Of a stretch of 64,000 nt of DNA, positions 1 through 64,000 are shown piece by piece (within the stretch, counting starts at the first letter, position 1; each line of letters opens with the position of its first letter). Below the pieces are notes generated by a model, which saw only the letters and a list, made by a program, of their open reading frames with translations, did no database searches and had not been told where the DNA came from. This DNA comes from Gulosibacter macacae (GTDB lineage Bacteria; Actinomycetota; Actinomycetes; Actinomycetales; Microbacteriaceae): contig NZ_RQVS01000003.1 of assembly GCF_003865375.1 (NCBI RefSeq), positions 154,800 through 218,799 of the forward strand. Reading direction: 5' to 3'. Position numbers and translations under genes: made by a program.

Positions 1-885
1 CGCCACAATGTCCACGCCCGCGGCCACGCCAATGTCGTCGACGAGGCGCGAGTGGGTCGCCTTCGTCGGCACGAGCGCGGTCGACGCCGAGCCCTCGGCG
101 CCGAGCTTCGTCGCAAGACTGCGCGCATCCGCTTCGAGGCGTGCCGTTGCGGCCGCGCGGTCGCGCGCAAACTTCGCAATCATCTTGCGCACCGCATCCA
201 CGCCCTCGCCAGTCGCGGCGCTCGTCGGAAGCACCCGCATCTTGCCGAGGCCGTCGGCGCGCACAAGTTCACTCAGCGAGTGCACCACCGGCTGCACCTC
301 GTAGGGCGCGAGCGTGTCGATCTGATTGAGCACGACTGCGGTCACGGCCGAATGCGTGGCGAGCGGACGAATAAAGTCACGGTGGATGGTCGCATCTGCG
401 TACTTTTGCGGGTCAACGACCCAGACGAGCACATCGACCTGACCTGCAAGTCGGGTCGCGATCTCGCGATGCTCGAGCGCCACCGAATCGAAGTCGGGCA
501 GATCGAGCAGGATGAGCGAGAGCGACGGATCACCATCGAACGGCGCGCTTGGCGTGCGGCGGTCGCGCACGTCAAGCCAATCGAGCAGTGGTTCGGCACC
601 GGTCATGTTCCAGACGGCCGCGAGGGGTTCGCTCGTCGTCGGGCGCACGACGTGGGTGCGGGCGAGTGGCTCCCCGACAACCGCGTTGAACAGCGACGAC
701 TTACCCGAACCGGTCGCGCCGAAAAAGCCGACGACGGTGTGCTCGCTTGAGCGCTCGCGGCGTTCGGCGGCCGAGCGCAGGAGGGCATCGAGCGCCTCGG
801 CTTCGGTGTCGAGGATGCGGCCCTCGGCAAGATCGCGGGCGTGAGCGAGCGCGGCGAGCCGGTCGTCAAGGCTGAGACTGCTCAT
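1..885 (-). CDS. Dynamin-like GTPase, upstream-truncated at window edge (3' end missing)
   Basis: The reading frame is open from the ATG at 885 to the window edge, giving 295 residues, so the C-terminus is cut off. A P-loop (GATGSGKS, residues 56-63), a G3-like DLPDFD (128-133) and a G4-like NQID (187-190) mark a P-loop GTPase of the dynamin/YfjP-like group. The ATG overlaps the TGA of the preceding GTPase gene (ATGA, 882-885), which indicates translational coupling and joint action of the two proteins. In the part seen there is no membrane segment, so this looks like the soluble partner. Paired dynamin-like proteins are known in actinobacteria (for example DynA/DynB of Streptomyces, which stabilise division rings); assigning that role here is inference. 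Confidence 0.85.
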   Translation of the reverse strand, partial: MSSLSLDDRLAALAHARDLAEGRILDTEAEALDALLRSAAERRERSSEHTVVGFFGATGSGKSSLFNAVVGEPLARTHVVRPTTSEPLAAVWNMTGAEPLLDWLDVRDRRTPSAPFDGDPSLSLILLDLPDFDSVALEHREIATRLAGQVDVLVWVVDPQKYADATIHRDFIRPLATHSAVTAVVLNQIDTLAPYEVQPVVHSLSELVRADGLGKMRVLPTSAATGEGVDAVRKMIAKFARDRAAATARLEADARSLATKLGAEGSASTALVPTKATHSRLVDDIGVAAGVDIVA

Positions 886-2885
886 TGGGTCGATCCTGCA
901 GTGTCGGGGCGCGGGTCATCACTGGTTGCTGGGAGTTGCGGCAACGGCGGGAGCGGCGGCATGGCTTCAGCCTCAGCTTCGGCCTCGGGAACGGGCCGCT
1001 CGGAGGTGGGCCGACTCGGCCAATGCGGCACTTCGTCGAGGTCGTTGGCATCGAGGTAGTCGCCGGGTTCGCGCACAACCGGGGTCGCTGCGGTCGGCAC
1101 CGTAATGGCATTGAGGTTCGTTGCCGCCTCGACCGGGTCAGCGAGCGGCACGGCCATTGATGACGCGAGCGCGTCGGCGGTTGCGGTGAGTTCAGCACCG
1201 CTCGGACCCTCAAGCACCGGCGCCACGAGCGCCGCATAGCGCTCGTACTCCTCATCAAAGAGTTGCTGCACGCGGGCATTGAGGTCATCGCGTGCTTCGG
1301 CGGCGAGCTTGCGCACTGCCTCGTCACCAAAGATCGTCTCGAGCAGCTTCTGACCAATGACGGCCGAGCCACCCGCGATGGCGATTTCACCACCGGTGAG
1401 TCCGGCGGTGGAGGCAAAGACGAGCACCATGAGCGCCACGGTCACGCCATTCAGGCCGAGCGAGAGGACGCGCGCCTGTACCCGCTTATTCGCGGCATTG
1501 TCCGAGATGAGTTGCATGAGCGCCGTTTGCCAATCGCGCACGAGCTGCGAGGCGCGGGCATCAAGGTCGGCTGACTCGCGCGCGAGCGCGGGGTCGGCTA
1601 CGAGCTGGCGTCCGGCTGCCGTATTGCGCAGGCGTTGCCAGACGGCACCCGCAGCACGACCGGCTTCATCAACGATGACCGCGTGGAGACCGGTCTCGAT
1701 TTCGTTCTCGACCTCGCGCACCGGCGCTGGTTCACCCGAGAACCACTGACCCACGCGATCGCGGAAGCGGCCAAACCACGTTTCGATCGAGCGGAAAACA
1801 TCGGAGGTACCGACGTAGTCCTGCCAGCGGGCAAGCACCTCGCTCCGCAGGAGCGTGCCGTCGCGCGTTGATTCGATGACGTGTTCGACCGACTCGTCGT
1901 ACTCATCGGAGGCAACGGCAAGGAGCTCATCAGTGGAATTGAGTTGCGCATCGCGCGCGGCGGCCACTTCGAGCGCTTTGCGCTGCAATTGTGCGACGGC
2001 GCCGGCCACAGTGCGGCGGGCAACTTCGTGGCGGGATGCGCGATCGGCCGCGATCGTGCCAAGCCACTGGCGAATCGGTGCCACGGCCTCGGCCGGCAAC
2101 ATGCCGAGTTCATCAAGGGGCGTTTCCAGGATGGTGAACACCGGCGCCTCGGCGAGACCGCGTTCAGCGAGCATTCGGCGCAGATCAGATTCGACATCGG
2201 CAGCCGCACCCGGCGGCACGCGATTGAGTACGACTGCGACGGTGATGTCACGCGCGGCCGCATCGTCGAGGAGCTTCCACGGCACCGCATCGGCGTACCT
2301 GTTCGCCGTCGTCACGAAGCACCAGAGGTCGGCGGCGGCGAGCAATTGTGCGGCTAGCGCGCGGTTCTCGTCGGCGATTGAGTCGATGTCGGGTGCGTCG
2401 AGTACCGCAAGATCCGGCGGGATGTGGTCATCGGCGACGAGCACGACGGATGAGATAAGCGCGGCATCGGGCGCGGCACCAGCTTGGTTCGAGGGCACCG
2501 GTGTCGAGACCGCGGTGCCGGTGATGCGGCTGAGGCCGGGCAGGATGCGTGCCGACGAGAACCACTCTCGGTCACTCGGCGAGTGCAAGAGGATCGGTTG
2601 CCGAGTCGTTGGTCGAATCGCGCCGGTGCGCGTGACCGGGTGGCCAACAAGCGCGTTCACAACGGTCGATTTGCCGGCGCCGGTGGACCCACCGACCACC
2701 GCGAGCAGCGGCGCATCCAGATTCGCGAGCCTCGGCGCGATGTAGTCGTCGATCTGCCGTAGCGCCATTTGCTGCGCGGCGCGCGCCGTGTCGACCCCGG
2801 GCAATTCGAGTGCCAGCGAGGTCGCGGCGAGTTGTGCGCGCAACTCATCAAGTTTGCCGAGGGCAAGGGTGGTCGAATCGGTCAC
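882..2885 (-). CDS. Membrane-anchored dynamin-like GTPase
   Basis: The protein has 667 residues from the GTG at 2885. It carries a P-loop GGSTGAGKST (residues 65-74), a G3-like DAPDIDS, and a G4 region reading NRV in place of NKxD. A long helical middle is followed by a hydrophobic hairpin at about 478-518 and a Pro/Glu-rich tail. This architecture (N-terminal GTPase, helical stalk, membrane hairpin) fits bacterial dynamin-like proteins acting at the inner membrane. The frame stays open to 3113, but that would run over the 2952-2989 hairpin and the end of the EIIC gene. The GTG was chosen because the protein then begins like relatives and CAAGCT lies at a leaderless -10 distance; ATG 2903 and 2921 are alternatives. 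The stop overlaps the start of the next GTPase. Confidence 0.8.
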   Translation of the reverse strand: MTDSTTLALGKLDELRAQLAATSLALELPGVDTARAAQQMALRQIDDYIAPRLANLDAPLLAVVGGSTGAGKSTVVNALVGHPVTRTGAIRPTTRQPILLHSPSDREWFSSARILPGLSRITGTAVSTPVPSNQAGAAPDAALISSVVLVADDHIPPDLAVLDAPDIDSIADENRALAAQLLAAADLWCFVTTANRYADAVPWKLLDDAAARDITVAVVLNRVPPGAAADVESDLRRMLAERGLAEAPVFTILETPLDELGMLPAEAVAPIRQWLGTIAADRASRHEVARRTVAGAVAQLQRKALEVAAARDAQLNSTDELLAVASDEYDESVEHVIESTRDGTLLRSEVLARWQDYVGTSDVFRSIETWFGRFRDRVGQWFSGEPAPVREVENEIETGLHAVIVDEAGRAAGAVWQRLRNTAAGRQLVADPALARESADLDARASQLVRDWQTALMQLISDNAANKRVQARVLSLGLNGVTVALMVLVFASTAGLTGGEIAIAGGSAVIGQKLLETIFGDEAVRKLAAEARDDLNARVQQLFDEEYERYAALVAPVLEGPSGAELTATADALASSMAVPLADPVEAATNLNAITVPTAATPVVREPGDYLDANDLDEVPHWPSRPTSERPVPEAEAEAEAMPPLPPLPQLPATSDDPRPDTAGSTQ

Positions 2886-2951
2886 GTACTTAGCTTGCCG
2901 CATGCGGCTGAGGCTCGGCATGGCGACGCGGCGGTGCCCGTGCGCAAACGA

Positions 2952-2989
2952 CTGCGGGTCCGCATCCAAATTCGGATGCGGACCCGCAG
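2952..2989 (-). terminator. Hairpin terminator after the PTS EIIC gene
   Basis: A perfect 16-bp stem (CTGCGGGTCCGCATCC and its complement) closes a 6-nt loop 12 bases past the EIIC stop on the minus strand. There is no strong T-run. The core GGGTCCGCATCC/GGATGCGGACCC recurs in the hairpin at 20439-20478. Confidence 0.7.
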
Positions 2990-3000
2990 CGTTCAAGAGG

Positions 3001-4569
3001 TTAGGAAGCCGGGCCGGCGTGCTTGCCTGTCGACTTGGCGGCGGCCCGTGCGGCCTTCGCCTCATCGCGAGCCGCCTTCTCGGCGGCCTTTTCTTCAGCG
3101 GAGATCGCGTCAACGAACTCGGCGTGCTCGCCTCCGGGCACCCAGCCGGAGTTCACCACGCGCACCTGCCAGAGGATGGCGAGCACGAGAATGACCAGGC
3201 CAATGCCGAGCGTGAGCGCAACGCTCATGCCGACGTTGCCCGAGAGCACGCTCGCACCAATGAGCGAACCGAACCAACCGAAGTCGGCGTCACCGAAGGT
3301 GGAGCCGGCCATCGACGGGTTGCCAGCGAGGATCGCGACCCCGTTGAGCACTGCGTAGAGAAGGGCCGGCAGGATCGTGATCAGGATGCCGTTGACGAAG
3401 CCACCAACGACTGCACCGATGCGACCACCGGTTGCGTTGCCGTAGACACCCGCACCACCACCGGTGAAGAAGTGGGGCACCATGCCGGGCAAGATGAGCG
3501 CGAGACCGAAGGCCGGGCCGAGCCAGACTGCGAGCAGCACGAGCATCACTAGACCGCCGACGAACGACGAGATGAAGCCGATGAGCACGGCGTTCTGGCC
3601 GTAGGGGAACACGATCGGCACGTCGAGCGCCGCCTTCGCGCCCGGAACGACCTTCTTCGCGATGCCCTGGAAGGCGGGGATGAGTTCACCCAGCAGGGTG
3701 CGCACACCGTAGAGGATGACCGAGACGCCGACACCGAACATCAAGCCCTGCATGATTGCGGCCATGATGAACGCGCCGCCGTCAGCGGCATCGAGCAATG
3801 CGTAGGCGGAGTCACCGAGCGAGATCATGCCCCAGATCGCGAAGACGACATAGATGAGCACCATCGACAGGGCGGTAGCGACCATCGAGTCACGCAAGAA
3901 CGAGAGTCCTTGCGGGAACTTGATGTCTTCGGTCGAACGCGAGCGCTTGCCGACGGCCTGACCGGCAGCACCGGCGGCGATGTAGCCGAGGGTGCCGAAG
4001 TGGCCCATGGCGACAGTGTCGTTGCCGGTGACGCGCTTCGTCCAGGGGTGGGCGAAGGCGGGCATCGCGACCATGATCACGGCGAGGAGGAACGCACCAA
4101 CAATGACGGCGAGCCAGATGTTGTCGCTGCCGAAACCGATGGAGAGCAGTACTGAGAGCATCATCGCCATGAACACCATGTGGTGGCCGGTGAGGAACAC
4201 ATAGCGCAATGGCGTGAAACGGGCGATGACGAGCATGAGCAGGAAGCCGAGCGCGAGAATGTACGCGCTCGTGGCACCAAACTCGGCTGCGGCCATTGCG
4301 GTGATGACTTCGTTGGTCGGCACCACACCTTCGGCGCCGGTTACTTCGAGGACGAGTGTGCCGAGCGGGCTCAGTGCGTTGACGACGACGCCGGCACCCG
4401 CGCCAAGCACGAGGAAGCCGAGCGTTGCCTTGAGTGCGCCGCCAATGATTTGGCCGGCGGTCTTACCGAGGGCGATGAGGCCAACGGCGACGATGATGCC
4501 GACGAGGTAGGCGGGGACATTAAGGATTTGCTGACCGATGAAGTTGAGTACGTCAACGAACCAGTCCAT
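3001..4569 (-). CDS. ulaA: PTS ascorbate-type transporter, EIIC subunit
   Basis: The 522-residue, very hydrophobic protein has about ten to twelve predicted membrane segments and matches the UlaA/SgaT family (PTS L-ascorbate EIIC), including the region around residues 105-150 with TGHHMVFMAMM. The EIIC channel imports its sugar while EIIB phosphorylates it. The last roughly 40 residues form a charged Ala/Lys/Glu tail predicted to be helical. E. coli UlaA is about 465 residues, so this version is somewhat longer. It is the last gene of a minus-strand EIIA-EIIB-EIIC operon and is followed by a hairpin. The substrate could be ascorbate or another acidic sugar; no UlaDEF-type catabolic enzymes are nearby to settle it. 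Confidence 0.88.
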   Translation of the reverse strand: MDWFVDVLNFIGQQILNVPAYLVGIIVAVGLIALGKTAGQIIGGALKATLGFLVLGAGAGVVVNALSPLGTLVLEVTGAEGVVPTNEVITAMAAAEFGATSAYILALGFLLMLVIARFTPLRYVFLTGHHMVFMAMMLSVLLSIGFGSDNIWLAVIVGAFLLAVIMVAMPAFAHPWTKRVTGNDTVAMGHFGTLGYIAAGAAGQAVGKRSRSTEDIKFPQGLSFLRDSMVATALSMVLIYVVFAIWGMISLGDSAYALLDAADGGAFIMAAIMQGLMFGVGVSVILYGVRTLLGELIPAFQGIAKKVVPGAKAALDVPIVFPYGQNAVLIGFISSFVGGLVMLVLLAVWLGPAFGLALILPGMVPHFFTGGGAGVYGNATGGRIGAVVGGFVNGILITILPALLYAVLNGVAILAGNPSMAGSTFGDADFGWFGSLIGASVLSGNVGMSVALTLGIGLVILVLAILWQVRVVNSGWVPGGEHAEFVDAISAEEKAAEKAARDEAKAARAAAKSTGKHAGPAS

Positions 4570-4646
4570 GAACGGTCCTTTCCAGCAGTGGGCCGAAGCC
4601 CGAGAGGTGATCGGCCCGGGTCACGCGCGGGCCTGCGCGTTGTGAG

Positions 4647-4922
4647 TTAGAGGTCGAGTTCCTCGATGAGCTTTTCGCGGATCTCGTCTTGGTCAACGAA
4701 GTTGTCGACGACGACGACGGGGGTGTCGGTGTCGCCGAGCTGCTCGACGAGCTCGGAGCTTGTCATCACGAGGTCGGCGGTGGCGGCGGCGCCGCGGGCC
4801 GAGGAGATATCGGCGGCTTCGACATCGCCGTCGACACCAAGGTCGGCGAGGACCTGGTCGATGTTCATCTTGAGCAGCACCGAGGTGCCGATTCCCATGC
4901 CGCAGACGGCGATGATCTTCAT
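4647..4922 (-). CDS. ulaB: PTS EIIB subunit, ascorbate/lactose-type
   Basis: This 91-residue cytoplasmic protein begins MKIIAVCGMGIGTS. Cys7 in the CGMGIGTS loop is the expected phosphocysteine that passes phosphate from EIIA to the incoming sugar. Size and P-loop-like motif match stand-alone UlaB/SgaB-type EIIB proteins. It lies between the EIIA gene (67 bases upstream) and the EIIC gene (77 bases downstream) on the minus strand, so the three genes form one transporter operon. Confidence 0.88.
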   Translation of the reverse strand: MKIIAVCGMGIGTSVLLKMNIDQVLADLGVDGDVEAADISSARGAAATADLVMTSSELVEQLGDTDTPVVVVDNFVDQDEIREKLIEELDL

Positions 4923-4989
4923 TTCGTTCCTGTTCTTAGTGCGGTTTCTCAGTGCGGTGAATATTCGCGTCGTGAAACGTGGATGCGGA

Positions 4990-5430
4990 TTAGCCGAGGA
5001 GCGCGGCGCGCACTTCGGCCGGGTCGGTAGAAGCTTTCAACTCGGCGAGCTTCGCCTGATTGGCGAGCACGCCAGCAAGCTTTGACATGACCTGGAGGTG
5101 CTCATCGTGGTCAAAGGCCGCGAGTCCGACGACGAGGGTGACGGGGTCATTGTTCTTGCTGCCGAACTCGACGGGCTCCGCGAGGGTGACCCAGCTCAGC
5201 CCAGTGCGCTTGACGGCTTCGGATGGACGGGCGTGCGCGAGTGCGAACCCCGGGGCGACGACGATGTACGGCCCAAGTGTTTCGACCGCTTCGATCATGG
5301 CGTCGGTGTAGGCATCGGTGGTCGTGCCAGCCGCGACGAGGGCGTCACCCGCCGCTCGTACCGCCGCACGCCAATCTTCGGCCGCGACGCCAAAGCGAAT
5401 TGCGGATTCGGGCAGTAGATCTTGAGACAA
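4990..5430 (-). CDS. ulaC: PTS EIIA subunit (fructose/ascorbate-type EIIA domain)
   Basis: The 146-residue protein has the PTS EIIA type 2 fold. The phosphorylatable His lies in ALAHARP (about residue 66), preceded by the typical GPYIVVAPGFA strand. It receives phosphate from HPr and passes it to the EIIB encoded next. The start is a TTG at 5430, chosen because a GGGAGG ribosome-binding site stands 6 bases upstream. It is the first gene of the operon, with the likely promoter in 5431-5550. No regulator of the operon is encoded in the window. Confidence 0.85.
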   Translation of the reverse strand: MSQDLLPESAIRFGVAAEDWRAAVRAAGDALVAAGTTTDAYTDAMIEAVETLGPYIVVAPGFALAHARPSEAVKRTGLSWVTLAEPVEFGSKNNDPVTLVVGLAAFDHDEHLQVMSKLAGVLANQAKLAELKASTDPAEVRAALLG

Positions 5431-5484
5431 CGAAACCTCCCTGTGACGGAAGTGACTAATTTGACAAACAGCTTAGGACATTCA

Positions 5485-5533
5485 TCAACAACTCACAGGA
5501 TTTCGTGTCACTAGTCAACAACGTTCTCGTTGA
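5485..5533. promoter_or_regulatory. Candidate operator region of the PTS operon
   Basis: TCAACAAC occurs at 5485-5492 and again at 5515-5522, exactly 30 bases apart (about three helical turns). The second copy also forms an inverted repeat with GTTGA at 5529-5533. The region lies 55-105 bases upstream of the EIIA start, a plausible place for a regulator site; no regulator is identified. Confidence 0.35.
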
Positions 5534-5550
5534 TTAGAAACGCCTAAGTG

Positions 5551-5613
5551 CTGAGGTTCTCGAAGCAGGTCTGCTGAGGTTCTCGAAGCAGGTCTGCTGA
5601 GGATCTCGAAGCA
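5551..5613. repeat. Tandem 23-bp repeat (2.7 copies) before lepA
   Basis: Two exact 23-base units (starting CTGAGGTTCTCGAAGCAG) at 5551-5573 and 5574-5596 are followed by a 17-base partial copy with one change. The core GCTGAGGNTCTCGAAGC is also found in the repeat at 50579-50664. Confidence 0.85.
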
Positions 5614-5660
5614 CGGCGCGGCAACGCATCCGCCCCGGTCATGGGACAATGGCAGGCACC

Positions 5661-7505
<1,845 letters not shown>

Positions 7506-7517
7506 GCGGACTGGCAG

Positions 7518-7598
7518 GGTCTCGATCCGTCGCTTCGCTCCTACTCGACCAACCAAATGGCCTGGGTGGTCGAGTAGGCCGAAGGCTGTATCGAGACC
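7518..7598. repeat. Inverted repeat of the GGTCGAGTAG...ATCGAGACC family
   Basis: The arms GGTCTCGAT and CTACTCGACCAACCA are mirrored by TGGTCGAGTAG and ATCGAGACC with an imperfect middle. The element lies between convergent lepA and a lipoprotein gene and probably acts as a bidirectional terminator. A second member stands at 58907-58980. Confidence 0.75.
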
Positions 7599-7609
7599 TC
7601 GCTATTTAC

Positions 7610-8239
7610 CTACTGCTCCCCGGCATCCCAGTACACCGAGTCGTAGATCGCGAAGTCGCCGTCGCCACGCATCCCGACGAGCGGCGGCAACTCACCCTTC
7701 GGCAGATCGACGAGCAGCGGCAGGCAACCGGTCGCTGACTCTCCAACAGCCAAGGGCGTCGCGGGGTCGTGCGCCAGGCATTCGTCAACGCCTCGTTCGT
7801 TGACGCCATAGCCGGTGCCGATGCCGTTGATGCCGTCGCCCTCATACCCGTACGGCGAGACATCGATCTTCGAGTTCGTCACCGCTGCCGCAGCATCATC
7901 GAGTGCCGTAATCGTGTAGGTCACAATGGCGAGGCTTCCGCCCGAGGCGATGTGATCGTCGAAGATCTGCTGGCCGGCATACCAGGCGTCATCGCCAGCA
8001 GTCGGCGCGTTGATCACGACCTCGAAGCGCCCGGTTGCATCCGAGCCAATGACGAACCGGGCCGGCTCACCAAACGCGACGATCGAGCCGGGGGTGGTGA
8101 CATCGGCAGTGCGTGCGGCAGCGATCACCTCGCTGTTGTTCGATCCGTCACGATCACTTCCTCCTCCGGCGCATCCACTGAGTAGGAGCGCGCTGGCGGC
8201 AAGGGTGGTGAGGGGCAGAAGGAGTGAACGGCGTGACAT
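7610..8239 (-). CDS. Secreted lipoprotein of unknown function
   Basis: The 209-residue protein has a lipoprotein signal peptide: basic MSRRS, a hydrophobic stretch, and the lipobox LLSGC with the lipidated Cys near residue 22. A short Gly/Ser/Asn linker follows. The mature part resembles DUF4352-like immunoglobulin-fold extracytoplasmic domains (VTYTITALDDAAAAVTNSKI), but this is only a weak resemblance. The open frame runs back to 9031, antisense to the Hsp70-like gene, so the ATG at 8239 with its signal peptide marks the true start. No functional clue comes from its neighbours. Confidence 0.8.
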   Translation of the reverse strand: MSRRSLLLPLTTLAASALLLSGCAGGGSDRDGSNNSEVIAAARTADVTTPGSIVAFGEPARFVIGSDATGRFEVVINAPTAGDDAWYAGQQIFDDHIASGGSLAIVTYTITALDDAAAAVTNSKIDVSPYGYEGDGINGIGTGYGVNERGVDECLAHDPATPLAVGESATGCLPLLVDLPKGELPPLVGMRGDGDFAIYDSVYWDAGEQ

Positions 8240-8394
8240 GAGCTGAGCTTTCGTAGAAAAATGGAACCCTTCCAGTTCACCCGGATTTGTCGTTGACGTC
8301 ATCGCACGGGCGACGGATGCTGTCTGCACGAATGGTTGCATCCGAGTCGTCGGTGAAGACACGCCGACGCCAGCGCTCGGTTGCCCGCGCTTGC

Positions 8395-8400
8395 TACGGT
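8395..8400 (+). promoter_or_regulatory. Leaderless -10 element (TACGGT) of the Hsp70-like gene
   Basis: TACGGT ends 7 bases before the ATG at 8408, so transcription would start at the start codon. No Shine-Dalgarno sequence is present. Confidence 0.6.
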
Positions 8401-8407
8401 CGGGCTC

Positions 8408-9931
8408 ATGCGATTCGGTATCGACTTCGGCACGACCCGCACGATCGTCGCGGCGGTCGATCGGGGTAACTACCCGGTCGTCGGCATCGACGACATCGAC
8501 GACGACCAACACGACCACATCCCGAGCGTGGTCGCGCTCGACGGCGACCGGCTCGTCGCGGGTTGGGAAGCGTTGCGCCACGCACAGGGCCGACCGCTCC
8601 TCGCACGCTCGTTCAAGCGCCTCCTCGCCCGGCCCGATGTCACGGCCGAGACGCTCGTCGCCATCGGTGACCAAGAACGTCGGCTCGGCGAAGTGCTCGC
8701 GACGTTTGCCGCGCACGTGGTCGAACGCATCCGCCGGAGCCCGCTGTTTGCGCAGGGGAGTGACGGTGAACACGGGAGTGACGGCGAAATTGAGGCCGTC
8801 GTCGGTGTGCCCGCGAACGCCCACAGTGCCCAGCGACTGTTGACCCTTGACGCGTTTTCGCGCGCGGGTGTGCGCGTCCTCGCCCTGGTCAACGAGCCGA
8901 GTGCTGCGGCTTTTGAGTACACCCACCGGCACCCGCGCGGAATCAACTCCAAGCGCACAAGTGTGGTCGTGTACGACATGGGCGGCGGCACCTTCGATGC
9001 CTCGCTCGTGCGCATCGACGGCACCGATCACGAGATAGTGCGTTCACTCGGCGTTGCCCGCCTCGGCGGCGATGACTTCGATGAAGTGCTGGCCGATCTT
9101 GCGCTCGCGGCCGCCGGTCGCGACGGTGATGTCTTTGGCGATCGCGCCCGCGGGCGTTTGCTCGACGAGGCTCGCACTGCGAAAGAACGCCTCGCGCCGC
9201 AGTCGCGGCGCATGGTGCTCGAACTGGGCGACGACGATGTCACGGTGCCGGTCGACGAGTTCTACGAGGCGGCGACCCCGCTCATTGATCGCTCGATTGA
9301 CGCTATGCGCCCACTCATCGGCGAAACCGAGCCCGGCACCCTCGCTGATACCGAAATCGCCGGCATCTACCTCGTCGGCGGCGCGAGCGGACTGCCGCTC
9401 GTGCCCCGGGTGCTGCGTGAAGAGTTCGGGCGTCGGGTGCATCGCTCGCCGTATCCCGGCGCATCCACGGCCATTGGTCTTGCGATCGCGGCCGACCCCG
9501 AGTCGGGTTATCGCCTGCGCGATCGACTCGCGCGCGGTATCGGTATCTTTCGCGAACAGGATGCTGGCCGCACCGTGTCATTCGACCCACTCGTCGAACC
9601 CGCGGCGAGTTTCGATGACGGCGGCGCCATTTTCGCGTCGCGTCGTTACCGAGCCGCGCACAATGTCGGCTGGTTCCGCTTCGTCGAATACTCGGCGCTG
9701 GATGCGTCGGGGGAGTCGACGGGTGATCTCACTCCGCTCGTCGATGTCATCGTGCCGTTTGATCCAGCATTGCGTGACGGTCGCGACCTCGCTGCGGTTC
9801 CGGTCGAACGCCGCGAAGACGGTCCGCTTGTCGAAGAAACCGTGCGCGTGGATGCGAATGGCATCGCCTCGATTCGCATCGAACTTGTTGATGAGGGTTA
9901 CGTCGTCGAGCGTTCGGTCGAGCGCGCCTGA
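8408..9931 (+). CDS. Hsp70-family ATPase (DnaK-like) with divergent C-terminus
   Basis: The 507-residue protein has the actin/Hsp70 ATPase fold: phosphate-1 loop GIDFGTTRT (residues 4-12), NEPSAAAFEY, phosphate-2 DMGGGTFDASL, and adenosine motif LVGGASGLPLVPRVL. After about residue 370 it loses similarity to the DnaK peptide-binding domain, having a roughly 130-residue beta-rich tail and no lid helices. It is therefore probably not a housekeeping chaperone. No dnaJ or grpE is adjacent. The start at 8408 is set by the -10 element 7 bases upstream and by the MRFGIDFGTT N-terminus. Confidence 0.85.
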   Translation: MRFGIDFGTTRTIVAAVDRGNYPVVGIDDIDDDQHDHIPSVVALDGDRLVAGWEALRHAQGRPLLARSFKRLLARPDVTAETLVAIGDQERRLGEVLATFAAHVVERIRRSPLFAQGSDGEHGSDGEIEAVVGVPANAHSAQRLLTLDAFSRAGVRVLALVNEPSAAAFEYTHRHPRGINSKRTSVVVYDMGGGTFDASLVRIDGTDHEIVRSLGVARLGGDDFDEVLADLALAAAGRDGDVFGDRARGRLLDEARTAKERLAPQSRRMVLELGDDDVTVPVDEFYEAATPLIDRSIDAMRPLIGETEPGTLADTEIAGIYLVGGASGLPLVPRVLREEFGRRVHRSPYPGASTAIGLAIAADPESGYRLRDRLARGIGIFREQDAGRTVSFDPLVEPAASFDDGGAIFASRRYRAAHNVGWFRFVEYSALDASGESTGDLTPLVDVIVPFDPALRDGRDLAAVPVERREDGPLVEETVRVDANGIASIRIELVDEGYVVERSVERA

Positions 9932-10001
9932 GCCTTGGGCCGCATCCAGTTTCATCCCGCGTGCCGACGAACTGGGCACGGAATGCGGTGACAGTTGAGG
10001 C

Positions 10002-10472
10002 ATGTCTCGTCACCACCGCTATGTCGCCGCGATCGCGGGAACCGTGCTGATCACCGGTGCGCTCTCGGGTTGCGCGGGTGATGACCGCATTGTCATCCAC
10101 GAAGAGGGCACAGTAGCCGCAGTGTCCATTGATGGGGTCGCCGCGAGCATCGGGGGTTTCGCGGCCATGTGCTATCTCGACTCCGGCAAAATCGTCATCG
10201 TGCCGGGGCCCGATGCCGCGAATCCGAATGAGATCGAGTACGTCATCGCCTACTTCGACGAGCAGCGCACACCCACTGAGTTCGACCTCAAGTTTGGTGA
10301 CAGCACCTCGCAGTGGCTCGCGGACGACGGCACGGCAGCACCCGCGTTTGTGTTTGACGGCACTGACTTCACGCTTGCCGGTGCAGTGGCCGATGCGTCG
10401 GGCAAGATCACGCAGGTGGTCGCGATTGGCAGCTGCCCCGAACCCATCGTTACCGCGACCCCGAGCAATTAG
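10002..10472 (+). CDS. LpqH-like secreted lipoprotein, copy 1
   Basis: The 156-residue precursor has a lipobox GALSGC (Cys about residue 24). The mature domain has strands, a Cys in AAMCYLDSG and a second Cys in AIGSCPEP near the end, a pattern like the disulfide-bearing mycobacterial LpqH (19-kDa antigen) family. That family tie is inferred from layout. A second, diverged gene of the same layout follows 71 bases downstream. A role at the cell surface is likely; the ligand is unknown. Confidence 0.7.
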   Translation: MSRHHRYVAAIAGTVLITGALSGCAGDDRIVIHEEGTVAAVSIDGVAASIGGFAAMCYLDSGKIVIVPGPDAANPNEIEYVIAYFDEQRTPTEFDLKFGDSTSQWLADDGTAAPAFVFDGTDFTLAGAVADASGKITQVVAIGSCPEPIVTATPSN

Positions 10473-10531
10473 GCGCACGCGGGCGAGTCGAGTCCAACCG
10501 GCGGCGGACGCGAAATGTCGTAGGGCCGTCG

Positions 10532-10537
10532 TACCTT
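10532..10537 (+). promoter_or_regulatory. Leaderless -10 element (TACCTT) of the second LpqH-like gene
   Basis: TACCTT ends 6 bases before the ATG at 10544. Confidence 0.5.
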
Positions 10538-10543
10538 GGCGAT

Positions 10544-10978
10544 ATGCGTGCCGGGCGAATGGGGATCGTACTCGCGCTGATCGGGTTGATCAGTGCGACC
10601 CTCACCGGTTGCGAGAACGTTCCGCAGGATGGCTACGAGGGTGGTTCGCTGACCCACTTCATCGTCGACGGTGTTGAACTTGGTGGTGATCGCGTCGCAG
10701 TCGACTGCCAACCGGGAGATCGCCTCATCGTCTTGCCACCCGGGGGCGAAACCTTCGGCACCCACAACGCGGCCGTCTATTTCACTCAGGCGCACCAAGT
10801 CACGTCGATGTACTTCAACAACGAGGGTGACTCCTACGTATGGACCCCCGACAACGCCGACATCGCCGCACCATCTATGCGGATCGAAGGGCAACAATTC
10901 ATCGTCAAGGGCACCCTGTCAGGCGAGGCAGGGTTAATCACCGTCGAGTTGCAGGGGCAGTGCCCGGCACCGCTCTAG
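10544..10978 (+). CDS. LpqH-like secreted lipoprotein, copy 2
   Basis: The 144-residue precursor has the lipobox TLTGC (Cys about residue 23). The mature part repeats the layout of the upstream neighbour: an early Cys (VDCQPGD), a central segment with aromatic residues, an IEGQQFIVKGTLSG-like strand, and a closing Cys (LQGQCPAP). This suggests a tandem duplication followed by divergence. It has its own leaderless -10 element. Its TAG stop at 10976-10978 directly abuts the trmB stop on the other strand with no spacer. Confidence 0.7.
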   Translation: MRAGRMGIVLALIGLISATLTGCENVPQDGYEGGSLTHFIVDGVELGGDRVAVDCQPGDRLIVLPPGGETFGTHNAAVYFTQAHQVTSMYFNNEGDSYVWTPDNADIAAPSMRIEGQQFIVKGTLSGEAGLITVELQGQCPAPL

Positions 10979-11884
10979 CTACCGGCGCACGCCGACGATG
11001 TCGTGCGGCACTCGCCCGGCGGCGTGACCGCGCTCCTCGAAGTGCGTGAGCAACCGTCCCTCGAACCGCGGCGCGAACCCGCCGCGCGCAGGCTCCGGGT
11101 CTTCTGCATCCGGCCGCTCACCAAGGTGCGGATTGTCGAAGTGCTCACTCGCTTCAACCACATCGCGCATTTGCCAGGCGTAGTCGCGCCAGTCAGTCGC
11201 GAGCCGCCAGATTCCACCTGGCTCGAGCATCCCGGCGACTGTGCGTGCGAACACTTCGCTCACGAGTCGACGCTTGTGGTGGCGCGCCTTGCGCCAGGGG
11301 TCGGGGAAGAATGTCCAGGCCTCCTGCGCGCGGGGGTTTGCCGCGCCCGGCCGCGAGGCGTCGACCGCGCCGGTCGTGACGCCCGTGCCATACGCATCCA
11401 CGCCAAAACCACCGGCAACCATCTCGGGGTCGTCGACCACTTCGAGACCGAACACGATCGGGAGCGCCTGCGCCGCATCGGCTTCGAGGATGCGCACATT
11501 GTTGACACCGGCACGTGCCGCGTTGGCGACACAGCGTGCCGCGCCCGGGTGCCAGCCCTCGACCGCCAAGAAGTTCCACTCGGGATGCGCAGCGGCGGCG
11601 TGCGCGAGCTGCTCGCCATTGCCCGGCCCGATCTCGACGACGAGGGGCGCGCGGCGGCCGAATGCTGCATCCAAATCTACGAATGAGTCAGCGATCGATG
11701 CGGTCGCGGGGCCAGGTTCCACGGGGATGAGATAGCGCGGACCGTGCTCCTCGAGCACGTCTTCGAAATCACGCGCCATCCGCTGGCCGCGCAGCGTGAA
11801 CGACTTCACTCGCGAGCGTGCGTCGGGCGGCAGATTGCCCTTGGCGTAGATCCCAGGCGTTGGCGTCGATTCGGCGTCAGTCAT
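10979..11884 (-). CDS. trmB: tRNA (guanine-N7-)-methyltransferase
   Basis: The 301-residue SAM-dependent methyltransferase makes m7G46 in tRNA. The SAM-binding VVEIGPGNGEQ and the diagnostic FFPDPWRKARHHKRRLV segment are present. Relative to the usual 220-250 residues there is an insert of roughly 35 residues just before FFPDPW (from about VFGLEVVDDP to NPRAQEAW), plus a longer N-terminus. The ATG at 11884 follows a -10-like GACAAT by 7 bases, so translation is probably leaderless. The gene converges head-on with the second LpqH-like gene. Confidence 0.92.
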   Translation of the reverse strand: MTDAESTPTPGIYAKGNLPPDARSRVKSFTLRGQRMARDFEDVLEEHGPRYLIPVEPGPATASIADSFVDLDAAFGRRAPLVVEIGPGNGEQLAHAAAAHPEWNFLAVEGWHPGAARCVANAARAGVNNVRILEADAAQALPIVFGLEVVDDPEMVAGGFGVDAYGTGVTTGAVDASRPGAANPRAQEAWTFFPDPWRKARHHKRRLVSEVFARTVAGMLEPGGIWRLATDWRDYAWQMRDVVEASEHFDNPHLGERPDAEDPEPARGGFAPRFEGRLLTHFEERGHAAGRVPHDIVGVRR

Positions 11885-11891
11885 GGGCTCT

Positions 11892-11897
11892 ATTGTC
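11892..11897 (-). promoter_or_regulatory. Leaderless -10 element (GACAAT) of trmB
   Basis: On the minus strand GACAAT ends 7 bases before the ATG at 11884. Confidence 0.45.
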
Positions 11898-11934
11898 CCG
11901 GATGCGCGAGGGATGACGCGCGGACCGCACTCGC

Positions 11935-11940
11935 TACGAT
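11935..11940 (+). promoter_or_regulatory. Leaderless -10 element (TACGAT) of the M48 peptidase gene
   Basis: TACGAT ends 9 bases before the ATG at 11950; no ribosome-binding site lies between. Confidence 0.5.
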
Positions 11941-11949
11941 CAAGGCATC

Positions 11950-12870
11950 ATGAGCGCACCCCGGCCTGATGCAGCTGAGCCGACCGACGCAGCGCCGCGT
12001 CGCCGTCGGCGGGAGCAGAGCGCACCGCGCCGACTCAACAAGCCGCGGCTCCCCGAACGGCATCTCCTTGAACGGCCAGCCGTCGGCCTCCACGCCACCA
12101 TCAATATCGCGACGATCCTGCTCGCGATCTTCCTCATTGGCTATGTGATCCTCGAACAGCCTGAGCAGATCGATGACTTCACCTCGACGGTCATTGCCGC
12201 GCTCGGTGTCCCCATCGCGCTCTTGTTCATTCGCGGATTGCGACGGGCGCAGCCGCGGATCGACGGTCTGCCGATCACGGTCGAGCAGTTTCCCGAATTG
12301 CATGCGCGCATCGTCGACATCTCCCGCGCGGCCGGATTGGCACGCACGCCGCGCGCCTACCTCACCTCGGTCGGCGGCTATGAGCCCTGCCGAGTCGACA
12401 AGGGCGCCCGCGACATCGTGCTCGTGAGCTCCGATCTCTATGCCGAGTGCGAGCATCACGGCACGCCACAAGTGCTCGACTTTGCAATTGCGCATGAGGT
12501 CGGCCACGTGGTCGCCGGGCACGGCAACTATTCGCGGATGCTCGCGACATCGTGGCTGCTCGACGTGCCGATCATTGGCGGGCTCGTGAGTCGGCCGCAG
12601 GAGTACACAGCCGACCGGGTGGCGGCCCGAATCGCACCAACCGACGCCATTCGCGCACTCGCAGCCATGGCAATCGGACGTGACAACTACCTGCGCGTGA
12701 GTCCCGAAGCCATGCACCGTGAGGCATTTCACCGATCGGGTGTGTTCGTCGTGCTTGCCAACCTACTCTCCGGGCGGCCACCGGTGTCGTGGCGGATGCG
12801 CGCCATTCTGCCGCCGTATCCGCGCGGGCGCGTGCTCTTCCCACCGCGGCCAGACCAGCATCATCTCTAA
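11950..12870 (+). CDS. Membrane-bound M48-family zinc metallopeptidase
   Basis: The 306-residue protein starts with a basic, Arg-rich cytoplasmic segment (about residues 1-45), then two membrane helices (about 48-70 and 79-96), then the peptidase domain. The zinc motif HEVGH is at residues 182-186, and the third ligand is probably Glu218 in EYTADRVAA. This layout matches HtpX/M48-type proteases that cleave membrane or misfolded proteins. It precedes dapA by 17 bases, but dapA has its own promoter. Confidence 0.83.
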   Translation: MSAPRPDAAEPTDAAPRRRRREQSAPRRLNKPRLPERHLLERPAVGLHATINIATILLAIFLIGYVILEQPEQIDDFTSTVIAALGVPIALLFIRGLRRAQPRIDGLPITVEQFPELHARIVDISRAAGLARTPRAYLTSVGGYEPCRVDKGARDIVLVSSDLYAECEHHGTPQVLDFAIAHEVGHVVAGHGNYSRMLATSWLLDVPIIGGLVSRPQEYTADRVAARIAPTDAIRALAAMAIGRDNYLRVSPEAMHREAFHRSGVFVVLANLLSGRPPVSWRMRAILPPYPRGRVLFPPRPDQHHL

Positions 12871-12875
12871 ACGAG

Positions 12876-12881
12876 TACCCT
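12876..12881 (+). promoter_or_regulatory. Leaderless -10 element (TACCCT) of dapA
   Basis: TACCCT ends 6 bases before the GTG start at 12888. Confidence 0.55.
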
Positions 12882-12887
12882 GGTGGG

Positions 12888-13862
12888 GTGAGTGCAGACA
12901 ACCCCTTCGGCCAAGTACTGGTCGCCCTGATTACCCCCATGGACCACGACGGCGAGGTCGCCTGGACCGACGTGGAGCGGCATGTGGCCGCCCTCGTCGA
13001 TGGTGGGGTAGACGGCATCGTCGTGTCGGGAACCACCGGCGAAACCTCGACACTGACCGACGACGAGAAGCTCAAGCTCGTCGAGGTGGCGAAGGCGGTC
13101 GCAGGCAACCGAGCCAAGATCATCCAGGGTGGCCCCTCGAACGAAACCGCGCACGCAATTCAGCTCGCGAAGCAGTCGGAGCGCGTCGGTGCCGACGCGA
13201 TCATGGCGGTGACGCCCTACTACAACAAGCCCACCCAGGCCGGTGTGCTCACCCACTTCCGTATGGTCGCTGACGCGACCGACCTGCCGATGATCCTCTA
13301 CGACATCCCCGGCCGCGCGGGCGTGCCGATCAAGTACGAGACGATCCTGCGGCTCGCGAAGCATCCGAGTATTCTCGCCGTGAAGGATGCGAAGGGCGAC
13401 CTTGCCGAGGCTTCGCGCGTCCTTAACGAAACCGATCTGCTCTACTTCTCGGGCGACGACCCGATGGTCTTGCCGGCGCTCGCTATCGGCTATTCGGGCC
13501 TCATCGGCGTAACGGCGAACATTGCGCCGCAGCCCTACCGCACCATCGTCGACGCCGTGAACCGTGGCGACCTCGCGACCGCGACTGCCGAGCACAAGCT
13601 GCTCGAACCGCTCGCCCGCGCAACGATGACACACATTCCCGGTACCGTCTCGACGAAGTACCTCTTGCACGGCCTCGGCCGTATTTCGACACCGCGCGTG
13701 CGCCTGCCGCTCGTCGGCCCCGAAGAGTGGGAAGCCACGCTCATCGAGGACGACGTTGCTCAGGTGCGCAACCTTGAGGGTGTCGACTTCACCAACTTCC
13801 GCCCCGACCGCAACGCTGCCGCTGGCGGCGCTCTGCCGAAGATCGCGGGCACCACGCGCTAG
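12888..13862 (+). CDS. dapA: 4-hydroxy-tetrahydrodipicolinate synthase
   Basis: The 324-residue TIM-barrel aldolase condenses pyruvate with aspartate semialdehyde in lysine and meso-diaminopimelate synthesis. The Schiff-base Lys is Lys166 (AVKDAKGD), the catalytic Tyr is Tyr138 (LYDIPGR, with Arg143), and the TT pair of the GTTGE motif is at 49-50. The start is a GTG right after a leaderless -10 box; an upstream in-frame ATG lies inside the preceding peptidase gene and is rejected. The C-terminus is extended by about 25 residues. dapA next to RNase J is a common actinobacterial order. Confidence 0.95.
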   Translation: MSADNPFGQVLVALITPMDHDGEVAWTDVERHVAALVDGGVDGIVVSGTTGETSTLTDDEKLKLVEVAKAVAGNRAKIIQGGPSNETAHAIQLAKQSERVGADAIMAVTPYYNKPTQAGVLTHFRMVADATDLPMILYDIPGRAGVPIKYETILRLAKHPSILAVKDAKGDLAEASRVLNETDLLYFSGDDPMVLPALAIGYSGLIGVTANIAPQPYRTIVDAVNRGDLATATAEHKLLEPLARATMTHIPGTVSTKYLLHGLGRISTPRVRLPLVGPEEWEATLIEDDVAQVRNLEGVDFTNFRPDRNAAAGGALPKIAGTTR

Positions 13863-13935
13863 CGCGCATCAAACGCGGATGCACCGCTCGCCACGCTCTG
13901 GCGGGGGAGTGAACCGCCCGACTGACAGGCACTCT

Positions 13936-15645
13936 ATGACTGACGCAGGTTCACTCACCGACACTCGACCCATCACGTTGCCGAAGCTGCAACGTGATGT
14001 GCTGCGGATCATCCCGCACGGCGGGCTCGGTGAAGTCGGCCGCAATATGACCTCATTCGAGATCGATGGCAAGATCCTCATCATCGACTGCGGCGTGCTC
14101 TTCCCCGAGTCGACGCAGCCGGGCGTCGACCTCATCCTGCCCGATATTGAATCGGTGATGGATCGACTCGATGACGTCGTCGGTATCTTCCTCACGCACG
14201 GTCACGAAGACCACATCGGCGGCGTGCCTTACCTGCTCAAGCGCAAGCCAGACATCCCACTTATTGGTTCGGCGCTCACGCTCGCACTCGTCGAGGCGAA
14301 GTTGCGTGAGCACCGCATCAAGCCCTACACGCTCACGGTGCGCGAGGGCGACGTTGAGTCGTTCGGGCCGTTCACTTGCGAATTCATCGCCGTGAACCAC
14401 TCGATTCCCGACTCGCTCGCGGTGCACGTGTCGACGAAGGCGGGCACGTTCATTCACACCGCCGATATCAAGCTCGACCCGACGCCGATGGATGGTCGTC
14501 TCACTGACCTACGCGCCTTTGGTCGCCTCGGTGAGCAGGGGGTTGACCTCTTCCTCTGCGACTCCACGAACGCTGAAGTACCCGGTCACTCGGGTTCGGA
14601 ACGTTCGGTGGGCCCGGCCATTCACGAGGGTGTGCGCACCGCCGAAGGCAAGGTGCTGGTGGCCAGCTTCGCGAGCCACGTGCACCGCGTGCAGCACGTC
14701 ATCAACGCCGCGGTGGCAGCGCGACGCAAGGTGGCACTCGTGGGCCGCTCGATGACCCGCAATATGGGTATCGCGCTTGACCTCGGCTATTTGCACGCGC
14801 CCGAGGGCACGATCATCGACTACAAGAAGGCACTGCAACTGCCCGATAACCAGGTCGTGTTCATTTGCACCGGTTCGCAGGGTGAAACGCTCGCCGTGCT
14901 CAACCGCATCGCAAGTGGTGACCACGCCATCGAGGTGCGTGACGGTGACCGCGTAATTCTCGCGTCGAGCCTCGTGCCCGGCAATGAGGTGCCAGTGTCG
15001 AACATGATCAACAACCTCATGAAGGCCGGCGCCGACGTCATTCACAAGGGCAACGCTCGCGTGCACGTTTCGGGCCACGGCTTCGCCGACGAACTGCTTG
15101 CCTGCTACAACGTGATCAAGCCGAACTACGCGATGCCAGTGCACGGCGAATACCGCCACCTCGTGGCGAACTCGCGCATTGCGGCACTTTCGGGTGTGCC
15201 CGAAGACCACATGGTGATCACCGAAAACGGTGGCGTCATTGAAATGGTCGACGGCATTCCTGAAAAGGTCGGCCAGGTACCGATCGGTTATGTCTACGTT
15301 GACGGTAAGACTGTCGGCGAGGTCACCGAAGATGACCTCAAGGACCGTCGCGTCCTCGCCGAAGAAGGCTTCATCTCGATCTACGCCGTGGTCGACCCAA
15401 CCAATGGCGACATCGTTGCTGGTCCCGAGATTCACGCGCGCGCCTTCGCGCCCGATGACTCGGTCTTCGAGCCGCTCATTCCCACGGTGCGCAAGGCCCT
15501 CGAGGATGCACTTGATGACGGTGTGCGCGACAAGTACCGGCTTTCGCAGGCGGTGCGTCGCGTGGTGGGCCGCTGGGCCGCGACGAAGCAGCGTCGTCGG
15601 CCGATGATCGTGCCGATCGTGACGTTCTCGCACCTCGACGACTGA
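13936..15645 (+). CDS. rnj: Ribonuclease J
   Basis: The 569-residue metallo-beta-lactamase/beta-CASP nuclease processes and degrades RNA from the 5' end and may also cut internally. The HxHxDH metal site is HGHEDH (residues 88-93), followed by beta-CASP motifs (GRSMTRN, CTGSQGE, HVSGHGFADEL) and a C-terminal domain with a basic WAATKQRRRP segment. The start is the ATG at 13936; longer in-frame options lie inside dapA. The gene ends in front of a very long hairpin. Confidence 0.94.
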   Translation: MTDAGSLTDTRPITLPKLQRDVLRIIPHGGLGEVGRNMTSFEIDGKILIIDCGVLFPESTQPGVDLILPDIESVMDRLDDVVGIFLTHGHEDHIGGVPYLLKRKPDIPLIGSALTLALVEAKLREHRIKPYTLTVREGDVESFGPFTCEFIAVNHSIPDSLAVHVSTKAGTFIHTADIKLDPTPMDGRLTDLRAFGRLGEQGVDLFLCDSTNAEVPGHSGSERSVGPAIHEGVRTAEGKVLVASFASHVHRVQHVINAAVAARRKVALVGRSMTRNMGIALDLGYLHAPEGTIIDYKKALQLPDNQVVFICTGSQGETLAVLNRIASGDHAIEVRDGDRVILASSLVPGNEVPVSNMINNLMKAGADVIHKGNARVHVSGHGFADELLACYNVIKPNYAMPVHGEYRHLVANSRIAALSGVPEDHMVITENGGVIEMVDGIPEKVGQVPIGYVYVDGKTVGEVTEDDLKDRRVLAEEGFISIYAVVDPTNGDIVAGPEIHARAFAPDDSVFEPLIPTVRKALEDALDDGVRDKYRLSQAVRRVVGRWAATKQRRRPMIVPIVTFSHLDD

Positions 15646-15661
15646 AGTCGAGTTCGTCTCA

Positions 15662-15715
15662 CTCACGTGGAGGGGCTGTGGAGGTACTGGTACCTCCACA
15701 GCCCCTCCACGTGAG
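15662..15715 (+). terminator. Long perfect hairpin between rnj and ftsK
   Basis: Two 26-base arms (from CTCACGTGGAGGGGCTGTGG) are exact reverse complements separated by 2 bases, so in practice the stem is about 25 bp with a 4-nt loop. It begins 17 bases after the rnj stop and ends 65 bases before ftsK. A terminator role is inferred. Confidence 0.75.
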
Positions 15716-15766
15716 CCAAACTGCAACGCTCCGCCGTTGATCCGGGCGGATGTCGGTGGCGGCGGT

Positions 15767-15772
15767 TAGCGT
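15767..15772 (+). promoter_or_regulatory. Leaderless -10 element (TAGCGT) of ftsK
   Basis: TAGCGT ends 7 bases before the ATG at 15780. Confidence 0.5.
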
Positions 15773-15779
15773 GGAGCCC

Positions 15780-18698
15780 ATGTCAAGCACAGCGCCCAAG
15801 CGCGCCCGAAACCAAAGCACGGGCGGATCCGCATCCGGCCGTGGTTCTGGTGCGCGAAAGAAGACCGATGCGCGCGCGAATGACACGAAGGTGCAGTTCA
15901 CCGACGACGAGCTCGGGCTCGGTGCGCGCGCCTGGAATGGCTTCGCGCACGCGATCGGCGGTATGGTCCGCTCACTCGGGCGCGACGATATTGCCAAAGA
16001 AGACCGCCGCGACAATTTGCCGACCGTACTGCTCCTGCTTTCGATCATCGGAGCGGTGGTCGTGTGGTTCTTCCCGGGCCAGCCGGTGGCGATGGCGTTC
16101 AACGCCTACACCTTCGGAGGGTTGTTCGGCGTCGTCGCCTACGCCCTCCCGGTCGTCTTCGCCTCGCTCGCGATCTGGCTCTTCCTGCATCCCGCGAGCG
16201 TCAATGACAATGGCCGCATCCTCACCGGACTCGCTCTGGCGCTCTTTAGTGCTTCGGCCATCTGCCACCTGCACGGCGGCGAACCGCAGCCCGCGCAGGG
16301 GATGCCGCTGCTCGCGAATGCGGGCGGCGTGTTCGGCTGGATCGTTGGGGCACCGCTGGGCTTCTTGATCACGAGGATCGGCGCCACGATTCTGCTCGCG
16401 CTCATCTTCCTCCTCAGCCTGTTCATCATCACCAAGACTCCGCCCCGCCAGTTGCCGCAGCGCATCCGAGCGGGTTGGCAGTGGATGTTCGGGGCGTACC
16501 CGGCGACCTCGACCGGCAACGACCCGGTCAGGGTCGATGCCAATACCGGCGAAGCGCTCGATTCTGGCGATGATTCGGTGCCGTGGTGGCGCCGCAATGA
16601 CTCGGGTCGCGAAGTTGACCCCGCCTATGACACGCCGCTCGTCGACCCCGCCAACCGCGAGGGCGCCGACGAACAGCAATTGGATGCACGCCCCAAGCGT
16701 CGCGGACGCAAGCCGCGTTCCGAGTCGACGACGACCCTGCTCGATATGACCGGACTCGGTGAGGTGCAGCCGCCGAGCGACAGCAACTCGCCGCACGGCC
16801 TGAGTGACGACGCCGACGGCCTCGACGATCTCTTCGGCGAGCCCGAAGCGCCAATCGACTACGAGGGTGCCAACGCGCGCTCAGTGACCCGGCGCGCGAC
16901 CCCGGCGAGCGAACAGCCGACCACGGTGATCCCGTCGCTGCCGGACGCCGGCGCCAATCCGACGCTGAAGTTGCCGACAACGAGCGCTGCGGCGCCGAGC
17001 ACCACCGGTGAGCCGACTGAGGCGGATGCGCTCGCGGCCGTTGAGGATGATGACGACGCCACCGCGAGCTGGGATTCGCGTGCGGAAGATCAGACCGACG
17101 AGTACCGCCTACCGGTGACGACGCTGCTTGAACGCGGCGCCCCATCGAAGGCGCGTACCGAGGCGAATGACACGGTCATCGAGGCGCTCAACCAAACGTT
17201 CGAGTCGTTCAACGTCGACGCCAAGGTCACTGGCTTCTCGCGCGGTCCCACGGTCACGCGCTACGAGGTCGAGGTTGCCCCGGGCACCAAGGTCGAAAAG
17301 GTCACGCAGCTTTCGAAGAACATCGCCTACGCGGTGCGATCGAACCAGGTGCGCATCCTCTCGCCGATCCCCGGCAAATCGGCCATTGGTGTCGAGATTC
17401 CAAACCCCGACCGCGAAGTTGTGGCGCTCGGTGATGTGCTCGCCTCACAGAAGGCACTCAAGGCCGGGCACCCGATGACCATCGGGGTTGGCAAGGATGT
17501 CGAGGGCGGCTTCGTGGTTGCGAACCTCGCAAAGATGCCGCACCTGCTCGTTGCTGGTTCGACCGGCTCGGGTAAGTCGAGCTTTGTGAACTCGATGATC
17601 GTGTCGCTCCTCATGCGCTCGAAGCCGAGCGAAGTGCGCATGGTGCTCGTCGACCCGAAGCGCGTGGAACTCACGCCGTATGCTGGCGTGCCTCACCTCA
17701 TCACTCCGATCATCACGAACCCGAAGAAGGCAGCTGAAGCGCTGCAATGGGTCGTGAAGGAAATGGAGATGCGGTACGACGACCTTGAGAACTTCGGGTT
17801 CCGTCACGTCGATGACTTCAATGCCGCAATTCGCGCTGGCGAGGTCGAGGTGCCAGAGGGCTCGAAGCGCAAACTCAAGCCCTATCCCTACCTGCTCGTC
17901 GTGGTCGACGAGCTCGCCGAGCTCATGATGGTGGCACCGCGCGACGTCGAAGACTCGATCGTGCGCATCACCCAGCTCGCCCGCGCCGCCGGTATTCACC
18001 TTGTGCTCGCGACGCAGCGTCCGTCGGTCGACGTCGTCACCGGTCTCATTAAGGCCAACGTGCCCTCGCGTCTGGCCTTCGCGGTGACGAGTTCGACCGA
18101 CTCCCGAGTCATCCTCGACCAGGTGGGCGCTGAGACGCTCATCGGCCAGGGTGACGCGCTATTCTCACCGGCCGGGCAGAAGCCAATCCGTGTGCAGGGC
18201 GCATGGGTTGGTGATGACGAGATTCACTCGGTCGTCAAGCACGTCAAGCAGCAGGCGCGGCCCGAGTACCGCACCGATGTGGCGGCACCCGCCGAGAAGC
18301 GTGAAATCGACTCCGATATCGGTGACGACCTCGAGCATCTGCTGGCTGCGGCCGAACTCATCGTCAACTCGCAATTCGGTTCGACCTCGATGCTGCAGCG
18401 CAAGCTTCGCGTCGGGTTTGCGAAGGCGGGCCGGCTCATGGACCTGCTCGAATCGCGTGAGATTGTCGGGCCCTCGGAGGGCTCGAAGGCCCGCGATGTG
18501 CTGGTGACGCCGGAAGAGTTGCCGCAGGTGCTGGCAATGCTCCGCGGCGAAGATCCTCCTGCCGGTGGCGGCGACTACAGCGATGCGGACGACTACCGTG
18601 AACCCGACGACCTCGTGGCCGCCCAATACGATGGGCTGGAAGAGGTCGAGGCCGACGACGATGACAATGACGCGTGGAGCCTGACCGGTCGCGACTAG
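15780..18698 (+). CDS. ftsK: DNA translocase FtsK
   Basis: The 972-residue protein has an N-terminal membrane domain with four hydrophobic segments (about residues 75-230). A variable acidic Pro/Thr-rich linker follows (about 250-450), then the motor: alpha/beta domains with Walker [10 protein letters not shown] (593-601), Walker [13 protein letters not shown], and [14 protein letters not shown]-terminal winged-helix gamma domain ([26 protein letters not shown]) reads the polar chromosome sequences. It pumps DNA through the closing septum and promotes chromosome dimer resolution. The start follows a leaderless -10 box. pgsA follows after 58 bases. Confidence 0.95.
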
Positions 18699-18756
18699 CG
18701 AATCGGGCGACAGCCGCGTGACTGACAAGAACGGTCGCGCATGAGAGTGAGAAGCA

Positions 18757-19350
18757 ATGGGCAAGCGCATTTGGCGAGTCGGTGAGGGGCCAGTCAGTTC
18801 CTGGTCGGTGCCGAACGTCATCACGATGGTGCGCATCCTGTTCGCCCCAGCGATGGTGTGGGCGCTCATTGCCGACGGGGGTGCGGGTGGGCCGCTGCGT
18901 TGGCTGGCGCTCGCGCTCTTTGTCGTGGGCATCGGCTCCGACGCCATCGACGGTCACCTCGCACGCAGTCGAAACCTCATCTCTGACCTCGGCAAGCTGC
19001 TCGATCCGATTGCTGACAAGGCACTTACCGGCGCGGCCCTCGTTACCCTCTCGTGGCTGGGCGAGTTGCCCTGGTGGGTAACCGGCCTCATCCTGTTCCG
19101 CGAACTCGGCATCACAGTCTGGCGACTCATCGAAGTGCGCCGCATCGTGCTCCCCGCCGGGCGCGGCGGCAAGCTCAAGACCGTGCTGCAATCGGTGGCC
19201 ATAGCCTTTGCCATCGCACCCTTCCCGGCGCTGTTTGGTGACTGGATGCACTGGGTCAACACCGTGCTCATGGCCGCAGCGCTCGTGAGCACGCTTTGGT
19301 CGGGTCTTGACTATCTCGTGCGCGCATACTGGAAGCGACCGGCCGCCTAA
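18757..19350 (+). CDS. pgsA: CDP-diacylglycerol--glycerol-3-phosphate 3-phosphatidyltransferase
   Basis: The 197-residue membrane enzyme makes phosphatidylglycerophosphate, the first committed step to phosphatidylglycerol. The CDP-alcohol phosphotransferase motif is complete: Asp62, Asp65-Gly66, Ala69-Arg70, Gly79, Asp83 and Asp87 in SDAIDGHLARSRNLISDLG and LLDPIADK. About five or six membrane helices are visible. It sits between ftsK and cinA as in other actinobacteria and is likely co-transcribed with cinA (22-base gap). Confidence 0.92.
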   Translation: MGKRIWRVGEGPVSSWSVPNVITMVRILFAPAMVWALIADGGAGGPLRWLALALFVVGIGSDAIDGHLARSRNLISDLGKLLDPIADKALTGAALVTLSWLGELPWWVTGLILFRELGITVWRLIEVRRIVLPAGRGGKLKTVLQSVAIAFAIAPFPALFGDWMHWVNTVLMAAALVSTLWSGLDYLVRAYWKRPAA

Positions 19351-19372
19351 GCCGACCACGGAGGTGTCAACG

Positions 19373-19954
19373 ATGACCCAGGATGCTCACGAACCGAACC
19401 CGGCGAACCTCGCGCTGGAGCGTACCCGCGAAGTCGCGCAGATCCTCTTGGATGCACGGCTCACCATCGCCGTGGCCGAGTCGCTCACTGGTGGCGGGCT
19501 TGCCGCCGAACTCGTGCGGGTGCCGGGAATCTCGGCATCCTTCCGCGGGGGAGTGGTGGCGTATCACACGGCGCTCAAGCACACCGTGCTCGGCGTTGAT
19601 CGCGAACTCCTGCTCGACCGCGGGGCAGTTGATCCCGAGGTGGCGCGACAGATGGCTGCTCGCGTGCGCGAAGTCATGGCGGTTGCCGGGCAACACGCCG
19701 ATATCGGTCTGTCGACGACCGGCGTGGCGGGGCCTGACTCTGCCGATGGCAAGCCCGCAGGCACGGTCTTCGTCGGCATCTCGTCACTCTGGGGTGAGCG
19801 CGTCGTCGAACTCGACTTCAGCAATCTCGTGCGGCTCGATGACCCTGTTGGCTCGCGTCAGCGCATCCGCTTTGCCACCATTGAGGCGGCACTATTCAAC
19901 CTCCTTGAGCATCTGGCGGAGCAGGTCGAGACCGGCCCAAACGCCGAAGTCTGA
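19373..19954 (+). CDS. cinA: CinA C-terminal-type nicotinamide-nucleotide amidohydrolase
   Basis: The 193-residue protein corresponds to the C-terminal CinA/PncC domain alone. It has the conserved TIAVAESLTGGGLAAEL (about residues 27-43), GGVVAYHTALKHTVLGV and TTGVAGPDSADGKPAGTVFV segments. PncC-type enzymes deamidate nicotinamide mononucleotide in pyridine nucleotide recycling. The N-terminal molybdopterin-like domain found in long CinA proteins is absent, as usual in this lineage. The start at 19373 follows GGAGGTG by 7 bases, which rules out the earlier in-frame codons inside pgsA. Confidence 0.9.
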   Translation: MTQDAHEPNPANLALERTREVAQILLDARLTIAVAESLTGGGLAAELVRVPGISASFRGGVVAYHTALKHTVLGVDRELLLDRGAVDPEVARQMAARVREVMAVAGQHADIGLSTTGVAGPDSADGKPAGTVFVGISSLWGERVVELDFSNLVRLDDPVGSRQRIRFATIEAALFNLLEHLAEQVETGPNAEV

Positions 19955-19982
19955 GTGTTGGCTGAACTTATTCGCATGACCG

Positions 19983-20008
19983 GGAATGCAAAATTGGCAC
20001 TCGCGGTT
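19983..20008 (+). promoter_or_regulatory. SigH/SigR-type stress promoter of clgR
   Basis: GGGAAT (19982-19987) and GTT (20006-20008) leave an 18-base spacer between GGAAT and GTT, which fits the ECF sigma-H/sigma-R consensus. clgR is known to be sigma-H controlled in Corynebacterium, and stress-sigma controlled in mycobacteria, so the motif fits the gene. The start site would be near 20014-20018. Confidence 0.65.
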
Positions 20009-20020
20009 GTAGAGTGCAAG
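19994..20020. promoter_or_regulatory. CIRCE-like inverted repeat (HrcA operator) in the clgR promoter
   Basis: TTGGCACTC, 9 bases, then GAGTGCAAG. The canonical CIRCE is TTAGCACTC-N9-GAGTGCTAA; 15 of 18 arm positions agree and the spacer length is exact. It covers the spacer, -10 and likely start of the stress promoter, where bound HrcA would block transcription. Confidence 0.6.
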
Positions 20021-20023
20021 ATC

Positions 20024-20053
20024 GCGACGCTCAGGTAATTACCGTAGCGTCGC
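20024..20053. promoter_or_regulatory. 30-bp palindrome in the clgR leader
   Basis: GCGACGCT (20024-20031) and AGCGTCGC (20046-20053) flank the exact 10-base palindrome GGTAATTACC (20034-20043). Overall 26 of 30 positions are self-complementary. It lies between the predicted start site and the AAAGGAGG ribosome-binding site. It may be an operator or an RNA hairpin; it does not match the ClgR consensus I recall. Confidence 0.55.
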
Positions 20054-20090
20054 AGTGAACTGCGGCAATGCCGCGAAAGGAGGTGCCGAA

Positions 20091-20426
20091 ATGGTGCTAG
20101 CACGACATGAAATGGGCGAAGTGCTCCGTGACGTTCGGCTGCGCCGTGGCGACACGCTTCGACAGGTGGCAGGTCGCGCATCGGTGGCGCTGGGCTACCT
20201 CTCGGAGATTGAGCGCGGGCAGAAAGAGGCCTCGAGCGAGATTCTCGCTTCGGTGGCGGAAGCCCTCGACACTCCGCTTTCGGACATTTATCACCAGGTG
20301 GGTAATCGCATCGCGCAGCACGAGCGTCGCGAACTGCGCGAGCGTCGCTTCGCGCCCGTGATTCCCGACACGATTCCTGAAGAGCTCGTGGCCCAGGTGG
20401 GCCCGGTTGAGAAGGTCGCGAACTAA
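20091..20426 (+). CDS. clgR: ClgR-family XRE transcription factor
   Basis: The 111-residue DNA-binding protein has a lambda-repressor-type helix-turn-helix at about residues 9-63 (LRQVAGRASVALGYLSEIER is its recognition region) and a short charged tail. Size, sequence and position between pgsA/cinA and recA match ClgR, the activator of clpP1P2 and clpC genes in Corynebacterium, Streptomyces and mycobacteria. The C-terminus is KVAN and lacks the AA degron of the Streptomyces protein. AAAGGAGGT stands 7 bases before the ATG, the strongest ribosome-binding site in this region. The upstream region holds three stacked control motifs. Confidence 0.88.
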   Translation: MVLARHEMGEVLRDVRLRRGDTLRQVAGRASVALGYLSEIERGQKEASSEILASVAEALDTPLSDIYHQVGNRIAQHERRELRERRFAPVIPDTIPEELVAQVGPVEKVAN

Positions 20427-20438
20427 CAGTTCGCAATG

Positions 20439-20478
20439 ATGACGGGGTCCGCATCCATTCGGATGCGGACCCCGTCAT
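20439..20478. terminator. Bidirectional hairpin terminator after clgR
   Basis: A perfect 18-bp stem (ATGACGGGGTCCGCATCC and its complement) with a 4-nt loop is followed by TTT on the plus strand. It lies between clgR and a convergent membrane protein gene. The stem core is shared with 2952-2989. Confidence 0.8.
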
Positions 20479-20503
20479 TTGTGCGTTGGTCGCCCTGTGC
20501 GCC

Positions 20504-20971
20504 CTAGTTGCCCTGCATGAAGAGATAGATGCCGAGGGCGGTGAAACCGGCGCCCACGGCGATGGCCGCAAACTGCATCGGGATGAAGAAGAGCGTGTGC
20601 TGATCGATGAATCGCGGGCGTACCTGCAGTCGCTCTTGCGCGACGAGCGCGTCGACCTGCGCGAACGCCTCTTCTTGCGAGGTTGGCACCGCGAACTGAG
20701 GCGAGAGTTGCACGGGAGCCTGCGCAACAATGCGACGCAACTCTTCGGTGCGTGCGACGGTCCACTCATCGAGCTTCTGCTCGGGGCCCGTGCGGTTGAA
20801 GCGCACGCCCACCAGGAACGCGAGGGCCGCACCGATGATGGCGGCGACCGCGACGAAGATTCCGCCAGCACCGTCGAGCATCTTCGCCGCGCTTGCGATC
20901 GCGAGTGCGATAGCAATGAGCAACCCAGGGATTCCAAGGGCGAGCCCGCCCCATCCGCGCCAAATAATCAT
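20504..20971 (-). CDS. Small membrane protein of unknown function
   Basis: This 155-residue protein has two N-terminal membrane helices (about residues 8-28 and 36-56), a central soluble segment of about 65 residues rich in Gln/Glu/Arg (LDEWTVARTEELRRIV), and a C-terminal helix (about 130-152). I do not recognise the family. It is transcribed away from DUF3046/recA and converges with clgR. The ATG at 20971 begins MIIWRGWGG and no other start is better supported. Codon use matches its neighbours. Confidence 0.72.
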   Translation of the reverse strand: MIIWRGWGGLALGIPGLLIAIALAIASAAKMLDGAGGIFVAVAAIIGAALAFLVGVRFNRTGPEQKLDEWTVARTEELRRIVAQAPVQLSPQFAVPTSQEEAFAQVDALVAQERLQVRPRFIDQHTLFFIPMQFAAIAVGAGFTALGIYLFMQGN

Positions 20972-21017
20972 GTGTGCACGCTATCGAGCGCGGTGCGGTG
21001 AACCAATGGGCCGCAAG

Positions 21018-21023
21018 TACGAT
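21018..21023 (+). promoter_or_regulatory. Leaderless -10 element (TACGAT) of the DUF3046 gene
   Basis: TACGAT ends 6 bases before the ATG at 21030, which decides the start against the earlier ATG at 21006. Confidence 0.5.
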
Positions 21024-21029
21024 ATTCGG

Positions 21030-21254
21030 ATGCGTACGAGTGAGTTTCAGCGGGCCGTGGCCGACGAATTTGGTGCGGCCTATGGTGCGACCGTGGTGCG
21101 CGATGTGGTGCTTGACGCGCTCGCCGATCGCACGGCGCAGGAAGCCCTTGATGCTGGCGAGGATCCGCGTCGTGTGTGGGAAGCGCTGTGCGCTGCCATG
21201 GATGTGCCTCGCGATCGTTGGTATGGCGTCGGGCGACTCGATCCGCGCCGCTAG
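21030..21254 (+). CDS. DUF3046 protein
   Basis: The 74-residue acidic protein begins MRTSEFQRAVADEFG and ends DRWYGVGRLDPRR, matching the DUF3046 family, which in mycobacteria (Rv2738c) also sits immediately upstream of recA. Its function is unknown. The start at 21030 gives the family's usual length and follows a leaderless -10 box. The gap to recA is 272 bases and contains the SOS box, so recA is expressed independently. Confidence 0.85.
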   Translation: MRTSEFQRAVADEFGAAYGATVVRDVVLDALADRTAQEALDAGEDPRRVWEALCAAMDVPRDRWYGVGRLDPRR

Positions 21255-21311
21255 GGCGGTAGTCGCAAGGATGCAGATATTCGAGATTTCGACACGCCGA
21301 CTCGAAATCAT

Positions 21312-21327
21312 TCGAACACCTGTTCTA
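21312..21327. promoter_or_regulatory. SOS box (LexA operator) of recA
   Basis: TCGAAC-ACCT-GTTCTA matches the actinobacterial LexA consensus TCGAAC-N4-GTTCGA at 11 of 12 arm positions. It lies 200 bases upstream of recA. Nothing else in 21255-21526 was identified apart from the ribosome-binding site AAGGAG. Confidence 0.85.
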
Positions 21328-21526
21328 ACTCGCGTAGTGTCTACCGCAGGTGCTGTGGACGGCCATTCATCCACAGGGGTAGGTGTGCGCCGAGCGAATG
21401 TCGGAGGCTCAACCTAACCTGTGGGCGTCAGGTCGAAAGCGGACCAATCCGCCTTGTCGAAGCGCTCTCCATCAGCGCGAGGCAGCCTGCAGGCGACAAC
21501 GACACGACTCATAAGGAGAGCACCCC

Positions 21527-22603
21527 ATGGCCGCACCTAAGGACCGCGAAAAGGCCCTCGAATCCGCACTTTCTCAGATCGACCGTCACTTCGGTAAGGG
21601 CTCGGTCATGCGCCTCGGGAGTGAAGAGCGCGCCCCCGTCGAAATTATTCCGACCGGTTCGATTGCGCTTGACGCTGCGCTCGGCATTGGTGGTCTTCCC
21701 CGTGGTCGCATCGTTGAGATCTACGGTCCGGAATCGTCCGGTAAGACGACGGTTGCCCTGCACGCCATCGCCAATGTGCAGCGCCAGGGCGGCATCGCCG
21801 CCTTCATTGACGCTGAGCACGCACTCGACCCCGACTACGCCCAGAAGCTTGGCGTCGACATCGACCAGCTGCTTGTCTCGCAGCCCGACACGGGTGAGCA
21901 GGCCCTCGAGATCACCGACATGCTCGTGCGCTCGGGTGCCGTCGACCTCGTGGTCATCGACTCGGTGGCGGCCCTCACGCCGCGTGCTGAGATCGAAGGC
22001 GAGATGGGTGACACCCATGTTGGTCTGCAGGCGCGCCTCATGTCGCAGGCGCTACGCAAGCTCACCGGTGGGCTGAGCCAGACCAAGACCACTGCGATCT
22101 TCATCAACCAGCTGCGTGAAAAGGTCGGCGTGTTCTTCGGTAGCCCCGAAACCACCTCGGGCGGTAAGGCACTGAAGTTCTACGCCTCGGTGCGACTCGA
22201 CATCCGCCGTATCGAGACGCTCAAGGACGGCTCCGACGCAGTCGGCAACCGCACCCGCGTCAAGGTCGTCAAGAACAAGATGGCACCGCCCTTCAAGCAG
22301 GCCGAGTTCGACATCCTCTTCGGCGTCGGCATCTCGCGCGAGGGCTCGCTCATTGACTACGGTGTCGACCACGGCATCGTGACGAAGTCGGGATCGTGGT
22401 TCACCTACGACGGCGACCAGCTCGGCCAGGGCAAGGAAAATGCTCGCCGCTACCTCCTCGAGAACCCCGAGGTTGCCGCTGAGATTGAAGACCGCATCCT
22501 CATCAAGCTCGGCATTCGCGAAGACCCGAACGCCGGCGTCATCGACCCGGCCACGGGCGAGGTGCTCGACGCTGACAGCTTCGAAGAACGACTCGGTGCT
22601 TAG
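21527..22603 (+). CDS. recA: Recombinase RecA
   Basis: The 358-residue protein has Walker A GPESSGKT (residues 67-74), Walker [13 protein letters not shown]1/L2 DNA-binding loops ([28 protein letters not shown]) and an acidic C-terminus. It drives homologous recombination and triggers LexA self-cleavage. No intein is present, unlike in some mycobacteria. The start follows AAGGAG by 8 bases. It is LexA-controlled through the SOS box at 21312. The last 16 bases, including the stop codon, are duplicated just downstream. Confidence 0.97.
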
Positions 22604-22621
22604 GTAACGACTCGGTGCTTA
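22587..22621 (+). repeat. Tandem duplication of the recA 3' end
   Basis: AACGACTCGGTGCTTA (22587-22602), which includes the recA stop, is repeated exactly at 22606-22621 with a 19-base period. Confidence 0.9.
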
Positions 22622-22628
22622 ATTGAAG

Positions 22629-22677
22629 TCGATACAGGGGTGTCCGGTCTGGAGCTGATCGGGCACCCCTGTGTCGA
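22629..22677 (+). terminator. Hairpin between recA and recX
   Basis: A 17-bp stem with two G-U pairs (TCGATACAGGGGTGTCC opposite GGGCACCCCTGTGTCGA region) has a 15-nt loop and lies between recA and recX. It would let only part of the transcripts reach recX, as described for E. coli. Confidence 0.6.
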
Positions 22678-22698
22678 TGTTGAGCGGGAGACAAACGA

Positions 22699-23553
22699 AT
22701 GACAACAGACGACCATCTCGCCGAGGTCATCGCCTTCCCCGGTGCGTGGCAACGGACTGATGCGCGCCAGCAGGCTGAGCCAGACGCCGATCGGGACGCA
22801 GCTGAAAGTGACGGCGCAACCGACACCATCTCTACTCTGCAGCAGCGCATCCGCGCGGTTGAGACTCGCGAGCGAGTCGAGCACGCGGTTGCTGCGCAAG
22901 ACGAGCCGGCCGCTGAGACGGAGCCACGGCGGCGCGAGCAATTGCGCCCGGCGGGGAACGTGCGGAAGCTTGGCGGACGTAGCCGCGTGCAGTTCCGACC
23001 AAGCGATGATGAAGCCGATCAGGAAGCCCACACCCACGCACACTCTCCCTCGAACGTCACGGCGCTTCCGGGGAGTGCGGGGAACGCAGATCTCATCGCC
23101 GGCGCCAGCGATCTGCTCGTGCGCTGGCTCGGCAGGGCACCACATTCAATTCGCGACGCCCGGCGCTATTTGCGCGAGATGTTCGAAGGACTCGGCGAGC
23201 TCGATATCGAGAACATCCTCGACCGGATGCAAGAGCTCGGCTACCTCAACGACCGCGTTTTCGCCGAACAACTTCGCGACGGCAAGTTCGCGCGCAAAGG
23301 CCTCGGGCAAGGCACGATGCGGCTCGAACTGCGAAAGCTCGGCATCGCCGACGACATCATCGCCGAAGTGCTTGGTGACCTCGATGTCGACGACGAGTAC
23401 GAAAGGGCCCTCGACCTCGCGCGCGAGCGTGCTCGACGTAGCAGAGGACTCGACTACGACACCGCATTTCGACGCATCCACGGTTACCTCGCCCGTCGCG
23501 GCTTTGGCGGCGAACTCGCCACCCGAGCTGTCCGCACCGCACTCAGCGACTAG
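22699..23553 (+). CDS. recX: RecA regulator RecX
   Basis: The 284-residue protein carries the RecX three-helix repeats in its C-terminal half (about residues 135-284: ARRYLREMFEG, ILDRMQELGYLNDRVFAEQ, KLGIADDIIAEVL, RIHGYLARRGF). RecX binds and caps RecA filaments. The first 130 residues are a polar, low-complexity extension rich in Ala/Glu/Arg/Gln, common in actinobacterial RecX. It follows recA by 95 bases, with a hairpin between, so the expression ratio is probably kept low. Confidence 0.9.
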   Translation: MTTDDHLAEVIAFPGAWQRTDARQQAEPDADRDAAESDGATDTISTLQQRIRAVETRERVEHAVAAQDEPAAETEPRRREQLRPAGNVRKLGGRSRVQFRPSDDEADQEAHTHAHSPSNVTALPGSAGNADLIAGASDLLVRWLGRAPHSIRDARRYLREMFEGLGELDIENILDRMQELGYLNDRVFAEQLRDGKFARKGLGQGTMRLELRKLGIADDIIAEVLGDLDVDDEYERALDLARERARRSRGLDYDTAFRRIHGYLARRGFGGELATRAVRTALSD

Positions 23554-23590
23554 CGTGCTGAGGCGCATGTCTGCTGCGAGGCGCCGCTGA

Positions 23591-23596
23591 CTAGAC
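23591..23596 (+). promoter_or_regulatory. -10 element (TAGACT) upstream of the SulP gene
   Basis: TAGACT would start transcription near 23603. A 14-codon ATG frame (23601-23645) ends in a TGA that overlaps the AAAGGGG ribosome-binding site (23645-23651); it may be a leader peptide or chance. Confidence 0.4.
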
Positions 23597-23660
23597 TGGA
23601 GATGGTCGTCGATTGTGGCGCCATGACCGGGCGCAACCGCCCTGAAAGGGGTGCATTGTC

Positions 23661-25331
23661 CTGTCCGCCTCCCCGAGAAGCACGCGCGTTGTCAGCACAC
23701 TTGCCCAGCGCATCCTCCCGCAACGCAACGATTACGCGCAGCTAGGCCGTACTTGGCGCGTTGACGTCACTGCCGGTATCACGGTGGCAATTGTCGCGCT
23801 CCCGCTTGCCCTCGCCTTTGGTATCTCCTCCGGCGTCTCCGCAGCCGCGGGACTCGTGACCGCGGTCGTGGCCGGCATCGTCGCGGCCATCTTCGGCGGT
23901 TCGAATGTGCAGGTGTCGGGACCCACGGGCGCTATGGCGGTCATCCTCGCACCGGTCGTGGCCGTGCACGGGGCAGAATCGGTGCCGCTACTCGCGCTCA
24001 TGGCGGGCGTACTCCTCGTCGTCATGGGACTCAGCGGTCTCGGACGAGCGGTGTCACTCATTCCCTGGACCGTTGTCGAGGGCTTCACCCTCGGCATCGC
24101 CGCGATCATCTTCTTGCAACAGGTGCCAATGGCACTCGGCACGACCGCATCCGTTGGGATGAATCCGGGGCTCGCGGCCATTGCAGCGTTCGGGACCGCT
24201 GATTGGGGGACCGCGCTCGTCACGCTCGCCATCGTCGCGGGAGTCTGGGGCCTCATCCTGCTGCTGCCCAAAGTGCACCCGGCGATTCCGGCGAGCTTGG
24301 TGGCGGTGATCCTCGCCACCGTCGCGACGTTCGTGTTCACGCTGCCGGTGCCCACCATCGGCACACTCCCGACCGCATTGCCCGCGCCCGCGCTCCCGAG
24401 CTTCGACCTGGCACGGCTCGGAGAGCTTGCCATGCCAGCCTTCGGCATCGCAGTCCTCGCGGCCATCGAATCCCTGCTCTCGGCCCGCGTCGCCTCACGC
24501 ATGGCCGACACCGGCCCCTACTCACCCGACCGCGAACTCAGCGGGCAGGGTCTCGCGTCAATCGCATCCGGGCTGTTTGGCGGCATGCCTGCGACTGGCG
24601 CCATTGCCCGCACGGCAGTCAATGTGAAATCAGGGGCACGCACGCGCCTGAGTGCCATCGTTCACGGTGTGCTCTTGCTCGTGGTCATCTACCTCGGCTC
24701 GACGCTCGTCGCCCACATCCCGCTCGCTGCTCTCGCGGGAGTGCTCATGGCGACCGCCACCCGCATGGTGTCGCCCGAAACGGTGCGGTCAATCTTCAAG
24801 GCGAGTCGGGCCGATGTGCTCATCTTCTTTCTCACCGCTGCGATCACCTTGGCGTTCGACCTCATCGTTGCTATTCAAATCGGTTTGGTGTTGGCGGCGA
24901 TCGTGGCGCTCAAGCACGTCGCTGATCAGGCCGGCGTGCGCCGTGAGTCACTGCCGGGCGAGCGGCTTCCCGGTGATGAACGCATCGCGCTCGTTCGAAT
25001 TGATGGCGCAATGTTTTTCGGCGCGGCCGACCGACTGCAGCGTGAGTTCAATGAGTTCACTGGCATCGAGGTCGTCATCATTCGGCTCTCGCACTTGAGC
25101 GGACTCGATGCGACCGGGGCGAACGCCCTCGTCGATATCATTCACACGTTCGAGCATCGCGGCGTCACCGTTCTGCTCAAGGGATTGAAGCCCGAACACC
25201 AGCGCGTCGCGCGTGCGTTTGGTGTGCGGGCGGCGCTCCGTGACGAAGCGCACGTATTTGACTCACTCGAGGATGCGGTGGCCCACGCCCGTAGCCACAT
25301 CGAGCGTGGACCCTGGCAACCCGCGAGCTAG
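23661..25331 (+). CDS. SulP/SLC26-family anion transporter with STAS domain
   Basis: The protein has about 12 membrane segments, beginning with VTAGITVAIVALPLALAFGI, and a C-terminal STAS domain (about the last 110 residues; LSHLSGLDATGANALVD). SulP proteins move sulfate, bicarbonate or related anions across the inner membrane. No ATG, GTG or TTG lies in frame between the stop at 23643 and the GTG at 23784, which would cut into the first membrane helix. The likely start is a non-standard codon: CTG at 23661 (9 bases after AAAGGGG, chosen here; 556 residues) or ATT at 23655. The gene ends against a nested hairpin. Confidence 0.8.
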   Translation: MSASPRSTRVVSTLAQRILPQRNDYAQLGRTWRVDVTAGITVAIVALPLALAFGISSGVSAAAGLVTAVVAGIVAAIFGGSNVQVSGPTGAMAVILAPVVAVHGAESVPLLALMAGVLLVVMGLSGLGRAVSLIPWTVVEGFTLGIAAIIFLQQVPMALGTTASVGMNPGLAAIAAFGTADWGTALVTLAIVAGVWGLILLLPKVHPAIPASLVAVILATVATFVFTLPVPTIGTLPTALPAPALPSFDLARLGELAMPAFGIAVLAAIESLLSARVASRMADTGPYSPDRELSGQGLASIASGLFGGMPATGAIARTAVNVKSGARTRLSAIVHGVLLLVVIYLGSTLVAHIPLAALAGVLMATATRMVSPETVRSIFKASRADVLIFFLTAAITLAFDLIVAIQIGLVLAAIVALKHVADQAGVRRESLPGERLPGDERIALVRIDGAMFFGAADRLQREFNEFTGIEVVIIRLSHLSGLDATGANALVDIIHTFEHRGVTVLLKGLKPEHQRVARAFGVRAALRDEAHVFDSLEDAVAHARSHIERGPWQPAS

Positions 25332-25347
25332 CGAAAGCCGCTTCTCG

Positions 25348-25417
25348 GCAAGTGGCCCTCTCGTGGTCAAGTGGCCCACCCATGGGTGGGGGAGTTCGTC
25401 ACGAGAGGGCCACTTGC
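25348..25417. terminator. Nested long hairpin between convergent genes
   Basis: An outer perfect 18-bp stem (GCAAGTGGCCCTCTCGTG at 25348-25365 with 25400-25417) encloses the 16-base palindrome CCCACCCATGGGTGGG (25375-25390). It lies between the SulP stop and the ABC-F stop and could serve both as terminator. Confidence 0.75.
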
Positions 25418-25423
25418 GCCAAT

Positions 25424-27073
25424 TCATTCACTCGCGGTGAGCGGTTCGAGCAGGATGCGACGGCCGGCCCAGCGAGACCGCAGCCACACATCGTGGCTCG
25501 CGATCACCACGGCCCTTGGATATTGCGGAAGCACCCGTTCCAACTCTTCCGCGAGCGCGAGCGCGAGGTGGTTGGTCGGCTCATCCAGCAGCAAGAGCGC
25601 GGGCGGCTCGGCCACAAGCGAGGCAAGCGCCACCCGTCGCCGCTGCCCGTACGACAATTCGCGTAGCGGTTTCGCGCTCGCCTCGGCATCGAGCAAACCC
25701 AGCTCTGACAGTGAGGGCGCTGCATCCGGTCGCCGCAGCGCCGCCCGGTAGGCATTCGCAGCAGTCATAGCGAGGTCAGGCCAGGAATCGTATTGCGCGA
25801 GAAGCCCCACGGTGCCGACCCGCTTGACGGAACCAGCATCCGCGTCGAGTTGGCCGGCAAGGAGCGCCAGCAATGTCGACTTACCGGCGCCATTCGGTCC
25901 CTCAATCAGGATGCGGTCTTGGCGAGCGATCTCGAGGCTCACCGGCTGCATCCGGCCCGCGACCGCGGCATCGGCGACGACGGCGAGTGGCACCTCGCCC
26001 CCACGCTCGCGATGCGCGAAACCGCGGAATCGCAGCGGTTCGGGTGGCGGTGCGACGGGAGATCGGTCGAGCGCGGCGAGCTGCGCCCGCGCCTGCCGCA
26101 GGCGCGCCCCTACGGTCTTTGCCGCCCGATCCGCCTCGAATTTCTTCGCAACCCCAGCCTCGCCGCGCGGCTCCGTCGTGTGAAAGATATCGCGGGCCTC
26201 GATGTCGATCACCCGCTGCAGACGAGCCCGTTCGAGCTGTTCCTGCGCGAACGCGGCTCGCCACTGTTCGAGTTCGCCGGCCCGTTGGCGCAGATACGCA
26301 CTGAACCCGCCACTTGACCTCGCGCCCTGCCTGACGCCATCGCGCGCGCCGTGTGGTCCGACCTTAGGGTCGAGATCTACGATGCCCGTCGCCACCTCGT
26401 CGAGGAAGGCACGATCGTGGCTCGCGAAGAGCACGGGGCCAGACCAACTGCGCAACTCGTTCGACACGAACGCGCGCGCTGAGTCATCAAGGTGGTTCGT
26501 CGGTTCGTCGAGCAGCAATGCGACTGGCGCTTCGAGAAGCAGGGCCGCGAGTGCCAGGCGGCGGCGCTGACCTCCCGACAGCTCGGCGATCGGACGATCG
26601 CGAGCGAAGCCACCGAGCCCGACTCCGGCGAGCACCGACTCGATGCGGGCATCCAATTGCCACAGACCACGCTGTTCTGCCTCGGCGAGCGCGCGCTCGT
26701 ACTCTCGCGCCGCATCCTCGTCATCGGCAAGCTGCAGGGCCGCGGCTTCGAGCCGATCACCAATCGCCCGCACCGGAGCAACTGCGTCGTCAATCACCTC
26801 GCCAATACGCACATGCGCAGCGGGCGCTAATTCTTGGCCAAGCAGCCCAATCGTCGCAGGCGAACGCACCAGACCCGCATCCGGTTCGAGCTGGCCCGCG
26901 AGCGCCGCGAGCAACGTTGATTTGCCGGCGCCATTCGCACCGATGAGACCGATTCGTTCGCCGGGGCCAACGACGAAATCGATATCGTCGAGTACGCGGC
27001 GCCCACCGCGAACGACCGTGAGACCCGTTGCTTGCAATTGCGCCGATCGTTGGCGCGACACATCGTGTGCCAT
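25424..27073 (-). CDS. ABC-F family ATPase
   Basis: The 549-residue protein has two fused ABC ATPase domains and no membrane segments: Walker A motifs GANGAGKST and GPNGAGKST, signature motifs LSGGQRRR and LSYGQRRR, and DEPTNHL twice. A charged linker between the domains (about 255-340) corresponds to the P-site-tRNA-interaction motif. ABC-F proteins bind the ribosomal E site and either tune translation or protect it from antibiotics; which applies here cannot be told from sequence. The ATG at 27073 follows GGAGGGGA. Longer frames upstream lack a ribosome-binding site. Confidence 0.88.
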   Translation of the reverse strand: MAHDVSRQRSAQLQATGLTVVRGGRRVLDDIDFVVGPGERIGLIGANGAGKSTLLAALAGQLEPDAGLVRSPATIGLLGQELAPAAHVRIGEVIDDAVAPVRAIGDRLEAAALQLADDEDAAREYERALAEAEQRGLWQLDARIESVLAGVGLGGFARDRPIAELSGGQRRRLALAALLLEAPVALLLDEPTNHLDDSARAFVSNELRSWSGPVLFASHDRAFLDEVATGIVDLDPKVGPHGARDGVRQGARSSGGFSAYLRQRAGELEQWRAAFAQEQLERARLQRVIDIEARDIFHTTEPRGEAGVAKKFEADRAAKTVGARLRQARAQLAALDRSPVAPPPEPLRFRGFAHRERGGEVPLAVVADAAVAGRMQPVSLEIARQDRILIEGPNGAGKSTLLALLAGQLDADAGSVKRVGTVGLLAQYDSWPDLAMTAANAYRAALRRPDAAPSLSELGLLDAEASAKPLRELSYGQRRRVALASLVAEPPALLLLDEPTNHLALALAEELERVLPQYPRAVVIASHDVWLRSRWAGRRILLEPLTASE

Positions 27074-27201
27074 AAGATCCCCTCCCCGGATGCATCCGGG
27101 AGCTGTGATAGTTCCCCGGCGGGCACGCGACGGTGCCGCAGACGCGGGGCGGAAAATCAGCGCAGGAACATGCCGACGATGGTACACGCCGCACTCGAAC
27201 G

Positions 27202-27207
27202 TAGAAT
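27202..27207 (+). promoter_or_regulatory. Leaderless -10 element (TAGAAT) of miaB
   Basis: TAGAAT ends 9 bases before the ATG at 27217; the miaB-miaA pair would start here. Confidence 0.55.
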
Positions 27208-27216
27208 TGGCGCATC

Positions 27217-28752
27217 ATGACCGAAACCGCCACCCGTATTGCCCCGTCGTCCGCCGCCTTCAACGCCGACGGCTCCCAGCGCAGCTTCTTCGTGCGCACA
27301 CTCGGCTGCCAGATGAACGTGCACGACTCCGAACGCATCTCTGGTTCACTCCTCGCCGCCGGCTATGTCGAGGCGGCCACCGAAGACGCCGATGTGCTCG
27401 TGATCAACACCTGCGCCGTGCGTGAGAACGCCGCCACGAAGCTCTACGGCAACCTCGGTCACCTCGCCTCGGTGAAGCGACAGCACGAGGGCATGCAGAT
27501 CGCGGTGGGCGGCTGCCTCGCGCAGATGGAGCAGGACGAGATCGTCCGCAAGGCGCCACAGGTCGATGTCGTGTTCGGCACACACAACATGGGTTCGTTG
27601 CCCGTGCTGCTCGAGCGCGCCCGACACAACGAAGAAGCCCAGGTTGAGCTGCTCGAATCGCTCGAAACCTTCCCCTCGACGCTCCCGACGAAGCGTGACT
27701 CGACCTACTCGGGCTGGGTATCGATTTCAGTCGGATGCAACAACACCTGCACGTTCTGCATCGTGCCGTCACTGCGTGGCAAAGAGAAGGATCGCCGTCC
27801 GGGCGACATCCTCGCCGAGGTGCGCGCGCTCGTTGATCAGGGTGCCATCGAGGTGACGTTGCTCGGTCAGAACGTGAACTCCTACGGCGTGGAGTTCGGT
27901 GACAAGCTCGCGTTCGGCAAGTTGCTCCGGGCCTGCGGTGAAATTGATGGGCTCGAGCGGGTGCGGTTCACGAGCCCGCATCCAGCCGCCTTCACCGACG
28001 ATGTCATCGATGCGATGGCGGAGACGCCGAATGTGATGCCGCAGCTGCACATGCCGCTGCAATCGGGTTCTGACCGCATCCTGCGCGAGATGCGCCGCTC
28101 ATACCGCTCGAAGAAGTTCCTCGGCATCCTCGAGCGGGTGCGCGAACGCATGCCGCACGCGGCGATTTCGACCGATATCATCGTGGGCTTCCCGGGCGAA
28201 ACCGAAGAAGACTTCCAAGAGACGATGCGGGTGGTTGAGGCCTCGCGATTCGCGAATGCCTTCACTTTCCAGTACTCGATTCGTGATGGCACGCCCGCCG
28301 CAACGATGGCCGATCAGGTGCCGAAGGAAGTAGTGCAGGAGCGCTTTGAGCGCCTCGTTGAGCTGCAGCACCGCATCTCGCTCGAAGAGAACGAGCAGCT
28401 CGTGGGCACGCGTCAGCAGGTGCTTGTTTCGGTCGACGAGGGTAAGAAGGATGGCGCCACGCATCGGCTCACGGGCCGCGCCGAAGACAATCGCCTCGTG
28501 CACTTTGCGGTGCCTGAGGGGTCGGAGACGCCGCGCCCGGGAGACGTTGTCGACGTTGAGATCACGCGCGGCGCGCCGAGCTACCTGCTCGCGGATGCTC
28601 CTGACGGGGCGCCGCTGCGTATCCGTCGTACACGAGCCGGCGATGCCTGGGATGCGGCGCAGGCTGCTTCCTGCGGCACCGGTAGTGCCGACACTGCCGT
28701 GGGTGCAGTGAACCTGGGTCTGCCGACGCTGCGCATCGGCGCCCCCCAGTGA
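27217..28752 (+). CDS. miaB: tRNA-2-methylthio-N6-isopentenyladenosine synthase
   Basis: The 511-residue radical-SAM methylthiotransferase adds the 2-methylthio group to i6A37 of tRNA. The N-terminal domain supplies three Cys for one iron-sulfur cluster ([21 protein letters not shown]). The radical-SAM motif is CNNTCTFC. The C-terminal TRAM domain ends near residue 465. A 45-residue tail beyond the TRAM domain is specific to this lineage. The stop overlaps the GTG of miaA (GTGA), so the enzyme that makes i6A and the one that modifies it are coupled. Confidence 0.95.
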
Positions 28753-29684
28753 CCGAGCAGCCGGCCGAACTCATCGTCATTGGTGGCGCGACCGGCACCG
28801 GCAAGACGGCACTTTCGCTCGACGTTGCCGAGCGGCTGGCAACTAGGGGGAAGAAAGCCGAAATCATCAACGCCGATGCCATGCAGTTCTATCGCGGCAT
28901 GGATATCGGCACCGCGAAACTGCCAGTGGCCGAGCGTCGGGGGATTCCGCATCACCTCTTTGATGTGCTCGAGGTGACCGAGGAGGCGACCGTCGCCTGG
29001 TACCAAGAGGTCGCCCGAGACTGCATTGATGAGGTGCTCGGTCGCGGCGCCGTGCCGATTCTCGTTGGCGGCTCTGGCCTCTACATCGCCGCGGTCGTGT
29101 TCGATCTGCAATTCCCGGCCCGAGATGAAGCCGTGCGCGCCGACCTCGAACGCGAACTCGAAGAGTGGGGCTCGGGGATGCTCCACCGCCGCCTTGCCGA
29201 ATTCGATCCCGAAGCCGCCGAGCGGATTGACCCGCGCAATGGTCGACGGGTGGTGCGCGCACTCGAAGTGATCAAGCTCACCGGCGAAAAGTTCTCAGCA
29301 CAATTGCCCGAACAGGATGCTTGGTGGCGCCACACTGCGATGGTGCTTGTTGAGCGCGAGCGCTCCGAACTCGTTGCCGCGCTCGACGCTCGCGTCATCG
29401 AGATGTGGCGTGACGGGCTCGTCGACGAGACGGCAGAGTTGCTCTCGCACGGTCTTGTTGACACGTCAACTGCGGGGAAAGCCATCGGCTACGCCCAGGC
29501 TGCCCGCCAATTGCGGGGCGAGACCACTGAGGCTGAGGCCATCGCCGAAGCGCAATTGCTCACGCGCAAGTATGCCCGGCGCCAGGTCTCGTGGTTCCGT
29601 CGCTACGACACGGCGCTACGCTTGCGTGCCGGGGATGCGTGGGGAGCGTCACTCGTGCTCGATCACGCCGGGCTCACCAACTAG
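28749..29684 (+). CDS. miaA: tRNA dimethylallyltransferase
   Basis: The 311-residue enzyme transfers an isopentenyl group to A37 of tRNAs reading UNN codons. The P-loop GATGTGKT lies at about residues 12-19, followed by the [17 protein letters not shown] region and the C-terminal tRNA-binding [11 protein letters not shown]. The start is a GTG overlapping the miaB stop. Its TAG stop shares three base pairs with the stop of the convergent dehydrogenase gene. In other actinobacteria dapF comes soon after; here a 13-kb block intervenes. Confidence 0.95.
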
Positions 29685-30826
29685 GGCCGCGGCAAACGCC
29701 CGCGCAACTCCATCGCCTCGCGCACTCGTTCCATCGCCATGGTGAGCGCGGCCTCGTGTGGCAGTGTGCCATCGCGCTGGCTCATATCGAGCACGGCGAC
29801 CGTATTGGCGCGCAGCTTTTCTGAGATCATCTCGAACACCGCAGCGGTGTCGACGACGAACGGCGAGTTGCGAGCATCCGTCGAGTGGGCGGCGGCGACG
29901 ATGCCGCCCGCGTTCGCAATGAAGTCGGGCACGACCTGCACGCCCCGCTCCTGCAGGATGCGGCGCGAACTCGGCGAGGTCGGCAGATTCGCGCCCTCAA
30001 CGATGAGACGTGCCGTGGTGTTGGCCGCGACGGCATCGGTAATCGTGTCTTGCATTGCCGCGGGGATGAGCACATCCGCATCCACGTCGAGCACATCGCG
30101 CGAGTGGTCACCGCTCGCGTAGGCACTCACGCAGGCATCGCCGTGTTCGGCGCGCAAGTCGAGCAGTCGCTCGAGGTCGAGTCCATCGCGGTCGTGCACG
30201 GTGCCGGTGGCGGTCGCAACCGCCACAATCTGGGCGCCGAGCGCCGCGAGCCGTTGGGCTGCGGCAACGCCGACTGCGCCGAATCCCTGAATCGCCACGC
30301 GCTTGCCAGCCAGCGATTCACCGCTTCGCTGCAGGGCAGCATCCGCCGCCTCAGCCACGCCAAACCCGGTCACACCGAGCTGGTCATAGGGCACGCCGCC
30401 CAGCGCGCGGGGAAGTCCGGTCGAAGTGCCGAGATCACCGAGCTCATCGGCGAGGATGGCCGCATCCCGCTCATTGAGCCCCATGTCGAGGCCGAAGAGG
30501 TACTCGCGCGGCACCTCATTGCGGAGCGCTCGAGCGAACGCGCGCAGGATGCGTTCCTTGTCGGGTGAGGTCGGATCGCCGAGGATGCCCGCCTTAGCGC
30601 CACCGTGGAACAGATCGACTGCTGCCCACTTCCAGGTCATGGTGCGGGCGAGTCGGCACACTTCCTCGATCGTGAGCGTCGGACTCATCCTCGTGCCGCC
30701 CTTGCCAATGCCGCGCGCGGAATTGTCGATGACCAGCACACCTCGCATGCCGGTTCGGCTATCGCTGACGACCACGATCTTTTCGGGTCCCCACTCATCG
30801 GCCATGCGCAGCAGGTCTTCTGCCAT
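29681..30826 (-). CDS. Glu/Leu/Phe/Val-type NAD(P)-dependent amino-acid dehydrogenase
   Basis: The 381-residue protein has the ELFV dehydrogenase N-terminal domain with the catalytic-Lys region ([10 protein letters not shown] and HGGAKAGI) and a Rossmann domain ([15 protein letters not shown]), then [15 protein letters not shown]. It deaminates an amino acid to its 2-oxo acid reversibly; glutamate or a branched-chain substrate is possible. In this gene block it could recycle glutamate formed by transamination. The ATG at 30826 follows GAGG; the frame continues to 30928 without a ribosome-binding site. It ends head-on against miaA and diverges from the cyclodeaminase-family gene. Confidence 0.85.
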
Positions 30827-30911
30827 CACCTCGTCCTCTCCATTGATCGAGTCGGTGTCGCCTACCACTTTGGGTGAGAACCGAAGCAATCCGAGACCTG
30901 CGAGAACAGGG

Positions 30912-30931
30912 GCTTGTGGTTGAAGCATAAG
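30912..30931. promoter_or_regulatory. Weak copy of the amino-acid block motif in a divergent promoter
   Basis: GCTTGTGGTTGAAGC (30912-30926) has the GCTT/AAGC arms of the motif at 41927, followed by AAGCATAAG. It lies in the 235-base region between the dehydrogenase gene and the cyclodeaminase-family gene. Confidence 0.3.
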
Positions 30932-31061
30932 TTTTTCTTCTGCTTGGTCGACAGATCACGGCCAGAGTCGGCTTCCAGTGCACGTCGGGGTGGGTAAGTA
31001 TCTGACCAGGGCCGTGATTGCAACGGAGCGATCGCGCCGGCCCGCAACGAAAGGATTCGCG

Positions 31062-32030
31062 ATGACGCGCCCCGCCTATTTCAGCGACGACGAGATCGAG
31101 CGCCTGCTCACGCAGGAGCTGGCGCTGGAATCTCAGCGGAGCGCCTTCTCTGCCCTCGGCAATGACGAAGCCGTGCTCGCGCCGCGCGTGCTCATCGACG
31201 GAGCTGACGATTCCGTCGCGTTCAGCTATGTCGCCCGGCTGTCGCCGCAGGCCCCAGTAGTGAGTAAATTCGGCAGCGTCAACCCCGTCAACGCCGAACG
31301 CAACGAGCCGGTGATCTCTGCGACCGTGCACATGCTCGACGCCGTCTCCGGGCGCCCGGTTGCCACGCTCGAGGCGACGAACCTCACCACTCTGCGTACC
31401 GCAGCGGCCTCGGCGCTCGTGTGCGAGCAATTGGCTCGCGAGGATGCACGAACGCTCGGCGTGATTGGCTCCGGAGTGCAAGCTCGGGCACACATTCATG
31501 CCTTGACTCGGGTGCGAAACTTCGAAGAAGTGCGCGTCGCCGGGCGCTCACTCGAGCGCGCGAAGGCGATGGCTCGTGAACTCGCCGCAGAGATTGATGT
31601 GCCGGTGCGGGTCGTCGGTCACGAACTCGTTGCCGCTGCCGATGTGGTCGTCACCTGCACGACGAGCTTCGAAGCGGTGCTCGAAACCGCGTGGGTCCGG
31701 CCTGGCGCCACGGTGATCAGCGTCGGTGCCTTTGCGCCCGACCGCATGGAACTTCCGACCTCGCTCATCGACCGGGCCGACCTCGTCGTTGTCGACCATC
31801 TTGAGACCACTTCGGCCCAATCGGGCCCCGTGGTGGCTGCCCTCGAATCAGGTTCGATCGGCCTCGGTGACCTCGTCGAGCTTGGCACCGTCGTGACTGG
31901 CAAGCATCCGGGCCGAACGAACCCGCGCGAGATCATCGTCTATTTCAGCGTGGGCATCGGCATCCAGGATGCGGCTGCCGCAGCCGCCGTCGTGGCCGCA
32001 GCCGACGGCGTCAGCGCGGCCGACGACTAG
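31062..32030 (+). CDS. Ornithine cyclodeaminase / mu-crystallin family enzyme
   Basis: The 322-residue protein has the family's substrate domain (VSKFGSVNP, LTTLRTAAASALV) and NAD-binding motif VIGSGVQARAHIHAL. Members include ornithine and lysine cyclodeaminases, ketimine (1-piperideine-2-carboxylate) reductases and amino-acid dehydrogenases. With pipecolate-pathway genes 6-10 kb away, a lysine cyclodeaminase or piperideine-2-carboxylate reductase making L-pipecolate is a reasonable inference. The ATG at 31062 follows AAAGGA. Its 3' end overlaps the split LysR gene on the other strand by 20 bases. Confidence 0.85.
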   Translation: MTRPAYFSDDEIERLLTQELALESQRSAFSALGNDEAVLAPRVLIDGADDSVAFSYVARLSPQAPVVSKFGSVNPVNAERNEPVISATVHMLDAVSGRPVATLEATNLTTLRTAAASALVCEQLAREDARTLGVIGSGVQARAHIHALTRVRNFEEVRVAGRSLERAKAMARELAAEIDVPVRVVGHELVAAADVVVTCTTSFEAVLETAWVRPGATVISVGAFAPDRMELPTSLIDRADLVVVDHLETTSAQSGPVVAALESGSIGLGDLVELGTVVTGKHPGRTNPREIIVYFSVGIGIQDAAAAAAVVAAADGVSAADD

Positions 32031-32967
32031 CGAACTCCGGCGCGAGCGTGATGCCGGGCGAGCGGCTTGCCGTTCGCCGGGCTGCGCGCGCCAGCGTTTC
32101 AGTGAGCTTGCCGATGGCCGGGTTGCCGTGCCGAGGTGCCACTAACAGCGACACGTGGCGCTGCACCGTGAGGTCTGAGATCGTCGCCGTATCGGTGTCG
32201 CCATCGGCGAGGGTAGTGGCCGCGAGCGCCGGCACGAGCGCGACGCCAAGGCCAGAGCGTACGAAGCTCGCGACCACGCTGTAGTTATTACTGCGATAGC
32301 GGATCTCAGGGGCAAATCCGGCAGCCGCACAGGCCCGTTCAACGGCATGGGCGCACTGCGCGTCGGCACTCGTGGCAATCCAGGTTTCATGCTCGAGATC
32401 ACGCAGGGTGATGGTCTGCCCAGAGGCGGGATGCCCCGGTGACACAAAGGCAACGAGGTCTTCCGAAAGCAAGTGCACTGCGGTGAGTTCTGCTGGCCAG
32501 CGCATGGGCACCAGGTCATAGCGGTAGGCGAGGGCGACATCGAGTTCGCGTTCGACCAGCCGAGGCACCAGCTCGCTCGGCTCACCCTCGTCAAGGATGA
32601 GCTCAACTTCGGGATGCGTGCGGACGAACTCCGCGAGCGCCGCCGGCACGAGTTGTCGGCTTGCGGTCGGGAAGCTCCCGAGCCGGATGCGCCCCGCGCC
32701 ACCTTCGCCGAGGTTGCGCACCTAATCGTCGAAGGAAGCAAGCGCGGCAAACACTTCGTGGGCGTGGGCGTGCAATTGCTCGGCGACGCTCGTCGGACGA
32801 ATGCCCCGGGCATCCCGTTCAAACAGTGTCAGGCCAGTTTCGCGTTCGAACGCGGCAATCTGCTGCGACACCGCCGACCCCGTATAGCCAAGCTGGCGGG
32901 CGGCGCCAGCGAATGACCCGGTGCGCAGTACGGCGACCAGGGTGGTCAGATGAGTCGGATTCACCAC
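32011..32967 (-). pseudogene. LysR-family regulator split by an in-frame TAG
   Basis: From GTG 32967 (GGGAG upstream) the frame encodes a normal LysR helix-turn-helix domain of 81 residues (GSFAGAARQLGYTGSAVSQQ) and then stops at a TAG (32722-32724). Without any frame change the next codons encode the complete effector-binding domain (236 residues, 32011-32721) beginning VRNLGEGG, in the linker where relatives read through. One nonsense change explains it. Because GTG follows the TAG directly, the second half could be made by re-initiation, but a DNA-binding domain alone cannot respond to an effector. A sequencing error is also possible. It lies beside the cyclodeaminase-family gene and diverges from the ABC operon. 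Confidence 0.8.
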
Positions 32968-33271
32968 GATGTGCTCCCTTCGCTTTGGTGAGGGTAGCGC
33001 AGATTTGCTTGTGCTCAATAGATGCGAACGAATGAAGCTGAGCATAAGAGCTACTTGCCCTAGGGTCATGAAGCCGCAGTCTTGCGGCATGTGCACGCCA
33101 CTCGGTCGTCGCCAGAATCGGACAGACCGAATCAATCCACCGCGATCGTGGCTCGTCAGCTCGATAAGTCGCACGCAACGGAACGACTCACCCGGCAATG
33201 TGGCCGGACGCTCGGCTCCTCGTGCGTTCCCGCCCCGTTTCCGGTGGGCCGACCACACGAAGGGAACGTTC
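32968..33271. promoter_or_regulatory. Divergent control region of the split LysR gene and the ABC operon
   Basis: This 304-base stretch holds no gene. It contains GCTTGTGCTCAA (33007-33018), a reverse-complement match to the motif at 41928, and CTGAGCATAAG (33038-33048), a near match. A -10-like TAGGGT lies at about 33063-33068, with the small hairpin GCCGCA-GTCT-TGCGGC just after it. The ABC gene is preceded by GAAGGGA. Confidence 0.5.
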
Positions 33272-34036
33272 ATGGCCGACCAGTCAGCGCCGATCGCCAT
33301 CGACCTGAACAACGTCGAGAAATCTTTCGGCGACCACCACGTACTCAAGGGCGTCTCGCTGCAGGTTCCCACCGGCACCGTGACCGCCATGATCGGCCCC
33401 TCGGGCGCCGGCAAGAGCTCGCTGCTTCGCTGCATCAATCTGCTCGAGCGGCCCGATAGCGGCACCATCACCGTTGAGGGCATCACCATTGACGTGAGCA
33501 CCAAGATCGATGACGAACAGCTTCGTGCGCTGCGTCGTCAGATCGGCATGGTGTTCCAGCACTTCAATCTCTTCCCGCACCTCACCGTGATGCAGAACGT
33601 CTCACTTGCGCAGATGCGCGTGCTCGGTCGCAGCAAGGATGAGGCAAACGAGAAGTCGCTCACCCTGCTCAAGCGCGTTGGCCTCGGCGACAAGGCCGAC
33701 CAGTACCCGGCCCGTTGCTCGGGTGGTCAGCAGCAGCGCATCGCAATTGCCCGCGCGCTTGCACTCGAGCCGAACATCATGCTCTTCGATGAGCCGACCT
33801 CTGCGCTCGACCCGGAACTCGGCCTTGAGGTGCTCGCGGTGATGCGCGAACTCGCCGAAGACGGCATGACCATGGTGGTTGTCACCCACGAAATGCAATT
33901 CGCGCGCAGCGTCTCCGATGACCTCGTGGTGATGGCCGACGGCCGCATTCTCGAAGAGGGCCACCCCGAAGAGATCTTCAGCGACCCCAAGGAGCAGCGC
34001 ACCCGCGAATTCCTGCGAGCGGTGCTGGAACGCTAA
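33272..34036 (+). CDS. Polar amino-acid ABC transporter, ATP-binding protein
   Basis: The 254-residue ATPase has Walker [10 protein letters not shown], the GlnQ-type [15 protein letters not shown], signature CSGGQQQR (Cys where Leu is usual), and Walker [13 protein letters not shown]. It powers import by the two permeases encoded next. It is the first gene of a four-gene operon (ATPase, two permeases, binding protein) followed by an FAD-dependent amino-acid dehydrogenase, which suggests the imported amino acid is that enzyme's substrate or a precursor. Confidence 0.92.
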
Positions 34037-34038
34037 CC

Positions 34039-34677
34039 ATGGACGTCCTGCTCAATACTCTGCGCGGTGTGCCGGTCACCCTCGGCATCACCCTCATCGC
34101 CTTCGCCATCGGCGTCGTCGGTGGCGTGCCGCTCGCCCTCATGCGCCGCAGCCGCATCAAGCCGATCAGCTGGCTCGCCATCGCGATCATCGAACTCCTC
34201 CGCGGCATCCCACCGGTGGTGTGGCTGTTCATTATCTTCTTCGGCCTCGGCACCTCGATTCCGCAGATGACCGCCTTCATGGCTGCCGTCATTGGCCTCG
34301 GCATCGTTGCCGCCGCCTATATGGCTGAGATCTATCGTGGTGGACTTCGCTCCATCCATAACGGCCAATGGGAAGCCGCCGAAGTGCTCGGGATGCGTCA
34401 CCGCACCGTGCTGCGCGACGTCATCGGCCCGCAGGTCTTCCGTGTGTCGATTCCCGCGGCCGCCACCTACGGCATTGGTCTCCTCAAGGACTCCTCGGTT
34501 GCCTACGTCATCGGCGTCACCGAGATCGTCTACTACGCGAGCGAGCAATCGCGCCAAACCGTTGACGCGATCGGGCCGTTCCTCATCGCCGCAGCCGTCT
34601 ACGTGATCATGACCATCCCCACCGCCTGGGCGACGCGTTCGCTCGATGCGAAGATGCGAAAGCGAGTGGCGAAATGA
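34039..34677 (+). CDS. Amino-acid ABC transporter permease 1
   Basis: The 212-residue HisM/GlnP-type permease has about five membrane helices and the EAA loop EAAEVLGMRHRTVLRDVIGPQ (about residues 113-132) that contacts the ATPase. It starts two bases after the ATPase stop and its own stop overlaps the next start (ATGA). It forms the membrane channel with the second permease. Confidence 0.9.
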   Translation: MDVLLNTLRGVPVTLGITLIAFAIGVVGGVPLALMRRSRIKPISWLAIAIIELLRGIPPVVWLFIIFFGLGTSIPQMTAFMAAVIGLGIVAAAYMAEIYRGGLRSIHNGQWEAAEVLGMRHRTVLRDVIGPQVFRVSIPAAATYGIGLLKDSSVAYVIGVTEIVYYASEQSRQTVDAIGPFLIAAAVYVIMTIPTAWATRSLDAKMRKRVAK

Positions 34678-35333
34678 GCTTCATCAACGACTGGATCGCC
34701 TACATCCCGCAGCTCTGGCCGGGCCTGCTCGTCAGCCTGCAGGTCACTGGCCTCGCGCTCCTGTTCGGTGTGCCCGGAGGACTCGCCCTCGCGGTGTTCT
34801 CGAGTCATCCGAACCGCATCGTCAAGGCGATCGTTATCGGCCTCGTCGAACTCGGTCGCGGTACCCCTGCGCTCGTGGTCCTCCAGGTCATTTACTTCGG
34901 TGTGCCCTCGGTGGCGCCGACGATCGCGCTCGACTCCTACCTTGCTGCCGCGCTCGCACTCGCGCTCACGACGGCCGCTTACACCTCCGAGATCATCCGC
35001 GGTGGCCTGCAGGCCGTGCCGCAGGGTGAACTCGAAGCGGCCGCGGCACTCGGCATGAAGCCGTGGCACACGCTCTGGGATGTGGTGATCCCGCAGGGTA
35101 TCCGCTTCGCGATTCCCGCCCTCATCGGCTTCGCCATCCTCATCTTCCAGGCCACCTCGCTCGCCTACACGATCGCGCTGCCCGAACTGCTGAGCCAGGC
35201 GTACTCGATCGGATCGAGCACCTTCAAGTACCTCAGCGTGCTGCTCCTGGCGGGCCTGTTCTACGCCATGATCACGATCCCCGCGAGCGCGCTCACCAGC
35301 TACGCCGAGCGCCGCCTCGCGCGCCACCTCTAA
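34674..35333 (+). CDS. Amino-acid ABC transporter permease 2
   Basis: The 219-residue permease has about five membrane helices and the EAA loop LEAAAALGMKPWHTLWDVVI (about 122-141). It is related to permease 1 but clearly diverged, so the channel is a heterodimer. Its ATG overlaps the preceding stop, so translation is coupled. Confidence 0.9.
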   Translation: MSFINDWIAYIPQLWPGLLVSLQVTGLALLFGVPGGLALAVFSSHPNRIVKAIVIGLVELGRGTPALVVLQVIYFGVPSVAPTIALDSYLAAALALALTTAAYTSEIIRGGLQAVPQGELEAAAALGMKPWHTLWDVVIPQGIRFAIPALIGFAILIFQATSLAYTIALPELLSQAYSIGSSTFKYLSVLLLAGLFYAMITIPASALTSYAERRLARHL

Positions 35334-35377
35334 ACCCGAACAATCCATACCCCCAATAACTCAACGAGGAGTTTCCA

Positions 35378-36220
35378 ATGAAGCAACGACGCAAGATGAT
35401 CACCGCACTTGTCGCGACCGCGGCGCTCGCGGTCACCCTGACCGGATGCGCCGGTGGCGGAAGCGGCGACGTCGCCGCTGACTGCCAGCCGAAGCACGAG
35501 TTCTCGACCATCAAGGACGGCACCCTCAGCGTCGTGCTCTACGACCTGCCGCCCTTCTCGAAGCTCGACAACGGTGCGATCACCGGCGTCGACGGCGACA
35601 TCATGACCGAGTTTGCGAAGGAAGAGTGCCTCACGATCACCGCGACATCGGCTGCCACCTCGGCGAACATCCCCACGGTGCAGGCGGGCCGCGCCGATGT
35701 CTCGATCGCTGCCTGGTACCGCACCCAGGCGCGTTCTGAGATCGTGCTCCTCAGCGACCCGATCTACACCGACCAGATGGCGATCATCTCGAAGGATGGG
35801 CTCTCGAGCGTCTCGGAACTCGAGGGCCAGACCGTCGGCACCGTTGACGGCTACCTCTGGGTCGAAGACATGCGCGCTGTGCTCGGCGACAAGCTGAAGA
35901 TCTACCCGACCACGCTCAACATGAACCAGGATCTCGCTGCCGGCCGCATCGACATCGGCATCGACAGCTACGGTTCGGCCACGCACAACAACACCGACAA
36001 CAAGTTCAAGGTTGAGGTCGTGCAGCCCGACGAGCGTGTCGCCGCGAGCCAGGAAGCCGCGCAGATTGCGATTCCGGTTGCGCCCGGCAACGAGGCACTT
36101 GTCACCGCGATCAACGACTTCATCAAGGTGATCCGTGAAGACGGCCGCCTCGAAAAGATCCTCGTCGACAACGGCCTTGACGCCACGGCCGCCGACACCG
36201 GTGACCCGCGCCTGATCTAG
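35378..36220 (+). CDS. Amino-acid-binding lipoprotein of the ABC transporter
   Basis: The 280-residue precursor has a lipoprotein signal (lipobox TLTGC, Cys about residue 24) and a type II periplasmic-binding fold of the SBP_bac_3 family (GVDGDIMTEFAKEE; YGSATHNN). It captures the amino acid outside the cell and hands it to the permeases. It follows permease 2 by 44 bases with a GAGGAG ribosome-binding site. The substrate cannot be read from sequence; the operon context suggests a basic or D-amino acid. Confidence 0.88.
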   Translation: MKQRRKMITALVATAALAVTLTGCAGGGSGDVAADCQPKHEFSTIKDGTLSVVLYDLPPFSKLDNGAITGVDGDIMTEFAKEECLTITATSAATSANIPTVQAGRADVSIAAWYRTQARSEIVLLSDPIYTDQMAIISKDGLSSVSELEGQTVGTVDGYLWVEDMRAVLGDKLKIYPTTLNMNQDLAAGRIDIGIDSYGSATHNNTDNKFKVEVVQPDERVAASQEAAQIAIPVAPGNEALVTAINDFIKVIREDGRLEKILVDNGLDATAADTGDPRLI

Positions 36221-36260
36221 TCCGCGAACCCCGCGAACACAAGTAACCGCATCCGATTTC

Positions 36261-36289
36261 GGCGGCGAAACCAACACGGTTTCGTCGCC
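36261..36289 (+). terminator. Hairpin after the binding-protein gene
   Basis: GGCGGCGAAACC pairs with GGTTTCGTCGCC (one G-U pair) around a 5-nt loop. It may limit transcription into the FAD enzyme gene. Confidence 0.55.
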
Positions 36290-36317
36290 GATTTCGTAAC
36301 TCAACAGAAGGAACCTC

Positions 36318-37559
36318 ATGCACCAAGTAACTGGCGCGCGCGAGCGGGTGGCGATCATTGGAGCCGGCGCGATCGGCGCCGCCATCGCTTGCGAGCTCGC
36401 CGAGAGCGGCCGCGAGGTCGTCGTCATCGATGCGCTCGACACCTGGGGGCTTGGCTGCTCCGACGGCAATGCTGGCTACATCTGTCCCTCGCATGCCGGG
36501 CCGTGGGCGACGCGGCGAGAAATGGGTCAGGCAGTGCGCTGGCTCGGGAAACGCGAGAGCCCGCTGGCAATGCGGCCGCTGCCTTCGCTCGTGCCCTTCT
36601 TTGGGCAACTCATGCGCGTCGATGAGACGGGGATGCGGCGCTCGGGCACTGTGAACCGGGCAATGGCCCGGCGAGCGGTCGAACTGCATCGGCGGCTCGC
36701 CGAATCAGGGCTTGATTCTGGTTTTCGTCAGGACGGCCTCCTCGATGTGTATCGCGATGAGCGTCGCTTCGACGACGCGCGGGTGATTGCCGAACAACAG
36801 CGGGCTGATGGTGTCGATGCGCGAGTGGTGGATGCACGCGGGCTCGCCGCGCTCGATCCAGGCCTCGACGTCGAAGCCGTGGGCGGTGTCTGGTACCCGG
36901 GTGACGCGCACTGCGACCCGGTGCGGTTCATGCGCGCCATCGGCTGGCGGGCGGAGGCGAGGGGAGTGGAACTCATGGCTCGCACGCGCGTGACCTCGTT
37001 GGAGCGGCATCGCCGAGGCGTGCGGGTACAGACCTCGGCCGGTGCGGTGCTCGCCGATCGCGTGGTGATCGCTGCCGGAGCCGCGAGCGTGCGGCTCGCG
37101 CGTCGTCCGTATCCGATGTTGCAGGGTGGCAGGGGCTACTCGGTTGACTTCACGGCTCCGGGCGTCGCGGCACCCAAGCGGCCGGTCGTGCTGCAGGAAG
37201 ACCGAGTCGCGATCACGCCGTTCGCGGATCGCATGCGAGTGGCCGGCATGATGATGTTCACCGGCCTCGATGAGTCGATTGACGCTCGCCGGGTGGATGC
37301 GCTGACTCGCGCCGGCACGCGGGCATTCCCGGAATGGGGCGAGGCGACGATCAGTGCGCCCTGGGCGGGTTTGCGGCCGTGCACACCGGATGGGCTACCG
37401 CTCCTTGGCTGGGTCAATGATCGCGTCATGCTCGCCACCGGCCACGCCATGCTCGGTCTCGCGCTCGCACCCGACACCGCCGAGCGCGTGCGCGCGCTGT
37501 TCGAGGGCGCTGCCATCGAATATGCGGATGCGCTGAATCCACGACGCTTCAGCCACTAA
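36318..37559 (+). CDS. FAD-dependent D-amino-acid dehydrogenase-like oxidoreductase (DadA family)
   Basis: The 413-residue protein begins with the FAD-binding GAGAIGAAIACELAESG and has the DadA-like CSDGNAGYICPSHAGP segment, then a DAO fold ending in WAGLRPCTPDGLPLLG. Such enzymes oxidise D-amino acids to imines, which are hydrolysed to 2-oxo acids or cyclise. Acting on D-lysine it would give 1-piperideine-2-carboxylate, the substrate of ketimine reductases; that step is inference from the gene block. AGAAGGAA precedes the ATG. It converges with the aldehyde dehydrogenase across a long hairpin. Confidence 0.85.
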   Translation: MHQVTGARERVAIIGAGAIGAAIACELAESGREVVVIDALDTWGLGCSDGNAGYICPSHAGPWATRREMGQAVRWLGKRESPLAMRPLPSLVPFFGQLMRVDETGMRRSGTVNRAMARRAVELHRRLAESGLDSGFRQDGLLDVYRDERRFDDARVIAEQQRADGVDARVVDARGLAALDPGLDVEAVGGVWYPGDAHCDPVRFMRAIGWRAEARGVELMARTRVTSLERHRRGVRVQTSAGAVLADRVVIAAGAASVRLARRPYPMLQGGRGYSVDFTAPGVAAPKRPVVLQEDRVAITPFADRMRVAGMMMFTGLDESIDARRVDALTRAGTRAFPEWGEATISAPWAGLRPCTPDGLPLLGWVNDRVMLATGHAMLGLALAPDTAERVRALFEGAAIEYADALNPRRFSH

Positions 37560-37561
37560 CC

Positions 37562-37630
37562 ACAACGAGTGCGGAGGCGCTCGAAGCACGGTTTAGGTCC
37601 GTGCTTCGAGCGCCTCCGCACTCGCGTTGT
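37562..37630. terminator. Very long hairpin between convergent genes
   Basis: A 26-bp perfect stem (37566-37591 with 37599-37624, core GTGCGGAGGCGCTCGAAGCA) has a 7-nt loop, and after a small bulge is extended by ACAAC/GTTGT. It sits between the stops of the DadA-like gene and the aldehyde dehydrogenase gene and can serve both. Confidence 0.8.
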
Positions 37631-37638
37631 TGGTACGC

Positions 37639-39165
37639 CTAGATGAACTCGACGCCCTGGGCGAGCGGCAGCTCACCCGAGTAGTTGATCGTGTTCGTGG
37701 CCTGGCGCATGTAGATCTTCCACGAGTCGCTACCCGACTCGCGGCCGCCACCGGTCTCCTTCTCGCCGCCGAACGCACCGCCGATTTCGGCACCCGAGGT
37801 GCCAATGTTGACGTTCGAGATACCGCAGTCCGAACCGCTCGCCGAGAGGAAGCGCTCGGCCTCGGCCTGGTCCTGCGTGAAGATGGCCGACGAGAGACCC
37901 TGCGGCACCTCGTTGTTGAGCGCGATCGCATCCGCGAGCTCGTCGTAAGTGACGACGTAGAGGATGGGGGCGAAGGTCTCCTCGTGCATCACCTGCGATT
38001 GCGCGGGCATGCGCACGACCGCCGGCTGCACGTAGAACGCGTCGGCAGCCGCATCCTCGAGCACCCGCTCGCCACCGCAGACAACGGTGCCGCCCTGCTC
38101 GACGGCGTCACGCAGTGCCTGCTGCTGGGCGTCGAAGCTCGCACGGTTGATGAGCGGACCGACGAGCGTACCTTCGCTCGTCGGCGCCCCAATGGCGAGG
38201 GTGCCGTATGCCTTCGCGATGCGCTCGACGAGTTCATCAGCCACCGAGGTGTGCACGATGAGGCGGCGAAGGGTGGTGCAACGCTGGCCCGCGGTACCTG
38301 CGGCAGCGAAGACGATGCCACGCAGGGCCAGGTCGAGATCGGCCGAGGGGGCCACGATCGCGGCGTTGTTGCCACCGAGTTCGAGCAGTGCCCGACCGAA
38401 ACGCGCGGCAATGGTCGGCGCGATCTCGCGACCCATACGCACCGAACCGGTGGCCGAGACGAGGCGCACGCGGTCGTCTTCAACGATGGCGGCCGCTGCG
38501 TGACGGTCGGCGAGCACGAGCTGGTGCAGATCGGCGGGCGCGCCGACTTCTTCGACCGCGCGAGCGAGGAGCGCGTCGGTGGCGATTGCCGAGAGGCGCA
38601 CGGCCTCAGCCGGCTTCCACACGACCGTGTCACCGGCGATAAGCGCGAGCGCGGTGTTCCAGGCATACACGGCCACGGGGAAGTTGAACGCGGTGATGAT
38701 GCCGACGACCCCGAGCGGGTGCCAGGTCTCGGCGAGGCGGTGGCCGGGTCGCTCCGACGGCATGGTCTTGCCGTAGAGCTGGCGCGACTGGCCAACTGCG
38801 AGGTCGACGATGTCGATCATTTCCTGCACTTCACCGGCAGCTTCCGAAGGAATCTTGCCGGCCTCGGCGGTCACGATCACGGCGAGGTCCTGCTTGTACT
38901 CAACGAGCAGTTCGCCCCAGCGCTTCACGAGTGCGCCGCGCACCGGCGCCGGAACCTCGCGCCAGCCGCGGAAGGCGGCGTCGGCGCGACCAATGGCGGC
39001 ATCCACATCTTCGGCGGTGTTTGCGAAGGTCCCGGCGATCTGACCGCCAGTGATGGGGGTGTGCACGGCGACCGGGCCGGTCGTGGCCTCGGCGCTCACA
39101 CCGATGCGGTCAAGGGCCTCGCGCACATTGCGAGCGATCTCGTCAGTCGTGGGGAAGTTCGTCAT
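37639..39165 (-). CDS. amaB: L-aminoadipate-semialdehyde (1-piperideine-6-carboxylate) dehydrogenase, antiquitin type
   Basis: The 508-residue aldehyde dehydrogenase has catalytic Glu262 in LELGGNNA and Cys296 in TAGQRCTT. LGGNNA and the ITAFNFPVAVYAWN segment are marks of the ALDH7/antiquitin group, which oxidises 2-aminoadipate semialdehyde (in equilibrium with 1-piperideine-6-carboxylate) to 2-aminoadipate in lysine breakdown. It is the last gene of a three-gene minus-strand operon with HglS and an FAD oxidoreductase, which strongly supports that role. A GAAAGG site precedes the ATG. Confidence 0.88.
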   Translation of the reverse strand: MTNFPTTDEIARNVREALDRIGVSAEATTGPVAVHTPITGGQIAGTFANTAEDVDAAIGRADAAFRGWREVPAPVRGALVKRWGELLVEYKQDLAVIVTAEAGKIPSEAAGEVQEMIDIVDLAVGQSRQLYGKTMPSERPGHRLAETWHPLGVVGIITAFNFPVAVYAWNTALALIAGDTVVWKPAEAVRLSAIATDALLARAVEEVGAPADLHQLVLADRHAAAAIVEDDRVRLVSATGSVRMGREIAPTIAARFGRALLELGGNNAAIVAPSADLDLALRGIVFAAAGTAGQRCTTLRRLIVHTSVADELVERIAKAYGTLAIGAPTSEGTLVGPLINRASFDAQQQALRDAVEQGGTVVCGGERVLEDAAADAFYVQPAVVRMPAQSQVMHEETFAPILYVVTYDELADAIALNNEVPQGLSSAIFTQDQAEAERFLSASGSDCGISNVNIGTSGAEIGGAFGGEKETGGGRESGSDSWKIYMRQATNTINYSGELPLAQGVEFI

Positions 39166-39198
39166 GGATTTACCTTTCGTGGTGGTCGAGTTGCGCGC

Positions 39199-40620
39199 TT
39201 AGGCGTCGGTGCCGTCGGCGTTGTCGGTGCGGATGCGCATGCGGAGTTCCGCTTCGAGCGCGTCGAGCGAGGCTTGCTGCTGTTCGGCGTAGAGGGAGGT
39301 CGGGTCAGCGATGCGGATGCCGATGACCTCGGAGAGACGGTCGATGTCGTAGGGAGTGCCGAGCTGTTCGTCATCGCGCGAGCCCTCACCGCGAAGGTTC
39401 GACTGGAAGATGCCTGCCGCCGAGCGGGGCAGGAAGTCTTCGTAGACGATCGGCTCGGCGACGATGACGCCGGCTTCGAGCAGCTCGCGCAGGCTCGCGG
39501 TTTCGGTGAGCGGCACGACGCCATCACCGCGGCGGAAGGTGAAGAAGCACAGGCCCTGCGCCGCAAGTTCGAGCTCAGTCGAGGGCAGCGACTCGCGCCA
39601 GACATCGAGGGCAACCTCAACACGAGTGCGGTCGGGCTGCTCTTCGTGACGTCGACGGTCAACTTCGGCGACGAGCTGGTCGTAGAGGTCGCGGCCCTTG
39701 GCGGTGAGCGCGATGCCGCGCTGTTCCACCTCACCGAACCGCACCCGCAGGGTGCCTTCGCGCACCTCCCCGTCGGGGTAGCGGAACATGCGGTGCTCAT
39801 CGAGCGCGCGGAACGAGGTCTGTCGCAGCAGCACATCCGGTCCCTCCCAATCGGGCGGGCCCTGAATCTCGTCGATCATGGTGATGCCGCGATCGGTCAT
39901 CCGCTTGTAGAGGTCGTCAATGTCGAGCACGCGCGGTGTGAGGTGGTTGATGTGGGTCGCCGGGACGCCGCCAATATCGGCAGCCACCGACGAGATCGCC
40001 TCGAGGTGGTGGTACCACTCGTGGTCGATCGGTTCGTCAGAGAGCTCGAACGACGCGGTGGCGAGATCGAGGAAGCGGTCCGCATCCTCGCGCTCGAGAC
40101 CGCCCTGCTGCGCCGAGCGGTCGGCGAGGGCGAGGAGTTCTTCTCCGAACAGCTCGCGCGAGCCGATGAACTCTTCGAGTCGTGCCTGAGTCGGTTCGTC
40201 GAAGAAGCGACGGTCATCGTGCGCGAGCATCGAAGTGAACACGCGGAAGGGGTTCTTCGCGAGCTCGTCGGCCGCGATCGGGCGGAATGCGGTCGAAACC
40301 ACCGGCACCGAGCTGCGCGAGGCGTCGCGAAGGTCGTAGAACCCGACCGGATGCATCCCGAAGCCGGCGAAGACACGGCCGACCTGTGCGAGTTCTCGAG
40401 CCGAGCCGACGCGAATGGCACCGTGGCGCTCGGCGGTGACGCGGTCGATGCTGCCGAGGCGTTCGGCGTCAGCGCCATTGCGGGCAATGAAGGCTTCGTT
40501 CACCTCGCGCGACACGTCGACGAGCGTGTTGTAGGCGGGTACTTCGGCGCCGTAGAGCTCGGCGAGGCGCACGGCGAACTCGGCGCGAAGTTCCCAGAGG
40601 GGAGTGAGGGTGCTGGACAT
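39199..40620 (-). CDS. hglS: 2-oxoadipate dioxygenase/decarboxylase (DUF1338, HglS/YdcJ family)
   Basis: The 473-residue protein matches DUF1338, shown in Pseudomonas putida to be HglS, an Fe(II) enzyme converting 2-oxoadipate to D-2-hydroxyglutarate in lysine catabolism. The metal-ligand regions are visible: His66 with Arg70 (ERHGAIR), His223/His226 (ATHINHLTPR) and Glu297/Glu299 (FGEVEQRG). The known enzyme uses one His from the first, one from the second and one Glu. It lies 33 bases upstream of the AmaB gene and 41 bases downstream of the FAD enzyme gene, consistent with one pathway operon. AGGAG precedes the ATG. Confidence 0.87.
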   Translation of the reverse strand: MSSTLTPLWELRAEFAVRLAELYGAEVPAYNTLVDVSREVNEAFIARNGADAERLGSIDRVTAERHGAIRVGSARELAQVGRVFAGFGMHPVGFYDLRDASRSSVPVVSTAFRPIAADELAKNPFRVFTSMLAHDDRRFFDEPTQARLEEFIGSRELFGEELLALADRSAQQGGLEREDADRFLDLATASFELSDEPIDHEWYHHLEAISSVAADIGGVPATHINHLTPRVLDIDDLYKRMTDRGITMIDEIQGPPDWEGPDVLLRQTSFRALDEHRMFRYPDGEVREGTLRVRFGEVEQRGIALTAKGRDLYDQLVAEVDRRRHEEQPDRTRVEVALDVWRESLPSTELELAAQGLCFFTFRRGDGVVPLTETASLRELLEAGVIVAEPIVYEDFLPRSAAGIFQSNLRGEGSRDDEQLGTPYDIDRLSEVIGIRIADPTSLYAEQQQASLDALEAELRMRIRTDNADGTDA

Positions 40621-40661
40621 GAAAGGTGCTCCTAGGGCGTCGTTGGCGTTCGGAAGATCGG

Positions 40662-41858
40662 CTAGATGATGTGGAGTTCGGCGAGTCGTGCCTCTTCACC
40701 CGCGAATCGGCCGGCGCTGAACGAGCTCGGGTCGAGGAACGACTCGCGTTCGAGATAGATGTCGCGAATGAGTTCACCGACGGCGGGGCCCTGCAAGAAG
40801 CCGTGACCCGAGAAACCGGTGGCATAGAGGATGCGCGGATCGCGCGGATCGCGGCCGATCATCGCGTTGTGGTCGGGGGTGTTTTCGTAGAGGCCTGCCC
40901 AGCCCGCTTCGAGCGGCTGGTGCGCGAGCGTCGGCGCGATGATCTCGGCGGCCGCATTGAACTCATCCACCCAGTTGTAGGAGAAGCTGCGCTGGAAGCC
41001 GGGCTGTTCTTCGTTTGAGATGCCGAGCAGCATCCCGTTGCGGTGGTTGTGGAAGTAGAGCGTCGTCGACAGATCGAGCGTGAACGGCACAATCGGATGC
41101 GGTCCCGCAGCTTGCGGGGTAAAGCCAATTTGCCGGCGCACGGGTTCGATGGGCAGGTGCACGCCGACCATTTCGCCGAGGCGGGTTGACCAGGCGCCAG
41201 CGGCGATCACGATGTGCGCAGCCCGGCAGGTGCCGCGGTTCGTGTGCACGTTGACACTGTCGGCGTCTGCTTCCAGTCCCACGACCTCAGTGTGTTCGAG
41301 GACGCGCACACCGAGTTCGGTTGCCGCCTGCGCGTACACGGCCACGACCTTCGACGGCTGGGCGTAGCCGTCGCGCGGTGAGAACGAGCCGCCGACCAGC
41401 GCATCCGCGTTGAGGAAGGGGTTGAGTTCGAACGCCTCGCTCGGCGAAATCATGCGGCTATTGCAGCCGAGCGAGTTCTGCACGCGAGTCGACGACTCGA
41501 CGGCGGCGAGTTCGGAATCGGTGCGGCAGAGGAAGAGGTAGCCGACTTGCTTGAGGCCGATGTCGTGGCCCTCTTGCGTGAGGCGTTCGAAGGTGTCGAG
41601 GCTGCGGCGACCGAGCACGATGTTGCCGGGGTCGGAGAATGTGGCACGCACGCCACCAAGGGGCTTCGCAGAGGAGCCCGAGCCCAGTTCGTCACGTTCG
41701 ATGACGACGACGTTCTTGACGCCGGCGGCAGCGAGCTCGTAGGCGGCGCAGATGCCCATGATGCCGCCGCCAATGATGACGACTTCGGCCTCGGCGGGGA
41801 GCGGGGTGGCGATTTCAGGCTGAAGTGGGACGCAATTGTCCAAGTACTCGTACTTCAT
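40662..41858 (-). CDS. FAD-dependent oxidoreductase, candidate L-pipecolate oxidase (AmaA-like)
   Basis: The 398-residue DAO-family protein has the dinucleotide motif IIGGGIMGICAAYELAAAG (about residues 27-45) and a sarcosine-oxidase-beta-like layout ending in GWAGLYENTPDHNAMIG and GFSGHGFLQGPAVGE. Members oxidise secondary amines such as sarcosine, proline or pipecolate. Being first in an operon with AmaB and HglS, L-pipecolate to 1-piperideine-6-carboxylate is the most likely reaction, but other amines are possible. The gene diverges from a LysR regulator that probably controls it. Confidence 0.82.
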   Translation of the reverse strand: MKYEYLDNCVPLQPEIATPLPAEAEVVIIGGGIMGICAAYELAAAGVKNVVVIERDELGSGSSAKPLGGVRATFSDPGNIVLGRRSLDTFERLTQEGHDIGLKQVGYLFLCRTDSELAAVESSTRVQNSLGCNSRMISPSEAFELNPFLNADALVGGSFSPRDGYAQPSKVVAVYAQAATELGVRVLEHTEVVGLEADADSVNVHTNRGTCRAAHIVIAAGAWSTRLGEMVGVHLPIEPVRRQIGFTPQAAGPHPIVPFTLDLSTTLYFHNHRNGMLLGISNEEQPGFQRSFSYNWVDEFNAAAEIIAPTLAHQPLEAGWAGLYENTPDHNAMIGRDPRDPRILYATGFSGHGFLQGPAVGELIRDIYLERESFLDPSSFSAGRFAGEEARLAELHII

Positions 41859-41926
41859 GCGGGAGGCCTCTCGAAAACTCGGTGGCCGCGACGTTGCGGC
41901 CTCGATAGATCGTCCCGAAGCCGATG

Positions 41927-41940
41927 CTTGAGCACAAGCG
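41927..41940. promoter_or_regulatory. Candidate LysR operator in the divergent amaA-like/lysR promoter
   Basis: GCTTG-AGCA-CAAGC is an inverted repeat of the T-N11-A kind. TTGAGCACAAG inside it recurs (inverted, with CAA in common) at 33007. It lies 34 bases before the regulator's start codon, where binding would affect both promoters. Confidence 0.5.
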
Positions 41941-41961
41941 AGAGATATTGAGTAAATCGTT

Positions 41962-41967
41962 TAGTCT
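41962..41967 (+). promoter_or_regulatory. Leaderless -10 element (TAGTCT) of the LysR gene
   Basis: TAGTCT ends 6 bases before the ATG at 41974. Confidence 0.5.
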
Positions 41968-41973
41968 GGCTAA

Positions 41974-42876
41974 ATGAAGTGGACTCTCGACCAGCTCCGC
42001 ACCTTTCTCGCCGTGGCCGAAGCTGGCAGCATGACGGCCGCTGCGCAGGCGCTTGGCTACACCACTGGCGCGATCTCGCAGCAAATGCAGGCGCTCGGAC
42101 AGGCCTGCGGGGTGCCGCTATTTGTACGTGACGGCCGGGCCATCGAACTCAGTGATTCGGGGCGCACATTGCTCTCGCATGCGCGGCGATTGCTTGAGGC
42201 TGAACGGCTCGCCTCGATCGCGCTATCAGGACCACTGAGCGGGCAACAATTGCGAGTCGACCTTGGTGTGTTTGGCTCGGCGGCGGTTGCTGCGATCTTG
42301 CCGACGACGCGTCGCCTTGCCGAGCAGATGCCGAACGTCACCCTTCACGCCCACGAGGTTGACGTGGAGCGTATGCCCGAGGCGGTGGCGGCGCGTGAAA
42401 TCGATCTCGCACTCGGTGTTGCCTACCCGGCTGCGCCGACCGCGCTGCCGCAGGGGGTCACGACCGTGCCGCTGCGACGTGAGCCGTTTCGCATTGTGCT
42501 CACGCCATCGCTCGAGCCCCTCCGCAAAAGCGAGAATGTGGTTGAGGTAGCGAATGCGACCGGCTGGATTCTGCCGCCAGGCTCGTCGGAATTCGGGCGT
42601 GCGACCCGGCTCGCCTGCGCTGCGGCTGGTATCGAGCCTAATATCGCCCACCTGGTCACCGACACGGCCGTATCGATTGCCATGGCAGAAAGTGGGCTCG
42701 GGGTGACACTCGCAACGCCGCTCATGCTCCGCATGTATCCCCGTGAAGTGGTCACGGCGACGTTGCCGGGGGAGTCGGTGCGTGACGTCGTCGCGATCGT
42801 GCGACGCGGATCGCTCGAGCGGGAGAGTGTGCGCGGAGTGCTTGACGTGCTGACGGAGGTGTTTGCGGGTCGCTAA
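41974..42876 (+). CDS. LysR-family transcription regulator
   Basis: The intact 300-residue LysR protein has an N-terminal winged helix-turn-helix (about residues 4-62; GSMTAAAQALGYTTGAISQQ) and a two-lobed effector domain. It is divergent from the amaA-like/hglS/amaB operon with 115 bases between starts, the usual arrangement for a regulator of the adjacent operon. The effector is unknown; a lysine-pathway intermediate such as pipecolate or 2-aminoadipate is a reasonable guess. It resembles the split LysR at 32011-32967 in its DNA-binding domain (QLGYT/ALGYT, SQQ). Confidence 0.88.
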   Translation: MKWTLDQLRTFLAVAEAGSMTAAAQALGYTTGAISQQMQALGQACGVPLFVRDGRAIELSDSGRTLLSHARRLLEAERLASIALSGPLSGQQLRVDLGVFGSAAVAAILPTTRRLAEQMPNVTLHAHEVDVERMPEAVAAREIDLALGVAYPAAPTALPQGVTTVPLRREPFRIVLTPSLEPLRKSENVVEVANATGWILPPGSSEFGRATRLACAAAGIEPNIAHLVTDTAVSIAMAESGLGVTLATPLMLRMYPREVVTATLPGESVRDVVAIVRRGSLERESVRGVLDVLTEVFAGR

Positions 42877-42902
42877 GTGCTGCGGTTCGAGCTCCTCAGC
42901 AC
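42877..42902 (+). terminator. Small hairpin after the LysR gene
   Basis: GTGCTG and CAGCAC are complementary around a 14-nt loop directly after the stop codon. It is weak and may be another member of the GTGCTGAGG repeats. Confidence 0.35.
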
Positions 42903-42944
42903 ACTGCGTCGATTGCCACAGCGCGCTCGGGTCACCGTGACGCC

Positions 42945-42950
42945 TACGAT
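42945..42950 (+). promoter_or_regulatory. Leaderless -10 element (TACGAT) of dapF
   Basis: TACGAT ends 7 bases before the ATG at 42958; the earlier in-frame GTG at 42877 lacks such a site. Confidence 0.55.
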
Positions 42951-42957
42951 TGACCCC

Positions 42958-43839
42958 ATGCGTCTCGCTTTCACGAAGACCCAGGCCACCGGCAACGATT
43001 TCGTCGTCATCGCCGACCCTGACGGTGCCATTGACCTTGCGCCTGAGCACATCCGACAGCTCAGCGATCGGCACTTTGGTGTGGGTGGCGACGGGGTCAT
43101 TCGTGCAGTGCGCAGCAAACACCTCGAACTCGGTCGCGACCTGCTCGAGATCGACCCGAGCGCCGAGTGGTTCATGGACTACACGAACGCCGACGGCTCG
43201 GTGGCTGAGATGTGCGGTAACGGTGTTCGCGCCTACGCCCACTTCTTGCTCGAACGAGGTTTCACCGACTTCGACGCCGACGGGATGCTCGCCATCGGTA
43301 CCCGCGCGGGTATCAAGCTCGTGACGCGGCATGAACTTGGCTATGAGGTCGATCTTGGGCGCTGGCGGCTCGCCGGAGGTGAACCGCTCGTGCACGCGGA
43401 CGGTATTGAAGTCGCGCGACCAGGGCTCGGCCTCGACCTTGGCAATCCCCACGTCGTGGTGGCACTCGCAAGTGCCGAAGAGCTCGAAGATTTGGAGCTT
43501 TTCTCTCAGCCCGCCCTCGATCCGGTGCCTCCGGCGGGCGCCAATGTCGAGTTTGTCGTGCCGCTCGACCCGATGGTCGAGAGCGGTGTAGGGAACGTCC
43601 GTATGCGTGTTTACGAACGCGGCGTTGGCGAAACGCTTTCGTGCGGCACCGGCGTCGCTGCCACGGCGCTCGCGGTGCGGCATTGGGCCGGAGTCGGCGC
43701 GCCGAATGTCTGGCGCGTCGAAGTTCCCGGGGGAGTGCTTGGCGTGCGCATGTTGCACGGTGAAGACGGTGAGCATGTGCTCCTCAGCGGTCCGGCCTCA
43801 CTCGTATTCGACGGCGAATTCGATTTCACGACCGGATAG
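42958..43839 (+). CDS. dapF: Diaminopimelate epimerase
   Basis: The 293-residue enzyme converts LL- to meso-diaminopimelate for lysine and peptidoglycan. Both catalytic Cys are in place: [11 protein letters not shown] and [14 protein letters not shown], along with ATGNDFVV near the N-terminus. The start follows a leaderless -10 box. It belongs to the conserved miaB-miaA-dapF-hflX-lexA backbone, here with accessory blocks inserted on both sides. Confidence 0.95.
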
Positions 43840-43844
43840 TCGGT

Positions 43845-43883
43845 CTACTTCGGTAGTGAAGTAGAAAACCACAAAAATTGTGG
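43845..43883. promoter_or_regulatory. Two adjacent palindromes upstream of the polyamine-type ABC operon
   Basis: CTACTTC-N6-GAAGTAG (43845-43864) and CCACAA-AAA-TTGTGG (43869-43883) lie 4 bases apart, just after dapF and 87 bases before the potA-like start. The first may be the dapF terminator, the second an operator. A -10-like CATAAT is at 43924-43929. Confidence 0.45.
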
Positions 43884-43970
43884 AAATCGTCGCGTTGTGC
43901 CGTCCCTCTAAACGAACGTCATGCATAATGGAGTTCCCCTTGCAATGAAGCAATCGGAAGGACTCCATCC

Positions 43971-45152
43971 ATGAGCCCATCTGCCAGCCACGCGGCCCCG
44001 CCGTCGGATTCAGCCGACACGGGCTCAGTTCGACTGCGCAATATCACTAAGCGATTCGGCGACCATGTTGCGGTCAATGATCTTTCGCTCGATATTCACT
44101 CGGGCGAGTTTCTCTCGCTCTTGGGCCCATCTGGATGCGGTAAGACCACGACCCTGCGCATGATCGCGGGATTTGACGACCCAGACTCTGGATCTATCGA
44201 ACTTGCTGGCAAGAATGTTGTTGGCTTGCCCGCCTATAAGCGGAATACCAATACCGTGTTCCAGCAATACGCGCTCTTTCCGCATATGACCGTCGCCGAG
44301 AATGTCGCCTACGGATTGCAACAGCGAAAGACTCCGCGCAGCGAAATCCGCGACAAGGTCTCAGAAGCGCTCGACATGGTGCAAATGCGCACATTCGCTG
44401 ACCGCAAGCCCAATTTGCTTTCTGGTGGTCAGCAGCAGCGCGTGGCACTGGCTCGCGCCCTCGTCAACCGCCCGGCGGTGCTCCTCCTCGACGAGCCGCT
44501 CGGCGCCCTCGACCGCAAGCTCCGCGAAGAGATGCAGATCGAGCTCAAGCTCCTGCAACAGCAACTCGGTACGACGTTCGTCTTCGTTACCCACGATCAG
44601 GGTGAGGCACTTTCGATGAGCGACCGCATCGCGATCATGCGTGATGGCAAGATCGAGCAGCTCGACGATCCCGACACGATCTACGACTCCCCGGCGAGTG
44701 CCTACGTCGCCGCCTTCATCGGCCAACAGAACTTCTTTGAGGGCGTGCTCGAATCAGCAGATGAGATGCGTGCCGATGGCTTTGGCCTCGCCGCAACCCG
44801 GCCCATCGCGTTGCGTGCGGGCACCAGGGTCCGCGGTGCCGTGCGCCCCGAATTCGTGCGCATCGAACCAACGCAGGGCACCGCATCCAGCGATGTCAAT
44901 CGCGTCGAAGGCGAACTCGTCGGCATCGCGCACCAGGGCGAGTCGATGCAATTCCTCGTCGAGATCCCCGGCGGCCGAACCATTTCGTCCCGCCGACCCG
45001 TAGCCGACCGAGCCGGCCTTCAACTCGGTGACCGCATCACCGCATCCTGGGCGCCCGAAGACGTGCGCCTCTTCGCCGAAGACGAGGGCCCCGCCGATCT
45101 GCACCGCGCCGTCGACGAGAACCTCACCACCACTGAAATCTCGAGCATCTAA
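43971..45152 (+). CDS. potA: Spermidine/putrescine-type ABC transporter, ATP-binding protein
   Basis: The 393-residue ATPase has Walker A GPSGCGKTT, signature LLSGGQQQRVALARAL, Walker B LLLDEPLGALD, and a C-terminal TOBE domain (about residues 280-370). This PotA/FbpC/MalK-like length with TOBE domain is typical of polyamine importers. It heads a tight four-gene operon (ATPase, binding protein, two permeases). GGAAGGA precedes the ATG. Polyamine specificity is inferred from the binding protein and permease families. Confidence 0.9.
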   Translation: MSPSASHAAPPSDSADTGSVRLRNITKRFGDHVAVNDLSLDIHSGEFLSLLGPSGCGKTTTLRMIAGFDDPDSGSIELAGKNVVGLPAYKRNTNTVFQQYALFPHMTVAENVAYGLQQRKTPRSEIRDKVSEALDMVQMRTFADRKPNLLSGGQQQRVALARALVNRPAVLLLDEPLGALDRKLREEMQIELKLLQQQLGTTFVFVTHDQGEALSMSDRIAIMRDGKIEQLDDPDTIYDSPASAYVAAFIGQQNFFEGVLESADEMRADGFGLAATRPIALRAGTRVRGAVRPEFVRIEPTQGTASSDVNRVEGELVGIAHQGESMQFLVEIPGGRTISSRRPVADRAGLQLGDRITASWAPEDVRLFAEDEGPADLHRAVDENLTTTEISSI

Positions 45153-45163
45153 GGACTGGAACG

Positions 45164-46336
45164 ATGAACACGCCTGACCCCATCCGCATCCTCGCCAGCG
45201 CCGAAGCCGCCCCGCGTATTCGCGCCGCGCTCTCACGTCGTGCCTTCCTCGGAGCGCTCGGCGCCTTCGGTACCGCAGGCGCGCTCGCCGCCTGCGCCGC
45301 ACCGGGTGGTGGCTCGAATGCCGGTGACGGCACGATCGAAGACACGCTCGCCATGTACACCTGGGGCGACTATGACTCGCCAGATGTGCTCGAGCAATTC
45401 CAGGCCGACAACAGCGTGCGCATGACCGTTGACTCGTTCGGATCGAACGAAGAGCTCATCGCGAAGCTGACCAGTTCGCGCGGTACGAGTGGCTACGACA
45501 TCGTCGTACCGACCGGCGTCTACATCGCCGAGATGGTGAACGCGGGCCTCCTCGAAAAGCTCAACCTCGACCTCATCCCGAATATTCAGCACGTGTCGCC
45601 GGAGTTCCTCAAGCAGCCCTGGGACCCGAACAACGAATACTCGATCTGTAAGTCGTGGGGCACGACCGGCTTCGTCTACGACAAGCAAGCCATCGGCCGC
45701 GAACTCAAGACCTGGGACGACTTCTTCGACGCTGCCATGAACGAAGCGTCGGGCAAGACGAGCATGCTCGATGACCCGCAGGGCATCATCGGTTGCTACT
45801 TCTGGTCAAAGGGTTACAGCACGAACGACAACAACGCCGCGCACTTCGACGAGGCCGAGACCTTCCTCGTCGAGCAACTCGCGCCGCACATCTCGACATT
45901 CGACTCCTACCCGGGTTCGGGCGGCATCGTGCAGGGCACCCAGATGCTCTTCCAGGCGTGGAACAACGATGCGCGCCTGGGCATCATGGAAAGTGGCGAC
46001 CCCGAGCGCTGGGCCTGGTCGGGTGGTGGCCCCGAGAGCGAACTCTGGATGGACAACTGGGCGATTGCCGCCGGTGCGAAGAGCCCGAACGCTGCCCACG
46101 CCTTCATCAACTTCGTGCTTGACCCCGAGATCGCCTTCCAACAGATGGAATATGTCGGGAGCGACACCGGTGCCATCGGGCAGCGTGAGCTCGCCGAAGA
46201 AGCTGGTGTCGAATACCCCGACATGATCTTCTTCTCAGCCGAGCAGGTCGCCAACCTCAAGCCCGTTGAGGTGACCGAAAGCCAGGATCGCTTCGTCGAC
46301 ATCTGGAACAAGATGAAGGCCCGGGCCGCCCAATGA
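45164..46336 (+). CDS. potD: Polyamine-type ABC transporter, substrate-binding lipoprotein
   Basis: The 390-residue protein carries a twin-arginine signal (SRRAFLGALGAFG, about residues 25-37) joined to a lipobox (ALAAC), so it is exported folded and lipid-anchored. The mature domain is PotD/PotF-like (YTWGDYDSPDVLEQF, WGTTGFVYDK, MDNWAIAAGAKSPN). Putrescine, spermidine or a related amine is the probable ligand. It lies 11 bases after the ATPase gene and its stop overlaps the permease start (ATGA). Confidence 0.9.
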   Translation: MNTPDPIRILASAEAAPRIRAALSRRAFLGALGAFGTAGALAACAAPGGGSNAGDGTIEDTLAMYTWGDYDSPDVLEQFQADNSVRMTVDSFGSNEELIAKLTSSRGTSGYDIVVPTGVYIAEMVNAGLLEKLNLDLIPNIQHVSPEFLKQPWDPNNEYSICKSWGTTGFVYDKQAIGRELKTWDDFFDAAMNEASGKTSMLDDPQGIIGCYFWSKGYSTNDNNAAHFDEAETFLVEQLAPHISTFDSYPGSGGIVQGTQMLFQAWNNDARLGIMESGDPERWAWSGGGPESELWMDNWAIAAGAKSPNAAHAFINFVLDPEIAFQQMEYVGSDTGAIGQRELAEEAGVEYPDMIFFSAEQVANLKPVEVTESQDRFVDIWNKMKARAAQ

Positions 46337-47283
46337 CCTCTGGCAGTGTCACCACGACGCAGAAGCCTGCGGACACGGCACCGGCCGCGAACCGGAAGCG
46401 GCGCGGATTCGGTGCACTGCTTGCCCTGCCGACAGCAGCGTGGATCATCCTGTTCTCGCTGCTGCCGGTGGGCCTGGTCTTCTACTACTCGTTCGGCCGT
46501 AAGCCGAGCGTGTTCGGCACCCACTCGAACGATGTCTTCACCTTCGACCGTTACGTCGAAGGGCTCACCGGGTCGAACGCCTCGGTGCTCTGGAACAGCA
46601 TCGGTATTGCGCTCCTCGGCACGCTGTTCTGCTTGATCATCGCGCTGCCATTTGCCTACTGGCTTGCCCTCAAGGCGAAGCCAAGCCGCCGTGGCCTCTA
46701 TCTCGCGCTCGTGATGGTGCCGTTCTGGACAAACCTGCTCGTCCGCACGATCGGTTGGCAGATCATCCTGGCCCCGGAGGGCTGGCTCTCGCAGGCCCTG
46801 CAGAACTCCGGCCTGCTGCAAAGCCCACTCGCGATGCTCAACACCCGTGAGGCGGTGCTCCTCGGTGTGGTCTACAACTACCTGCCGATGATGATCCTGC
46901 CGCTGTTCGTTGCCTTTGACCGCGTCGCCGGCCCGTTGCGCGAAGCAAGTGCCGACCTCGGTGCGAGCCGCATCGGCACCTTCCTGCGGGTGACGCTGCC
47001 GCTTGCGTGGCCGGGCATTCTCATCGCGATCCTGTTCGTGTTCATCCCGCTCATGGGCGACTACATCACGCCGACCGTGCTCGGCGGTGCGCAGGGCATG
47101 ATGATCGGTCAGCTTGTCGCGAGCCAATTTCAGAACGCGCAGAACTGGGCGCTCGGCTCGGCGATGGCGGTACTTCTCGTCATCACGGTGCTCGCGATCG
47201 GCGCGATCATCTGGCTCATCACCAAGCTCATCGCCCTGCCGTTTAAGCGGCACTGGAGCCTCACGCTGAAGGAGGATGCGTAA
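46333..47283 (+). CDS. potB: Polyamine-type ABC transporter permease (PotB)
   Basis: The 316-residue PotB-like permease has about six membrane helices, with an EAA loop (REASADLGASRIGTFLRVTLPLA, shown in parts: REASADLGAS). A basic N-terminal segment of about 28 residues precedes the first helix. It starts inside the binding-protein stop and ends one base into the start of the next permease (TAATG). Confidence 0.88.
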   Translation: MTSGSVTTTQKPADTAPAANRKRRGFGALLALPTAAWIILFSLLPVGLVFYYSFGRKPSVFGTHSNDVFTFDRYVEGLTGSNASVLWNSIGIALLGTLFCLIIALPFAYWLALKAKPSRRGLYLALVMVPFWTNLLVRTIGWQIILAPEGWLSQALQNSGLLQSPLAMLNTREAVLLGVVYNYLPMMILPLFVAFDRVAGPLREASADLGASRIGTFLRVTLPLAWPGILIAILFVFIPLMGDYITPTVLGGAQGMMIGQLVASQFQNAQNWALGSAMAVLLVITVLAIGAIIWLITKLIALPFKRHWSLTLKEDA

Positions 47284-48122
47284 TGTCGCGCGCTAAATCG
47301 GCCGACCGGGTGTTCGGCATCTGGGCGGTGCTTGTCTTCATCTTCCTGTTCCTGCCGATCGTGATGATCATCATCTACTCGTTCAACGACGGACGCCTGC
47401 TCGTCTCGTGGCGAGAGTTCGGCTTCGGCCCCTATGAGGCGGCGTTCAGTTCACCGCAGATCATGAACTCGGTGTGGGTGACGCTGCGCGCTGCGATCGG
47501 TGCGGCGATCGTCGCGACCGCACTCGGCACCCTTGCCGGGCTTGCGCTTGCGCGTCACGGTGGTAAGTGGGCGCCCTGGCTCGTGGCCGGGCTCGCGATT
47601 GTCACGGTGACCCCCGAAATTGTGGATGCGGTGGCCTTGCTGCCCTGGTTCGTCATGCTCGGTCAGGACTTCTACCTCGCACCGTTCAATGACGGCATCG
47701 TGCGTCTCATCGTCGGTAATACACTCTTCGCCACGGCGCTCGTGTCGTTCATTGTGCGCGCGCGGTTTGAGGGCCTCGATGCGAAGCTTGAGGAGGCAAG
47801 CGCCGACCTCTATGCCTCGCCGTTCACGACCTTCCGTAAGGTGACGTTGCCGCTCGCAATGCCGGCCGTACTTTCGGGTGCGCTCCTCAGCTTCACGCTC
47901 TCGCTCGACAACACGGTGATTGCGTCGTTCGTGCAGGTGTCGGGCTCGACTCCGTGGCCGGTCTACATCCTGTCGTCGCTGAAGACCGGGTTGCGACCCG
48001 AGATCGCCGCGATGTCGACGGTGATGATTGTGCTCACGATCGTGGCGCTCGCCCTCGTCGCCATTGTGCTGCGTCGCTCAGGTGAATCGACTGCTGATAT
48101 CGCCCGCACCATGGCGGCCTAG
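47283..48122 (+). CDS. potC: Polyamine-type ABC transporter permease (PotC)
   Basis: The 279-residue PotC-like permease has about six membrane helices, YSFNDGRLLVSW near the N-terminus and the EAA loop EEASADLYASPFTTFRKV (about residues 171-188). It pairs with PotB to form the channel. It is the last gene of the operon and runs into a 31-bp hairpin. Confidence 0.88.
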   Translation: MSRAKSADRVFGIWAVLVFIFLFLPIVMIIIYSFNDGRLLVSWREFGFGPYEAAFSSPQIMNSVWVTLRAAIGAAIVATALGTLAGLALARHGGKWAPWLVAGLAIVTVTPEIVDAVALLPWFVMLGQDFYLAPFNDGIVRLIVGNTLFATALVSFIVRARFEGLDAKLEEASADLYASPFTTFRKVTLPLAMPAVLSGALLSFTLSLDNTVIASFVQVSGSTPWPVYILSSLKTGLRPEIAAMSTVMIVLTIVALALVAIVLRRSGESTADIARTMAA

Positions 48123-48125
48123 CCG

Positions 48126-48193
48126 CTAATCCGCTCGGTCCCGACTATTCCGCGCGCTGCAACGCGCGGAATAGTCGGGACCGAGCGGATTAG
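48126..48193. terminator. 31-bp perfect hairpin between convergent genes
   Basis: CTAATCCGCTCGGTCCCGAC and the following 11 bases (48126-48156) are the exact complement of 48163-48193, with a 6-nt loop. It is the longest perfect stem in the window and separates potC from the convergent methyltransferase gene. Confidence 0.8.
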
Positions 48194-48206
48194 GGTTGCT
48201 GCTCAA

Positions 48207-48815
48207 CTACTCGTCGCGCGCGACCACCAGGATGCGGAAGCCGCCACTCGTTGTCGCGCGCCGCACCTCGAACTCATCCCCGAGCGATTCGGCAAGTCGA
48301 CGCTGAAGCGAATCGGCGCCGAGATTCTTGCCCACTACCAGCCACGCCTCGCCACCCGGTGCGAGCCGGGGGAGCCAGGTGCCGAGCAGCTCATCGAGCG
48401 CCTGCTTGCCGATGCGAATCGGTGGGTTCGACCAGATGACGTCGAACTCGATGCCGGCCGGTACCTGATCGGGTGTGACCGCCTGCACGTGGCTGAGGCC
48501 GAGACGCTGCGCATTTTCGGCGGTGAGGGCGAGCGCACGCTCATTCACGTCAATTGCCCATACCTCGAGTTCGGGCGAGGCAAGGCCGAGCGCGAGCGTG
48601 ATCGGACCCCAGCCGCAGCCGATGTCGAGGGCGGTGCCGGTGGCGGGCGGCTCGGGCACCTCATCAAGCAGGATGCGCGTGGCCTTGTCGAGTCGGTCGC
48701 CGCTGAACACCGCATTGGCGGAAACCACCTCAACTTCGCGTCCCCGCAGGGTGACATTGAGTTCGCGCCGCGTGAGATCAGCTGAGGGGTTCGCCTCGAA
48801 ATAGTGCTCCGACAT
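48207..48815 (-). CDS. RsmC/RlmG-like class I SAM methyltransferase
   Basis: The 202-residue protein has the methyltransferase-small-domain signatures: SAM-binding ALDIGCGWGPITLALG (about residues 65-80) and the N2-guanine/adenine-type catalytic SNPPIRIGK (about 133-141). It resembles the catalytic half of RsmC, which makes m2G1207 in 16S rRNA; the exact target here is not proven. The ATG at 48815 follows TAGGCT by 7 bases, so it is probably leaderless. It diverges from hflX with 112 bases between starts. Confidence 0.85.
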   Translation of the reverse strand: MSEHYFEANPSADLTRRELNVTLRGREVEVVSANAVFSGDRLDKATRILLDEVPEPPATGTALDIGCGWGPITLALGLASPELEVWAIDVNERALALTAENAQRLGLSHVQAVTPDQVPAGIEFDVIWSNPPIRIGKQALDELLGTWLPRLAPGGEAWLVVGKNLGADSLQRRLAESLGDEFEVRRATTSGGFRILVVARDE

Positions 48816-48822
48816 GTGCACG

Positions 48823-48828
48823 AGCCTA
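48823..48828 (-). promoter_or_regulatory. Leaderless -10 element (TAGGCT) of the methyltransferase gene
   Basis: On the minus strand TAGGCT ends 7 bases before the ATG at 48815. Confidence 0.5.
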
Positions 48829-48912
48829 GACTTTCGCGCGCGAATTCTTTCCCTCGCATGCACGCGGTGCCGCCCTGGGCGAACGCGAGCGCCCCAATTG
48901 GGTGCTCGTGCG

Positions 48913-48918
48913 TAGACT
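48913..48918 (+). promoter_or_regulatory. Leaderless -10 element (TAGACT) of hflX
   Basis: TAGACT ends 9 bases before the ATG at 48928. Confidence 0.5.
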
Positions 48919-48927
48919 GGCGGGCAC

Positions 48928-50574
48928 ATGGCAGATCAACTTGAGCCCCAGAATTCCGAAGACACGTCCCGCAACGATGCGGATGATGTGATCGATCGCA
49001 TCCTGTCGCGTGATGAATCACAGCGCGGGCGCACCACCGTGTTTTCAGCCGGTCGAGCGGAAGCGCTCATGGCCGATAACGACGAACGGTCGAGCGATGA
49101 AGTCGACGGCTTGCAGCTCGAGCGCGCCGAGCGTGCCTCGCTGCAGCGAGTTGACGGGCTCTCAACCGAGCTTGAAGACGTCACCGAAGTTGAGTACCGC
49201 CAGGTGCGCCTGGAGAAGGTCGTGCTCATTGGCGTCTATTCGGCGGGATCGCAGCGCGACGCCGAGAACTCCTTGCAAGAGCTCGCAGCGCTTTGCGAGA
49301 CCGCTGGCGCCGTCGTGCTCGATGGTGTCTTGCAGCGGAAGCCGCATCCCGACCCGGCCACCTATCTCGGTCGTGGCAAGACTGAGGAGCTTCGCGAAAT
49401 CGTCGTCGCAACCGGTGCAGACACGGTCATCGCCGACACCGAACTCGCGCCGAGCCAGCGTCGTGCTCTCGAAGATGCGGTCAAGGTCAAGGTGATTGAT
49501 CGCACTGCGGTGATCCTCGACATCTTCAGCCAGCATGCGAAGAGCCGCGAAGGTAAGGCCCAGGTCGAACTCGCGCAGCTCGAGTACCTGCTTCCGCGTC
49601 TTCGCGGCTGGGGTCAGTCGATGTCGCGTCAGGCGGGTGGCCAGGTGTCCGGCGGTGCCGGTATGGGTTCACGCGGTCCTGGTGAGACGAAGCTCGAACT
49701 TGACCGTCGCCGCATCCACATTCGCATGGCGAAGTTACGCCGCGAGATCGCCGGGATGAAGACGGCGCGCGACACGAAGCGTGCCCGCCGCGGCCGCAAC
49801 CTCGTGCCTGCGGTGGCGATCGTTGGTTACACGAACGCCGGGAAGTCGTCGTTGCTCAACCGCATCACCCGCGCTGGTGTGCTCGTTGAGAACCAGCTCT
49901 TCGCGACGCTGGATGCAACGGTGCGGCGCACTGAAACTCCCGACGGCTTGCCGTACACCCTTGCCGACACGGTTGGCTTCGTGCGTAATCTGCCGCACCA
50001 GCTCGTGGAGGCGTTCCGGTCGACGCTCGAGGAGGTTGCCGAATCGGATGTGCTCGTGCACGTCGTCGATGCCGCGCACCCCGACCCGGCTGGGCAGATT
50101 CAGACGGTGCGCGAAGTGATTGGCGAGATCGAAGCGCGCGATATCCCCGAACTCATCGTGTTTAACAAGGCTGATCTCGTGGATGAAGAGCGCCGCATTG
50201 AATTGCGTGGGCTCGAACCAGGCAGCATGTTCGTCTCGGCGCGAACCGGGGCCGGTGTGGATGCGCTCCTCGAGCGCATCGCCGAGATGTTGCCGGTGCT
50301 TGACGTGGAGATTGAGCTCGTCATTCCGTTTGACCACGGCGACCTCGTTTCGCTCGTCCACAATCGTGGCGGCGTGATTACGCAATCACACGAGTCGGAT
50401 GGCACGCACTTGCGTGCGCGCGTGCATCCTGATCAATTGGGCATGTTTGAGCCGTACCGCGTTGGTGGCGAGCCGGCCCCGGCCGGGCGTCAGCCCGGGG
50501 TGAAGCGCAAGCCGCACGGACTCGAACAGCCCGCGCCCGAGCGAGTGATCGACCTCCCGCGCCGCGAGCTCTAA
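48928..50574 (+). CDS. hflX: GTPase HflX, ribosome-splitting factor
   Basis: The 548-residue protein has the HflX N-terminal domain (VVLDGVLQRKPHPDPATYLG; GRGKTEEL), a helical segment with the glycine-rich GGAGMGSRGPGETKLE linker, and a TrmE-Era-type GTPase domain: GYTNAGKSSL (G1), DTVGFVRNLP (G3), NKADLV (G4). HflX splits stalled or stressed ribosomes. The first 70 residues are a polar lineage-specific extension. It is expressed from a leaderless promoter and converges with lexA across repeats. Confidence 0.94.
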   Translation: MADQLEPQNSEDTSRNDADDVIDRILSRDESQRGRTTVFSAGRAEALMADNDERSSDEVDGLQLERAERASLQRVDGLSTELEDVTEVEYRQVRLEKVVLIGVYSAGSQRDAENSLQELAALCETAGAVVLDGVLQRKPHPDPATYLGRGKTEELREIVVATGADTVIADTELAPSQRRALEDAVKVKVIDRTAVILDIFSQHAKSREGKAQVELAQLEYLLPRLRGWGQSMSRQAGGQVSGGAGMGSRGPGETKLELDRRRIHIRMAKLRREIAGMKTARDTKRARRGRNLVPAVAIVGYTNAGKSSLLNRITRAGVLVENQLFATLDATVRRTETPDGLPYTLADTVGFVRNLPHQLVEAFRSTLEEVAESDVLVHVVDAAHPDPAGQIQTVREVIGEIEARDIPELIVFNKADLVDEERRIELRGLEPGSMFVSARTGAGVDALLERIAEMLPVLDVEIELVIPFDHGDLVSLVHNRGGVITQSHESDGTHLRARVHPDQLGMFEPYRVGGEPAPAGRQPGVKRKPHGLEQPAPERVIDLPRREL

Positions 50575-50578
50575 CCGG

Positions 50579-50664
50579 CTCCGTGTGCTGAGGCTAACTC
50601 CGTGTGCTGAGGCTAACTCCGTGCGCTGAGGCTCTCGAAGCGCTCGTGCTGAGGCTCTCGAAGC
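50579..50664. repeat. Tandem 19-bp repeats and GCTGAGGCTCTCGAAGC copies
   Basis: CTCCGTGTGCTGAGGCTAA occurs exactly at 50579-50597 and 50598-50616, with a diverged third copy, followed by two copies of GCTGAGGCTCTCGAAGC. The core is shared with 5551-5613. It fills the gap between convergent hflX and lexA. Confidence 0.85.
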
Positions 50665-50666
50665 CT

Positions 50667-51305
50667 CTAGACCGAACGCAACACCGCAACGACCTTGCCG
50701 AGCACCTCGGCGTGGTCGCCGAGGATCGGCTCGAAGGCCGAGTTGCGGGGGAGTAGCCAGGTGTGACCGTCGCGCTGGCGGAACGTCTTCACCGTCGCCT
50801 CGCCATCGAGCATCGCGGCGACGATCTCGCCGTTTGATGCGCTGCGCTGCTGCCGCACGACCACCCAGTCACCATCGCAGATCGCGGCATCAATCATCGA
50901 GTCGCCGACGACCTGCAAGAGAAAGAGTTCGCCGTCACCCACGAGCTGCTTGGGGAGCGGGAAGATGTCTTCCACCTGCTGCTCGGCAGTAATCGGGATG
51001 CCCGCGGCAATGCGGCCGACTACCGGCACCATGACGGCGGGGCCGGGTGTCGGGGCATCGGGCTGGTCTGAAGTCGGCACGTCGACGAGCAGTTCGATAG
51101 TGCGCGCCTGATTTGAATTGCGGCGAAGGTAGCCCAGCTTCTCGAGTTGGCCGAGCTGGTAGAACACCGACGAAAGCGAGGCGAGCCCAGCAGCGTCGCC
51201 AATCTCGCGGATGGTCGGGGCGAACCCGTGCTGCGCAATGTGTTCAGCGATGGCGCCAAGCACGCGTTCCTGGACCTTGGACAGTGGCTTGCGAACGTCG
51301 GTCAT
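50667..51305 (-). CDS. lexA: LexA repressor, SOS regulator
   Basis: The 212-residue repressor has an N-terminal winged helix-turn-helix (about residues 8-65; [20 protein letters not shown]) and a C-terminal S24 peptidase domain. The self-cleavage site is Ala101-Gly102 (RIAAGIP), nucleophile Ser136 (GDSMID) and general base Lys173 (TVKTF). It represses recA and the adjacent LysM gene until RecA filaments trigger cleavage. The ATG at 51305 follows GAGGAG. A LexA-like site upstream suggests autoregulation. Confidence 0.95.
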
Positions 51306-51452
51306 GGTGAACTCCTCGCCGGTGCGGTAGCTGGCTGAGTGGATGGGTGCTGCGGGTTTCGGATGCAGTGGATCTCGCCGTCGCCGCCGATGTCGGAGGC
51401 TCATGGTCTGCTCTTTCTGCACCTGCTTCCACGGTAGTTGAGGCGGTGCCGC

Positions 51453-51472
51453 CGAACAAACATCTATTCGAG
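51453..51472. promoter_or_regulatory. LexA-like box upstream of lexA
   Basis: On the minus strand TCGAAT-AGAT-GTTTGT resembles the SOS consensus (TCGAAC-N4-GTTCGA) with four arm mismatches, and shares the AGAT centre with the site at 51533. It lies about 150 bases upstream of the lexA start. Confidence 0.5.
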
Positions 51473-51532
51473 CGTGTCGTTGAACTTCTTCTCGAAACTG
51501 GGGTTGCGCGGCGGCAAAATCGAAAGTAGATT

Positions 51533-51548
51533 CGAAACAGATGTTCGA
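51533..51548. promoter_or_regulatory. SOS box of the LysM gene
   Basis: CGAAAC-AGAT-GTTCGA; the GTTCGA half is exact and the other half nearly so. It lies 28 bases before the LysM start codon, in the position of a promoter-blocking operator. Confidence 0.7.
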
Positions 51549-51576
51549 ATAGCGAATGTCACAGAAGGAGAATCCC

Positions 51577-51930
51577 ATGTCAACCATCACTCAGCCCATG
51601 AACGGTCGCTCCACTGCCGCCGGCCTCCGGCTCACGGTGCGTGGACGTCGGGTGCTGGCAAGCCTGCTTCTGGCGCCGATCGGTCTCGGCATTGGCATTG
51701 GCCTTGCCCAGATCCCGGCCGCATTCGCCGGCGACAGCTCGATCGCGGCGGGCGAAACGGTCGAATACGAGTGGCGCACCGTGCTCGGCGGCGAATCGCT
51801 CTGGTCGATCAGCGAAGAGATCGCCGGTAATCGCGATATCCGCGATGTCGTGCACGAGATCATGCGCCTCAACAACCTCTCTACGGCCTCGGTGCAAGCT
51901 GGTCAGCGCATCGCTCTGCCGAACTTCTAG
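51577..51930 (+). CDS. SOS-inducible LysM membrane protein, YneA/ChiZ-like division inhibitor
   Basis: The 117-residue protein has a basic N-terminus, one membrane or signal helix (about residues 26-47) and a single LysM peptidoglycan-binding domain at the C-terminus (about 64-116; [23 protein letters not shown]). A small LysM protein divergent from lexA and under LexA control is the pattern of YneA in Bacillus, DivS in Corynebacterium and ChiZ in mycobacteria, which delay division during DNA damage. AGAAGGAG precedes the ATG at 51577. Confidence 0.85.
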
Positions 51931-52025
51931 GCACACAGTTTCTCGACGTCTGAATTTCTAAGCGTCCGAGGCGGCGACACGGCGTCGGCTCGGATTTGAC
52001 CCCACGCAACCACCACCACCGTGCG

Positions 52026-52054
52026 GGGCGCGGAACCACCGGGGTTCCGCGCCC
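52026..52054 (+). terminator. Hairpin after the LysM gene
   Basis: GGGCGCGGAACC pairs perfectly with GGTTCCGCGCCC around a 5-nt loop, 95 bases after the LysM stop and before the hisC promoter. Confidence 0.65.
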
Positions 52055-52086
52055 TCGGTGTGCGTTCACGCCCTCGCGAACCGGCC

Positions 52087-52092
52087 TAGAAT
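52087..52092 (+). promoter_or_regulatory. Leaderless -10 element (TAGAAT) of hisC
   Basis: TAGAAT ends 6 bases before the ATG at 52099; the his genes would be transcribed from here. Confidence 0.55.
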
Positions 52093-52098
52093 GGCGGA

Positions 52099-53214
52099 AT
52101 GACCACTCTCGACGAACTGCCCATCCGCGATGACCTTCGCGGGCAGCGCCCCTACGGTGCGCCGCAGGAAAATGTCCGGGTCTCGATCAATGTCAACGAG
52201 AACCCATTCGATGTTCCCGAGGCAGTCGTTGACCATGTGATGAAGTCGATTCGAGAGGTCCTCCCGGGACTCAACCGCTACCCCGACCGTGAGTTTGTGC
52301 AGCTCCGCGAAAAGCTCGCGGATTACCTCGGACACGGCGTCGAGGCATCCCAGATTTGGGCAGCCAACGGTTCGAACGAGGTGCTTCAGCACCTGCTCCA
52401 GGCATTCGCTGGCCCCGGCCGCAAGGTCATGGGCTTCGGTCCTACGTACTCGATGTACCCGTTGCTCTCAGCCGGCGTCGGCAGCGAGTGGATCGCGGTC
52501 GAACGCGATGCTGACTACGAGCTCTCGCCCGAAACGGCGGCACGCGAGGTTGCAGCTCACCGCCCAGATGTGCTCATCCTCTGCTCGCCCAACAACCCCA
52601 CTGGCACGCCCGTCGATCTCGACACCATCAAGGCCGCCTACGAGGCAACCGACGGTGTCGTCATCGTCGATGAGGCCTATGGCGAGTTCAAGCCCGACGG
52701 CGTGCCCTCGGCGCTTGAGCTGCTACCGGGCCGTCCGCGGCTCATCGTGAGCCGCACCATGTCGAAGGCATTCGCCTATGCGGGTGCGCGTTTGGGCTAC
52801 TTTGCCGCTGACCCCGCCGTCGTCGATGCGGTTCGCCTCGTGCGCCTGCCGTATCACCTCTCTGCGATCACGCAGGCCGCGGCAATCGGTGCGCTCGAAT
52901 GCGCCGACATCATGCTCGGCGAGGTTGACCGCATCCGTGTGCAGCGCGACCGCCTCGTGCGCGAGATCGCCGCGCTCGGCTACCGCGTCTACCGCACTGA
53001 AGCGAACTTCGTCATGTTCGGCGGGGTGAGTGACCCGAACGAAATGTTCGAGGAGTTCTACCGCCGCTCCATCCTCATCCGCGACAATGGTCTGCCCGGA
53101 TGCCTGCGGGTGACCGCCGGAACTGAAGACGAGACCAGCGCCTTCCTCGACGCACTCGAAGAGATCACTCGCACCCGACCCGAGCTGCGCGCCACCGCGC
53201 CGGCCGAGGCCTAG
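52099..53214 (+). CDS. hisC: Histidinol-phosphate aminotransferase
   Basis: The 371-residue fold-type I PLP enzyme converts imidazole-acetol phosphate to histidinol phosphate. Lys223 in [17 protein letters not shown] is the PLP Schiff base. [18 protein letters not shown] and SPNNPTGTP are family motifs. It is the first gene of a hisC-hisB-hisH group; hisD is not upstream in this window. It has a leaderless promoter and lies 13 bases before hisB. Confidence 0.95.
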
Positions 53215-53227
53215 GAGAATCACCACC

Positions 53228-53833
53228 ATGACCGGAAATCGCATCGCTACCGCCAGCCGCGAGACGAGCGAATCGAAGATCGACCTCACGATCAACCTCG
53301 ACGGCACCGGACGCAGCGACATTGACACCGGAGTCCCGTTCTACGATCACATGCTCACCGCGTTTGCAAAGCACTCGCTGAGTGACCTCACGATCAAGGC
53401 CGTCGGCGACGTGCACATCGACGAGCACCACACCATCGAAGACACGGCGATTGTGCTCGGCCAGGCGATCCGCGAGGCGCTCGGCGACAAGCGCGGTATT
53501 GCGCGCTACGGTGACGCGCTCGTGCCGCTTGATGAGGCGCTCGCGCAGTGTGTAGTCGACATTTCGGGACGCCCCTTCCTCGTGCACTCGGGGGAGCCGG
53601 CCGGGTTCGAGTTCCACCGCATTGGCGGACACTTCACCGGGTCGATGGTGCGCCACGCGTTCGAGGCGATCACCTTCCACGCGGGCCTCACCGTGCACAT
53701 TCGTGTGCTCGAAGGCCGCGACCCGCACCACATTGCTGAGGCGGAGTTCAAGGCGTTCGCACGTGCGTTCCGCGCTGCGAAGCGCTTCGATGCTGAGGTC
53801 GACGGTGTGCCGTCCACGAAGGGTGCCCTGTGA
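53228..53833 (+). CDS. hisB: Imidazoleglycerol-phosphate dehydratase
   Basis: The 201-residue Mn-dependent dehydratase of histidine synthesis has the paired metal-binding segments DEHHTIEDT (about residues 71-79) and [12 protein letters not shown] (about 168-179). It is monofunctional, without the phosphatase domain of the E. coli protein. AGGAG precedes the ATG. Its stop overlaps the GTG of hisH. Confidence 0.95.
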
Positions 53834-54570
53834 GCCGACCAGACGTCGTCGTGCTCGACTATGAGTCGGGCAATGTGCATTCCGCAGTCAAGGCGCTTGA
53901 AGCCGCTGGCGCGCGGGTAGAACTCACTGCCGACACCGAGCGCGCGGTCAACGCCGACGGTCTGCTGGTTCCTGGCGTGGGGAGCTTCGGCGCGGTCATG
54001 ACCGCGCTCGAGGCAGCCCAGGGCCCGCGCATCATCGATCGCCGCCTTGCCGGTGGCCGACCGGTGCTCGGTATTTGTGTCGGGATGCAGGTGATGTTCG
54101 GCCGCGGACTCGAAGGTCTCGAGCCGACGACGCCTCAGCTCGCAAGTGTCGACGAGCCCCGCCGTGCCCACGCAAAGAACGCGGATGAGTTCTGGTGGGA
54201 TGAACTCGAAGCGTCGGTTGACGACGGTATTGCTGGCCTCGACCAGTGGCCGGGCACAGTGCGTCGCCTGCGCGCCGAAATCTTGCCGCATATGGGTTGG
54301 AACACGGTCGACGTGGCTGAAGGATCGACGCTCTTCAAGGGTGTGGAAGAGGAACGCTTCTACTTCGTGCACAGCTTCGGTGCCACCGAGATCAACCTTG
54401 ACGAAGAAATTCCCTACGCCGAGCCGATTCGGAAGACCTATTCGACCTACGGCGAGCGCTTCCTTGCCGCGGTCGAAAACGGTCCGCTCACGGCCACGCA
54501 ATTCCACCCCGAGAAGTCGGGCGAGGCGGGCATTCAGCTGCTACGAAACTGGGTCGACTCGCTCCGCTAG
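53830..54570 (+). CDS. hisH: Imidazole glycerol phosphate synthase, glutaminase subunit
   Basis: The 246-residue class I glutaminase supplies ammonia to HisF. The nucleophile is the Cys in [12 protein letters not shown] (about residue 83) and the His-Glu pair lies in [12 protein letters not shown]. The usual size is about 200-215 residues; here an insert of roughly 30 residues (around [20 protein letters not shown]) lies just after the nucleophile region. The start is a GTG overlapping the hisB stop. hisF is not found in the window. Confidence 0.93.
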
Positions 54571-54729
54571 ACGCACGGCTCGCTCGAGCACCAAACCCTC
54601 CCCAGTAGCGACCCGCTAGGCTGATCGGTGGTGCGCATCCCGCACCCGCTACGTCATCGCCGGTCTCGGCGAACCGCTTTCGCGCAGCAGCGCATCACCG
54701 CGCAGCCCGCAAACCAGAAGGAAACCGTT
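54571..54729 (+). promoter_or_regulatory. Promoter and leader of hisA
   Basis: A -10-like TAGGCT at 54617-54622 would start transcription near 54629-54631, giving a leader of about 100 bases. AGAAGGAA lies just before the GTG at 54730. The reading frame is open through the leader, so a longer N-terminus from GTG 54628 or 54631 cannot be excluded. Confidence 0.4.
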
Positions 54730-55479
54730 GTGAGCGAATTCAACACCTCGCCTACCCTCACCCTTTTCCCCGCTGTCGACATCGCCGACGGCAAGGCCGT
54801 TCGGCTTGTCCAGGGCGAAGCGGATAGCGCGACCTCGTACGGGGACCCGGTTGACGCGGCCTCGGATTGGGCCGAGCAGGGTGCCGAGTGGATTCACCTC
54901 GTCGACCTCGACGCCGCCTTTGGCCGTGGTGAGAACCGCGCCGTCATTCGCCGCGTCATTCGTGCGATGAAGGGCCGCGTGCAGGTCGAACTCTCGGGCG
55001 GCATCCGCGATGACGAGTCGCTTGAGCGCGCCGTCGAAATGGGCGTCAAGCGCATCAACCTCGGCACCGCGGCCCTCGAGAACCCCGAGTGGGCAGCTGC
55101 CGCCATCAGCCACTACGGCGAACTCATCGCCGTCGGCCTCGACGTGCGCGGCACGACCCTCGCGGCTCGTGGCTGGACCCGCGACGGCGGTGACCTCTGG
55201 ACGGTACTCGACCGCCTCGAGGCAGCAAGCTGTGCCCGATACGTCGTCACCGACGTCACCAAGGACGGCACGCTCAAGGGCCCGAACCTTGAGCTCCTCA
55301 AGGCAATCATGGAACGCACTGACCGCCCGGTCATCGCCTCGGGTGGTGTCGCCAACCTCGACGACATCGCCGCCCTGCGCGAGCTCGTGCCGCTCGGCCT
55401 CGAAGGCGCGATCGTTGGCAAGGCGCTCTACGCCGGGGCCTTCACGCTTCGTGAAGCGCTCGACGTCGCCGGCGACTAG
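54730..55479 (+). CDS. hisA: Phosphoribosyl isomerase (HisA/PriA)
   Basis: The 249-residue TIM barrel isomerises ProFAR in histidine synthesis; in many actinobacteria the same protein (PriA) also replaces TrpF. The catalytic Asp residues lie in PAVDIADG and [10 protein letters not shown], and SGGIRDD and ASGGVAN are the phosphate-binding motifs. Whether it is bifunctional depends on trpF elsewhere in the genome. The GTG at 54730 follows AGAAGGAA and gives the family's normal N-terminus. Confidence 0.93.
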
Positions 55480-55487
55480 TCGTAACA

Positions 55488-56366
55488 ATGGTCGAGATTC
55501 CACCGCACCTCCACGGCCATCTCACTGATTCCGCCGGTCAGCCCTGGGCTGGCCGCACCTTCAGCGATAACCCGTGGCAGGACGACGATGGCTCGGCGCC
55601 CGAATCGCTCCTCACCGCGCTGGCAGCTTTCCACGCCGGTGAAGCGCCGAGCAGTGCAGTTATTGACGCCCTGCGCGAGGTGCGGCTGCTCGTGCCTCTC
55701 GTCGCCGAACTTGGCGAAGCGGGCACGAACGAGCAGGGGATGACCGTCGACAAGTCGGCCGACCTCTCCATCGTGACGGTGGCCGGTCCCGATGGACGCG
55801 GCATCGTGCCGGTGTTTTCATCGACCGCTGCCATGCAACGCTGGGATGCGCAGGCCCGGCCGGTACCGGTCGACGCCCGCCGCGCGGCACTCGCGACGGT
55901 TGAGGAACAGACTGACCTGCTCATCCTCGACCCCGGCAGTGACACGGAGTTTGTCGTGCGCCGTCCGGCAGTCTGGGCGATTGCCCAGGGCGACCCATAC
56001 CTCGAACCATGGCGCGATCAGGTCGTGCTCGATAGCGCGACAGCCCTCCTCGACGTCGACCCGCGCATCCAAGGCATCGATCTGCGACCCGGCGACCCGC
56101 AAGCCCGCTTTGCCGGCCCGGAACTCGAAATTGTCGCGCTCATTGCCGACGAACTGGATGCGCCGGCGCGTCAAGAGCTACTCGCCAGCATCAGCAAACG
56201 CATTTCGAGCAACGCTGAACTCGTCACCCGCATCGACTCGCTCGCCCTCGCAATTGAGCAGATTGCAGCTGGGGGAGGGTCAACCCCCGGTACCACTCCC
56301 GGTCAGCCGGTCGATTCCGGCGAATCCACGGGGAGGCGGGGTTTCTGGCGGCGCAACCGTCGGTAG
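55488..56366 (+). CDS. SseB-family protein
   Basis: The 292-residue protein carries an SseB N-terminal domain (about residues 35-150: LREVRLLVPLVAEL, VFSSTAAMQRWDAQARPVPV) and a less conserved C-terminal half. The family is named for enhanced serine sensitivity in E. coli and has no settled biochemical function. It starts 8 bases after hisA, so it is in the same transcript, and a similar hisA-sseB order is common in relatives. It ends with an Arg-rich tail 9 bases before the P-type ATPase gene. Confidence 0.85.
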   Translation: MVEIPPHLHGHLTDSAGQPWAGRTFSDNPWQDDDGSAPESLLTALAAFHAGEAPSSAVIDALREVRLLVPLVAELGEAGTNEQGMTVDKSADLSIVTVAGPDGRGIVPVFSSTAAMQRWDAQARPVPVDARRAALATVEEQTDLLILDPGSDTEFVVRRPAVWAIAQGDPYLEPWRDQVVLDSATALLDVDPRIQGIDLRPGDPQARFAGPELEIVALIADELDAPARQELLASISKRISSNAELVTRIDSLALAIEQIAAGGGSTPGTTPGQPVDSGESTGRRGFWRRNRR

Positions 56367-56375
56367 GCTCATGGA

Positions 56376-58895
56376 ATGCGCCACGCTGACCCCGCAGATA
56401 CCACCCAGGTAGCGACGCCTCAGGCCGAAGTCGAAGTACCCAAAATGCAGCCCGCCGATCTCGCGCGGGGCATGACCCGGGCCGAGGTCGATCACAGTCG
56501 TGCGGAGTTCGGCACCAATGAGTTGCCCTCGGCAACGAGCCGCTCGATGTGGGCGATTCTGCGGGCGAACGTCTTCACGCTGTTCAACCTGATCGTGCTC
56601 GCCTGCTTCACCCTCCTCGCCTTCCTCGGTCGGTGGCAGGATGCAATCTTCGGCTTCTCGGCTATCGCCAACTCGATCATCGGTGTCTGGCAGGAGTCGT
56701 CAGCGAAGCGGCAACTCGACAACCTCATGGTGCTGCACGCGCCGCTTGCGCGCGTACTGCGCGAGGGCGAAGTCGAAGAGATCGCCCGCGAAGACCTCGT
56801 GCTCGGTGATGTCATCCAGGTACGGGCGGGCGACCAGGTGCCCGCCGATGCGCGAGTGCTCAGTGCGGCCGGTCTGCAGGTCGACGAGTCGCTCCTCACC
56901 GGTGAAGAGGATGCGGTTGATAAGGCCACCGGCGCACCGCTACTTTCGGGAGCCATCGTCGTTGCCGGTCACGGCGCCGCGCTCGTCGTGCGCGTTGGCG
57001 CCGACTCGTTTGCCGCCAAGCTCACCGCCGAGGCCAAGCGTTTCTCGCTCGTCAACTCGGAGATTCGCAACGGCCTCAACAAGGTGCTGCGCATCGTCGC
57101 GTTCTTGCTCTTGCCGGTCATGCTCATTGCGGTCAATGGCCAGATGAACGCCTTTGGTGGCTGGGGTGTCGCGCTCGGGAATGATGCCTGGCGCGATGCT
57201 GCGGTCGGCGCAGTTGCGGCCGCGATCGCGATGGTGCCGCTCGGGCTCCTCCTCATGACCTCGGTGGCGTTTGCTGCTGGGGCGCTCAAGCTCGGTCGTC
57301 GCAAGGTGCTCGTTCAGGAACTCCACGCGGTTGAGGGCCTTGCGCGCGTCGACATGCTCTGCTTCGACAAGACCGGCACGCTTACCGAGGGTGGCGTGGC
57401 CTATTGGGACACGCATCCGACCGCAGACCCGCAACCAGGCTGGGACGAGGCGCTCGCTGCGATCGCCGCCGATGATGGCGCGAATGACTCGGCTGCCTGC
57501 CTCGCCGAGGCCTACCCGGCAACGCTCGCGGCGCGCATCAGCGAGCAGATTCCGTTCTCGTCGCAGCGCAAGTGGTCGGCCATTAGCGTCGCCGCAGGCA
57601 CCGCGACCGGCACCTGGATCTTCGGTGCACCCGACATCATTCTGCAGCGCGGCAAGGATGACGAGCTGCTTGAGCGCGTCAACGAACTCAGCAATGAGGG
57701 CCGCCGCGTGATCGCGATGTGCTACTCGCCGACAGTGCTGGATGCAGCGGCGGCGAAGTCGGAGCAGCTGCCGAGCGACCGCATCGGCACGCTCGCCGTG
57801 TCGTTGCGCGAGCGCATCCGCACCGACGCCGCCGACACCGTTCGCTACTTCCGCGAAGAGGGCGTCGACCTCCGAGTGATCTCTGGCGACGACCCGCGCA
57901 CGGTCGCCGCAGTGGCTCGCGAAGTGGGCCTCATTGAGGCTGATGACGATGGCTTCGACGCGCGCACGCTTCCCGAAGACCCGGAGGCGCTTGCCGAGGT
58001 GCTCGAGCACGAGCGTGTATTTGGTCGGGTCACCCCGACGCAGAAGAAGGCCATGGTGCAGGCGCTGCAATCGCGCGGACACGTCGTCGCCATGACTGGC
58101 GACGGGGTGAACGATGTGCTCGCGCTCAAGGAGGCTGACCTCGGCATCGCCATGGGCCACGGCTCAGCGGCTGCCCGCGCGGTATCGCGGCTCACGTTGC
58201 TCGACAACCAGTTCCAGGCGATGCCCGATGTCGTGCGTGAGGGGCGACAGGCGATTGCCAATGTCGAGCGCGTCTCGATGCTCTACCTCTCCAAGACCGC
58301 CTACGCGATTCTTTTCGCCGTCATCTTTGGGGCGCTCCTCTGGCAGTACCCGTTCCTGCCGCGCCAGATGTCGATCCTCGACGGCTTCACGATCGGTTGG
58401 CCGGCCTTCGTGCTCGCCCTCCTGCCGAATAATCGCCGCTATGTGACCGGGTTCTTCCGTCGCGCGGTGTCATTCGCCGTGCCCGCTGGCGTCATCGTCG
58501 CCCTCGGCATTGTGTCGGTGGCGATCGTTGGCCGCCTCACCGCGGCGACGATTCAGGAGCAGCAGACGGCGGCATCCTTTGTGCTCGCGATTCTTGGTCT
58601 CTGGATCTTGAGCCTCGTCTGCCGACCATTCGCGCCCGTGCTCATTGCAGTACTCATCGGTGCGATCACGGTGTTCTTCCTCACGCTCATCGTGCCGTTC
58701 GCGCGCTGGTTCCTCGAGTACACCTGGCCGACCACCGAGCTCTGGTGGACGATCGGCATTGCCGGTGTCGTTGGCGTGATTCTGCTTGAGATTCACGGCC
58801 GGATGCACGCCCGTCGCACCGGGCGCGAGCTCGCCGACTCGAGCGCGCGCACACAAGAGCGGCGCCAACGCATCGCTGCGCGGCGCCGCAAGTAG
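56376..58895 (+). CDS. P-type cation-transporting ATPase (CtpE-like)
   Basis: The 839-residue protein has an actuator domain (LLTGEEDAV, Glu where TGES usually has Ser), phosphorylation motif CFDKTGTLTEGG, hinge MTGDGVNDVLALKEADLGIAMG, and about ten membrane helices. It resembles mycobacterial CtpE, a P2-like ATPase implicated in calcium uptake, more than heavy-metal pumps; no N-terminal metal-binding domain is present. The ion is inferred from family only. It begins 9 bases after sseB and ends before an inverted repeat. Confidence 0.88.
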   Translation: MRHADPADTTQVATPQAEVEVPKMQPADLARGMTRAEVDHSRAEFGTNELPSATSRSMWAILRANVFTLFNLIVLACFTLLAFLGRWQDAIFGFSAIANSIIGVWQESSAKRQLDNLMVLHAPLARVLREGEVEEIAREDLVLGDVIQVRAGDQVPADARVLSAAGLQVDESLLTGEEDAVDKATGAPLLSGAIVVAGHGAALVVRVGADSFAAKLTAEAKRFSLVNSEIRNGLNKVLRIVAFLLLPVMLIAVNGQMNAFGGWGVALGNDAWRDAAVGAVAAAIAMVPLGLLLMTSVAFAAGALKLGRRKVLVQELHAVEGLARVDMLCFDKTGTLTEGGVAYWDTHPTADPQPGWDEALAAIAADDGANDSAACLAEAYPATLAARISEQIPFSSQRKWSAISVAAGTATGTWIFGAPDIILQRGKDDELLERVNELSNEGRRVIAMCYSPTVLDAAAAKSEQLPSDRIGTLAVSLRERIRTDAADTVRYFREEGVDLRVISGDDPRTVAAVAREVGLIEADDDGFDARTLPEDPEALAEVLEHERVFGRVTPTQKKAMVQALQSRGHVVAMTGDGVNDVLALKEADLGIAMGHGSAAARAVSRLTLLDNQFQAMPDVVREGRQAIANVERVSMLYLSKTAYAILFAVIFGALLWQYPFLPRQMSILDGFTIGWPAFVLALLPNNRRYVTGFFRRAVSFAVPAGVIVALGIVSVAIVGRLTAATIQEQQTAASFVLAILGLWILSLVCRPFAPVLIAVLIGAITVFFLTLIVPFARWFLEYTWPTTELWWTIGIAGVVGVILLEIHGRMHARRTGRELADSSARTQERRQRIAARRRK

Positions 58896-58906
58896 GGGCG
58901 TGAGGG

Positions 58907-58980
58907 GCCTCGATACGGCCTGCGGCCTACTCGACCACCCAATAGTCTGGTTGGTCGAGTAGCGAAGCGTATCGAGACCC
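58907..58980. repeat. Inverted repeat of the GGTCGAGTAG...ATCGAGACC family
   Basis: CTCGATACG and CTACTCGACCA are mirrored by TGGTCGAGTAG and CGTATCGAG. It lies between the convergent P-type ATPase and DUF1844 genes. Related to 7518-7598. Confidence 0.8.
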
Positions 58981-58993
58981 TCCGCCGCCAGGC

Positions 58994-59383
58994 CTAACCG
59001 AAGACTGGGCCGGTGAACTCTTCGCCAGGGCCCTTCCCAATCGCATCCGGGATGGTCGATGCCTCGCGGAACGCAAGCTGCAGCGAGCGCAAACCATCGC
59101 GTAGCGGACGCGCGTGATGGTCGCCAAGGTAGGGGAGTGACCCCTGCAGGAGCCCCGCCAGCGCCGAGATCACCTTGCGTGCCTCGTCGAGGTCGGTGGT
59201 CTCATCGCCCTCTTCGGCAAGGCCGAGATGCACGGCTGCCGAGCTCATGAGGTGGATGGCCACCGTGGCGATCAGCTCAACTGCCGGCACCTCAGCGATG
59301 TCACGCGTCTCATCAGCGACATCGTCAAAGCCAATTCCGGCGGTCGCAGCTGCGTCCTCGGCGGGGATACTCGAATCTGACAA
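58994..59383 (-). CDS. DUF1844 protein
   Basis: The 129-residue protein has the DUF1844 core: EVPAVELIATVAIHLMSSAA, GDETTDLDEARKVISALAGL. The family is widespread in actinobacteria next to infC and has no assigned function. The start is a TTG at 59383 with GGAAGGA 6 bases upstream; a longer frame to 59434 lacks a ribosome-binding site. It diverges from infC. Confidence 0.85.
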   Translation of the reverse strand: MSDSSIPAEDAAATAGIGFDDVADETRDIAEVPAVELIATVAIHLMSSAAVHLGLAEEGDETTDLDEARKVISALAGLLQGSLPYLGDHHARPLRDGLRSLQLAFREASTIPDAIGKGPGEEFTGPVFG

Positions 59384-59410
59384 GGTGTTCCTTCCAGTGA
59401 TGAAGTCTGT

Positions 59411-59677
59411 TATTCTGGACGACGGTGTCTGCACCGCAACTTGCTGTGCGGACTCTAAGACAAGAGGATTCGTCCCACCCGCGTCTACCGCTCAAGGTTA
59501 CCGGGTACGCCACCTCCTCCCGCCGGTCACCGATTGGCAAGAGAGATCCTGACAACTTTGGTTGTCACATGGATGCCGGGTGGTAGCCGCGTGCGCAGCG
59601 ACTTCGGTCGCGCCGGGTGGGGAGAATCTGTGTTCCTCACCGGTGGAGCAATTCACACGCGAGCAAAGGAGTAATCC
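59411..59677 (+). promoter_or_regulatory. Promoter and long leader of the infC-rpmI-rplT operon
   Basis: A -10-like TATTCT (59411-59416) gives a leader of about 255 bases with no gene. Two clear hairpins are seen: CCGCA/TGCGG (59434-59451) and TGACAAC-TTTG-GTTGTCA (59550-59567). A GC-rich segment follows up to the AAAGGAG site. Such leaders often carry ribosomal-protein (L20) autoregulation; binding here is inferred, not shown. Confidence 0.5.
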
Positions 59678-60318
<641 letters not shown>

Positions 60319-60319
<1 letters not shown>

Positions 60320-60513
60320 TGCCGAAGCAGAAGACCCACTCGGGCACGAAGAAGCGCTTCAAGCTCACCGGTACCGGCAAGGTCATGAAGCAGCAGGCTG
60401 GCATGCGCCACAACCTCGAGGTGAAGGCACCCGGCCGCAAGGCTCGCCTGAACCAGGACCAGGTCCTCGCACCGCAGGACGCCAAGGTCATCAAGAAGCT
60501 GCTGGGCAAGTAA
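60319..60513 (+). CDS. rpmI: Ribosomal protein bL35
   Basis: The 64-residue basic protein begins [20 protein letters not shown] and is a typical bL35 of the 50S subunit. Its ATG overlaps the infC stop (TGATG), so the two are translationally coupled. rplT follows after 40 bases. Confidence 0.96.
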
Positions 60514-60553
60514 GCCCGCCCGAAACACCACAAGAATTTAGGAGAACACTGCA

Positions 60554-60940
60554 ATGGCACGTGTGAAGCGGGCAGTCAACGCCCACAAGAAGCGTCGCGT
60601 AATCCTCGAACGCGCCTCGGGTTACCGTGGCCAGCGCTCGCGCCTTTACCGCAAGGCGAAGGAGCAGGTCACCCACTCGTTCGTGTACAACTACGCGCAC
60701 CGCAAGGACCGCAAGGGTGACTTCCGTCGCCTGTGGATCCAGCGCATCAACGCTGCGTCGCGTGCGAACGGCCTCACCTACAACCGGTTCATCCAGGGCC
60801 TGCGCCTTGCCGGTATTGAGGTTGACCGCCGCATCCTCGCCGAGCTCGCCGTGAACGAGCCCGCCGTGTTCGCCGCCATCGTCGAGTCGGCCAAGGCCGC
60901 GCTGCCCGAGAACACCTCGGCACCGAAGGTTGCTGCGTAG
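60554..60940 (+). CDS. rplT: Ribosomal protein bL20
   Basis: The 128-residue basic protein begins [15 protein letters not shown], binds 23S rRNA early in 50S assembly, and in many bacteria represses its own operon by binding the infC leader. TTAGGAG precedes the ATG. A terminator hairpin follows. Confidence 0.96.
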
Positions 60941-60955
60941 TCCACACGACTACTT

Positions 60956-60994
60956 CGACCGGCCGAGCTGCGCAATCGCGTGCTCGGCCGGTCG
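60956..60994 (+). terminator. Terminator after rplT
   Basis: CGACCGGCCGAGC pairs perfectly with GCTCGGCCGGTCG around a 13-nt loop, followed by CGCCTTTCC. Confidence 0.75.
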
Positions 60995-61046
60995 CGCCTT
61001 TCCCTCATTCGCCACTGCATCCATTTGAACCCGGCAGGAGCCAGCC

Positions 61047-61847
61047 ATGATCGAATCCGTCCGCAACCTCAAGGTGCGCGAAGTGCGCAAGCTTGCACAG
61101 AAGGCCGAGCGCACTGAGCGTGGACTATTCGTGCTGGAGGGGCCTCAGGCCGTGCGTGAAGCGCTCGCGGCGCGTCCGGAGCTCATCACCGAGCTCTACG
61201 CAACACCGACTGCGATCGAGCGTCACAGTGAATTGCGCGAGCTTGCCGAACGTGCCGAGGTTGACCTCGTGTGGGCGACCGAAGAGGTCGTGGATGCAAT
61301 GTGCGACACTCGCAATCCGCAGGGCGTTGTCGCTGTGGCGAAGCAATTTCCCACCGCGCTCAAGCGTCTGTTCGATGAGGGCCCGAAGCTCGTTGCCATT
61401 CTCGAAGAGGTGCGCGACCCTGGCAACCTCGGCACGATTATCCGTGTTGCCGACTCGGCAGGCGCGGATGCGGTGATTATCACTGGCCGCAGTGTCGACC
61501 TCTACAACCCCAAGGTCGTGCGTTCCACCACCGGCTCGATTTTCCACATCCCGGTGGCCATCGACGTTGAGTTCGATGAGGCGGCCGCGCGTGCTCGCGA
61601 TGCCGGACTGCGTCTGGTCGCCGCGGATGTACGCGGCGACGACCTGCTCACGGCTCGTGAAGCTGGTGAACTCGAACAGCCAACGGCGTGGGTGTTTGGC
61701 AACGAAGCTCGCGGTCTCGAAGCGAGCGTTGTCGCGCAGTGCGATGCTTCGCTGCGCGTGCCAATTTACGGTGCTGCAGAATCTATGAATCTTGCCACCG
61801 CCGCAAGTGTGTGTCTCTACGAATCTGCGTTCGCTCAGCGCCGTTGA
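61047..61847 (+). CDS. TrmH/SpoU-family RNA 2'-O-methyltransferase
   Basis: The 266-residue protein has an N-terminal substrate-binding domain (about residues 1-95) and a C-terminal SPOUT methyltransferase domain with the three motifs: EEVRDPGNLGTIIRVADSAG (motif 1), WVFGNEARGLE (motif 2) and VPIYGAAESMNLATAASVCLYE (motif 3, in parts). It methylates a ribose in rRNA or tRNA; TsnR/RlmB-like proteins of this type follow infC-rpmI-rplT in many actinobacteria. The exact target is not shown by the sequence. GGCAGGAG precedes the ATG. Confidence 0.9.
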   Translation: MIESVRNLKVREVRKLAQKAERTERGLFVLEGPQAVREALAARPELITELYATPTAIERHSELRELAERAEVDLVWATEEVVDAMCDTRNPQGVVAVAKQFPTALKRLFDEGPKLVAILEEVRDPGNLGTIIRVADSAGADAVIITGRSVDLYNPKVVRSTTGSIFHIPVAIDVEFDEAAARARDAGLRLVAADVRGDDLLTAREAGELEQPTAWVFGNEARGLEASVVAQCDASLRVPIYGAAESMNLATAASVCLYESAFAQRR

Positions 61848-61924
61848 GTTGTGGGAATCACTGCAATCTCATTACGAGCTTGTAAACCTTGCGGTGACAA
61901 CGGTTCTCACAGCTAGGTGCCCGC

Positions 61925-61930
61925 TACGGT
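61925..61930 (+). promoter_or_regulatory. Leaderless -10 element (TACGGT) of the glutamate-type ABC operon
   Basis: TACGGT ends 7 bases before the ATG at 61938. Confidence 0.55.
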
Positions 61931-61937
61931 TGCGGGC

Positions 61938-62702
61938 ATGCAATCCGACAATGTCGCCGGAAATGATGATCCCCTCGTCGTAGTCAGTGGTGTGAACAAG
62001 TGGTACGGCGAACACCACGTGCTCAAAGACATCAACACCACCGTTGCTCGGGGTGAGGTCGTCGTCGTGATCGGGCCCTCAGGTTCGGGTAAATCGACGC
62101 TCTGTCGCGCGATCAATCGACTCGAGACGGTACAAGAGGGCGAGATCTTGATCGACGGGGTCAAGCTCCCTGAGGAGGGTGCCGATCTCGCCAAGCTCCG
62201 CAGCGACGTTGGCATGGTGTTCCAGTCGTTCAACCTCTTCGCCCACAAAACGGTGCTTGAGAATGTGACGCTCGCACCCATCAAAGTGCGCAAAATGAAA
62301 AAGGCCGACGCCGAAGCGCGAGCAATGAAGCTCCTCCAACGAGTCGGCGTCGAAGCCCACGCACACAAGATGCCCGCGCAGCTTTCGGGTGGTCAGCAAC
62401 AGCGAGTCGCCATCGCCCGCTCACTGGCGATGGATCCCAAGCTCATCCTGCTTGATGAACCAACCTCGGCGCTTGACCCAGAAATGATCAACGAGGTGCT
62501 CGATGTCATGATCGAGCTGGCGCGTGAGGGCATGACGATGATTGTCGTGACTCACGAGATGGGATTCGCCCGCAAGGCGGCCAATCGCGTCATCTTCATG
62601 GCCGAAGGCGCAATTGTCGAGGAAGCCGCGCCCGACGAGTTCTTCACCAATCCACGCACCGAACGGGCACAGGAATTCCTTTCCAAGATCTTGCATAACT
62701 AG
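61938..62702 (+). CDS. gluA: Glutamate-type ABC transporter, ATP-binding protein
   Basis: The 254-residue ATPase has Walker A GPSGSGKST, GMVFQSFNLFAHKTVLENV, signature LSGGQQQRVAIARSLA and Walker [13 protein letters not shown]. It closely fits GluA of the Corynebacterium glutamate uptake system GluABCD. The start at 61938 follows a leaderless -10 box; an in-frame start 21 bases earlier overlaps that box. It heads a gluA-gluB-gluC operon. Confidence 0.9.
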   Translation: MQSDNVAGNDDPLVVVSGVNKWYGEHHVLKDINTTVARGEVVVVIGPSGSGKSTLCRAINRLETVQEGEILIDGVKLPEEGADLAKLRSDVGMVFQSFNLFAHKTVLENVTLAPIKVRKMKKADAEARAMKLLQRVGVEAHAHKMPAQLSGGQQQRVAIARSLAMDPKLILLDEPTSALDPEMINEVLDVMIELAREGMTMIVVTHEMGFARKAANRVIFMAEGAIVEEAAPDEFFTNPRTERAQEFLSKILHN

Positions 62703-62757
62703 CTCACTCGATACCGAATTCAAATATCCAATCCCTTCACCTGACAAAGGAGTTCCC

Positions 62758-63639
62758 GTGAAGTTCAAGAAGACGCTCACCGGAGTAGCCATCGCTATGG
62801 CTGCTTCTCTCGCACTTGCCGGATGTTCGGATGGCGGCGGTGGCGGATCCGATCCCGAAGTCGCGACGCCCACCTTCGAAGCCGGCACCACGATGGCCGC
62901 GCTTGCCGAAAAGGGTTCGATCACTGTCGGCACGAAGTTCGACCAGCCGCTGTTCGGTCTCGCGGATGCATCGGGTAAGCCGACCGGCTTCGATGTCGAG
63001 ATCGCCAAGATCATCGCGGCCGAACTCGGTATTTCGGCCGACAACATCGTCTGGAAGGAAACGGTCTCGCAGAACCGCGAAGCGTTCATCCAAGACGGCA
63101 CCGTAGACATCGTGATCGCGACCTACACGATCAACGACAAGCGCAAGGAAGTTGTCGACTTTGCCGGCCCGTACTACGAAGCCGGACAGTCGTTCCTTGT
63201 GCCGACCGGAAACCCGAAGAACCTCTCGGCCGATGAAGCAAATGTGGAGTCTTCGCTTGAAGGGATCACCGTTTGCACCGTGACCGGTTCGACTTCTGAG
63301 AAGAACATTCGCGAGTTCACCGACAAGGTCATCACCGTCGACAAGTACTCCGACTGCCTCGAGCCGATTCGCACCGGTCAGGCCGACGCCTTGACCACCG
63401 ACAACGTCATCCTCGCCGGCCTCGTCTCGCAGAACGAGGGCGAGTTCGAGGTCGTTGACGGCACGTTTACCAAGGAGCCCTACGGCATCGGCCTCAAGAA
63501 GGGCGATGACGAGTTCCGCACGTTCATCAACGACACGATCGAGAAGGCCGAAGGCGACGGCAGCTGGGAGAAGGCCTGGACCGAGACCGCCGGCACCGTG
63601 CTCCCCACGCCGACGCCCCCGGGTGTCGACCGTTACTAA
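62758..63639 (+). CDS. gluB: Glutamate-type ABC transporter, binding lipoprotein
   Basis: The 293-residue precursor has a lipoprotein signal (lipobox ALAGC, Cys about residue 22), a Gly-rich linker and an SBP_bac_3 domain (GSITVGTKFDQPLFGL, FDVEIAKIIAAELGI, AFIQDGTVDIVIATYTI). It matches GluB/GlnH-type glutamate-binding proteins. The start is a GTG at 62758 with AAAGGAG upstream; longer frames fall inside gluA. Confidence 0.9.
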   Translation: MKFKKTLTGVAIAMAASLALAGCSDGGGGGSDPEVATPTFEAGTTMAALAEKGSITVGTKFDQPLFGLADASGKPTGFDVEIAKIIAAELGISADNIVWKETVSQNREAFIQDGTVDIVIATYTINDKRKEVVDFAGPYYEAGQSFLVPTGNPKNLSADEANVESSLEGITVCTVTGSTSEKNIREFTDKVITVDKYSDCLEPIRTGQADALTTDNVILAGLVSQNEGEFEVVDGTFTKEPYGIGLKKGDDEFRTFINDTIEKAEGDGSWEKAWTETAGTVLPTPTPPGVDRY

Positions 63640-63647
63640 CCACTGAT

Positions 63648-63687
63648 GGCACCGGTGGCGCGGGATGCGTCTCGCGCCACCGGTGCC
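63648..63687 (+). promoter_or_regulatory. Intercistronic hairpin between gluB and gluC
   Basis: GGCACCGGTGGCGCG pairs exactly with CGCGCCACCGGTGCC, extended by three inner pairs (one G-U) to a 4-nt loop. It starts 8 bases after the gluB stop and lies within the operon, so it probably stabilises gluB mRNA or cuts transcription into the permease genes. Confidence 0.6.
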
Positions 63688-63747
63688 CCAGCCCAGTTCG
63701 TCTGCGCTGACCGGTAGACAGCACCAGCGGGGTAGGAAAGCAACAAG

Positions 63748-64000
63748 ATGGAAGCAATTATCGAGAACCTCGGAATGGTTCTCCAAGGATTCGGCACGAC
63801 GCTCGAACTGCTCGTCGTCGGCGCAATCGGTGCTTCGATCATCGGGATGTTCATTGCGTTCTTGCGCATCTCGCCGATCGGCGCGTTGCGAGCGATCGCA
63901 ACCACCTACACCGAATTGGTGCGTAACACTCCGCTCACCCTGGTGTTCTTCCTGATCATTGTGGTGCTGCCGGTACTCAACCTCGGAGTCGATTCGAAGC
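63748..64000 (+). CDS. gluC: Glutamate-type ABC transporter permease, 5' part only
   Basis: The frame is open from ATG 63748 (GGAAAG upstream) to the window edge, giving 84 residues. A membrane helix (about residues 16-38) and the HisM/GlnP-type TYTELVRNTPLTLVFFL segment identify an amino-acid ABC permease. It follows gluB by 108 bases, with a hairpin in the gap. The rest of the gene, and probably gluD, lies beyond the window. Confidence 0.88.
   Translation, partial: MEAIIENLGMVLQGFGTTLELLVVGAIGASIIGMFIAFLRISPIGALRAIATTYTELVRNTPLTLVFFLIIVVLPVLNLGVDSK

Follow-up and report, generated by a model that had tools for sequence, protein, structure and literature searches.

A probable pipecolate-catabolic gene cassette of Gulosibacter macacae leading through 2-oxoadipate, with a candidate 2-aminoadipate dehydrogenase

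In the window analysed here, a 64-kb stretch of the Gulosibacter macacae genome, a gene block of about 13 kb (29681-42876) has miaA and dapF on either side, which raises the question of what compound the block degrades and through which enzymes. Since miaA adjoins dapF in 25 of the 29 dapF loci of relatives, the block is regarded as an extra unit rather than a chance arrangement. In Pseudomonas putida, D-lysine and pipecolate are degraded by AmaD, DpkA, AmaA, AmaB, a transaminase, HglS and YdiJ, with 2-aminoadipate being transaminated. The first-pass annotation had proposed that this block encodes nearly the whole lysine-pipecolate-2-oxoadipate route. All the features it named are present, namely an OCD-family gene, an amino-acid-type ABC importer, a DadA-like gene and a DAO/HglS/ALDH operon with a divergent LysR gene, and two further genes that it omitted, the ELFV gene and LysR-type regulator 1, lie inside the same coordinates. 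The twelve genes are as follows.

29681..30928, minus strand: amino-acid dehydrogenase of the Glu/Leu/Phe/Val-dehydrogenase (ELFV) family (PF00208, 184 bits)
30978..32030, plus strand: OCD/mu-crystallin-family gene (PF02423, 184 bits; start probably near 31056)
32011..32964, minus strand: LysR-type regulator 1 (an in-frame TAG at 32722-32724 breaks the reading frame)
33269..34036, plus strand: ABC importer ATPase (family-library match)
34039..34677, plus strand: ABC importer permease 1 (family-library match)
34674..35333, plus strand: ABC importer permease 2 (open reading frame only; 76% identical counterpart in relative L129)
35378..36220, plus strand: ABC importer binding protein, SBP_bac_3 (family-library match)
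36318..37559, plus strand: DadA-like FAD enzyme (PF01266, 212 bits)
37639..39165, minus strand: predicted Delta1-piperideine-6-carboxylate (P6C) dehydrogenase, AmaB/Pcd-type ALDH (NF050084, 781 bits)
39199..40620, minus strand: HglS, predicted 2-oxoadipate dioxygenase/decarboxylase (NF050083, 714.5 bits)
40662..41858, minus strand: DAO/SoxB-like FAD enzyme (PF01266, 244.5 bits)
41974..42876, plus strand: LysR-type regulator 2, divergent from the DAO-HglS-ALDH operon (family-library match)

The same twelve genes occur colinearly at a different site in another species of the genus (G538), and their order is also kept, on broken contigs, in G537. No tRNA was found in the 64-kb window, the border stretches 29301-29900 and 42701-43200 share no exact repeat, direct or inverted, of at least 10 bases, and base composition shows no clear break. 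It is considered likely that these genes form a portable cassette for L-pipecolate catabolism, with an optional entry from D-lysine, an aminoadipate step performed by the ELFV enzyme and an end in the TCA cycle; pipecolate would probably be broken down through 2-oxoadipate, and D-lysine perhaps as well. The DAO, HglS and ALDH genes are tightly packed, with gaps of 41 bp and 33 bp. LysR 2, judged from its divergent position, likely controls this operon; it stands divergent beside DAO in three of four class-level DAO loci and was found in 30 of the 53 DAO loci linked to HglS or ALDH. The counterpart of LysR 1 in L129 is a single uninterrupted frame, and the interruption in the window was counted against the cassette reading.

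The identities earlier given to HglS and the antiquitin-type ALDH, which form the core of the proposed route, are upheld by curated models. The ALDH score lies above the equivalog cut-off (730 bits), and the best solved match is Pcd (6rtr, 701 bits); by family membership, the enzyme is a predicted P6C dehydrogenase, which would yield L-2-aminoadipate. HglS exceeds the cut-offs of the mycobacterial-type model NF050083 (600 bits) and of PF07063 (457 against 25 bits), while falling below that of the P. putida-type model NF049974 (392 against 550). P. putida HglS has a metal triad of His70, His226 and Glu294 (PMC7286885); its Arg74 binds the distal carboxylate and its Ser403 lies on a loop. The triad is kept in the block's HglS as His66, His226 and Glu297, the substrate-binding Arg as Arg70 and the loop Ser as Ser400, and the position of P. 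putida Val402 is Arg399. By family membership and these active-site residues, it is a predicted 2-oxoadipate enzyme, expected to form D-2-hydroxyglutarate. At the class level, 34 genomes carried HglS, the present one included, and ALDH lay near HglS in 17 of the 20 HglS loci examined. The slot for the P6C-forming enzyme was taken by lysine 6-aminotransferase (LAT) in 2 of those loci and by DAO in 4; 5 had a saccharopine/lysine-dehydrogenase-like enzyme there, and 9 had none of these.

For the conversion of L-2-aminoadipate to 2-oxoadipate, a transaminase had been reported as lacking; no aminotransferase is found among the twelve genes, and the overlooked ELFV gene likely fills the step. It is the second such paralogue in the genome, the canonical glutamate dehydrogenase (GDH) being located on contig 7. 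A search by similarity to the ELFV protein in samples of 394, 396 and 249 genomes gave 12 genomes other than its own, 11 of them with usable contigs. In the surrounding regions of 16 to 19 kb, DAO, ALDH and/or HglS were present in 8 of the 11 informative loci, and the remaining 3, all from one genus, had none of the linked enzyme genes. Two of the linked loci (L222 and L223) are without HglS and carry a 2-oxoacid dehydrogenase E1 together with a glutaryl-CoA-dehydrogenase-like acyl-CoA dehydrogenase. The best matches of the latter in L222 are glutaryl-CoA dehydrogenases (3swo, 601 bits), and the L223 gene is 72% identical to it; no NCBIfam glutaryl-CoA dehydrogenase or E1 model exceeded its cut-off on the genes of these loci, and an entry named only acyl-CoA dehydrogenase (388 bits) stands between glutaryl-CoA dehydrogenases in the hit list, which slightly lowers confidence. 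On the basis of its linkage and of the glutaryl-CoA-type exit genes in the HglS-less loci, the ELFV enzyme is read as a putative L-2-aminoadipate dehydrogenase, which, with the Lys of the GDH motif KGGxR conserved, would probably supply by deamination the step assigned to the missing transaminase. Among the literature matches listed, mostly titles and abstract openings, no paper dealt with this cluster or with an ELFV 2-aminoadipate dehydrogenase.

The preceding oxidation of L-pipecolate to P6C is attributed to the DAO/SoxB-like enzyme, which had been equated with AmaA; that identity is dropped, as its score with NF050086 is 76.5 bits against a cut-off of 600. Its best solved match is 1y56_B (211 bits, the next being 130), an entry labelled 'sarcosine oxidase' that we take to be the beta subunit of Pyrococcus horikoshii L-proline dehydrogenase, and its solved matches also include sarcosine, dimethylglycine, glycine and fructosyl-amine oxidases. 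Within the 80 loci kept in the DAO scan, ELFV genes (24 loci) and D2HGDH-type genes (20 loci) fall entirely within the 53 linked loci and in none of the 27 unlinked ones, 23 of which represent one Streptomyces group. No ELFV gene above threshold was found in 29 of the 53, some on short contigs, and these include Agromyces L134 and Arthrobacter L135, the nearest outside the genus. The enzyme is proposed as an L-pipecolate oxidase or dehydrogenase outside the AmaA family. DAO-superfamily enzymes act on many amines, which counts against a fixed pipecolate assignment.

Entry into the route is less firmly assigned. The ABC importer may take up pipecolate or lysine. The DadA-like protein, which scores 217.6 bits with the DadA model NF001933 against a subfamily cut-off of 383, is proposed as a D-lysine (D-amino acid) dehydrogenase giving the cyclic imine Delta1-piperideine-2-carboxylate. 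The OCD-family gene, previously taken as cyclodeaminase-like, is closer to an imine reductase; its best solved match is Delta1-pyrroline-2-carboxylate reductase (6t3e, 152.7 bits), against 68 bits for lysine cyclodeaminase, which was rejected as its identity, and 62 for ornithine cyclodeaminase. No NCBIfam model exceeds its cut-off, the best being PRK08618, a general 'ornithine cyclodeaminase family protein' (194.7 against 417), and the Delta1-piperideine-2-carboxylate reductase models NF004793 (158 against 322) and NF045512 (109 against 400) likewise score below theirs. Where cyclodeaminases have their catalytic Asp, presumably Asp228 in the P. putida OCD, the protein carries Phe (VGAFAPDRMEL); Asp occurs there in 1omo and 6rqa and not in 6t3e or 2i99, in an alignment that contains no cyclodeaminase. 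The protein is proposed as a Delta1-piperideine-2-carboxylate reductase that would form L-pipecolate. These two steps are the weakest, and the D-lysine entry is weak because both genes score under every curated cut-off. The compact set with importer, DadA-like and OCD-like genes that the first-pass annotation described is complete in the block and colinear in G538; in some related clusters the DadA-like and OCD-like genes were not seen in the regions examined. As another entry, LAT was rejected for this genome, since the best of 11 matches reached 122 bits against a cut-off of 520.8.

At the other end, the 2-hydroxyglutarate dehydrogenase reported as lacking is indeed absent from the block, and a YdiJ-like homologue is encoded on contig 32. 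It matches a cluster-linked YdiJ-type protein at 51% over 951 aa and scores 426 bits with the YdiJ equivalog NF049975 (cut-off 1350), a cluster-linked Arthrobacter homologue scoring 412; it is a candidate D-2-hydroxyglutarate dehydrogenase, which would give 2-oxoglutarate. A GlcD-like gene on contig 5 was set aside as the best candidate, being 41-42% against cluster-linked GlcD-type proteins compared with 51% for the YdiJ-like protein. The class III aminotransferase beside it was rejected as 2-aminoadipate transaminase, since its score with the model for ornithine aminotransferase exceeds the cut-off (438 against 378 bits).

It is possible, though doubtful, that the route is the same and the ELFV enzyme is a GDH regenerating the 2-oxoglutarate needed by a transaminase, encoded elsewhere, that acts on 2-aminoadipate as in P. 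putida. GDHs are its closest solved relatives (164 bits), the glutamate-type Lys is kept, and several class III aminotransferases occur elsewhere in the genome; in G538 a class III-like one, recognised by eye, is located some 2.4 kb past LysR 2, and one is also found in the L052 region. However, a canonical GDH already exists, the cassette genes include no aminotransferase, and every GDH equivalog model stays far under its cut-off (202 against 620, 181.5 against 750 and 111 against 536 bits). The Ser following the C-terminal NxGG motif in 3aoe and in the genome's own GDH (where the motif reads NSGG), for which, as for the KGGxR Lys, we assume a role in GDH, is Ala in 30 readable cluster ELFVs; Ala is also found in three weaker ELFV hits, so it is not a marker of the cluster type, and confidence in the aminoadipate reading is slightly lowered.

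That the DAO enzyme oxidises another lysine-derived secondary amine, such as saccharopine or an N-substituted lysine or pipecolate, also giving P6C and leaving the core from P6C unchanged, is judged unlikely. The wide range of amines taken by DAO/SoxB-type enzymes fits this alternative, as does an extra OYE-family flavoenzyme in the G538 cassette that might process an N-substituted substrate, whereas no saccharopine-forming enzyme is recognised in the block, the OCD-family and DadA-like genes suit entry by a cyclic imine and pipecolate, and the presumed L-proline dehydrogenase subunit acts on a ring homologue. It is more improbable still that the block is a loose collection, in which the OCD, ABC and DadA genes of the plus-strand half serve amino-acid uptake unrelated to the HglS operon beside them. 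The conserved order in G538, at another site, and in G537 speaks against such a collection, as does OCD-ABC adjoining ELFV in G450; Arthrobacter/Cryobacterium loci (L137, L140, L141, L142, L156) combine DAO-HglS-ALDH-ELFV with SBP-OCD-ABC-DadA-like genes in divergent orientation, and the OCD and DadA proteins of these loci are only 28-35% identical to those of the window, which looks like independent pairing. In its favour are the low OCD and DadA scores and the stretches examined in L134 and L135, with DAO-HglS-ALDH and without OCD, DadA or ELFV, and in L136, with importer and ELFV and without OCD or DadA.

Returning to the ELFV enzyme as an aminoadipate dehydrogenase, we lean, with modest confidence, towards a broader proposal in which the cassette-marking ELFV subfamily is dedicated to this reaction within a modular pathway of actinobacteria that has 2-oxoadipate at its centre. 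Interchangeable front ends (lysine 6-transaminase, a lysine-dehydrogenase-like enzyme or a separate family of pipecolate-oxidising flavoenzymes) would feed one P6C dehydrogenase, followed by exchangeable exits (HglS with D-2-hydroxyglutarate dehydrogenase, or 2-oxoadipate dehydrogenase with glutaryl-CoA dehydrogenase). If true, this would provide a gene family for 2-aminoadipate dehydrogenase activity, on which no paper was among the literature matches listed, a second, separate family of bacterial pipecolate oxidases, and a gene-neighbourhood rule for predicting the use of pipecolate and lysine by actinobacteria; the exchange of HglS for the glutaryl-CoA exit naturally directs attention to 2-oxoadipate as the node. 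Pipecolate is assigned a role in plant systemic acquired resistance (PMC7286885) and described as a compatible solute (title of PMC6397837).

Compared with known systems, actinobacterial LAT-Pcd gene sets, described for the cephamycin pathway in PMC9854754, share the Pcd-type ALDH, and two loci (L053 and L066) also have HglS near LAT (LAT-HglS-Pcd); there, however, P6C arises from L-lysine by lysine 6-aminotransferase rather than by a flavoenzyme, and no LAT exceeds the cut-off in the window's genome. Among solved proteins, the presumed P. horikoshii L-proline dehydrogenase beta subunit comes closest to the DAO enzyme, whereas the block has no recognised partner subunit gene and the substrate ring differs in size. 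The route through 2-oxoadipate dehydrogenase and glutaryl-CoA dehydrogenase has 2-oxoadipate in common, with candidate genes in the HglS-less sister clusters; the window would use the HglS oxygenase step, free of CoA chemistry. With the P. putida route, the block shares a homologous P6C dehydrogenase and HglS, identical proposed intermediates from pipecolate to D-2-hydroxyglutarate and a YdiJ-like candidate for the end. It differs in the pipecolate-oxidising flavoenzyme outside the AmaA family, the ELFV dehydrogenase in place of a transaminase, the OCD-family enzyme in place of DpkA, which we take to belong to another family, and the organisation as a single cassette that includes an importer and regulators of its own. 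In this comparison, made through family models, only the ALDH and HglS among the cassette's enzymes pass curated models. Judged from sequence, the block is probably a new version of the known D-lysine/pipecolate-2-oxoadipate route, with non-orthologous candidates for several steps.

The window spans positions 154800-218799 of contig C23 in a genome of 2.82 Mb on 37 contigs, and its genes were called from open reading frames together with Pfam and NCBIfam scans, which bear out the gene list of the first-pass annotation. All genes that it named stand, while a Glu/Leu/Phe/Val-dehydrogenase-family (ELFV) gene was omitted though it lies at the first coordinate of the block. For the 2-aminoadipate step, which had been described as lacking, this gene is a good candidate.

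Genes of the block and its borders (strand given where recorded)
28749-29684: miaB and miaA, named from open reading frames
29681-30928, minus strand: ELFV dehydrogenase
30978-32030: ornithine-cyclodeaminase/mu-crystallin-family (OCD) gene
32011-32964, minus strand: regulator LysR1, in-frame TAG at 32722-32724
33269-36220: ABC importer
36318-37559: DadA-like flavoenzyme
37639-39165, minus strand: aldehyde dehydrogenase (ALDH)
39199-40620, minus strand: HglS
40662-41858, minus strand: DAO flavoenzyme
41974-42876: regulator LysR2
after LysR2 in gene order: dapF

The LysR1 homologue in the cassette of the relative G538 (locus L129) is one unbroken frame, and the TAG reflects a recent loss or an error in the sequence. 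Downstream of dapF and outside the cassette, the open reading frames at 43971-46336 encode an ABC ATPase together with a binding protein and by eye resemble a polyamine importer.

HglS and the AmaB-type ALDH are both upheld as members of their families. HglS scores 714.5 bits against NF050083 (cut-off 600), its best solved match is hydroxyglutarate synthase 6w1g/6w1h (276 bits), and it retains the metal ligands, substrate Arg and loop Ser, with Val402 replaced by Arg (compared with PMC7286885). That paper describes the metal ligands and substrate Arg and establishes the conversion of 2-oxoadipate to D-2-hydroxyglutarate in the D-lysine catabolism of P. putida (PMC7286885). The ALDH scores 781 bits against NF050084 (cut-off 730), with Pcd 6rtr as its best solved match. 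The proposed identity of the DAO enzyme with AmaA fails, at 76.5 bits against a cut-off of 600. This PF01266 member best matches 1y56_B (211 bits; next match 130), a chain listed as sarcosine oxidase in a structure that we take to be P. horikoshii L-proline dehydrogenase.

The neighbourhoods of HglS bear on the function of DAO. Of 394 genomes of the class, 34 (own among them) score above the NF050083 cut-off, and wider regions were examined for 20 of the 33 others, two of them below 9 kb. ALDH lies nearby in 17 of these 20 loci, and the slot for the enzyme forming piperideine-6-carboxylate (P6C) holds DAO in four (L049-L052), a lysine 6-aminotransferase (LAT) in two (L053 and L066, each over the LAT cut-off) and a saccharopine/lysine-dehydrogenase-like protein in five (L056-L058, L067, L068); in the other nine, none of the three was present above 150 bits. 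L056, the one of the five that was tested, carries the Pfam saccharopine dehydrogenase C-terminal domain, with 3abi as best solved match. LAT converts lysine to P6C, and since it does so from an equivalent slot, DAO most likely makes P6C too, with pipecolate as the obvious candidate substrate.

The best solved match of the OCD-family protein is Delta1-pyrroline-2-carboxylate reductase 6t3e (152.7 bits), followed by alanine dehydrogenase (121) and iminosuccinate reductase (110), and it also falls under the reductase equivalog cut-offs (158 vs 322). For the DadA-like enzyme no model is over cut-off, and solved matches reach 77 bits at most.

Glutamate dehydrogenase (GDH) uses a Lys to bind the side-chain carboxylate and a Ser to shape the pocket. 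The Lys of the KGGTR motif is present in 30 of 30 readable cluster-type ELFV proteins (L182 is cut at that site) and in the host's canonical GDH on contig 7, which has Ser after its NSGG motif. Three weaker class matches have Ile at the Lys position; Ala occupies the GDH Ser site in these and in the cluster proteins. Judged from these residues, the Lys and the smaller neighbour would suit an acidic substrate that has one carbon more than glutamate. For the last step, a YdiJ-type protein on contig 32 shares 51% identity over 951 aa with a cluster-linked Arthrobacter protein; the two score 426 and 412 bits, respectively, against the YdiJ model (cut-off 1350).

Linkage was also sampled from DAO by a profile search of genome contigs with a six-DAO alignment (thresholds: HglS 200, ALDH 300, ELFV 200, D-2-hydroxyglutarate dehydrogenase (D2HGDH) 100 bits). 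The search confirmed 579 stretches; among the best 80 of these, HglS occurs in 50, ALDH in 49, either in 53 and both in 46. ELFV (24 loci) and D2HGDH-type genes (20) all fall among the 53, with none in the 27 unlinked loci, some of which are short (two below 8 kb); L152, scored as lacking HglS, does show two HglS pieces. In a midpoint-rooted tree of 89 DAO proteins, all 24 rows in the group of the window's protein (support 100/100) are linked, and 23 of the 27 unlinked proteins fall into a single Streptomyces group. Five Arthrobacter/Cryobacterium loci (L137, L140, L141, L142, L156) place DAO-HglS-ALDH-ELFV divergent from a binding protein-OCD-ABC-DadA-like set, with OCD and DadA at 28-35% identity. 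In the stretches examined, L136 has importer, LysR1 and ELFV with no OCD or DadA seen, and L134 and L135 show none of OCD, DadA and ELFV. An OCD-family gene near DAO in five of the 27 unlinked loci (L159, L169, L172, L198, L213) hints at a further cyclic amino acid pathway in Streptomyces. Streptomyces actuosus (L178:803-11619) has two DAO-ALDH pairs, the first grouped with HglS and ELFV.

So that DAO and HglS would not bias the selection, ELFV alone served as query in three overlapping samples (394 genomes of the class, 396 of the order and 249 of the family of G515), with scoring limited to the 4 to 7 top candidates in each genome. Strong orthologues (427-492 bits) were found in 12 non-own genomes, and the three weaker class matches (229-261 bits) were kept separate as another subfamily. 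The G515 gene lies on a 3.2-kb contig, and linkage was counted in the 11 others: DAO, ALDH and/or HglS lie within the region examined in eight, at some 6 to 8 kb in G1075 and G1011, and are absent from 19 kb around ELFV in G901, G916 and G926 (one genus). A rough estimate that assumes a single P6C dehydrogenase in each genome of at least 3 Mb puts chance linkage at ~0.6% per 19-kb region. A LysR1 homologue adjoins the ELFV orthologue in L239, L240 and L241 (one genus), where the 19 kb examined show no DAO, ALDH or HglS.

HglS is present in six of the eight linked regions. In the other two, from G450 (L222) and G275 (L223), there are genes for an E1-type 2-oxoacid dehydrogenase and for an acyl-CoA dehydrogenase. 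The latter enzyme of L222 best matches glutaryl-CoA dehydrogenases (3swo 601, 3sf6 597, 2eba 421 bits), against 388 bits for 4w9u, named only acyl-CoA dehydrogenase, and 228 for the first otherwise-named type, short-chain; its L223 counterpart is 72% identical. Neither gene exceeds the cut-off of any NCBIfam model (glutaryl-CoA dehydrogenase Acd 204 vs 470, E1 models at most 147 vs 321), so the E1 substrate is putative. Among the best 80 of 579 DAO loci, E1 exceeds 150 bits in L196 only, which has DAO, ALDH and ELFV and no HglS in the stretch examined, and glutaryl-CoA dehydrogenase occurs in none. A glutaryl-CoA alternative is named, apparently for fungi, in the discussion of PMC7286885. In G275, the DAO homologue is in two pieces, as if frame-broken (L223:9638-10791), and the ELFV match includes one TGA.

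The block behaves as a portable unit, given the miaA-dapF adjacency in relatives and a colinear cassette at another site in G538. A dapF search of 60 relatives, own included, matched 56 and returned 30 loci; miaA adjoins dapF in 25 of the 29 non-own loci, one is truncated by the end of its contig, and miaA was not seen in the remaining three. In a single DNA search of 11 genus genomes, cassette-wide matches are confined to own, G537 and G538 among the matches listed, which exclude weak ones; in the other eight, the matches cover miaA, dapF, ABC transporters and short pieces only. All twelve genes are colinear in G538 (C1:2450238-2465250), far from its miaA-dapF pair (C1:326424-328262). In G537, cassette pieces lie on short contigs, one joining ELFV to miaA. 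PF07063 occurs in one of 150 same-family genomes, own, in a sample whose listed genus members do not include G537 and G538. The cassette borders showed no repeat, tRNA or break in composition. The G538 cassette has one additional gene in the DadA/ALDH interval, an OYE-family flavoenzyme (L129:8457-10376, 639 aa) with perhaps a role on N-substituted pipecolate. Three genes adjoining this cassette (L129:1-3091) were named by eye: one for a class III-like aminotransferase, truncated where the region ends, one for an ALDH and one that is SDR-like; a similar aminotransferase occurs in L052:16561-17865.

The observation is real and better than first stated. A literature search found no publication on this cluster, and its novelty is provisional because most subscription papers lie outside the coverage of that search. 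The block would follow a known route, with non-orthologous candidates at several steps, and is not a new kind of pathway.
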